IMG/VR virus record: IMGVR_UViG_3300036857_000618
Location: 1 to 27,514 of that record
Length of the DNA: 27,514 nucleotides
From: a virus
Reading direction: 5' to 3' (one strand)
Positions within the stretch are counted from its first letter, which is position 1. Every line of letters begins with the position of its first letter. The position numbers and the translations under genes were made by a program. The notes below the pieces were generated by a model. That model saw only the letters and a list, made by a program, of their open reading frames with translations. It did not search any database and had not been told where the DNA came from. Positions 1 to 27,514 of the stretch are shown here, piece by piece.

Positions 1-180
1 TCGGGTGACCCCGTGACGCAGGCGGAGCGTGAGGCGGCGGCGCGCAGGATCCGGTGCCCGAAGTGCAATGCCCAACCCCACTTCAGCTGCCGTCGCCTCA
101 CCGCCCGTCGGGTGATCTCCCTAAAGCACCCACATCGGGAGCGGCTCGATGCCGTGGCCCAAACAACCAAGGAGGACTGA
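1..180 (+). CDS. Zinc-binding small phage protein, 5' partial
   Basis: Frame 1 is open from the window edge to TGA at 178-180; the true start lies upstream or is GTG at 13. The visible 59 residues hold C19-x2-C22-x7-C30 followed by H43 and H45 in a basic stretch. This is the layout of the small zinc-finger proteins common in actinophages, where a Cys-rich knuckle is followed by a His-Arg helix. Function is unknown; nucleic-acid binding is the usual guess. The SD of the next gene (AAGGAGG, 169-175) lies inside its 3' end, so the two genes are probably cotranscribed. Confidence 0.6.
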   Translation, partial: SGDPVTQAEREAAARRIRCPKCNAQPHFSCRRLTARRVISLKHPHRERLDAVAQTTKED

Positions 181-182
181 TC

Positions 183-431
183 ATGGAAGAGTTGACCACG
201 TATGTCTACCTGGTCGATGGCGAATTGAATGTTGGCACGCTGGTCGACTACGCCAAGGCATGGGAGCGGGCCCACTACGCCGATCTTGGGGTCTCGAACG
301 AGGTCCGGACCTGGGACGCCTCGTACAAGGTGGAGGTCGAGTTCGAGGGTACGGACGGCGAGGCCTGGATGCACTACAAACTCGCGGTCAACGGTGAAGA
401 GGCGTACGTGACCATCGACGGGCTGGCCTGA
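183..431 (+). CDS. Hypothetical protein, 82 aa
   Basis: Start ATG 183 is chosen because AAGGAGG (169-175) lies seven bases upstream; a longer in-frame ORF from 54 would overlap the previous gene without a ribosome site. The product is acidic, with a Tyr/Trp-rich predicted beta-alpha-beta pattern. It begins MEELTTYVYLVDGELNVGTL and ends with short strands around YKLAVNGEEAYVTIDG. I recognise no family. It belongs to a run of tightly packed small genes that ends at the terminator at 1677-1716, the usual arrangement of phage early or middle genes of unknown role. Confidence 0.7.
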   Translation: MEELTTYVYLVDGELNVGTLVDYAKAWERAHYADLGVSNEVRTWDASYKVEVEFEGTDGEAWMHYKLAVNGEEAYVTIDGLA

Positions 432-433
432 TC

Positions 434-775
434 ATGAAGTGCCCGAACATCCCGGGGCGGCTGCGAGACTACCTGTTGGCGAACAACTGCATGGTGCACA
501 ACGGCCAGCCCGCCGAGGCGTACGCCGACCTGCGTGCCGTCGAGGCGCTCAAGAACGCCCAGTCGCGGCCGATCGGCACGGGGTACACCGCGATGCTGAC
601 CGAGCTCACCACCGACGAGACGGCGCGCTGGGAACTGGCCGCGTACATCGACAGCCTCGCCGGGCTGATCGAGGACAAGGTGCTCTCGGCGACGGAGGTC
701 GGTCTCTCGTCCGGACGGCTGCGCCAGATCGCGGATCGCCTCGACCCGCATGGCTCGCGGAGGCTGCTGGGATGA
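434..775 (+). CDS. Hypothetical protein, 113 aa
   Basis: The ATG at 434 follows the previous stop by two bases and the last codons overlap the next start as ATGA at 772-775, which points to translational coupling in one operon. The protein is predicted mostly helical (for example the stretches around ETARWELAAYIDSLAGLIED and SSGRLRQIADRLDPHG). It has a single Cys pair (C3, C19) that does not form a recognisable zinc site. No signal peptide or membrane segment is present. No family is recognised. Confidence 0.65.
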   Translation: MKCPNIPGRLRDYLLANNCMVHNGQPAEAYADLRAVEALKNAQSRPIGTGYTAMLTELTTDETARWELAAYIDSLAGLIEDKVLSATEVGLSSGRLRQIADRLDPHGSRRLLG

Positions 776-1107
776 GCGGCATCCGCAAGCCGGACGACGG
801 CGAGCCGTACCGCCGGATGCTGATCGAGCACCGGCTCGGCTACCGCCAGCTGCGCCTGCTCATGGTCAAGTTCTGGTTTGAGAACGAGCAGCCGGTGAGC
901 GTCCCGCCGCTCGCCGATCTGGAGCTGTTCATCCGGTACGAACTGTGGGCGTGGGGCCGCCCATGCGACGAGGGCCCGCACGCCGAGAGCCTCTCACTGG
1001 GCCCATGGGCCCAGCCGGGCGACCCCACGCCAGAGTTGCTCGTCGCGGCTCGGCATTGGGCTCGCAAGGCCGTCAAGACGCGGTGGCCTGACATACCCGA
1101 ACGGTAA
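772..1107 (+). CDS. Hypothetical protein, 111 aa
   Basis: The start ATG at 772 overlaps the upstream stop by four bases (ATGA). The product is rich in Trp, Arg and aromatic residues (LLMVKFWFENEQPVSVPPL, RYELWAWGRP) and is predicted helical and soluble. No catalytic motif is apparent. The stop TAA is at 1105-1107, and the same bases form the TAAGAT -10-like hexamer of the next transcription unit, so this gene ends where a new promoter-leader begins. Confidence 0.65.
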   Translation: MSGIRKPDDGEPYRRMLIEHRLGYRQLRLLMVKFWFENEQPVSVPPLADLELFIRYELWAWGRPCDEGPHAESLSLGPWAQPGDPTPELLVAARHWARKAVKTRWPDIPER

Positions 1108-1145
1108 GATAGATCACGAATCGGCCGGACGGAGCGATCCGGTCG
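1105..1145 (+). promoter_or_regulatory. Promoter-proximal hairpin leader, copy 1
   Basis: A -10-like TAAGAT (1105-1110) is followed 11 bases later by an inverted repeat: CGGCCGGA (1122-1129), loop CGGAGCGA (1130-1137), TCCGGTCG (1138-1145), eight pairs with one G-T. Transcription from this -10 would start near 1117, so the hairpin would sit at the very 5' end of the mRNA, just before the SD AAGGAGG at 1151-1157. The same loop and stem architecture recur at 10866-10902 with a compensatory change. No good -35 is visible, which may mean dependence on an activator. Confidence 0.6.
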
Positions 1146-1163
1146 CGAACAAGGAGGAATGCA

Positions 1164-1427
1164 ATGGAACCCGGAATGCGCAGGACGGTCGAGCCGTACA
1201 GGACCATGTCCGCCGACCTGCTCCAGGCGGAGTACGTGAAGTGGTTCGGCGTCGGCACGCGGCTGGCCACTCGGATCATCAACGGTGAAGCCGCTCGGAC
1301 GGAGGAGGCAACGTTCGGTTCGGTCGTGCGCCGGACCAAGCTGATCCGACAGGTGGCCGCCCACCGAGGCATCCAGCTGGAGCACCCGAAGGTCTCGGTC
1401 GTCCTCACCGAGCGGGTGGGATCGTGA
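1164..1427 (+). CDS. Hypothetical protein, 87 aa
   Basis: ATG 1164 has the SD AAGGAGG at 1151-1157 and follows the hairpin leader directly. The protein is basic and helical. The segment around TFGSVVRRTKLIRQVAAHRG could be a DNA-binding or RNA-binding helix pair, but this is not diagnostic. Its stop overlaps the next GTG (GTGA at 1424-1427), so it is coupled to the following gene. It is the first gene of a two-gene unit bounded by a leader and a strong terminator. No family recognised. Confidence 0.65.
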   Translation: MEPGMRRTVEPYRTMSADLLQAEYVKWFGVGTRLATRIINGEAARTEEATFGSVVRRTKLIRQVAAHRGIQLEHPKVSVVLTERVGS

Positions 1428-1666
1428 CCGGGGACAGCGCCGCCACTACCGATATGACGCTGGTAGCGTGGCACCTCGGCTTGAGCGACGCACGCCGGGA
1501 GGCCGAGGGCGACCCGACGCTTATCGTGCACATCCCGTTCAACCGGTACGCCCTCGCCATGAAGCTGGGGTTCCCCGGTATCTACGGGTTCGAGACGGCG
1601 TTCGACCAGCTGGCCGAGGCCTACAAGCAGGGCCGCGCCGATTTCGCGACCGCGATCGTTCGCTGA
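1424..1666 (+). CDS. Hypothetical protein, 80 aa
   Basis: The GTG start at 1424 overlaps the upstream stop by four bases. The product is soluble, with a predicted strand (DPTLIVHIPF) followed by helices (NRYALAMKLGF, FDQLAEAYKQGRADFATAIV). No catalytic residues or metal sites can be seen. It is the last gene before the terminator hairpin at 1677-1716. Function unknown. Confidence 0.65.
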   Translation: MTGDSAATTDMTLVAWHLGLSDARREAEGDPTLIVHIPFNRYALAMKLGFPGIYGFETAFDQLAEAYKQGRADFATAIVR

Positions 1667-1676
1667 GCTGCACATC

Positions 1677-1716
1677 CACAAGCACGGCCCGGCTAAGTAT
1701 GGGCCGTGCTTTTGTG
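1677..1716 (+). terminator. Rho-independent terminator
   Basis: Arms AGCACGGCCC (1681-1690, plus the flanking A) and GGGCCGTGCT (1701-1710) pair perfectly around the 10-base loop 1691-1700. A TTTT tract at 1710-1713 follows. It closes the small-gene operon ten bases after the stop of the 1424-1666 gene and separates it from the alpha-CTD regulator. Confidence 0.85.
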
Positions 1717-1758
1717 GTACGTTGGACATGAACGTGATTCTGAAAGGAGCATGACCTC

Positions 1759-2505
1759 ATGTCGCGCAATACGACGCCGCCGATCGAGGAGCTCGGCCTC
1801 TCTGTTCGGGCGTTCAACTGCCTCAAGAGGGAGGGCATCGACTCAGTTGGCGATCTGGTCGAGCGCAGCGAACGGGACCTGCGGGACATCAAGAACCTGG
1901 GCGCCCTTTCCGTCAAGGAGATCAAGCTGAAGCTCAGTGAGGTCGTCGGCCTCACGTTGTCCGACGAAACGTCGAAGGGCCTCTCGCTGCGCGAGCAGGG
2001 CAGGCTTGAACACGACGCGACGCGCAAACGGCTGATGGCGATCGAGGATCCGATCGAGCGGATGGTGGAGGCCGTCAAGGTCACCAACCGCGCCGACGCC
2101 GCGAAGTTCAATGAGCGGCAGAGGTGGCTCCAGGCCGCGCGGTGGTTGCATGATCTCGACCCGCGCAAGTACTCCAAGCATGGCATGTCGGTGCGGCTTA
2201 CCCCCTGCGACGAGCGCATGATCAGCAAGGGGTTCAGGACGCTGCCCGCGACGCAGACCCCGTACCAGGGTGAGGACGCGGCCGTGGCGGTGGCAAGGAC
2301 GCATTTCCGGCAGTTCCGGCGGCAAAGCTCGATCCGTTACACGGCCAACCTAATCTTCCAGGACGTGGCACGGGAGTTGATCAAGGCCAAGAGGCTGTCC
2401 AACAAGCAGATCTGCGAGCTGACCGGTTACACGTCGGCGCGGGTCACCCAGATCTGGAACAACACCACCAACGGCCCACAGAACGACGAGGAGGATGTGG
2501 CGTGA
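1759..2505 (+). CDS. RNA polymerase alpha-CTD-like regulator with C-terminal helix-turn-helix
   Basis: Residues about 8-65 closely resemble the C-terminal domain of bacterial RpoA ([19 protein letters not shown], then the DLRDIKNLG and VKEIKLKL segments). That is the helix-hairpin-helix fold that binds UP elements and activators. There is no alpha N-terminal domain. A long charged helical middle is followed by a helix-turn-helix-like end ([20 protein letters not shown], about residues 213-232). SD AAAGGAG precedes ATG 1759. I infer a phage transcription factor that mimics alpha-CTD at promoters or docks on host RNA polymerase. Its stop region overlaps the next gene (GTGA, 2502-2505). Direct targets are not visible from sequence. 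Confidence 0.75.
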
Positions 2506-2960
2506 CCTCCAAGTCGAAGCGGATCGGCGACAACGCCGAAAAGGGTGTTGCCAGCTACCTCGCCGCCACCGGCTGGCCCGATGCCGAGTGGCGGCGCGGT
2601 CGCGGCATTCACGACGCCGGGGACATCGCTGGCACTCCCCGGATCTGCTGGCAGGTCAAGGGCGGGGCTTATGCGCACGCGGCCAAGGACTCCGACGTCG
2701 CCACGTGGGTCGCAGACGTGGAGCGGCAGCGCATAAAGGCGCGTGCCGAGATTGGCATCGTGGCCATCGCCCGCAAGGGCTACGGGCCAGCGCGAGCCTC
2801 GTTCTGGTGGGCAATCATGACGCTTCCCCAGTTCCTCCCCCTTGTCTCGCTGCCCACCGACTACGAACACCCGCCAATTCAGGTTCGCCTTTACCTTCGG
2901 GACGTTGTGTCGCTTTTGCGGAGGGCTGGGTATGGTTTGCCGCTCGACGCCGCCGCATGA
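2502..2960 (+). CDS. Holliday junction resolvase-like PD-(D/E)xK nuclease
   Basis: The GTG start at 2502 overlaps the previous stop and is preceded by GAGGAGG. Residues 1-60 show the archaeal-Hjc-like arrangement: a basic N-terminus with [12 protein letters not shown] (helix with Glu), then GDIAG with the catalytic-type Asp, then the WQVKGG strand. The usual E-x-K is Q-x-K here. The remainder holds a Trp-rich segment and a short helical tail. Such small nucleases are common in actinophage replication/recombination modules, where they resolve branched DNA before packaging. The Gln at the E-x-K position is worth noting; a neighbouring acidic residue may substitute. Confidence 0.65.
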
Positions 2961-3041
2961 CACGCCGACCCACCCTGCCAAACACGAGACATGCACCTAC
3001 CTGCCGGTGCAAGCTGTTTCAGAACTGGGGAGGCTAGCAGT

Positions 3042-4400
3042 ATGGGCAGAAGCGACCCGCTGGCAGGCGTCGACAAGGACATCAAGGGCAAGCTGCTCGT
3101 GGCCCGAAGACAGGGCTGCTATTTGGCGAAGACCGCCAACGGCCACATCTACGTCGAGAACCCGGCGACAAACAAATCCACCACCGTTGGTGGCAACGGA
3201 TCCAGCTACCGGGGGCCCGCCAACGTCCAAGCCGACCTGGAGGCCATCGAGGTCAAGTTCCCCCGCACCCCCAAGAGGGGGAAAGGGAAGCGGCGAAAAA
3301 CAACCGGCACCGCCACATCCGACATCCAACCGCCAGAGGACAACACCCCCATGCCGCCTCTAAATGAGAGTACGACGGATACCCAAGCCGCCGTCGAAAG
3401 GATCATCAAAGACCCCTCCAGCGGTGATTACCTCCTGGAGGCGATTCGCGACGAAGTACGCAAAACCCAGCAAGGCCAGCATCGGCGTCAGCGCCACCGC
3501 CATGGCCGTGCTGGCGTGGAGTGGGAGGGCCAACTCTATGGCCTCGCGAGCAAGTACTGGGACGACCTGCCAACCGACCCGCAGGGCGCGGAGGCCGCCG
3601 CACTCCACCGCGAGGTGGTCAAGCCACTGATGGACGAGGGGCGACTCGACCTCGTCAAAATGCTGCGAGACGGCTTTGCCGTCTGGTGGGTATACGACGA
3701 GTCGGCTCCGGCGATCCCCGCCATCCCTGATGAACCCGCCGCCGAACCGGTTCAGGCTTCGCCCCCCACGCCGTCACCCCCTACTTACCCCAAGAGAAGC
3801 GGAAACGCTGTGCGGTACGAACAATGCGGCTACTGCCCGTACGTCGGGCCGCATATGGCGGTACTCACCCACCGCCGAAGGACCGAGCTGGTCGACGGCG
3901 AGCACCCGGTTGAGCGGGTTATCGCGTGCAAGGACCACGGGCCGGATCCCCACTGCCTGTTCGTCCTCACCTCCCCCGGCGCCTTCCGCCAGCACATGAC
4001 CACCTTGCATGGCAAGTCAGGTCAATTCATGTGCACGGAGTGTCTCCGCTTCTTCCCGAGCAAGGGGATGCAAATGGCGCATTCCAGGGAGGTGCACGAC
4101 GGCGGCAAGGTCGGCCGCAAGGGCGCGGGCGTCAAGCCGACCACGGCTCACCGGGCCAGCGCTCACAAGCCGCTCAAGGCGGCGGCCCAGCCCGAGGTCA
4201 AGCCCAACGGGCACTCTGACGCCGGGCCCAGCGAACTGAGCCGTGCCGACCAGGCCGGGCTCTTCATGGACATCCTTGCCGAGCACCGGGCATGGGCCGC
4301 AAAGATGCCCGCGCTGACGGCCGAGAACGAAGATCTCCGGGCTGAGAACCGCGCGCTGAGGGCACGGTTGAGGAAGATTGCTCGCGACGCCGATCTCTGA
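3042..4400 (+). CDS. C2H2 zinc-finger protein with C-terminal coiled coil
   Basis: ATG 3042 is chosen for GGGGAGG at 3027-3033; an ORF from 2991 lacks an SD. The 452-residue protein has a basic N-terminal domain, a helical middle and a Pro-rich linker (about 225-255). A Cys/His-rich region follows: C262-x2-C265; C296-x8-C305-x12-H318-x4-H323; and a canonical C331-x2-C334-x12-H347-x4-H352. A basic linker leads to a C-terminal leucine-zipper-like helix (ALTAENEDLRAENRALRARL). This looks like a dimeric nucleic-acid-binding protein. It lies just upstream of the terminase and could be a late regulator or packaging accessory factor, which is inference. The terminator at 4483-4529 follows. Confidence 0.65.
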   Translation: MGRSDPLAGVDKDIKGKLLVARRQGCYLAKTANGHIYVENPATNKSTTVGGNGSSYRGPANVQADLEAIEVKFPRTPKRGKGKRRKTTGTATSDIQPPEDNTPMPPLNESTTDTQAAVERIIKDPSSGDYLLEAIRDEVRKTQQGQHRRQRHRHGRAGVEWEGQLYGLASKYWDDLPTDPQGAEAAALHREVVKPLMDEGRLDLVKMLRDGFAVWWVYDESAPAIPAIPDEPAAEPVQASPPTPSPPTYPKRSGNAVRYEQCGYCPYVGPHMAVLTHRRRTELVDGEHPVERVIACKDHGPDPHCLFVLTSPGAFRQHMTTLHGKSGQFMCTECLRFFPSKGMQMAHSREVHDGGKVGRKGAGVKPTTAHRASAHKPLKAAAQPEVKPNGHSDAGPSELSRADQAGLFMDILAEHRAWAAKMPALTAENEDLRAENRALRARLRKIARDADL

Positions 4401-4482
4401 CGATCATGTGGTTGACTTAGCCGCGCAGCAGGCAGAGGCAACGGCCGCAGGGGACCCTGGCCGGTGCCCTGACTTGAGGTGG

Positions 4483-4529
4483 GCCCCGCCGCCGGTCTCT
4501 GGGCGTGAGACATCCGGCGGCGGGGCTTT
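4483..4529 (+). terminator. Intrinsic terminator upstream of terminase
   Basis: Perfect 13-bp arms GCCCCGCCGCCGG (4483-4495) and CCGGCGGCGGGGC (4514-4526) enclose an 18-base loop, followed by TTTG. It lies between the zinc-finger gene and the terminase gene and so likely separates early from late transcription. Confidence 0.75.
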
Positions 4530-4531
4530 GC

Positions 4532-4581
4532 ATAGGACGGCGCGACCTTAGCCGCCGGTCGCGGCGACGCTGCCGTCCTAT
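4532..4581 (+). promoter_or_regulatory. Nested inverted repeat covering the terminase start codon
   Basis: Outer arms ATAGGACGGC (4532-4541) and GCCGTCCTAT (4572-4581) match perfectly over 10 bp. Inside them CGCGACC (4541-4547) pairs with GGTCGCG (4557-4563). The distal outer arm contains the first two bases of the ATG at 4580. In RNA this would bury the start region in a long stem, and no SD is present. Possible roles are translational control of terminase or a terminase/packaging recognition structure; both are inference. Confidence 0.5.
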
Positions 4582-6304
4582 GACGGCGCTCACGGCCGCC
4601 GCGCAGACGCACGCCGACGGCAGGTCCCGCGAAGCCGCCCGGCTGTTCTCCGACCTGATGGCGGTCGGCCCGGCCGTCAGGCGGGGGTTCCTCGCTGGCC
4701 TGACGCAGCGCGACTTGGAGCAGTTGCTTGGGGTCGCGGCCCGGGAGGGTGGCACCCCGTACGCGCTGTGGCGTGACGATCCGGTCGGGTTCACCGAGGA
4801 CGTGCTGGGCGAATCGCTGTGGTCCAAGCCGCGTGAGATCCTCGGGGCCATCCCAGCGGCCAAGCGCATCGCGGTGCCGTCCTGCTTCGGCTCGGGAAAA
4901 ACTTGGTCGAGCGCGCGAGCGGTCCTGTGGATGGTCTACACGCGCCCGCCGGGCACGGCCAAGGCCGTCACAATCGCCCCGCTGTGGCGCCAGGTGATCC
5001 GGCAGCTGTGGCCGGAGATCCGGACCGCGCACTCCCGGGCCGGGCTTCCCGGTGCCGTCGACATGGGTCAGCTCAAGATCCCCGACGCCAAGGGGATGGA
5101 CTTCGTGGCGGCCTACGGTATCGCCGCCGCCCCCTGGAACGAGGCCGCCGTCCAGGGCGTGCACGCGCCAAGCTTGCTGCTGGTGGTGGACGAGGCAGGC
5201 GGCATCGGCCACGTGATCGGGCGGAACCTGCGCGGCATGCTCGTCGGCGAAGGCACCCACATGCTAGCGATCGGCAACCCGCCAACCGACGAAGAGGGGT
5301 CGTGGTTCGAGGGGCTGTGTTCGGCCGACGACGTCAAGCTCATTCCGATCCGCGCAGAAGACACCCCCAACCTGAGCGGCGAGACGGCGCCGCACTGCCA
5401 CTCCTGCCCGGCCGAGGTTCCGGCGCACTCGCTCGCCACGCATCTGGTGGACGCCGACTGGGTCACCGGTACGGTCCGCGACCACGGCGAGGACTCCAAC
5501 TACGTCGCGGCCAAGGTGCACGCCATCTTCCCGAGGGGCGGCGTCTCCCGGGCCATCCCATCGACTTGGATCGACGCCGCCGCCGAGGCAGATGAGCCGG
5601 ACGGCGACACGCTCGTTGCGCTGACCGAGCTCGGGCTGGAGGGCGAGCGGGAGCCGTGGAATGTCCGGCTGGGTTCATGGGTGCGGCTGGGGATCGACGT
5701 AGCCGCCGACGGCGGAGACGAGTTCGTGATCGCGCGCTGTGTGGGCGATCTCGTGCAGATCCGGCACCGAAGCTCGGGCGCGGCCAACGCCAACCCCACC
5801 GACGTGGCCGGAATCGCACTGGCGGAGATCCGCCGGGCCGAGGAGCTGGCCAAGGCGCTGGGCACGGACGCGGCCGTCCGGGTCAAGGTGGACGGCATCG
5901 GGGTCGGCTGGGGCGTCGTCGGCATTTTGCAGGCGTGGGCCAGCGAGGGGCTGCACGACAGCGAGATCATCTCAGTGGTCGTCTCGGAGAAGACCGACCG
6001 GGAGCCGGAGTCGGCGACGCTGCGGCCGAACAAAAAGCGCGATGAGATGTGGCTGGCGATGCGCCACCTGCTCCGGCCGCGCGACGATGGGTCGGCTGGG
6101 CTGCGGCTGCGAGTGGACCAGCGCACGCTCGCGCAGCTGCGGGCGCCCGCGATGGGCACCTCGGCCAACGGCAACACGGTGATCGAGGGCAAGGCCAGCA
6201 TGAAGACGCGCGGGCTGCCGTCGCCGGACAGGGCCGAGGCGGTCATCTTGGCGTGCTACGAACCGGCGCCGTCGAAGCGCAAACGCGCCCGTCTCATTCT
6301 GTAA
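4580..6304 (+). CDS. Terminase large subunit
   Basis: The packaging motor ATPase/nuclease. From ATG 4580 it is 574 aa; a GTG at 4505 would place the start inside the terminator, so 4580 is preferred although no SD is seen. Visible motifs are a Walker-A-like SCFGSGKT (about residues 103-110), Walker B LLLVVDEAGG (about 202-211), a coupling segment with AIGNPPTDEEGSWF, and RNase-H-like nuclease acidic residues in LGIDVAADGGDEF and VKVDGIGVG. The C-terminal basic tail ends KRKRARLIL. It fits the HK97/actinophage terminase family. No small terminase is recognised nearby; the zinc-finger protein or the small upstream genes are candidates. Confidence 0.92.
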   Translation: MTALTAAAQTHADGRSREAARLFSDLMAVGPAVRRGFLAGLTQRDLEQLLGVAAREGGTPYALWRDDPVGFTEDVLGESLWSKPREILGAIPAAKRIAVPSCFGSGKTWSSARAVLWMVYTRPPGTAKAVTIAPLWRQVIRQLWPEIRTAHSRAGLPGAVDMGQLKIPDAKGMDFVAAYGIAAAPWNEAAVQGVHAPSLLLVVDEAGGIGHVIGRNLRGMLVGEGTHMLAIGNPPTDEEGSWFEGLCSADDVKLIPIRAEDTPNLSGETAPHCHSCPAEVPAHSLATHLVDADWVTGTVRDHGEDSNYVAAKVHAIFPRGGVSRAIPSTWIDAAAEADEPDGDTLVALTELGLEGEREPWNVRLGSWVRLGIDVAADGGDEFVIARCVGDLVQIRHRSSGAANANPTDVAGIALAEIRRAEELAKALGTDAAVRVKVDGIGVGWGVVGILQAWASEGLHDSEIISVVVSEKTDREPESATLRPNKKRDEMWLAMRHLLRPRDDGSAGLRLRVDQRTLAQLRAPAMGTSANGNTVIEGKASMKTRGLPSPDRAEAVILACYEPAPSKRKRARLIL

Positions 6305-6345
6305 CTCTCAGCTTGCAGTGCGTGACAAAATGCTGGTCAAAGGGG

Positions 6346-6374
6346 TTGGCACATCCCGGCCAGGTCGCTACGGT
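6346..6374 (+). promoter_or_regulatory. Sigma-A-like promoter
   Basis: TTGGCA (6346-6351) and TACGGT (6369-6374) are separated by exactly 17 bases in the intergenic region after terminase. It would transcribe the zinc-binding gene at 6481 and possibly the portal operon. The same TACGGT hexamer recurs before accessory genes at 19333, 19959 and 22366. Confidence 0.55.
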
Positions 6375-6480
6375 TGCCGTACCGCCCCCGGGACCGAAAC
6401 GTTACCGGCTGGGGTAGCCCAGCGATCGCGCTGCACCCCCCCAGCTCTACAAACATGACTTGAGCTGGGAGGGATGTCGC

Positions 6481-6840
6481 ATGCCGCCACCCGAGTTCTC
6501 CAAGAACCACGTCTGGGTGGCGGCGGCAACGGTCCAGCTCGATACAAGGCAGGCGAAACGGGCCATTCTCCGACAGTCGGTGAGGCTCCCCGCACAACGT
6601 CGCATCGACGTGCTGGAGGTCTACTGCGAGCAGTGCCGCCGACCGTGGGATGACGTCTATGGCGAGCCGTGCATTGCCGCCGAGACCAATGAGCATTTGC
6701 GCGGGGGCCCCATCGGGGTCAGGGCGAAGCGAAAGCACGACTTGCACCGATGCGATCTCTTGGGGTGCGACGTCGAGAAGTCCGCCCAGATCAACGGCCT
6801 CGACCTGCGTGCGGAAGACGTAAGCCGCCTTAGCCCATAG
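6481..6840 (+). CDS. Cys-rich (putative zinc-binding) protein, 119 aa
   Basis: ATG 6481 is selected over a TTG at 6460 because GGGAGGG sits at 6467-6473. Residues about 44-60 contain CEQCRRPWDDVYGEPC (C-x2-C-x11-C) and the C-terminal third has HRCDLLGC, giving five Cys plus His that could form one or two zinc sites. The N-terminus is basic and strand-rich. No enzymatic motif is visible. The gene stands alone behind the promoter at 6346-6374, between terminase and portal, a position often held by small accessory DNA-binding or HNH-like proteins; no HNH signature is present. Confidence 0.65.
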   Translation: MPPPEFSKNHVWVAAATVQLDTRQAKRAILRQSVRLPAQRRIDVLEVYCEQCRRPWDDVYGEPCIAAETNEHLRGGPIGVRAKRKHDLHRCDLLGCDVEKSAQINGLDLRAEDVSRLSP

Positions 6841-6875
6841 CTTCCCACCAGGCGCGATCCAAGTCAGGGGGGAAT

Positions 6876-7070
6876 ATGGATGACCGGGGCGTCACCAGCG
6901 ACTTGGCCACGCACTCGGGCCGACTTCGCGACACGGCCGCCATTGTGCTCATCGGCGTCGGGGTGTTCGGGGCCATCGGGGTCACGTTCACGGTGGACAT
7001 GCGGGCCGGGCTGATTCTCGGGTTCTCTATCCTCGCCGTGATCGGTGTCGCGCTCGGCTGGACCGAGTAG
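6876..7070 (+). CDS. Small membrane protein, 64 aa
   Basis: ATG 6876 follows an SD-like AGGGGGGAA. Two hydrophobic segments are clear: about residues 22-40 (AAIVLIGVGVFGAIGVTF) and 46-61 (AGLILGFSILAVIGVALG), separated by a short charged turn (VDMRA). The N-terminus is polar, so a helical hairpin in the cytoplasmic membrane is predicted. It ends nine bases before the portal start. Small two-TM proteins between terminase and portal are common in actinophages; function unknown. There is no lysis context to call it a holin. Confidence 0.65.
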   Translation: MDDRGVTSDLATHSGRLRDTAAIVLIGVGVFGAIGVTFTVDMRAGLILGFSILAVIGVALGWTE

Positions 7071-7078
7071 GGGGAGCA

Positions 7079-10000
7079 GTGGCGCGCCGCTTTCTCCCCA
7101 CCTTGCGCGGACGGTCGCCCCGGCTCGAAACGGCCACCGCCGCCAGTGAACTCGAACGCAAGATCGTCCTCGCCGATTACTTCGCCGCGCTAAGCGCCGC
7201 CGGGGTGCACTCCAACGGCCAGGCCCGGCCGTGGCCGGTGGAGCGCGCGGTCGCCGAGGCGTACGAGCGGATCGTCTGGATCATGAAGTCGGTCGACGCG
7301 ATCGCCGGGCATGCCAGCCGGTTGCCGTTCCAGCTCAAGAAGGGCGAGAAGCCGGTCGATGACCACCCTCTCTATGCGGTGCTCAACGGCCAGGCCAACC
7401 CCATGGAGACCGGCCAGCAGTTCAGGAAGCGGCTCAGCCAGCAGATCCTGCTGTCCAAGCGCGGCGCGTTCGTTGAGCTGACTCGTTCCCGGGGCGGCGA
7501 GATCATCCGGATGGACCTGCTGCCGCCGGGGCGGACCTGCCCGGTGCCGGGTAACGGCCAGGAGCTGATCAAGAACTACGAGGTGGTCCGGCAGGATGGG
7601 TCGAAACGGACTATCGAGACGGAAAACGTCCGATGGTTTCGCGATCCACACCCGCTGGATCCCTACAGCGGAGTCACGCCGCTGGAGTCGGCGGGGCTCA
7701 GCGTCGAGCTCGACTTCTTCTCGCGGCTCTACAACGTCAACTTCCTGAAGAACGACGCCCGCCCCGGCGGCGTGCTCGCCATCGAGGGCGAAATGGGCGA
7801 GCCGGAGATGGACCGCATCGAGCGCAAGTTCGACAAGGGGCCGGGTGCCGCCGGGAAGCTGAGCGTGATCAACGGCGAGGTCTCTTACATCGACCTCGCG
7901 GCCCGGCCGCGCGAGATGCAGTACTCCACCACCTCGATCACGGCCAAGATCGAGTTGCTGGCCGCGTTCGGGGTGCCCGAGTCGATCCTCGGCTACGCAT
8001 CGGAGAAAACCTACGCGAACGCCGAGCAGGAGGAGTTGAACTTCTGGCGGATCACCATGCCGCCGCACCTGGCGATGCTGGCGGCCGGATTCGACGTCGA
8101 TTCCGAGGACGACCTGGACTCCGGATTCGATATCAGCGACGTCGAAGTTCTCCACAAGACAGAGATCGCACGGCGCCAAGAGGCCCGCGACGAGTTCGAC
8201 CGAGGCCTGATCTCCGCGACCGAATACCGCGACATCGCCGGGTATGACGCCGTCGACAACCCCAAGGCCCGCGCACTGTTCATCGCCTCCAACGGCAAGA
8301 CCATCGTCCCGGCCAATGGCAAGGACGCCGACGAACTGGACGCTGCCGCCCAGCAGGCCGCTCCCGGCGCTCCCGGCGGCCCTGGGGGACCGCCACCGCC
8401 TGGCGGCCCTGAGGGTGGACCGCCACCCCCCGGGCCCGCAGAGGGCGACTCTGGCGCGCCGGACGGCGTTCCTGCCCCCTCGGCGAACGGCGGTCCGCCG
8501 CCGCCAGCCGGAGGGCTCGTAACGGCCGAGGCCGGGCGGCCCGCGCTGCGGGTGGTACCGAGTGACGAGACCAAGCAAGACGGCGATGGGCCCGAGGCCG
8601 TTTACGAGACCGACCCCCGGACTCAAGAGTCCCTGGAGATGGCGCTGAACGCCGTGCTGACGGCCCTGGTGGCGCGGCTGCTGGAGCGGTCCGCGAGCCG
8701 CGCCAGCTCGCCCAAGGCGCGCAAGGGGACCCGGCATTGGCAGCCCTCGTACGCCGTTGATACCCGGGTCGGCAATAAGGCCGTCAATGCTTCCGGCGCG
8801 GTGGACGAGCAGCGCTGGCAGGCCGAGGCCGAGAGCGCCGTGCAGCCAATCCTGAAGGCCGCCGCCGCGACCATCGGCACCGGCCTGATCTCCGGTCTGG
8901 CCCTGTCACTGCCGCCTGCCGCGCTGACGGCCGCCACGGCCAAGGCCGTGCAGGAGATCGTCGAGATGGTCGGCGAGGCGTTCCAGAAGTTGGCCGGGCA
9001 GGTGACCGCTCTTGTCCGGAGTGCCGACCAGTCCGGGAAGCCCATGGAGGAGATCGTCACCTCGATCCGGGCGATGGGTCCCAGCCTCACTCGATGGGCC
9101 GCGATCATCGGCACCCAGGCGGCCACCGCCGCCGTATCGAGCGTGCAGAACGCTGTCGCGCTAGCCGCCTGGCTGGAGGAGCCAGACCGGCAGATCGTCA
9201 GGCAGTGGCGCTCCCGAAAGGATGAGAGGGTGCGGCCGACCCACAAGGAGGCGGACGGGCAGATTCGGCCGCTCGGCGAGCCGTTCGATGTGGGCGGCGG
9301 GCCGCTGCACTTTCCCGGCGACCCGAAAGGCGCGCCCGCCGAGACGTGGGGGTGCCGGTGCAAGCTCAACTGGCGGTCGAAGGCCTCTGGCCGGTATGTG
9401 CCAAAGCCAGCGGTCGAGGCGACTCGTCTCGCCACGCGGCGCAAACGGAGGATGACGGACCGAAAGGCGCTAGTCCTCCGTTTGGAACGGAAGGGCGTCT
9501 CTCACCACCATGTGCCGGGAACGCCATTCAAGTACCGCCACGGCTGGGAGCCGATCCGTGAGGAGGATGTACCGAGTAACCGTAGATTCGCAGTGCGGCC
9601 GGATGATGCCCGGCGCTCCCAGGGGCAGACCCGCTCCAATTTCATTCACCCGGTCACTCACCATGCGATGGGCAAGTCGGAGGTCGGGGACACTTACGAG
9701 GCACTGTTCGAGCAACATGTGGCCGGATTGCTCACCGAGCGGTACGGAAACCCCCCGTATCAAGCCATCGCTAAGGCCGAAGGGACCGGCAGCCGTACCA
9801 CGGCATTGGATTTCAGCGTCGACCATCGCGGCGGCGAACTAAAGAGCCTGTCCGCCGCCACCCCCAACCAGAAGACGGCGATCAAGAGAGAGGAGGTCGT
9901 ACGCAAGGAGGCGGCCGTTGCGGAGGCTGGGCTGGAGCCGTTGCTCATAGTCCAGGTGGTCGATCAGCAGAACATGTCGGTCAAGGTGTACGCCTTCGAC

Positions 10001-10141
10001 GCATTTGCGTCAAAGGCGGTCAGCAAGATGGACTACCTGGGTGGATACAGCTACACGCTGGCGGACTTCGAGGCCGCGCAAAAGCGGACCGGCCACCACG
10101 AGAAGAGGGAAGCCCGTGCCACCGCGCAGCAGGCGAGTTGA
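7079..10141 (+). CDS. Portal protein fused to MuF head-morphogenesis domain and PD-(D/E)xK-like C-terminal domain
   Basis: A 1020-residue fusion from GTG 7079 (GGGGAG just upstream). Residues about 1-420 are an HK97-type portal, the dodecameric DNA channel of the capsid vertex, with the WIMKSVDAIAGHASRLPFQL and VPESILGYASEKTYANAEQE stretches. A Pro/Gly-rich linker (about 428-482) leads to a helical region and the MuF/SPP1-gp7 core (RKDERVRPTHKEADGQ, about 711-726; ETWGCRCKLNW, about 754-764). A connector HVPGTPFKYRHGW follows. The C-terminal domain has a helix YEALFEQHVAGLL and D911-x8-E920-L-K922, the PD-(D/E)xK nuclease pattern. MuF domains are known carriers of C-terminal toxins in prophages; I infer a virion-borne nuclease effector. 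Confidence 0.85.
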   Translation: MARRFLPTLRGRSPRLETATAASELERKIVLADYFAALSAAGVHSNGQARPWPVERAVAEAYERIVWIMKSVDAIAGHASRLPFQLKKGEKPVDDHPLYAVLNGQANPMETGQQFRKRLSQQILLSKRGAFVELTRSRGGEIIRMDLLPPGRTCPVPGNGQELIKNYEVVRQDGSKRTIETENVRWFRDPHPLDPYSGVTPLESAGLSVELDFFSRLYNVNFLKNDARPGGVLAIEGEMGEPEMDRIERKFDKGPGAAGKLSVINGEVSYIDLAARPREMQYSTTSITAKIELLAAFGVPESILGYASEKTYANAEQEELNFWRITMPPHLAMLAAGFDVDSEDDLDSGFDISDVEVLHKTEIARRQEARDEFDRGLISATEYRDIAGYDAVDNPKARALFIASNGKTIVPANGKDADELDAAAQQAAPGAPGGPGGPPPPGGPEGGPPPPGPAEGDSGAPDGVPAPSANGGPPPPAGGLVTAEAGRPALRVVPSDETKQDGDGPEAVYETDPRTQESLEMALNAVLTALVARLLERSASRASSPKARKGTRHWQPSYAVDTRVGNKAVNASGAVDEQRWQAEAESAVQPILKAAAATIGTGLISGLALSLPPAALTAATAKAVQEIVEMVGEAFQKLAGQVTALVRSADQSGKPMEEIVTSIRAMGPSLTRWAAIIGTQAATAAVSSVQNAVALAAWLEEPDRQIVRQWRSRKDERVRPTHKEADGQIRPLGEPFDVGGGPLHFPGDPKGAPAETWGCRCKLNWRSKASGRYVPKPAVEATRLATRRKRRMTDRKALVLRLERKGVSHHHVPGTPFKYRHGWEPIREEDVPSNRRFAVRPDDARRSQGQTRSNFIHPVTHHAMGKSEVGDTYEALFEQHVAGLLTERYGNPPYQAIAKAEGTGSRTTALDFSVDHRGGELKSLSAATPNQKTAIKREEVVRKEAAVAEAGLEPLLIVQVVDQQNMSVKVYAFDAFASKAVSKMDYLGGYSYTLADFEAAQKRTGHHEKREARATAQQAS

Positions 10142-10289
10142 CGCCGACGGCGCAGAGATAGCGCCTGGCGATACCGTCATCGAACTGCGGGATGGGGTGC
10201 CGTATATCTACACGGAGCCTGATCCTGGGTCGGGAGACCTAAGCCAGCTGGGCCTGCCACTCTTACCATCCGACCGCCCCCCTAGCTGA
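10116..10289 (+). CDS. Small hypothetical protein, 57 aa
   Basis: GTG 10116 has an SD-like AGAGGGA at 10104-10110 and overlaps the last 26 bases of the portal fusion in another frame. The longer ORF from 10005 is an overlap artefact. The product starts basic (PPRSRRVDADG), has one beta-rich core (DTVIELRDGVPYIYTEPDPG) and ends in a Pro-rich tail. It could be a small head accessory protein or, given its place right behind a putative toxin domain, an immunity partner. Neither can be shown from sequence. Confidence 0.55.
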   Translation: MPPRSRRVDADGAEIAPGDTVIELRDGVPYIYTEPDPGSGDLSQLGLPLLPSDRPPS

Positions 10290-10301
10290 CGGAGGATGAA
10301 A

Positions 10302-10769
10302 GTGACGCTCGTCAAGGCGGACGGGACCCAGCTCAACAAGGCGCCCGGCGGGACGGTCCTAGAGGCTGTCACCGACAAGGACCCGCAAGTAAAGGTCTTG
10401 ATCGACGTGTATGAGACGTCGTCGTTCGACGGCACTAACTACCCCGCCAACGAGCGGCGGGTCGCGTTCAAGGCAGGCAAGGTCATTTACCAGCGGGAGT
10501 GGGACGCCAAGTTCACCGACGCGAGCATCACCTCCATTGTCCCGTCCGGCGGCCCGGCGGCAGGCGGTACCGCAGTCACCATCACGGGCAAGGCCTTCAC
10601 CCCCACCACCACGGTCACGTTCGGGGGCACGGCCGCGACGAGCATCGTGGTCGTCAACTCGAAGAAGATCACCTGCGTGACGCCCGCCAAGTCGGCCGGA
10701 GCTTATGACGTGGTCGCGACGAGCAGCGCTGGTGCCGTGACGAAAACGAACGGCTTTACCTACGCCTAG
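10302..10769 (+). CDS. IPT/TIG Ig-like domain phage structural protein
   Basis: GTG 10302 is preferred because GGAGG (10291-10295) is six bases upstream; ATG 10296 touches the SD. Length is 155 aa. Residues about 1-70 form a strand-rich N-terminal domain. From ITSIVPSGGPAAGGTAVTIT to the end (about 76-155) the sequence is a textbook IPT/TIG immunoglobulin-like fold (GxxFTPTTTVTFGG, VTPAKSAGAYDVVATSS). Such domains in phage head clusters are usually decoration proteins on the capsid surface that may bind host glycans. A hairpin follows its stop. Confidence 0.7.
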   Translation: MTLVKADGTQLNKAPGGTVLEAVTDKDPQVKVLIDVYETSSFDGTNYPANERRVAFKAGKVIYQREWDAKFTDASITSIVPSGGPAAGGTAVTITGKAFTPTTTVTFGGTAATSIVVVNSKKITCVTPAKSAGAYDVVATSSAGAVTKTNGFTYA

Positions 10770-10781
10770 TCCCGATCGACC

Positions 10782-10808
10782 CCCGTCCCGGCCGCCCGCC
10801 GGGACGGG
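10782..10808 (+). terminator. Hairpin terminator candidate
   Basis: Perfect 10-bp arms CCCGTCCCGG (10782-10791) and CCGGGACGGG (10799-10808) enclose a 7-base loop, 12 bases after the IPT/TIG gene. There is no T tract, so it may act as a U-less actinobacterial terminator or as an mRNA 3' stabiliser. Confidence 0.5.
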
Positions 10809-10865
10809 CCATGTCCTGCGAAGACGCGACGCCCAGATGGCGACGCGGGCGCTAAGTGGATGGTG

Positions 10866-10902
10866 TATGATCTCCGTAGATGCCGGGCGGAGCGACCCGG
10901 CG
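10866..10902 (+). promoter_or_regulatory. Promoter-proximal hairpin leader, copy 2
   Basis: TATGAT (10866-10871) is a near-consensus -10. Eleven bases on, TGCCGGG (10881-10887) and CCCGGCG (10896-10902) enclose the loop CGGAGCGA (10888-10895), identical to that at 1130-1137. The pair A-T of copy 1 is G-C here, a compensatory change. The SD AGGAG (10906-10910) and ATG 10915 follow. No -35 is evident. Confidence 0.65.
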
Positions 10903-10914
10903 GACAGGAGAATC

Positions 10915-11307
10915 ATGACGATCACGGAATTGTTCAGCGATATCGAGTACGTCACCGTGCCGGTGCTGCCGGTCGGGGTTCGCGAGGACAGGCTCTACAA
11001 GCTGGCCGCCGACGCTACTCAAGACCCCGACGCCTTCGACGAGGGCGTGGTCAACACGCTGCTCGCCGTGTGGGCCAGCCCGGCGCTGAGCCCCCAGCAG
11101 AGGGCGAACTACTTCGAGGATTTCCAGCGTGCGCTCCAGCTCGTTCAGGAGGTCACCGACGATCCCGGGCTGATCTACGAGGTCGACCCGACTCTGAACG
11201 GTATTGACCGTCAGGACGACGCCGTGGGCATCGTCCAGAAGACCGCCGACGACGCCCTGAGCGTCCTACTGCATGGCAAGCCGAGCTCGCGGCGCAAGAT
11301 CGCTTAG
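10915..11307 (+). CDS. Hypothetical head-cluster protein, 130 aa
   Basis: ATG 10915 is chosen for AGGAG at 10906-10910; upstream in-frame starts would cross the promoter-leader. The protein is acidic and mostly helical. It starts with MTITELFSDIEYVTVPVLPV, and the segment LSPQQRANYFEDFQRALQLV is strongly helical. No catalytic motif is seen. It sits alone behind its own promoter-leader hairpin, 92 bases before the protease polyprotein. Function unknown; a scaffold or head-assembly accessory role would fit the position but is a guess. Confidence 0.65.
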   Translation: MTITELFSDIEYVTVPVLPVGVREDRLYKLAADATQDPDAFDEGVVNTLLAVWASPALSPQQRANYFEDFQRALQLVQEVTDDPGLIYEVDPTLNGIDRQDDAVGIVQKTADDALSVLLHGKPSSRRKIA

Positions 11308-11321
11308 CCCCCTAGTCGCGT

Positions 11322-11347
11322 AAGCCCGCGACCTTAAAGCCCGCGAC
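11322..11347 (+). repeat. Short tandem direct repeat before the protease gene
   Basis: AAGCCCGCGAC occurs at 11322-11332 and again at 11337-11347, a 15-base period, in the gap before the protease polyprotein. It may be a binding site for a regulator or simple slippage; no further evidence is visible. Confidence 0.35.
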
Positions 11348-11399
11348 ACGTGAATATCGCCTCGGCCACCCCCGTGGATCTTTCGCAAGGGGGCGCGCT

Positions 11400-14300
11400 G
11401 TGCAACCGGTCGCTACGCCTGATGGCCTGGAGTACAAGGCGAGCACGGCCGGGCCCGACTCGGGGTTGCTCGACGCCGACGATGAGACCGGCGTGGTCGA
11501 GGCGATCGTTTCGGTCACCGGGGTCGAAGACGACGTCGCGGACATCATCGAGCCGGGGGCGTACGCCAAGACGCTGGCCCGTCGGCGTCCCAAGGGGATC
11601 TTCGTCCACGACTGGAGCAAGTGGGTCGCACGCACCGAGATGATCGAGGAGCTGCTCCCCGGCGATAAGCGACTCCCTCCCAAAACTAAGACCGGCCAGC
11701 CGTGGCCACAGGGCGCGGGCGGGCTGTATGTGCGGGCGCGTTTCAACCTCAACACCCCCGAAGGAAAGTCCGCGTACGAGAACGTCAAGTTTTTCTCGGC
11801 GACCGGCGAATGCGACTGGTCGGTTGGCTACAAAGTGCCCAAGGGCGCCGGGGTGCGCACCAAGGACGGCAAGCGCCGCATCAAGGAGATGGATCTCTAT
11901 GAGTATTCCCCGGTGCTGTTCGGCGCGGCGCCACTGTCTGGCACGCTCAGCGTAAAGACCGCCGACGCCACTGTGGAGGCCGAGGCACCCGACGTCGACT
12001 GGGACGACGTGGAGTTGCTGGCCGCCGCCGTAGAGACCGCCCTGGAGGAGTCCGGGCGGCCCGAAGGCGAACCCGCCCCGGAGGGCCCGCCGGACCCCGC
12101 TCCGGAGCCGGAGAGCGACGACTCCGAGGAGGACGACCCCGAGGCGACGCTGTACGCCAGCGAGACGGGCGGCGAATCCGAGCCCGAGGATGAGCCCGCC
12201 GAAGAGGACGGCGAAGGGGACGACGCCCCCCCCAACGTCACCCCCGAGGCGGAACCGCAACAGACAGAGTCCCCCGACGTCGAGCCCGCCATTGACGAGC
12301 CCGCCGACCCCGAGGGAAAGGCGGGAGGCCCGCCGTTCAAAAACAAGCAGCCCAAGTCCGGATCCGGCGCGAGCGCCGAGACGATGGACGGCAAGTACAA
12401 GATCACTGACGTCGCTTCGCTGAAGAACGCGATCAAGGCGTGCGGTGGCGCATCTGGTGATCAGTCCAAGTTGCGGGCCCACATCATGAAGCGGGCGTTT
12501 GCGCTGAACCGGCCGGACCTTATTCCAGACAATTGGAAGAAGACCGACTCGGGCAGCAAGGACGACGATACGGAAGGACTGGAGACAAAGCGCGACTTCT
12601 CCACCGACCGGCGTAAGAAGCTGGCCAAAGAAGGCGCGGCTCTTCCCGATGGGTCTTATCCGATCAAGACTGTTGAGGATCTTAGGAACGCGATCAGCGC
12701 GTTCGGCCGGGCCAAGCCAGAGGACCGAGACAAGGTCAAGGCGCACATCATCAAGCGGGCGCGGGCGCTCGGTCACCCCGAGCTGATTCCAGATGGGTGG
12801 GCCAGCAAGGACTCCGAGTCAAAGGTCTTCATGCCCTCGCTTCACCCACGCGACCAGCAGGGTCGTTTCGCCGTTGTTGGGCGATCCGGCATGAAGATTG
12901 GCGAGTTGCCGAACTCGTATTTCACGCCGAAGCCCTCGGGGGACGTCACGGTTGCCTCGCTGCGTCGGGGCGACGTTATTGATTATTTCGGCAGGCCGCA
13001 CATGGTGATCAGGAAGCCCAGGCCTGATCCTGACGAGCCGGGGGACGAACTCGCGCTCTGGATGGCCGCGCTGGACGACTCTGGGAAACCAGGCATGCGG
13101 GACCAGTACTTCTTCCGGCCCAAGGAGAAGTTGCGGCGGATCGCCGAAAAGAAGAACGACGCTGACCTGACGATTGAGAACAAGCTCACCCACGAGCCGC
13201 TCGACCGCAGCCCGAAGAAGAACTGGGTGGAGATGGCGGGGCAGTTGCCCGCCTACATCCAGCACATCGCCAAGGACATCCACGAGGAGAAGGGCGTCCC
13301 GCTGGACGTGGCTATCCCCACGGCGATCGCGGCGGTGAAGCGCTGGGCAGCCGGGGGCGGCAACGTCAACCCGGACACCCGGGCCAAGGCGGCGGCGGCG
13401 GTGGCCGAGTGGGAGGCGCTCAAGGCAAAATCGCACGCTCGGTCGGCGGCGCGTGAGGTTGTACGTGCATCCAAGGAGCTGCCCGAGACGATCGAGTCCG
13501 AGATCTACCCCTACCTGCCCGGCACGCTGGAGGAACTGCGTGAGCGCATCGCGGCCACAGCGGCCAAGGAGTTTGTGCCCGATGCGGCGGAGCCGGGCGA
13601 TCACCTCGTTGACGTGGTCGGGACGTGGTCCGATCGGGTGGTCGTCACTCACTACGACCTAAAGGAGGGCGGGCCTCCCAACGCGTACGAGATCCCTTAT
13701 CGACTCTCTGACGATGACGTCGTTGATCTCGGCGACCCAGAGCCGGTCATCCTCAGCGTAACCGTCGAGGGAGAGGAAGACCACGGCGAGCAGCTCTCGC
13801 CGTACCCGGCCCTGGTCGACTCGATCGTTGCGGGTGTTAAGGCCGAGCTGGCCGGGTCGCCGGAAGACAAGGCCGGGCGCGTACTCAGCGGGGTAAACGC
13901 TAACCGCCTGAGGGCGGCCGTCGAGCAACTCGTGGTGGTGCTCAAAGCGGCGGGCATTGAGATCAACGAACCGGAGAAGGACGACGGGGAAACAGAGCCG
14001 GAGCCTGCCCAAACGCAGGATTCCACGGCGCCCTCGGCGCGGGTGGGCGATGAAATAGTCCCGGCCGGGAAGGTGGTCATCGAGCCGTCCCTAGTGGCTC
14101 GCGCGTACCGGATCATGGGCGACGCGGCAAGCCTGCCACTCGGCCTCGCTCACACGGAATCAAAGGTCGGGTGGGATCCCAAAAAGCACCCCCGTGACCG
14201 CGATGGGAGGTTTATCCAAGTCGGGTCTATGGTTCACCTTCCCGGCACAGCAGAGAACGGCGTCGTCACCGGCCCCGGCGATAAACCGGGAACGGTGAAC

Positions 14301-15128
14301 GTCAACCTGGCGGATGGGTCGGGGCGGGTGGAAGCGAAGCCCTCGGACCTGCTCATCACGCGAGACGCCCCCTCTCCGAAAACTAGGGGAGGGAGTTACG
14401 ACCCGGTCGACACCCATCTTCAGCTGCAAAACATCCTGGCCTACGCGAAGTACGGCAACGATCCGTCGTTCTGGGATACCTCATCCAAAAAGCCGACGGT
14501 TACAACCCCCCCGAAAAAGCCTCAATTGCCCGATGACCCCACCATCCGGATGCTGATCCGGCGGATCGACAGGTACGGCCTGGACGAGGTTCGACGGCAG
14601 GCTGATCGAGAGTTCGGCGAGGAGGAAAGCAAGAATCGCCGCAAGCAGGTCGAAGAGGCGGCGGCGTGGATCAAGAAAAACCGGCCGCCCGCAAAGGAGT
14701 CGCCGCCGAGCGAACTCCCGAGTCTCCTTTCCAGGCTGGCGGACACTGGCGGATTCTCCTGGAGCCCGAACACCGGGAAGGCACCCAAGGACGGCTACAT
14801 GGTCGCGTTGACTGGGCACACGGTGCAGTTCGACAAGAGCCTCCTCGACGACCCCGACAAGGCTGCGGACGCGATCGTCGATTACATCCACTTTAATCGC
14901 GACCTCTTCAGCACGAATCGCGAACTTTACGTCGGTGGATGGATTGAGGGCGGTAAACTCTGGTTGGAGCCTTCTGAACGGATCGAAGGTCGTGAGGACG
15001 CGATCAAGGCCGGTAAGGAGCGGGACCAGATCGCCATCTTTGACGTCGCGGCAGGTGACGTTATTGAAACGGGAGGTAAGGGTGGCTTCCTCGAAGAAGA
15101 ACCAGCCGGTTCTGGCGCGCCTTCCTGA
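11400..15128 (+). CDS. Prohead protease polyprotein (HK97 S78-type) with multiple appended domains
   Basis: GTG 11400 follows AAGGGGG at 11387-11393. Residues 1-185 are an HK97-family prohead protease with His70 (GIFVHDWSKW) and Ser141 (GECDWSVGYK). An acidic linker (about 190-315) leads to two related helical repeats (about 329-380 and 415-465, each ending in R-P/H-x-LIPDxW, DUF6582-like from memory). Next come HPRDQQGRF (482-490), a beta domain, a helical KKNWVEMAGQLPAYIQH domain (about 606-680), a variable region, WDPKKHPRDRDGRF (925-938) with a KOW-like beta segment, and a C-terminal domain starting near 1107 (TGGFSW ... VGGWIEGGKLWLE). Typical proteases of this family are 200-300 aa. Self-processing into several virion proteins is inferred. 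Confidence 0.85.
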   Translation: MQPVATPDGLEYKASTAGPDSGLLDADDETGVVEAIVSVTGVEDDVADIIEPGAYAKTLARRRPKGIFVHDWSKWVARTEMIEELLPGDKRLPPKTKTGQPWPQGAGGLYVRARFNLNTPEGKSAYENVKFFSATGECDWSVGYKVPKGAGVRTKDGKRRIKEMDLYEYSPVLFGAAPLSGTLSVKTADATVEAEAPDVDWDDVELLAAAVETALEESGRPEGEPAPEGPPDPAPEPESDDSEEDDPEATLYASETGGESEPEDEPAEEDGEGDDAPPNVTPEAEPQQTESPDVEPAIDEPADPEGKAGGPPFKNKQPKSGSGASAETMDGKYKITDVASLKNAIKACGGASGDQSKLRAHIMKRAFALNRPDLIPDNWKKTDSGSKDDDTEGLETKRDFSTDRRKKLAKEGAALPDGSYPIKTVEDLRNAISAFGRAKPEDRDKVKAHIIKRARALGHPELIPDGWASKDSESKVFMPSLHPRDQQGRFAVVGRSGMKIGELPNSYFTPKPSGDVTVASLRRGDVIDYFGRPHMVIRKPRPDPDEPGDELALWMAALDDSGKPGMRDQYFFRPKEKLRRIAEKKNDADLTIENKLTHEPLDRSPKKNWVEMAGQLPAYIQHIAKDIHEEKGVPLDVAIPTAIAAVKRWAAGGGNVNPDTRAKAAAAVAEWEALKAKSHARSAAREVVRASKELPETIESEIYPYLPGTLEELRERIAATAAKEFVPDAAEPGDHLVDVVGTWSDRVVVTHYDLKEGGPPNAYEIPYRLSDDDVVDLGDPEPVILSVTVEGEEDHGEQLSPYPALVDSIVAGVKAELAGSPEDKAGRVLSGVNANRLRAAVEQLVVVLKAAGIEINEPEKDDGETEPEPAQTQDSTAPSARVGDEIVPAGKVVIEPSLVARAYRIMGDAASLPLGLAHTESKVGWDPKKHPRDRDGRFIQVGSMVHLPGTAENGVVTGPGDKPGTVNVNLADGSGRVEAKPSDLLITRDAPSPKTRGGSYDPVDTHLQLQNILAYAKYGNDPSFWDTSSKKPTVTTPPKKPQLPDDPTIRMLIRRIDRYGLDEVRRQADREFGEEESKNRRKQVEEAAAWIKKNRPPAKESPPSELPSLLSRLADTGGFSWSPNTGKAPKDGYMVALTGHTVQFDKSLLDDPDKAADAIVDYIHFNRDLFSTNRELYVGGWIEGGKLWLEPSERIEGREDAIKAGKERDQIAIFDVAAGDVIETGGKGGFLEEEPAGSGAPS

Positions 15129-15243
15129 CGGGTTTTTCGACATGCCCGAGGACGAGCAGCGTGCGTGGGCACGTGCCGTCGTCGACTCGATCAAGAGTCC
15201 GGGGGCCCCGAAGGCGACGCCGAAAGGCGACTCGCAGGAGTAG
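15082..15243 (+). CDS. Small hypothetical protein, 53 aa
   Basis: GTG 15082 has GGGAGG at 15071-15076 with ideal spacing, and the frame overlaps the last 47 bases of the protease polyprotein. The product begins with a basic SSKKNQPVLARLPDGFFDMP, followed by an amphipathic helix (EDEQRAWARAVVDSI) and a Lys/Pro tail. The clean SD and coupling to the upstream gene argue that it is real. As it directly follows the large polyprotein it could act in assembly or as a small inhibitor; function unknown. Confidence 0.6.
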   Translation: MASSKKNQPVLARLPDGFFDMPEDEQRAWARAVVDSIKSPGAPKATPKGDSQE

Positions 15244-15250
15244 CTCGGGG

Positions 15251-15308
15251 CCGCGCGGGAGGACGAGTCGACGCCCCTTAGGTCCAGCTCGCCTCCCGCG
15301 CGGATTTC
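15251..15308 (+). terminator. Long hairpin terminator candidate between protease and capsid genes
   Basis: Perfect 12-bp arms CCGCGCGGGAGG (15251-15262) and CCTCCCGCGCGG (15292-15303), with inner CGAG (15264-15267) pairing CTCG (15288-15291) across one bulge, followed by ATTTCC. It separates the protease operon from the capsid gene. The rest of the 331-base gap up to 15574 holds only C-rich sequence and a weak promoter. Confidence 0.6.
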
Positions 15309-15383
15309 CCCCTCGCCCGAGCCCAGGCCACTCCCCGGCCCCGCTCGGCCCCCCTGCGCGAGGAACTCTACCGGTCGTCACTA

Positions 15384-15414
15384 TTGACGCGCAGTTGAAC
15401 ACGCCGAGTTAATT
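15384..15414 (+). promoter_or_regulatory. Possible capsid promoter
   Basis: TTGACG (15384-15389) is a good -35; the AT-rich GTTAATT at 15408-15414 gives a weak -10 with 18-19 bases spacing. It would provide separate, high-level transcription of the capsid gene after the hairpin terminator. The -10 is poor, so the call is tentative. Confidence 0.35.
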
Positions 15415-15574
15415 CGGGCCGGGCGAGACGTAAGCGAAACGCGTCCCCTATGGTACCCATCGATCGGGACGTCCCGGTGCTGACCGGGCGGACGACAACC
15501 ACCACCCCAGCAACGTTCGCGGCCCCGCCAGCCGAGTGCTGAGCCGTGGCCGCCGTCCGCCAAAGGAAAGCACC

Positions 15575-16897
15575 ATGCCCACGGATACGGGGCGCCTGAA
15601 GGAGCTGAACAAGGCCCTCCAGGCCAAGGCCAGCGAGATCGACGATCTGGCAAACGGCTGGAAGGACGAGACCGGCGAGGGCCACTTTGTCGTTTCCACC
15701 GAACAGCGTGACGCCTACCTCAAGGCCATCAGCGAAGCCGAGGAGATCAAGAGCCTCGTCGTCGCCGAGGAGAAGGCGCGCAACATCCACGAGTTCCTCC
15801 AGCAGCCCGAGCCGGGCTCGGAGGGCGGCCACGAAACCGCCGAGACCGGGCGCGAGCTCCGCCGGAGCATCAAGACGCTCGCCGAGGCGTACCTGGAGTC
15901 GGACGCCTACCGCGAGATGAAGGCGGGCGGGTTCCGCAACTTCGGCCAGATCGCGACGTTCGATACCGGGCTGACCGGGTTCTCCCAGAAGGACGTCTAC
16001 AGCGACATGGCCGGGACCATCCCGATCAACGCGCTCGGCACGCCGCAGAACCTCGGCCTCACCCCGCGCATGTTGCGCCCCGGTCGGGTCCGCGATCTCT
16101 TCCCGGCGGAGACGACCAGCGCGAATCTGCTCTACGGCATTCGCGAAAGCGGCTTCACCAACAACGCCGCCATCGTCTCGGAACGGCGCGCGGCCGACGG
16201 CACCAGCGTGCCGACCGGCGGTGCGACGGACGTGTTCGGACTGAAGCCCAAGAGCAACATCAGCTTCACGACGATCACGTACCCCGTAGCCACCGTAGCC
16301 CACATCCTCTATGCCCACCGCAACACCCTGGACGACGAGCCGCGCCTGCGCGGGTTGATCGACCGGGACATGATCGACGGCATCAAGATGGTCGAGGACG
16401 AGCAGATCCTCTACGGGGACGGCGTTGGCGACAACCTCACCGGGATCATCAACACCCCCGGGGTCCAGACCTACACTGGCCTGTCCTCGGACCCGCGCAC
16501 TGCGCAGATCCGGCGCGCGATGACGCGGGCGATCCTGGCGTACTTCACCCCGACCGGTGTCGTGGTCCACCCGCTCGACTGGGAAGACCTGGAGCTGGAG
16601 CAGGACAACAACGGTGCCTACCGGCTCGCGGTCAACATCGCGGTCGGCGGCGAGCAGCGCATGTGGCGCATGAACGTCGTCGACACCCCCGCCATCACGG
16701 AAGGGCAGTACCTCCTCGGCGCGTTCGGCACTGGGGCGAAGCTGTACGACCGTGAGCAGGTGAACATCCAGGTGAGCACGGAGAACCGCGACCTCTGGGA
16801 GAGGAACGCCGTGACCTTCCGTGCCGAGGAACGCCTGGCCGTGACTGTAGATCGCCCGGAGAGCTTCGTCGTCGGAGCGATCACCACACCGGCGTAA
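15575..16897 (+). CDS. Major capsid protein (HK97 fold)
   Basis: ATG 15575 is preceded by AAAGGAAAG at 15562-15570; an upstream in-frame start at 15536 lacks an SD. The 440-residue protein has a charged helical N-terminal delta/scaffold domain (about 1-105; LKELNKALQAKASEIDDLAN, FLQQPEPGSEGGHETAETGR). The HK97 shell fold follows: an N-arm, an E-loop (ESGFTNNAAIVSERRAADGT), then the P and A domains (LYGDGVGDNLTGIINTPGVQ is the hallmark G-x-G-x2-x2-GI motif). The delta domain is normally removed by the upstream protease. A terminator follows. Confidence 0.92.
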   Translation: MPTDTGRLKELNKALQAKASEIDDLANGWKDETGEGHFVVSTEQRDAYLKAISEAEEIKSLVVAEEKARNIHEFLQQPEPGSEGGHETAETGRELRRSIKTLAEAYLESDAYREMKAGGFRNFGQIATFDTGLTGFSQKDVYSDMAGTIPINALGTPQNLGLTPRMLRPGRVRDLFPAETTSANLLYGIRESGFTNNAAIVSERRAADGTSVPTGGATDVFGLKPKSNISFTTITYPVATVAHILYAHRNTLDDEPRLRGLIDRDMIDGIKMVEDEQILYGDGVGDNLTGIINTPGVQTYTGLSSDPRTAQIRRAMTRAILAYFTPTGVVVHPLDWEDLELEQDNNGAYRLAVNIAVGGEQRMWRMNVVDTPAITEGQYLLGAFGTGAKLYDREQVNIQVSTENRDLWERNAVTFRAEERLAVTVDRPESFVVGAITTPA

Positions 16898-16933
16898 GGT
16901 CACACACCGTCCAAGGGGAACCTCCGCAACCCT

Positions 16934-16975
16934 GGGCGCCCGCCCGGACCACACAGCACCTGGCGGGCGCCCTTT
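16934..16975 (+). terminator. Intrinsic terminator after capsid gene
   Basis: Perfect 11-bp arms GGGCGCCCGCC (16934-16944) and GGCGGGCGCCC (16962-16972) enclose a 17-base loop, then TTT. It should attenuate transcription between the abundant capsid and the toxin gene. Confidence 0.75.
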
Positions 16976-16977
16976 GC

Positions 16978-18693
16978 GTGCCCCCCCACTGGATTCCCGG
17001 TCGTGGACGCAAGGGCCCTTGGGTCGCCACGCTGTCGAACGTGCATGAACTTCAGTGGCGCCTTGGGCGGGTGGCGCTGACGGCGAGACCCCGGCGCGCA
17101 ATCATCCGGGTCACCGAGAGCAAGGTCGTCCGCCGGATCCCGTGGGATCCTCGGTTGCACCCACGGGATCCGCACGGCCAGTTCGCCACCACCGGCTCGA
17201 CGGGGCAGCACCACATCGAGCTGGGGACACCGGGGCGCACGCTCACGGACCGGGAGTACGAGGAGCACGCCAAGGAGATCGAGACGCAGATCGCCGCCGC
17301 GCTCAAGGCGGGCCTGGTCACCAACAAGATGTACACGCTGGGCGGCGACGGCATTACCTACACGCCTGAGCGCGCCGCGCAGCAGAAAGAAGTCGTCGAT
17401 GAGCTGCTCGACAAGTACCGGAACGTCCCGGCCGACGGCAAGGCGATCATCTCTGGCGGACTCGGCGGTGCCGGGAAATCCACGGTGCTGAGCCAATTCG
17501 CGGGCGTGGATATGTCGCAGTACGCGGTGGTCAACCCCGACGACATCAAGGAGCTGATGGTCCAGCACGGCATGGCCCCCGAGGTGCCCGGCCTGACCCC
17601 GATGGAGGCCGCCACGACCTTCCACGAGGAGTCGACGTTCATCGCCCAGACGTTCCTGTCCGCGCTTCTGGGGCAGCGCAAGAACATCATTTGGGACGGC
17701 TCGATGTCGTGGATGCCGTGGATGGACGAGAACCTCGACAAGATGAGGAAGGCCGGATATAGGGACATCGGCGCCGTCTTCGTTGACATTCCGGTGCAGA
17801 ACTCGGCCGACCGGGCACTCAGCCGCTGGCGAGAGGGCCTGGAAATGTATCGCCGGGGCGAAAGCGTTCTGGGAGGCAGGTACATGCCGCCCTCAGTGAT
17901 CAAGCGCAACGCGACCAAGGACGGCAGCAGCGTCAACCGGAAGAACTTCGAGGTGCTCAAGCCAAAATTCGACTCGTGGGAGCTCTGGGACAACTCGGTC
18001 TGGGGCCGGGACCCGGTGGAGGTCGCCAGCAGCCATCCTCGTGGCCGCGCGCTGCCCACGGCCAAACGGGATGTGACGGTTCTGCCCCGGCTGGGGGCAC
18101 ATCCGTTCGGTCAGACGTGGCAGGAAGACCCGGACCGAACGCATCGCGCCGACGGTTTTTGGGCCAAGTCGTACAAGGGCATGCACACCATCAAGACCGC
18201 CTACCGAAACCGTCGCGCCGGGCGCGACCCGCTCGATGGCATGCCGGACGATGTCCTGCAACGACGGTTCAAATACGATCTGCTGCATCCCGGCAACGGC
18301 AACGACAACAATGGCTACACGCTGGACTCGCTCAAGGCTGACATCGAGTCGGCGGTCGACAACATCGATCAACGCCTGGCGAACGCCGATGTCCGCACCA
18401 CGCGGCTGTACCGGGGGTTCCGCACCGACAACCTCTTCACCGTCGGCGAAGAGTTCGACGTCGACCTGGCGTCCTGGACCGAGGACAAGGACTGGGCTGC
18501 CTACTACGCGGGCAAGCAGGACGATCTCAGCGTCGGGAAGTACCCGGTCATCATGCGGATGCAGGGCAAAAAGCACAGCGTGCCGGTCGGCGCGCTAGTG
18601 CACCAGAGGGAGCATCTCGCGCGGGGCCGCTACCGCGTCGTAAAAGCCTACAAGCGGGGGATGTATCAAGTCGTCGTTGTGGAGGAGCTGTGA
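16978..18693 (+). CDS. Double toxin: zeta-type kinase plus R-S-E ADP-ribosyltransferase, with HPRD cargo motif
   Basis: The start is uncertain: GTG 16978 touches the terminator, while GTG 17041 and 17071 are alternatives without a clear SD. Residues 56-69 carry WDPRLHPRDPHGQF. About 145-340 is a zeta-toxin P-loop kinase: Walker A GGLGGAGKS with K167, N186-P-D-D189-I-K, and the FHEESTFIAQTFLSALLG helix before IIWDGS. Zeta toxins phosphorylate UDP-N-acetylglucosamine. The C-terminus is an R-S-E-class mono-ADP-ribosyltransferase: LYRG with R479, S499-W-T, then Q543-R-E545 in HQREHLARGRYRVV. The position directly after the capsid gene suggests packaging and injection, like phage T4 Alt. Targets are unknown. 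Confidence 0.85.
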   Translation: MPPHWIPGRGRKGPWVATLSNVHELQWRLGRVALTARPRRAIIRVTESKVVRRIPWDPRLHPRDPHGQFATTGSTGQHHIELGTPGRTLTDREYEEHAKEIETQIAAALKAGLVTNKMYTLGGDGITYTPERAAQQKEVVDELLDKYRNVPADGKAIISGGLGGAGKSTVLSQFAGVDMSQYAVVNPDDIKELMVQHGMAPEVPGLTPMEAATTFHEESTFIAQTFLSALLGQRKNIIWDGSMSWMPWMDENLDKMRKAGYRDIGAVFVDIPVQNSADRALSRWREGLEMYRRGESVLGGRYMPPSVIKRNATKDGSSVNRKNFEVLKPKFDSWELWDNSVWGRDPVEVASSHPRGRALPTAKRDVTVLPRLGAHPFGQTWQEDPDRTHRADGFWAKSYKGMHTIKTAYRNRRAGRDPLDGMPDDVLQRRFKYDLLHPGNGNDNNGYTLDSLKADIESAVDNIDQRLANADVRTTRLYRGFRTDNLFTVGEEFDVDLASWTEDKDWAAYYAGKQDDLSVGKYPVIMRMQGKKHSVPVGALVHQREHLARGRYRVVKAYKRGMYQVVVVEEL

Positions 18694-18812
18694 CGGACCG
18701 GCGCAAGGAGATGGACCAGCCGCAGGCGAAGTACGACGAGGAAATGAAGCCCGTCAAGCTGGCGCTATTGAGACGGCTCGCGCGCAGGTTCCGCGCGCCG
18801 AAGGACGCCTGA
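18690..18812 (+). CDS. Small protein coupled to the toxin, 40 aa
   Basis: GTG 18690 overlaps the toxin stop as GTGA, with GGAGGAG at 18681-18687. The 40-residue product is highly charged (TDRRKEMDQPQAKYDEEMKP) with a basic helical end (LALLRRLARRFRAP). Translational coupling to a toxin gene is the classical place for an antitoxin or immunity partner. The size would be small for binding two domains, so this is only a hypothesis. An alternative is a virion accessory peptide. Confidence 0.5.
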   Translation: MTDRRKEMDQPQAKYDEEMKPVKLALLRRLARRFRAPKDA

Positions 18813-18822
18813 GGGGGGCGAG

Positions 18823-19086
18823 GTGACCCACGTCAAGGAGCTGCTTTCGGACCTCGCCGACGGCACGGTCACCCTCGATCAGGTCGCGCGGGACTTCGCG
18901 CGGCGGGACTGGCCGATTCTGTCCCCGGCGCCGACCGACTACGAAGCGGCGGTCGAGCGAGAGCTGCGCGACGCTGAGCCGTACCCCGAAGACTCATGGG
19001 GCGAGGTGATGGAGGCCTACTCCGTCGGGACGATCACAGACGGGCAATACCGGGCGCTCTTCGCGGCCCGCCAGCGGCGGGCGTAG
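18823..19086 (+). CDS. Small hypothetical protein, 87 aa
   Basis: GTG 18823 is preceded by GGGGGGCGAG. It is acidic and helical. The N-terminal KELLSDLADGTVTLDQVARD and the C-terminal EVMEAYSVGTITDGQYRALF show two similar 'xxG-T(V/I)T-(L/D)-xQ' turns, suggesting an internal duplication of a helix-turn-helix-like unit. It ends the capsid/toxin transcription unit, ahead of the tandem hairpins at 19166-19316. Either a head-completion factor or a toxin partner would fit; neither is proven. Confidence 0.6.
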   Translation: MTHVKELLSDLADGTVTLDQVARDFARRDWPILSPAPTDYEAAVERELRDAEPYPEDSWGEVMEAYSVGTITDGQYRALFAARQRRA

Positions 19087-19165
19087 CACGCTCAATCGGA
19101 CGGCGTTTGCTCATCGGCGGCGTGGGGCCGGAGACGTCGCGCTAGGCTTGCCGCTGTTGAGCCCT

Positions 19166-19316
19166 CTTCCCCCCGCACGGGGAGGTTGGGTCTGACGGTG
19201 CCGATGCCCGCCGGTTTGCCCAGCATTCCGGCGGGCATCATCGTGAGCGAATCGAGAGGCCGGGGCCACCAAAGGGTGGGAGCTGCTCCCCGGCCTCTCC
19301 CCCGTTCCGGGGTTTT
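19166..19316 (+). terminator. Cluster of hairpins ending the head module
   Basis: Four successive inverted repeats fill the 327-base gap: 19166-19185 (7 bp); GATGCCCGCCGG/CCGGCGGGCATC at 19203-19214/19228-19239 (12 bp); GAGAGGCCGGGG/CCCCGGCCTCTC at 19254-19265/19288-19299 (12 bp); and CCCCG/CGGGG at 19300-19312 followed by TTTT. The last is a proper intrinsic terminator. The remaining gap holds a TACGGT -10 at 19333-19338 and no gene. Confidence 0.65.
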
Positions 19317-19413
19317 CGTCGGCCGGGCTTGCTACGGTGTCAGGGGCGTCCGTCAGAATCCGGATACAGAACCCAACGGGCGCCCTCCGTACGCACAAAA
19401 GGGGCCGCCCGCA

Positions 19414-19608
19414 GTGCAGTACACCTTCCCGCCCGCCGCCTACCCTTACGTGATCGAATATTTCGATCCGGCGACGAACGATCTCCTGGCCACGTTCCGG
19501 GTGCATCTACCCACGGAGCGAACCATCGTTCCTCCGTCGCTGGGGCGCCCCATCCGGATCAGGGCCACCTGGGCGGACGGAAACACTGAAGACCAAACGT
19601 ACAAGTAG
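19414..19608 (+). CDS. Small beta-rich hypothetical protein, 64 aa
   Basis: GTG 19414 is preferred because AAAAGGGG lies nine bases upstream and a TACGGT -10 lies at 19333-19338; the longer ORF from 19186 runs through the hairpin cluster. The product alternates strands (YVIEYFDPATNDLLATFRV, PIRIRATWADGNTEDQTY) and is rich in aromatic and Pro residues, like small phage accessory beta-sandwich peptides. A hairpin with GACCGCC/GGCGGTC arms (19612-19618/19639-19645) follows. Function unknown. Confidence 0.55.
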   Translation: MQYTFPPAAYPYVIEYFDPATNDLLATFRVHLPTERTIVPPSLGRPIRIRATWADGNTEDQTYK

Positions 19609-19678
19609 CGCGACCGCCCCACGCGGGGCGTTGCGTGAGGCGGTCTCTGGCGGGAAGGTGGCTGCTAGCAGGCCCTTT

Positions 19679-19795
19679 CTAGCAGCAGCGGTAGGTGGAG
19701 GTAGCCGAGGCCACCCCCGCCGTCGCCGCAGTCGCCGCGAACACGGTCGCTAGAGCGATCGCGATGGCGGCGATGAGCCGGATTGCGCGGGACAT
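19679..19795 (-). CDS. Small secreted peptide, 38 aa
   Basis: Minus-strand ATG at 19795 with AAAGGAG eight bases upstream. The protein is almost entirely a Sec-type signal peptide: a basic start (MSRAIR), a hydrophobic core (LIAAIAIALATVFAATAATA) and an AxA-like region (VASA), leaving a mature end of only about seven residues ending in two cysteines (TSTYRCC). A TATAGT -10 candidate lies at 19848-19853 (minus strand). It runs opposite to the flanking genes. It could be a membrane-anchored or secreted micro-peptide, or the remnant of a longer secreted protein. No homologue recognised. Confidence 0.55.
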   Translation of the reverse strand: MSRAIRLIAAIAIALATVFAATAATAGVASATSTYRCC

Positions 19796-19958
19796 GGGTG
19801 AGGCTCCTTTCGCAGAGCGTGAACCTCCGCTGACACAGCAGTAAAGGACTATACCGACGATTGGTCAACAACCGTCCCGGCGAACGGCCGCTCTCTCGCG
19901 GCGCCACGCGGGGGGGCGTTCCAGTTCTAGTGCTAAAGACCCACACACTGAGTTGCCG

Positions 19959-19964
19959 TACGGT
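19959..19964 (+). promoter_or_regulatory. -10 box for leaderless gene
   Basis: TACGGT ends eight bases before GTG 19973, so transcription would begin at or next to the start codon. No SD and no clear -35 are present. Confidence 0.4.
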
Positions 19965-19972
19965 AGCGTTCC

Positions 19973-20326
19973 GTGACTACCATCGTTGTCCGCGTGCTGG
20001 GTCGCGACGTTCTTGAGCTGACGTTCAGGGGCGCCCCGCAGGACTCGCCGGAAGCCGCTCCCGAACCCGAGCGACTCCTGGGGTTCTCCGGCGGGGCCAT
20101 CGTTCAAGCGGAGCGCTCGTGGCTGGACACGAACGACGACATGGCGGTGAATGCCCGTGAGCCTGGCCATCGACGCGCCTTCGGTTTCGGTTTCGAAAGG
20201 GACGTCGCCACTGGTCGGGACCTAGACTTGCACCCGTGCCTTGGACCCCTTCCGTCGGCGCGATCGGCCTCACCTCCGCCTACGGCTGGGCCTCGGTCAT
20301 CACCGCCGTTGGGCAGTTTGCCCTGA
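19973..20326 (+). CDS. Hypothetical protein, 117 aa, apparently leaderless
   Basis: GTG 19973 has no SD but a TACGGT -10 eight bases upstream. The N-terminal half reads like a small beta-strand protein (TTIVVRVLGRDVLELTFRG), followed by an acidic Pro linker and FGFGFERDVATGRDLDL. The last 90 bases overlap the next gene in another frame and are low-complexity Pro/Ser, so the natural product may be shorter or the 3' end may have drifted. The protospacer matched by the array (20194-20227) lies in its 3' part. Function unknown. Confidence 0.45.
   Translation: MTTIVVRVLGRDVLELTFRGAPQDSPEAAPEPERLLGFSGGAIVQAERSWLDTNDDMAVNAREPGHRRAFGFGFERDVATGRDLDLHPCLGPLPSARSASPPPTAGPRSSPPLGSLP
20194..20227 (-). 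other. Protospacer matched by array spacer 27335-27368
   Basis: The minus strand here equals the array spacer at 32 of 34 positions; mismatches fall at spacer positions 24 and 31. The identity starts and stops exactly at the spacer edges. On the matching strand the 5' flank plus the first base reads AAG, the canonical type I-E PAM. It covers the end of the 19973 ORF and most of the TAGACT -10 of the 20236 gene. Confidence 0.85.
20223..20228 (+). promoter_or_regulatory. -10 box for leaderless gene
   Basis: TAGACT ends seven bases before GTG 20236; no SD is visible, which predicts a leaderless mRNA. Five of the six bases lie in the protospacer. Confidence 0.45.
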
Positions 20327-20736
20327 CCGATCCCGCTCCGTTCACACACGCGCTCGTCGTGCTGGACGGCCAGACAGCCATGGAGCCGTGGCCGAACGGC
20401 GCCCGGCATGTGAGCCTGGCCGATTTTGATGACTTCCCGATCACCTACATAACTCCGTCGTTGAACGACCACGAGCGAAGCGCCGTAGCGGCGGCTGCGC
20501 GGTCCCTGGACGGCGTGCCATACCGGGTGCGGGATTACCAGGCGCTGGCGTTGTGGCGGCTCGGATGGCACGGCAAACGAGTCGGCCGTACGGTCGCCGA
20601 CTCCCGATATCTACTCCCGGGCCAGTTCGTCGCGGAGACATACCGGCGCGCCGGGCGTCCGCTGTTCGACGATGCCATGGATGTGACCGTCGGGGACCTC
20701 GGAACATTGCTGATACAGGGGCTGCTATCCCGCTAG
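20236..20736 (+). CDS. NlpC/P60-like (YiiX/DUF830-type) fold protein lacking the catalytic cysteine
   Basis: GTG 20236, apparently leaderless. The 166-residue protein shows the papain-like amidase layout of the YiiX branch: FTHALVVLDGQ with the His, EPWPNGARHVSLADF, then YRVRDYQALALWRLG, and LLPGQFVAETYRRAG. In active relatives the last segment reads C-S-x-F/L-V; here the Cys-Ser is Pro-Gly, and the protein has no cysteine at all. It is therefore probably inactive as a peptidase and may bind peptidoglycan or lipids. Its stop is tail-to-tail with the GntR gene, both stops sharing one CTAG. Confidence 0.6.
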   Translation: MPWTPSVGAIGLTSAYGWASVITAVGQFALTDPAPFTHALVVLDGQTAMEPWPNGARHVSLADFDDFPITYITPSLNDHERSAVAAAARSLDGVPYRVRDYQALALWRLGWHGKRVGRTVADSRYLLPGQFVAETYRRAGRPLFDDAMDVTVGDLGTLLIQGLLSR

Positions 20737-21497
20737 GACAGCAGCTTTCCCTCGCGCAGATCAACGTGAAAGCGCGGCTGATAGCGGGTGGAGTCGGCCA
20801 CGATGATCCGGTACTCGACGGAATTGCCACGGTCGTCGAACGTTGTCCGCCGTTCGATGAACACCACTCCAGCGCGCGGGCGGAACTCGGCCAGCTCTTC
20901 GGTGGTGGCCGAGCGCGTGGTGTACCTGAAATCGGCCGTCGCGGGCCGGTGCCCGAGCGCGGTAAGCGCTCCGTATGTACCGCCGTGGACCTTCCCGGGC
21001 CGCGCTAGCGGGGTGCCCTGGACGAGGGAGTAGGGGTACCACGCGGTCGAGACGCCGACCGGGACGTCGTCGATATGCAGCTGGCGACTGCGCCGGACGC
21101 TGGAGCGTGATCCGGCGGGCAGCCCCAGCGCCTCTGCCGCCTCGTCGCTCGCCTCCTCGCGCGCAACTTCGATTGGCACCATGTTGCCGTTCACTCCCGC
21201 CGCCGCGCACGCGGTCTCCCATGGCCCTGCGCTGCCGCCCGGCTCCAGTACCTCGCGGAAGCTGTTGAACTGAATCGGGACGGCGCGCCAGTCCTGAACT
21301 ACGGTGCCTCGGCGCCTTACCCGGCGTACCAGGCCCTCGCGCTCCAGCACGCCGAGCGCGGATCGCACGGTCTCGATGGCCACGCCGATGTTTGCTGCCA
21401 ATATGTCGATCTTGGGAAGCGTGTCGCCCGGCTGCCAAAGTCCCGCGTATATGTCGTCGCGGAGCCTGGCCGCCAGCTCCTGGTACTTCGCAACCAC
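20733..21497 (-). CDS. GntR-family (UTRA/HutC type) transcriptional repressor
   Basis: Start GTG 21497 with GGTGAT as SD; GTG 21506 and TTG 21509 are alternatives. Residues about 1-66 form the GntR winged helix (AKYQELAARLRDDIYAGLWQ, PGDTLPKIDILAANIGV, TVRSALGVLEREGLV, RRRGTVV). Residues about 95-250 are a UTRA effector domain (SRQLHIDDVPVGVSTAWYP, ending VADSTRYQPRFHVDL). Palindromic TAGATC/GATCTA sites at 21515-21528 and 21564-21571 lie between this gene and the divergent operon, predicting autorepression and control of 21623-22083. The UTRA domain suggests a small-molecule signal. Confidence 0.8.
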   Translation of the reverse strand: MVAKYQELAARLRDDIYAGLWQPGDTLPKIDILAANIGVAIETVRSALGVLEREGLVRRVRRRGTVVQDWRAVPIQFNSFREVLEPGGSAGPWETACAAAGVNGNMVPIEVAREEASDEAAEALGLPAGSRSSVRRSRQLHIDDVPVGVSTAWYPYSLVQGTPLARPGKVHGGTYGALTALGHRPATADFRYTTRSATTEELAEFRPRAGVVFIERRTTFDDRGNSVEYRIIVADSTRYQPRFHVDLREGKLLS

Positions 21498-21514
21498 AAT
21501 GATCACCAATCGGT

Positions 21515-21571
21515 TAGATCCAGATCTATTGACAGACCCGCCTAACCCCAGCTACGTTTCCTCTAGATCTA
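21515..21571 (+). promoter_or_regulatory. Promoter with two GntR-type operators
   Basis: TAGATC-CA-GATCTA (21515-21528) abuts a perfect -35 TTGACA (21529-21534). The -10 TACGTT (21553-21558) follows after 18 bases. The palindrome TAGATCTA (21564-21571) covers the expected start site. A repressor bound at both would block the promoter and the divergent gntR start. Confidence 0.7.
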
Positions 21572-21622
21572 TTCCCTTGACCATACAGGGCATGTACTTA
21601 CCTCCCTCAGGAGGGGTCGCGT

Positions 21623-21778
21623 ATGGACATCATCGACGTCACATGGGGTGCGAGGGTTTGCCTCGGGTGTTTCGTGATGTGGGGGTTTGAGCAGGGTCTG
21701 AGGTGTTGGTGGTGCGGACGGCCGGGGCTGACCATCGCCCAGTACGAGGCCCGCGAGCCGGTGACGGTGAACGCATGA
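21623..21778 (+). CDS. Cys/Trp-rich small protein, 51 aa
   Basis: ATG 21623 with a strong SD AGGAGGGG (21609-21616). The 51-residue product has two Cys-rich hydrophobic runs (VCLGCFVMWGF and LRCWWCGRPG), giving C-x2-C and C-x2-C, a possible zinc ribbon. Its stop overlaps the next start (ATGA 21775-21778), so the pair is coupled and jointly controlled by the GntR promoter. No family recognised. Confidence 0.65.
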   Translation: MDIIDVTWGARVCLGCFVMWGFEQGLRCWWCGRPGLTIAQYEAREPVTVNA

Positions 21779-22083
21779 CGATCATGACGGGCTTGACGCA
21801 CGGCGAGATCGCGATCGCTCTGTACGCCGCCGAGGCGGTCACCGGGGTGTCGTTGTCGGCCGATGCCATCGAGGCGTTGCACACACTGGGCGTGTCCCGC
21901 CTCGGCGGCGCCGGGCAGCTTCGGCGCCTCACCGAGGAGATGCGGCGCTGGGATCACCTCGTTCTTGATGGCCTTCTGACGGCCGACGAACACGAGATCT
22001 TGGTACGGCATCGCTGGCCTGACGAGGTCCGCTTCGACTGGTGCTTTGGGCTGGCGGCCCGGTACGAGCCGTCCATGAGCTAG
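21775..22083 (+). CDS. Hypothetical protein, 102 aa, GntR-controlled
   Basis: ATG 21775 overlaps the previous stop by four bases. The protein is helical and soluble: GEIAIALYAAEAVTGVSLSA, EALHTLGVSRLGG, then a basic helix and DEHEILVRHRWPDEVRFDW. No catalytic motif is clear. A hairpin (22088-22127) terminates the operon. Coupling to a tiny Cys-rich protein under a GntR repressor resembles a regulated accessory cassette, perhaps superinfection or defence-related, but there is no direct evidence. Confidence 0.65.
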   Translation: MTIMTGLTHGEIAIALYAAEAVTGVSLSADAIEALHTLGVSRLGGAGQLRRLTEEMRRWDHLVLDGLLTADEHEILVRHRWPDEVRFDWCFGLAARYEPSMS

Positions 22084-22087
22084 CGGT

Positions 22088-22127
22088 CGGGGGTCCCGCC
22101 CACTGGGGTGAGCGACCGGGGCCCCCG
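22088..22127. terminator. Bidirectional hairpin between convergent genes
   Basis: Arms CGGGGGTCCCG (22088-22098) and CGGGGCCCCCG (22117-22127) pair over 11 bp with one wobble. It lies between the plus-strand operon ending at 22083 and the minus-strand gene ending at 22139, so it can serve both. No T tract. Confidence 0.5.
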
Positions 22128-22138
22128 CCGCTGCTTCG

Positions 22139-22318
22139 TCAGCCAGAGAAGACCGGGTGGTTGGTCAGACTGAGCGCGATGTCCGACAACACGTCTCCCA
22201 CACTGACGCTGACGTTCGTCTTGGGGCCGTTGCCGGTCACGTCAGCCTGCGCCGCACTGCCGCCAGCGAACAGCATGAATCCTGTGATCGCGGTGAGCGC
22301 CGTCATCTTGCGGATCAT
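22139..22318 (-). CDS. Small secreted protein, 59 aa
   Basis: Minus-strand ATG at 22318 with the SD GAGAGGGG. Residues 1-25 are a Sec signal peptide (MIRKMTALTAITGFMLFAGG, then SAAQA as the cleavage site). The mature 34 residues (DVTGNGPKTNVSVSVGDVLS and onward) are small, polar and end in a hydrophobic stretch, like short secreted peptides of filamentous actinobacteria. A minus-strand -10 candidate TAAGTT lies at 22345-22350. The strand opposite to the phage genes and the host-like character may mark an inserted or moron gene. Confidence 0.6.
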   Translation of the reverse strand: MIRKMTALTAITGFMLFAGGSAAQADVTGNGPKTNVSVSVGDVLSDIALSLTNHPVFSG

Positions 22319-22365
22319 GATTTCCCCTCTCGTTGGTGAGGGGGAACTTAGTGCGCACGGCCTGT

Positions 22366-22371
22366 TACGGT
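22366..22371 (+). promoter_or_regulatory. -10 box for leaderless gene
   Basis: TACGGT ends six bases before GTG 22378; no SD. It predicts a leaderless transcript of the peptidoglycan-binding protein. Confidence 0.45.
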
Positions 22372-22377
22372 CCGCGC

Positions 22378-23268
22378 GTGCGAAGACTGACCCTGGCCAC
22401 GGACGTAAAGACGGCTCCCTGGGACTCGTCCGAGCACCCGCGTGGGCAGGGCGGCAAGTTCAGCAAGAAGAGCGAATCGACTCAGCGCGGCGACAAGGGC
22501 GAAAACGTCAAGGCCTTGCAAGAGGCCCTCAACAAGCTCGGTGCCAAGCCGCCGCTCGCCGTTGACGGTGTGTTCGGGCCGAAGACCGAGGCCGCGCTCA
22601 AGAGCTTCCAGGGCCAGTGGAACATCGACCTGTCGGGCAAGGTGGACAAGGACACCAGCGAGGCACTCTCACTCGCGGTCGACGCGGAGGGCTCGGTCAA
22701 GAAGCCCAAGGGCAGCAGCAGGGGGTCTTCCGGCAGCCGTACGTCCGGCTCGGGCGGCGGAAAGGCCAAGCCTAAGCGCCGGTCCAGCTCGGCCACGACA
22801 CGGCGGCTGGCGGCCGAACGGCGCGCTGTGGGGGCATCCTCAGGGTCGAGCTCCCGATCGGGCACGGGCAAAACTACCCGGAAGATCAGCAAGACGACCA
22901 ACCCCGCCAAGGAACCCGCCAAGGATTCAGCCACCAAGCCGACCCCCGCGACCACGTTGCAGCAGTGGAAGCTCCAACAGCAGGCGGCCGACCGCAAGGC
23001 CGGGTTCGCCGACGCCACTGTGGGCCAGGTGAAGGCAGGCGATCAGGTCGTCTACTACGCCAACATCGGCGGCATCGACGCCCGGGTCAAGGGCACGGTC
23101 GCGGATGTACAGGGCGACCGGCTTTGGTTCGCCGCCGGGTCCGGGTACGCCACCGTGAACGGCAAGACCGGCACGTACAAGGTCGGCGGGTGGGTGAGCT
23201 TCCCGCCCAAGGGCAAAGTGATGCGAAAGCCGGGGAAAGCGGCGTCCCCGGCAACAGCGGCTGCCTAA
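22378..23268 (+). CDS. Peptidoglycan-binding protein with HPR cargo motif
   Basis: GTG 22378, apparently leaderless. Residues 15-28 are WDSSEHPRGQGGKF, the same motif as in the protease polyprotein and the double toxin. About 36-100 is a PG_binding_1 domain (GDKGENVKALQEALNKLGAK, VDGVFGPKTEAALKSFQ). A long Ser/Lys/Arg/Gly-rich disordered region (about 103-195) follows. A beta-barrel-like end (about 215-285; VGQVKAGDQVVYYAN, VADVQGDRLWFAAGSG) completes it. No hydrolase domain is seen. The role is likely cell-wall binding by a virion-associated or secreted protein; the basic linker could hold DNA inside the head. Confidence 0.7.
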   Translation: MRRLTLATDVKTAPWDSSEHPRGQGGKFSKKSESTQRGDKGENVKALQEALNKLGAKPPLAVDGVFGPKTEAALKSFQGQWNIDLSGKVDKDTSEALSLAVDAEGSVKKPKGSSRGSSGSRTSGSGGGKAKPKRRSSSATTRRLAAERRAVGASSGSSSRSGTGKTTRKISKTTNPAKEPAKDSATKPTPATTLQQWKLQQQAADRKAGFADATVGQVKAGDQVVYYANIGGIDARVKGTVADVQGDRLWFAAGSGYATVNGKTGTYKVGGWVSFPPKGKVMRKPGKAASPATAAA

Positions 23269-23271
23269 GCT
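23266..23271 (+). promoter_or_regulatory. -10 box for leaderless gene
   Basis: TAAGCT overlaps the stop of the previous gene and ends eight bases before ATG 23280; there is no SD. Confidence 0.4.
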
Positions 23272-23279
23272 CGGCCGGT

Positions 23280-23471
23280 ATGAGGCTACCCACCTGGGCC
23301 ATCGTGTCGATGATGATCACCGTGCCACTTGGCACCGCCTTCGGCTGGTACCTCGGGATCAGCGTCATCGCACCGCGCCTCAGCGAGCGAGGTCTGTGGC
23401 TGGCCGTCGCGGCGCTGGCCGTAACCGTCGCCGCCTTGCTCGGCGTCGCGGTCCGGCTGCTTTCGAAGTGA
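23280..23471 (+). CDS. Small two-TM membrane protein, 63 aa
   Basis: ATG 23280, apparently leaderless. Two membrane helices: about residues 6-30 (WAIVSMMITVPLGTAFGWYL) and 41-60 (LWLAVAALAVTVAALLGVAV), joined by a charged loop (APRLSERG). The C-terminus ends RLLSK. The topology would suit a holin or superinfection-exclusion protein, but no endolysin is adjacent. It is tail-to-tail with the minus-strand FkbM gene 26 bases away, with no hairpin between. Confidence 0.6.
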   Translation: MRLPTWAIVSMMITVPLGTAFGWYLGISVIAPRLSERGLWLAVAALAVTVAALLGVAVRLLSK

Positions 23472-23497
23472 CTGCTGCACAGGGGCGGATCAGAAGC

Positions 23498-24127
23498 CTA
23501 GGTTGCCACCAGCCAGAAGTGGTTCGACTCACCCCACGACCCGGGCGGGTAATGCGGGTGCCGCACAGCGCGAAGCCGATCTCCGTATGCGTTCCCGATC
23601 ATCTGCCGGATGCGCCAGCCAAGGTCGGCGTTGTGGACCTCGATGAACAGCTGTGGCTTGCGCTCGATGATCGTTCGCAGGCCGCCGAGCACCACGAGCG
23701 CGTCGTGCCCCTCGACGTCGACCTTAATGAAGTCGGGAGTGCCGTGCCGTTCGGCCAGGGTGTCGAGGGTCGCGCCGGGCACGGTCCGCCGGTCGAGGAT
23801 CTTTCCCCAGTCCTGCCCGTCGGCGTTCGCCGAGGTGAGCTGCCCCTTGGCGATGTGGGCGTCCTGCACGGTGAGGGTGACTGGGCCGTCCATGCCCGTG
23901 ACGGCGGTCTGCACGGCCGTGGCGTTGGGGAACTTCTCGGCCGCCTTGGCGAGCAGCCCAAACGACTCGTCCGCCGGTTCGAAGCTGACCACGTGATCAA
24001 ACCTGGAGGCGAAGACGCGCAGCGACTGGCCCACGTTGCCGCCAACGTCGAACGCCAGGCACCCGGTGAACCCATCCATGATCTTCGCGATCTGGGGCGG
24101 GTCCGGGGCGGCGACTTGCTGTATCAC
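23498..24127 (-). CDS. FkbM-family methyltransferase
   Basis: GTG 24127 follows AAGGAGG and overlaps the upstream stop (GTGA). Length 209 aa. The Rossmann SAM-binding motif is LAFDVGGNVGQSLRVF (about residues 26-41). The acidic strand-2 end VVSFEP and the family hallmark FIKVDVEGHDALVVLGG are present, and the C-terminal QLFIEVHN completes the core. FkbM enzymes O-methylate sugars and other hydroxyls. It is the last gene of a four-gene decoration operon with a glycosyltransferase and a sulfotransferase-like protein. The natural substrate is presumably a glycan on virion or cell-surface components. Confidence 0.85.
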   Translation of the reverse strand: MIQQVAAPDPPQIAKIMDGFTGCLAFDVGGNVGQSLRVFASRFDHVVSFEPADESFGLLAKAAEKFPNATAVQTAVTGMDGPVTLTVQDAHIAKGQLTSANADGQDWGKILDRRTVPGATLDTLAERHGTPDFIKVDVEGHDALVVLGGLRTIIERKPQLFIEVHNADLGWRIRQMIGNAYGDRLRAVRHPHYPPGSWGESNHFWLVAT

Positions 24128-24510
24128 TTGGCCTCCTTGCGGATCTCCTCGGGCAGCCGCAACTCGACGCCGAGCGTGATCGAAAGCCGCGCCACCGCAT
24201 CCTCGGGCGCACGGACAAGATCTTCGTATGACATCAGTAGCGGGTCGAGCGCTCTCAGCGCCTCCAGGGCGTGCTCTCGGCGCTGTTCGGCGTCGAGCTC
24301 GTCCCGGGCGTGCCCCGCCGCTATTGCCGAGGCGATCGTGGCCGCCCGGTCCCTGACGATCATCACGATATGATCGTGATCGACATCGGCAGGCCCCCAC
24401 CACCAGCCGCCGTGCGGCATCGACCGGTGCTCGGCGTCCGCACCGGTCGCTACGATCCGGGCAAGTAGCCGGGTTCCGCTGGACTCTGGGCCCGTGCACA
24501 GAACCCTCAA
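24124..24510 (-). CDS. Sulfotransferase-like P-loop protein
   Basis: TTG 24510 is preferred because it overlaps the upstream stop (TTGA), has GGAG upstream, and places the first strand at the N-terminus; GTG 24537 is the alternative. The 128-residue protein has VLCTGPESSGTRLLARI, resembling the 5'-phosphosulfate loop of PAPS sulfotransferases. HIVMIVRDRAATIASAI, matching the 3'-phosphate segment, and a late LMSYEDLV follow. It is short for the family (usually 250 or more aa), so it may be a minimal variant. It is coupled to both neighbours by 4-bp overlaps. Confidence 0.65.
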   Translation of the reverse strand: MRVLCTGPESSGTRLLARIVATGADAEHRSMPHGGWWWGPADVDHDHIVMIVRDRAATIASAIAAGHARDELDAEQRREHALEALRALDPLLMSYEDLVRAPEDAVARLSITLGVELRLPEEIRKEAK

Positions 24511-25667
24511 CGCGGTGCGCTCCAGTCGGCGACCCACTGCTCCAGGGACTCCAGCGCGGGCTTCCAGTTCTCGACGAGAACCTTGTCGGCGTCGTAGCCC
24601 AGCGCGAAGTCACGGGCCCGCGCCGACCGCTTGGCCGCTTCGCCGTCGTAAGCCTTCACCAGCGTGCGGGTCAAGTGATCGACGTCCGGGGCCATCCACC
24701 AGGCCTGGTGCATCGGCACCCAGTAACGGTGGCCGCGCACCCTCCACCCGGCACCGGTCAGCTCGGACATGGCCGAGCAATCGGTGGTGATCACCGGCAC
24801 GCCGCAGGCCTGCGCTTCGAGGATGGGTAGGCCGAACCCCTCGCCGTAGCTGGCGTTGCTCACCACGTCGCAGCAGTTGTAGAGACCGGCCAGATAGGCG
24901 GGCGTGAGCATCCCGCTCGTGTAGGCGTACTGGTCGGAGAACCGTACGGCGTCGGCGATCCCCAGGTCGGCGATCAGCGGCGTCAGGTCCATCCCGAACG
25001 GTGACTTGACCTGGCTGTGCACCAGCAGCACCGCGTCGCGGTGGCGGCGATGCAGCCGGGCGAACGCCTCGAACTGCTGAGGGAACGCCTTCCGGCTCGG
25101 GTCCTTGCCTCGGTTGGCCGCGTTGATGCCGACCACGAAGGCGTCGCGCGGGATGGCCATCTCGTCGCGCAGCGAGGCGCGGTCCTCGTGCGGCCGGAAC
25201 GTGTCCACATCCACAGCGTGCGGCACGTAGAGGGCATTGTGCCCGGCATCAATAAGCTGCTGGTGCCCGAACCGCGACATGGCGATCGGGAGAGCGTGGG
25301 ACCGCTTCAGCCAGCCGTGGTCCATCGCCGAGAGCGGTTTGGTGTCGACCGGCATCCAGCTCGCCGTCGGCACCTGCGCGACGATCTCCGGCGAGAGCAC
25401 CCACACGTCGGTGAGTGTGATCACCACCCCCGGCTCGCTGTCGAAGTGCAGCGCGGCGCGCTCGGCGTACACGTCGTTGTTGTAGGTGTCCTGGCCGCCG
25501 GGGAGGACGGTCAATCCGTTCCATTCGACGGGCTTGCCCTGAAGGCCGATGAACGCCGAGATCACGACGTCGTGGCCGAGCGCGGCGATGCGTGGCGCGA
25601 ACAGCGCGGTCTGCTGACCATAGCCTGTCGTCGTCCAGGGGCTGTTCGCGTGCCAGACGATCTTCAC
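24507..25667 (-). CDS. Glycosyltransferase family 4 (GT-B)
   Basis: GTG 25667 overlaps the previous stop (GTGA); in-frame sequence further upstream is a shadow of that gene. Length 386 aa. The N-terminal Rossmann domain begins VKIVWHANSPWTTTGYGQQT with a Gly-rich acceptor loop. The C-terminal donor-binding domain has VVGINAANRGKDPSRKAFPQ and the GT4 signature SYGEGFGLPILEAQACGVPV (E-x7-E), which binds the nucleotide-sugar diphosphate. Actinophages are known to carry glycosyltransferases that modify virion proteins. Here it leads a cluster with sulfo- and methyl-transferases, so a decorated glycan is inferred. Confidence 0.88.
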   Translation of the reverse strand: MKIVWHANSPWTTTGYGQQTALFAPRIAALGHDVVISAFIGLQGKPVEWNGLTVLPGGQDTYNNDVYAERAALHFDSEPGVVITLTDVWVLSPEIVAQVPTASWMPVDTKPLSAMDHGWLKRSHALPIAMSRFGHQQLIDAGHNALYVPHAVDVDTFRPHEDRASLRDEMAIPRDAFVVGINAANRGKDPSRKAFPQQFEAFARLHRRHRDAVLLVHSQVKSPFGMDLTPLIADLGIADAVRFSDQYAYTSGMLTPAYLAGLYNCCDVVSNASYGEGFGLPILEAQACGVPVITTDCSAMSELTGAGWRVRGHRYWVPMHQAWWMAPDVDHLTRTLVKAYDGEAAKRSARARDFALGYDADKVLVENWKPALESLEQWVADWSAPR

Positions 25668-25942
25668 TGGCTTACCTCGTCGTAAGTCGCCCGGAAGATC
25701 GTGTCGCGGACCGGATAGAACTCGCCCTGGATCCCCTGCACGATCCAGTCCCCAATCTGCGCCGTCATCTCGCCCTCCAGTGTCACGATCGCGAACCGCT
25801 GGTCGGGAGTGCCGGACTGCGTCACCACGGCCGAGCCGCCAGATTTGCCGATCCAGTCGATCACCGCGCCGGAGTTCATCCCACTCCAACGCATGGCTGA
25901 GATCTCAACGGCCCGTTTGTGGTACCTCTTCGGGGAATGCAC
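25664..25942 (-). CDS. Conserved small phage protein (GDWIVxGxxGEFYPV type)
   Basis: GTG 25942, first gene of the decoration operon; there is no SD, but a minus-strand TAGCGT -10 ends six bases upstream. The 92-residue sequence matches a widespread small phage family. It opens YHKRAVEISAMRWSG, has LEGEMTAQIGDWIVQGIQGE in the middle, and closes FYPVRDTIFRATYDEV. The function of this family is unknown despite its abundance. Its stop overlaps the glycosyltransferase start, so it is translated with the operon. Confidence 0.75.
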   Translation of the reverse strand: MHSPKRYHKRAVEISAMRWSGMNSGAVIDWIGKSGGSAVVTQSGTPDQRFAIVTLEGEMTAQIGDWIVQGIQGEFYPVRDTIFRATYDEVSQ

Positions 25943-25948
25943 GCGGCG

Positions 25949-25954
25949 ACGCTA
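25949..25954 (-). promoter_or_regulatory. -10 box of decoration operon (leaderless)
   Basis: Minus-strand TAGCGT ends six bases before GTG 25942, the same leaderless geometry as four plus-strand genes nearby. The -35 is weak. Confidence 0.4.
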
Positions 25955-25981
25955 GCGACCGCATGCGAGCAAGGTCGCGCT

Positions 25982-26539
25982 GTGAAGTTCGTTCCTGCGT
26001 CCGATCTCGATCTGGTGATGGCGCGGCGCGCCGCGAACATCGTGGACCGTCTCAAACAGGACGTTCAGACCGAGGCCCGACGCCGGGCCCCTGCCGCGAA
26101 GAGGTGGGTTACGCGGCACGACAACCGCGTCCGGCACTGGCACGTGCTCACCAACGGTCAGACGATCCCGGCGAACCTTCGCTACCGGGTACAGCGGGTC
26201 AAGTACCTCCGCAAGGGCAAGGACAAGCACGGCAAGGCGATCAACCCGGCGGGCGGTTGGAAGATCCTCGAAGGGCAGTACGACCTTGGCCGAGCCCCTC
26301 ACGACCCGGCGCTGCCAATCGAGCAGACGATCAACTGCCGCTGTAGGAGTGTGGTCATCCCAGAGCTAGTAGCGCTTTCCATCCACACGACCGTGACCCA
26401 CATTGAGGGCAAACGCGCAGTCGCCGAAATCAACTGCTTCTTCCCCCGGGCGGCCGAGTCCGAATTCGGCACGTCCGAGGACCGACCAGCCCGGTTCATG
26501 CGCGGTGCGATCGAGGAGGTCACTCGCCGCCTCCATTGA
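25982..26539 (+). CDS. MuF/gp10-like minor head or head-tail protein
   Basis: Start uncertain: GTG 25982 (AAGG nine bases upstream) or ATG 25937. From 25982 it is 185 aa. The N-terminal helix bundle is followed by a MuF/SPP1-gp7-like core: WVTRHDNRVRHWHVLTNGQT, then PHDPALPIEQTINCRC, the INCRC signature. The C-terminal third resembles HK97 gp10/minor tail proteins (AEINCFFPRAAESEFGTSED, FMRGAIEEVTRR). It therefore appears to fuse two head-tail-junction elements. It is the last phage gene before the array, and no tail genes follow within the window. Confidence 0.7.
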   Translation: MKFVPASDLDLVMARRAANIVDRLKQDVQTEARRRAPAAKRWVTRHDNRVRHWHVLTNGQTIPANLRYRVQRVKYLRKGKDKHGKAINPAGGWKILEGQYDLGRAPHDPALPIEQTINCRCRSVVIPELVALSIHTTVTHIEGKRAVAEINCFFPRAAESEFGTSEDRPARFMRGAIEEVTRRLH

Positions 26540-26715
26540 TCTGCCAGCCGTCGCCCCCCTTCGTCCGCCAGGCGCGACGTTAGGGAATTGCCCCTTCGGC
26601 GTCGAACTCGCGATCCTGTCGCCCTCCTCTCCGCTACATCCCGAACCCGAACCACGACCCGCCATCCCCTTCTGCAAGCGGATGTGCTGCCATTCCCACC
26701 CCAGACCACCAAGCA
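26540..26715. other. Spacer region between phage gene and array
   Basis: 176 bases with no convincing ORF, promoter or AT-rich leader. A stretch near 26549-26574 (GTCGCCCCCCTTCGTCC) weakly recalls the array repeat, but its distance to the first repeat is not a multiple of the array period. No att-like direct repeat was found. Confidence 0.4.
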
Positions 26716-27514
26716 CTTCCGCCCCCGCGTCCGTGGGCCGGAGGGGGCTGCCGCCGGTCAGTTCCTTGCGCCGGATACCGCCGCCGCCCCCGCGCCCGTG
26801 GGCCGGAGAGGGCATCGGGTGACCGCCGCCATCGGCCTGATTCCGCCGCCCCCGCGCCCGTGGGCACCACCGCTCATGTGCGACGGTGGGTGAACCCGCC
26901 GCCCCCGCGTCCGTGGGCTGGAGCCACGAATGCAATTTGCACAGACGTCGGAGGACCGCCGCCCCCCGCGTCCGTTGGGCCGAAGTGCTGACCACCGCTC
27001 AATTCCCGCCGCCCCCGCGCCCGATGGGCCGGAGAGCAACCCCTGGTGCCGCCGCCCCCCCGCGTCCGTAGGCCGGAGGTCTCGCGCTCTGCCGACGTGA
27101 TCATCGTCGGCCCGCCGCCCCTGCCGCCCCCCGCGCCCGTGGGCCGGAGATGGGCACGACAGCCGACGCACGGGTGATGCTCCCGCCGCCCCCGCGCGCC
27201 CGTGGGCCGGAGGCCCGCCGGGCCGTGATGTTGCGGATGTCGGACCTGCCGCCCCCCGCGCCCGTGGGCCGGAGACCGGCCGGAAGCCGACCACGCTGAT
27301 CCACCCCCGCCGCCCCCGCGCCCGTGGGCCAGAGGTCTAGGTCCCGACCAGTGGCGAGGTCCCTCTCGCCGCCGCCCCCGCGCCCGTGGGCCGGAGGTGT
27401 CCCCGGGCAGAGGTCGTCGCCGGAGAGTCCCGCCGCCCCCCCCGCGCCCGTTGGGCCAGAGGCCCGCTGCACGCCCTCGACGAACTCCCTTGACCGTCGC
27501 CCCCGCGCCCGTGG
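26716..27514 (+). CRISPR. CRISPR array, type I-E-like repeats, 3' end beyond window
   Basis: Fourteen repeats start at 26716, 26781, 26843, 26896, 26956, 27006, 27049, 27121, 27183, 27246, 27307, 27369, 27430 and 27494 (cut by the edge). The consensus is 28 nt: CCGCCGCCCCCGCG followed by CCCGTGGGCCGGAG. It forms a CCCGC-GCCC-GTGGG stem-loop like type I-E repeats. In the right half spacing is 61-64 with spacers of 32-34 nt; in the left half it is 43-72 with spacers of 14-42 nt and indels in repeats. All spacers differ. Plus-strand transcription is favoured by the G-U pair (A-C on the other strand) and by the AAG PAM of the matched protospacer. The more degenerate left end argues the opposite. 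No cas gene is in the window. Confidence 0.85.

Follow-up and report, generated by a model that had tools for sequence, protein, structure and literature searches.

The contig described here stops inside a CRISPR-like array that begins shortly after a phage head gene, which raises the question of whether the array is carried by the phage or belongs to a host chromosome lying next to phage DNA. The window analysed is the whole virus record IMGVR_UViG_3300036857_000618, of 27,514 bases and of linear class in IMG/VR. The first-pass annotation had described a CRISPR array directly adjoining a head gene, and this is borne out by 13 full repeats and a cut unit following a MuF-like gene of full length (MuF2), with 176 bases, as it had counted, between the MuF stop at 26539 and the start of the first repeat at 26716. 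Two readings of about equal weight both stand because the contig ends within the array. The reading preferred here, at a probability of roughly 45%, is that of a degenerate cas-less CRISPR array carried by the phage in a cargo slot between MuF2 and the tail terminator gene. The other is that an array from a host chromosome became linked to phage DNA, through a chimera of assembly or amplification or through a decayed prophage that lost its tail half beside it, the spacer being a record of the host's past encounter with this phage group.

The phage part of the contig is organised around the following genes:

4505–6304, + strand: terminase large subunit (TerL; phrog_2, 5.8e-17; 48% to Streptomyces phage Gilgamesh gp1).
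7079–10141, + strand: portal protein fused to a MuF-like domain (PF04860, 2e-43; PF04233, 5.1e-10).
11400–15128, + strand: prohead protease with a long C-terminal extension (PF04586, 9.7e-9; phrog_80, 1.6e-26).
15536–16897, + strand: major capsid protein (MCP; PF05065, 9.6e-34; 45.6% to Gilgamesh gp53).
25919–26539, + strand: MuF-like minor capsid protein (MuF2), a homologue of Gilgamesh gp61, of full length and with a likely start at 25982.

Phage ORFs of 599, 1020 and 1242 amino acids are unbroken, and the phage part also codes for a zeta-toxin-like kinase, a GntR regulator and a minus-strand glycosyltransferase/methyltransferase block. Homology shows the phage part to be authentic and related to phages of actinobacteria. 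In the left arm, the protein encoded at 1759–2505 on the + strand contains an RNA polymerase alpha C-terminal domain (PF03118, 2.7e-23). Two PADLOC matches were rejected as defence genes, PglW (2e-6) as covering the RNA_pol_A_CTD region and Csa3 (0.0039) as covering the GntR helix-turn-helix.

Relatives were gathered through an MCP alignment search of viral contigs, of which the best 80 of 393 loci were taken, and through a MuF2 alignment search of viral contigs, which gave 77 loci; single-protein searches with MuF2 and MCP found no relatives in the viral contig collection. The closest record among the best 80 of 393 MCP loci (L008; TerL 67%, MCP 66%, portal 54%) lies within a 126,865-base IMG/VR record, and the nearest phages have genomes of about 83–129 kb. 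The phage genes up to MuF2 have homologues in relatives, and the head-tail module of Gilgamesh (MN234216) similarly holds homologues of TerL, the portal-MuF fusion, the protease, the MCP and MuF2. In contrast to the window, Gilgamesh continues after the MuF2 homologue gp61 with gp62, the tail terminator gp63, chaperones and the tape measure, and is without an array. A MuF2 match is present in 31 of the best 80 capsid relatives, 30 of which have a gp63 match downstream, the single exception being a locus that ends 354 nt after MuF2. A tail terminator was likewise found downstream in 31/77 loci of the MuF2 search, the other 46 being for the most part short loci or remote matches to MuF. The spacing between MuF2 and gp63 is 345–462 nt in 24 of the 30 relatives and exceeds 700 nt in the other six (L010, L014, L020, L033, L034 and L037), while in L008 the gp62 homologue starts about 18 nt after MuF2. 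Thus, the gene order in Gilgamesh and the relatives indicates that the array occupies a site where tail genes, sometimes after cargo, are expected, as the first-pass annotation had supposed.

To judge from gene order, cargo appears to shift from one position to another within the head-tail module. In the window the zeta-toxin-like kinase (16978–18693, +) lies right after the capsid gene and is followed by an ORF at 18823–19086 (+); in the L008 record (locus L090, reverse) a 51% kinase homologue precedes the tape-measure gene and the homologue of the 18823 ORF is on the opposite strand. The region 20733–25942, between ORF 20236 and MuF2, holds a GntR/UTRA regulator and the minus-strand block, which comprises an FkbM methyltransferase, a weak sulfotransferase match and a glycosyltransferase; in L008 the homologue of ORF 20236 is directly 5' of MuF2, and the capsid gene is succeeded by a GntR match. 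Two extra genes, encoding proteins of 388 aa and 250 aa, are found between MuF2 and the tail terminator at 15796–17711 of L010, the 250-aa protein being alpha/beta hydrolase-like by eye.

The last part of the window is arranged as follows:

26540–26715, no strand assigned: non-coding C-rich gap of 176 nt, from the MuF2 stop to the first repeat.
26716–27514, no strand assigned: degenerate CRISPR-like array of 13 full 28-nt repeats and a last one truncated where the contig ends.

The full units extend over 26716–27461 and the cut unit, inside which the contig stops, over 27494–27514. The consensus repeat of 28 nt falls within the 28–29 nt length class of the Streptomyces avermitilis type I-E repeats. 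The locus displays several direct repeats and unique spacers of similar length, as a CRISPR does, with degenerate repeats: nine of the 13 spacers measure 32–37 nt and the remaining four 17, 20, 29 and 45 nt, across 364 repeat bases the 13 units diverge from the consensus by 15 substitutions, 13 inserted bases and 3 deleted ones, and no 16-base word is common to more than three successive, correctly spaced units. The array is therefore less regular by far than a healthy type I-E array. The indels are as numerous as the substitutions and many fall in homopolymers, as in a poorly corrected contig end, while the long phage ORFs are unbroken, a pattern that favours the host-array reading. Against this, 9 of the 14 substitutions counted (an ambiguous unit being entered for its sure change only) appear in more than one unit, which random placement equals in 4 of 20,000 trials; the argument is weak if all are transitions, since transitions-only placement gives as many in 1044 of 20,000. 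Because the recurrent substitutions exceed random placement, the repeat variation is probably in part inherited, and context-dependent sequencing error is a possible source of it.

It is improbable that the locus is a GC-rich interspersed repeat of non-CRISPR nature with a chance resemblance to an array. This explanation would fit the low complexity of the repeat, the consensus of which folds no better than its shuffles (z-scores of 0.05 on one strand and -0.26 on the other), the range of spacer lengths from 17 to 45 nt, and the Rfam search, in which two hits far under the gathering score were rejected as an RNA identity for the array. The objection to it comes from one spacer, which matches the phage itself:

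27335–27368, + strand: spacer that aligns to phage sequence elsewhere in the window.
20194–20227, - strand: protospacer of that spacer, identical at 32/34 bases, located 7.1 kb upstream of the spacer and 9 nt before ORF 20236.

The match (E = 3.1e-9) is bounded exactly by the repeats and does not extend into them, and its alignment score of 30 compares with at most 17 in 40 shuffles. Since this 34-nt match runs end to end and stops precisely at both repeat borders, the locus is, on sequence grounds, CRISPR-like rather than a chance repeat, and the spacer appears directed at this phage or a close relative. An origin in a mobile element is thus seen for 1 of the 13 spacers. The proposal of an array aimed at close relatives agrees with this one spacer; none of the other 12 has a window match above its shuffles. 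The carrier's own protospacer copy differs from the spacer at 2 of the 34 bases, and the 22-base protospacer core was found in no other contig of the viral contig collection, in which two spacer cores were scanned for protospacers with 0 matches.

The protospacer is bordered on its 5' side, on the - strand, by CAA, followed by G as the first matched base, giving AAG in a single case in which the G lies inside the 34-nt match. AAG is the PAM reported for the Streptomyces avermitilis type I-E system (PMC4762764), and its presence would suit a spacer of a host type I-E array. As to other features of a type I-E-like array, the repeat consensus forms no hairpin more stable than those of its shuffles, the left side of the first repeat carries no A-T-rich leader, 26540–26715 being 65.9% GC, and PADLOC detected no cas gene in the 20 window ORFs scanned, the right flank of the array lying beyond the contig. 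Under the + orientation the mismatches of the self-match are at bases 24 and 31 of 34, far from the PAM, and the first 23 bases are perfect, so that the array, if functional, might turn on the phage carrying it; that the self-match could kill a phage carrier adds to the case for a host array. In the opposite orientation the match is bordered by TTT, with mismatches at bases 4 and 11, and self-attack would be unlikely. The PAM favours the + orientation, while the left side without an A-T-rich leader and the worn left units do not.

The junction itself bears on both readings. MuF2 (PHROG head morphogenesis match, 1.8e-9) is intact to its conserved end when aligned with three relatives, and the junction contains no N and, in agreement with the first-pass annotation, no integrase or recognisable host gene between MuF2 and the array. 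The join is exactly intergenic; coding sequence makes up 88% of the phage part, so that a break at a random position would more often have fallen inside a gene. A random join of host and phage DNA would moreover need to pair a phage with an array that targets it, and a junction without an integrase also sits poorly with a host array. In the opposite direction, the gap displays a GC skew of -0.362, beyond every sampled 176-nt phage stretch (lowest -0.248); this composition is unlike that of the phage and compatible with host DNA as well as with cargo. A candidate extra repeat-like unit in the gap, at 26548–26571 (9 edits), was dismissed as chance, 86 of 300 shuffles being equally good.

The search for further arrays of this kind also weighs towards a host array. 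The comparison with relatives that the first-pass annotation had proposed yielded no comparable array in the 167 further loci retrieved, some of which overlap on one contig, using a word-based finder that detects the array of the window; L074 contains one short three-copy repeat at word length 12. Against 30 whole relative records the array gave, among the matches listed, short scattered matches only (best E 0.002), and blastn returned partial, chance-like matches from 50,697 phage records (best E 0.02) and 72,556 plasmid records (best E 0.002). The repeat had 0 matches in the viral contig collection, as 22-nt and 20-nt patterns, and 0 in the genome collection, as two patterns, exact or lightly degenerate, in collections that may omit records very near the window. 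A limited search of the open-licence literature turned up no earlier description of an array like this one from these phages.

An array-bearing phage is not new in kind, since virus-borne mini-arrays acting through host Cas proteins have already been described (PMC6858448; reviewed in PMC11656645). A close parallel is provided by the Saccharolobus portogloboviruses SPV1 and SPV2, which, as presented in PMC6858448, share with the window a cas-less intergenic array, a spacer directed at the virus group that carries it and a protospacer of their own that matches imperfectly. They differ in that here 13 spacers, degenerate repeats and a bacterial tailed phage are involved, no leader was found and the far flank lies beyond the contig. 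The viral mini-arrays described in PMC6858448 hold 1–2 spacers, and the leaderless phage mini-arrays reported there target relatives and spare their carrier. Huge phages, according to PMC7162821, carry arrays with a median of six repeats, some of them cas-less and possibly dependent on host Cas. Those without interference genes are similarly phage-linked, with no cas in view and a spacer against a phage, but share repeats with a host, whereas here the repeat has no match in the genome collection and a genome fragment only is available. The S. avermitilis type I-E arrays (PMC4762764) are alike in the AAG found beside the one protospacer, and differ from the array of the window, with its irregular spacers, degenerate repeats, inconstant base after the repeat, no A-T-rich leader seen and no cas genes.

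These comparisons add to the evidence that disfavours a phage-borne array, as 13 spacers would be long for a cas-less viral array and are host-like, and a + orientation self-match with AAG would be at odds with virus-borne spacers that spare their carrier. The contig stops within the array and shows no tail gene past it. Nevertheless, the intact MuF2, the intergenic join, a slot that varies among relatives and a spacer directed at this group of phages suggest that the array is carried by the phage. It would then have been acquired from a host array by recombination, any crRNA would depend on Cas proteins of the host both for its production and for its action on related phages, and its later decay would reflect a phage without adaptation genes. 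An unlikely, more specific proposal is that a long leaderless cas-less array lends its spacers to host Cas and so excludes close relatives, with decay or orientation limiting self-attack. An inter-phage conflict system is no more than possible.

If the array belongs to a host, the contig records a join or a prophage remnant and cautions against calling contig-end arrays phage-borne. If it is phage-borne, it would be a longer and more degenerate relative of the known cas-less virus-borne arrays and would add to them a long example from a phage of actinobacteria, and the interval between MuF2 and the tail terminator would be a specific insertion site in which to look for more arrays.

Follow-up and report, generated by a model that had tools for sequence, protein, structure and literature searches.

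The Saccharolobus portogloboviruses SPV1 and SPV2 bear CRISPR arrays without cas genes, and the carriers have point mutations at the site that a spacer matches (PMC6858448). Arrays without cas genes also occur in huge phages, where they may use host Cas proteins (PMC7162821; reviewed in PMC11656645). Archaea provide the best evidence for virus-borne arrays directed against rival viruses. Here, the window is a complete IMG/VR virus record of 27,514 bases, free of N, which ends in a CRISPR-like array, and one spacer of this array matches a site within the phage DNA that precedes it. We see an even chance that this is a cas-less phage-borne array, which would work in the manner of the virus-borne mini-arrays directed at relatives. 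The more detailed version is possible, and we hold it tentatively: a cargo slot of this phage family would hold a 13-spacer cas-less array, through which the virus turns borrowed type I-E Cas proteins of the host on competing relatives, while it keeps its own near-perfect target.

The phage part of the record

The region from 4.5 to 26.5 kb is a phage head module, with genes for terminase, portal-MuF, protease, capsid and minor capsid proteins:

4505–6304, + strand: terminase large subunit
7079–10141, + strand: portal-MuF fusion protein
11400–15128, + strand: large protein (1242 aa) with a prohead protease domain
15536–16897, + strand: major capsid protein
25919–26539, + strand: minor capsid (MuF-like) gene with a complete C terminus; head-tail genes normally come next

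Relatives in IMG/VR were obtained through capsid alignment; the portal protein, used as a single IMG/VR query, returned none. In the closest of them (L013), the terminase, portal and capsid are 63–67% identical over the best aligned pieces. The closest named phage is Streptomyces phage Gilgamesh, which has a 129 kb genome and a tyrosine integrase, and the carrier is probably a temperate actinobacteriophage. In Gilgamesh, portal and capsid are separated by a single 13.9-kb gene, annotated as coding for a hypothetical protein (L009 22841–36715).

Between the capsid and minor-capsid genes lie accessory genes for a zeta-toxin-like ATPase, a GntR regulator, a peptidoglycan-binding protein, an FkbM methyltransferase, a glycosyltransferase and a protein with a weak sulfotransferase match. 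The zeta-toxin-like ATPase domain belongs to a large protein encoded directly after the capsid gene (16978–18693), and its L013 homologue is found downstream of the tail-terminator gene instead. The glycosyltransferase, possible sulfotransferase and FkbM methyltransferase genes stand in tandem on the minus strand within the head module (23498–25889). The first 4.4 kb showed no clear phage homologue except a protein resembling the RNA polymerase alpha C-terminal domain (ORF 1759–2505, Pfam E 2.7e-23), which also has weak similarity to PglW.

The array and its spacers

26716–27514, + strand: CRISPR-like array with 13 spacers and 14 repeats, the last of which is truncated where the record stops; consensus CCGCCGCCCCCGCGCCCGTGGGCCGGAG

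Type I-E arrays have repeats of 28–30 nt, spacers about as long and a period of about 61. Repeats here are 28–30 nt long, with numerous indels, and start-to-start spacing is 61–64 in the right half and an irregular 43–72 in the left half, where seven repeats are degenerate. Spacers range from 14 to 42 nt and are regular (32–36) in the right half only. Actinobacterial type I-E repeats (arrays in L003, L006 and L008) share the repeat core CCCCGCGCCCGTGGG without a difference and in the same orientation, and in a Streptomyces plasmid a full cas operon (casA-cas2) immediately precedes a closely similar array. Since the core has the same orientation as in those arrays, the array reads on the plus strand, as do the head genes, and its leader side faces the phage. 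The degenerate half is thus the leader-side end, expected to be the young one. The 3′ part of the repeat reads CCGGAG, and the usual I-E handle (..GAACCG/..GAGCC) is absent; the repeat folds no better than its shuffles, and an Rfam search gave no match.

Degeneracy of the left half suggests little maintenance of the array. Low coverage at the contig end may also be a source of the repeat variation. Record-wide raw-read error was considered as a cause and rejected, as the large phage ORFs are intact. No convincing cas gene was found within the record by Pfam and PADLOC searches of the main ORFs, a result that covers the left side of the array only since the record ends at 27514, inside the array; the sole cas-like signal was a marginal helix-turn-helix match to Csa3 in the GntR regulator.

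The exact repeat occurs nowhere else in IMG/VR and 84,980 species genomes, and no host genome in the searched collection has the whole repeat. Apart from a 20-bp tandem repeat (L007) and one match in a MAG (L004), a search with two spaced cores returned further I-E arrays of actinobacteria only. A solitary copy of the repeat core is present in Gilgamesh (L010 22432) within GC-rich low-complexity DNA, where about one match is expected by chance; the intergenic stretch that holds it (L010 22270–23030, Gilgamesh about 72.3–73.0 kb) is dense in GCGCGC/GGCGCGCC motifs.

The spacer that links array and phage, its target and the adjacent gene are as follows:

27335–27368, + strand: spacer 11 of 13, 34 nt, GTCTAGGTCCCGACCAGTGGCGAGGTCCCTCTCG; matches the phage part of its own record
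20194–20227, − strand: protospacer, 32/34, minus-strand sequence GTCTAGGTCCCGACCAGTGGCGACGTCCCTTTCG; 5′ flank on the matching strand ...GTGCAA
20236–20736, + strand: ORF with the protospacer in its 5′ region; homologue in L013, 40% over 174 aa

The match described by the original prediction was recovered in full: the spacer is the gapless reverse complement of the protospacer over 32/34 positions, mismatches fall only at spacer positions 24 and 31, and identity is confined within the repeat boundaries, as the bases flanking both match ends differ. When positions 20100–20340 were compared with their own record by blastn, spacer 11 was the second match (94%, E 4.9e-10). Control 34-mers from related phages (n = 400) reached at most 29/34, mostly 21–22, against 32 for spacer 11, and shuffled spacers gave a top score of 17 against 29. 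The GTG at 20236 follows the protospacer after 8 bp. The further claim that the array samples phages of this kind holds as well, in that the source of spacer 11, which sits in a type I-E-like array, is this phage or one closely related to it. A virus-borne array is expected to target related viruses and to find a mutated version of the target in its carrier, as spacer 11 does within its own record.

The proposed AAG PAM stands in part. AA directly adjoins the match at its 5′ side, on the strand expected from repeat orientation; the strict 5′ trinucleotide is CAA, and AAG is obtained only when the first matched G is included. Including it follows the practice for E. coli, where the PAM supplies the last repeat base; in this array, the base that follows the repeat varies. 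AA itself is compatible with type I-E PAMs of other bacteria. A single protospacer is one case, not proof, and is insufficient to define the PAM of this array; the other candidate, for spacer 10, has TCC.

That several spacers would match related phages, as had been anticipated, was not borne out: only spacer 11, 1 of 13, does. For the remaining 12, the best ungapped matches in the phage part are at chance level, and across loci totalling 1.6 Mb, most of them from phage relatives, no spacer besides 11 rose above shuffled controls. Pattern searches of IMG/VR with spacers 8, 9 and 11 gave no match, and thus no perfectly matching donor of spacer 11. Spacer 10 has a 22-nt seed match, 26/32 overall, which falls inside a portal-like gene in each of two further virus contigs:

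L096 2129–2160: candidate target of spacer 10
L097 417–448: candidate target of spacer 10

We judged this candidate weak or due to chance, given the wrong flank (TCC) and the empty results of the other scans.

The junction and its possible origins

Viral genes are seen to the left of the array only. The array starts 177 bp past the intact minor-capsid stop codon:

26540–26715, no strand assigned: junction from the minor-capsid stop codon to the first repeat; unlike the relatives' next gene

The minor-capsid protein aligns to residue 204 of 206, and similarity to phages goes no further than the stop codon. Of the relatives, 37 offered enough sequence for comparison, and in every one the tail-terminator gene comes next after the minor-capsid gene, across a gap of 28–2305 bp (median about 400); the small gene that follows the minor-capsid gene in L013 is absent here. 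Three relatives hold accessory genes on the minus strand in this gap, among which we read Ku-like, solute-binding-like and membrane protein genes by eye:

L041 16361–18664, − strand
L040 14487–16066, − strand
L023 15878–17120, − strand

This phage family thus uses the gap between the minor-capsid and tail-terminator genes as a cargo site, and an array carried by the phage is plausible for that reason. Intergenic DNA makes up only about 5% of the comparable Gilgamesh region, so a random break would seldom fall at a gene boundary. The clean junction, in a gap that relatives use for cargo, favours the reading in which array and phage lie on one molecule. A leader or promoter would also be expected of a virus-borne array; a consensus scan of 26540–26715 detected no promoter-like site and no recognisable leader.

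It is rather unlikely, in our view, that the record is an assembly or library chimera, in which a host array and the phage it was immunised against were joined in a contig, and the match would then reflect ordinary host immunity. The array does sit at the extreme end of the record, base composition jumps within it, and none of the fetched relatives, including the 37 informative ones at the gap, has an array. However, the junction falls just past an intact stop codon, with no N, and a random join would seldom bring an array together with its own target phage, unless that pair dominates the sample; moreover, the matching spacer lies away from the junction, which means that the two were not joined through the match. 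The gene boundary weighs in the same way on an unlikely scenario of decay, where a deletion or rearrangement fused the remnant of a broken prophage, reaching only as far as the minor-capsid gene, to an orphan host array: such a cut is unexpected from random deletion, all large phage genes are intact and the phage part is without decay. In favour of this scenario, an old array that had once sampled related phages could have degenerate repeats and be without leader or cas genes; many relatives are 60–130 kb IMG/VR records with isolate-type identifiers, probably prophages, judging from record names; and attachment sites do not normally lie at such a position, which calls for a rearrangement.

The degenerate, leaderless state of the array would also suit an RNA decoy similar to Racrs, in which the repeats titrate host type I-E Cas proteins and the spacers are relics, and RNA anti-CRISPRs against type I-E are known (PMC10651486). 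We regard this as very improbable: known Racrs are solitary repeats, often directly behind a promoter, whereas there are 14 repeats here and a genuine phage-matching spacer.

Under the phage-borne reading, the type I-E-like cas-less array would be cargo between the minor-capsid and tail-terminator genes of a temperate actinobacteriophage. It would be transcribed on the plus strand, in crRNA sense and on the same strand as the head genes, and type I-E Cas6e, Cascade and Cas3 of the host would process and use its crRNAs. Spacer 11 would have been acquired from a related phage and would serve against such relatives as superinfection exclusion; in other words, the virus may have stolen an immune memory and turned it on its own kin. 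The carrier's own mismatches at positions 24 and 31 may weaken self-attack, but type I-E usually tolerates PAM-distal mismatches and, therefore, these two alone do not explain self-tolerance. Phase-limited expression, array decay or an inactive or absent Cas system would presumably be needed as well. Several points count against the phage-borne reading: no tail genes are seen to the right of the array, as the record stops there, no leader or promoter was found, the 3′ handle is atypical, the young end is degenerate, one spacer in 13 matches, and the search for the host of the repeat came up empty.

If the phage-borne reading is true, this tailed actinophage, with a target in cis, would be a testbed for how a virus evades its own borrowed immunity and for how array cargo enters a late operon. 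If the record is a chimera or a remnant, we are looking at ordinary host immunity, and the host of the array once met such a phage, nothing more.

Comparison with known systems

Among actinobacterial type I-E arrays, those of Streptomyces angustmyceticus plasmid p1, Herbidospora solisilvae and Scrofimicrobium canadense share with the record the core CCCCGCGCCCG(T/C)GGG, its orientation and a period near 61. Their repeats are regular and their 3′ handle is unlike that of the record; in the Streptomyces plasmid, a cas operon and leader precede the array, unlike in the record described here. Solitary repeat units (Racrs) resemble the locus as CRISPR-repeat-like sequence in a cas-less phage, whereas the array here has multiple repeats with spacers, one of which matches a phage (PMC10651486).

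The huge-phage arrays are compact, with a median of six repeats, and are similar to ours as tailed-phage arrays that possibly borrow host Cas proteins, with some spacers directed against other phages (PMC7162821). Huge phages, however, exceed 200 kb and many have some cas genes, in contrast to a 27.5-kb fragment with none (PMC7162821). The likeness to SPV1 and SPV2 extends to a cas-less viral array, a spacer that matches a site in that virus group, a point-mutated site in the carrier and a target located in the same genome region (PMC6858448). SPV arrays have 1–2 spacers with a host-like leader and repeats (PMC6858448), whereas the record has 13 spacers, degenerate repeats, no leader found and an actinobacterial tailed phage as the putative carrier.
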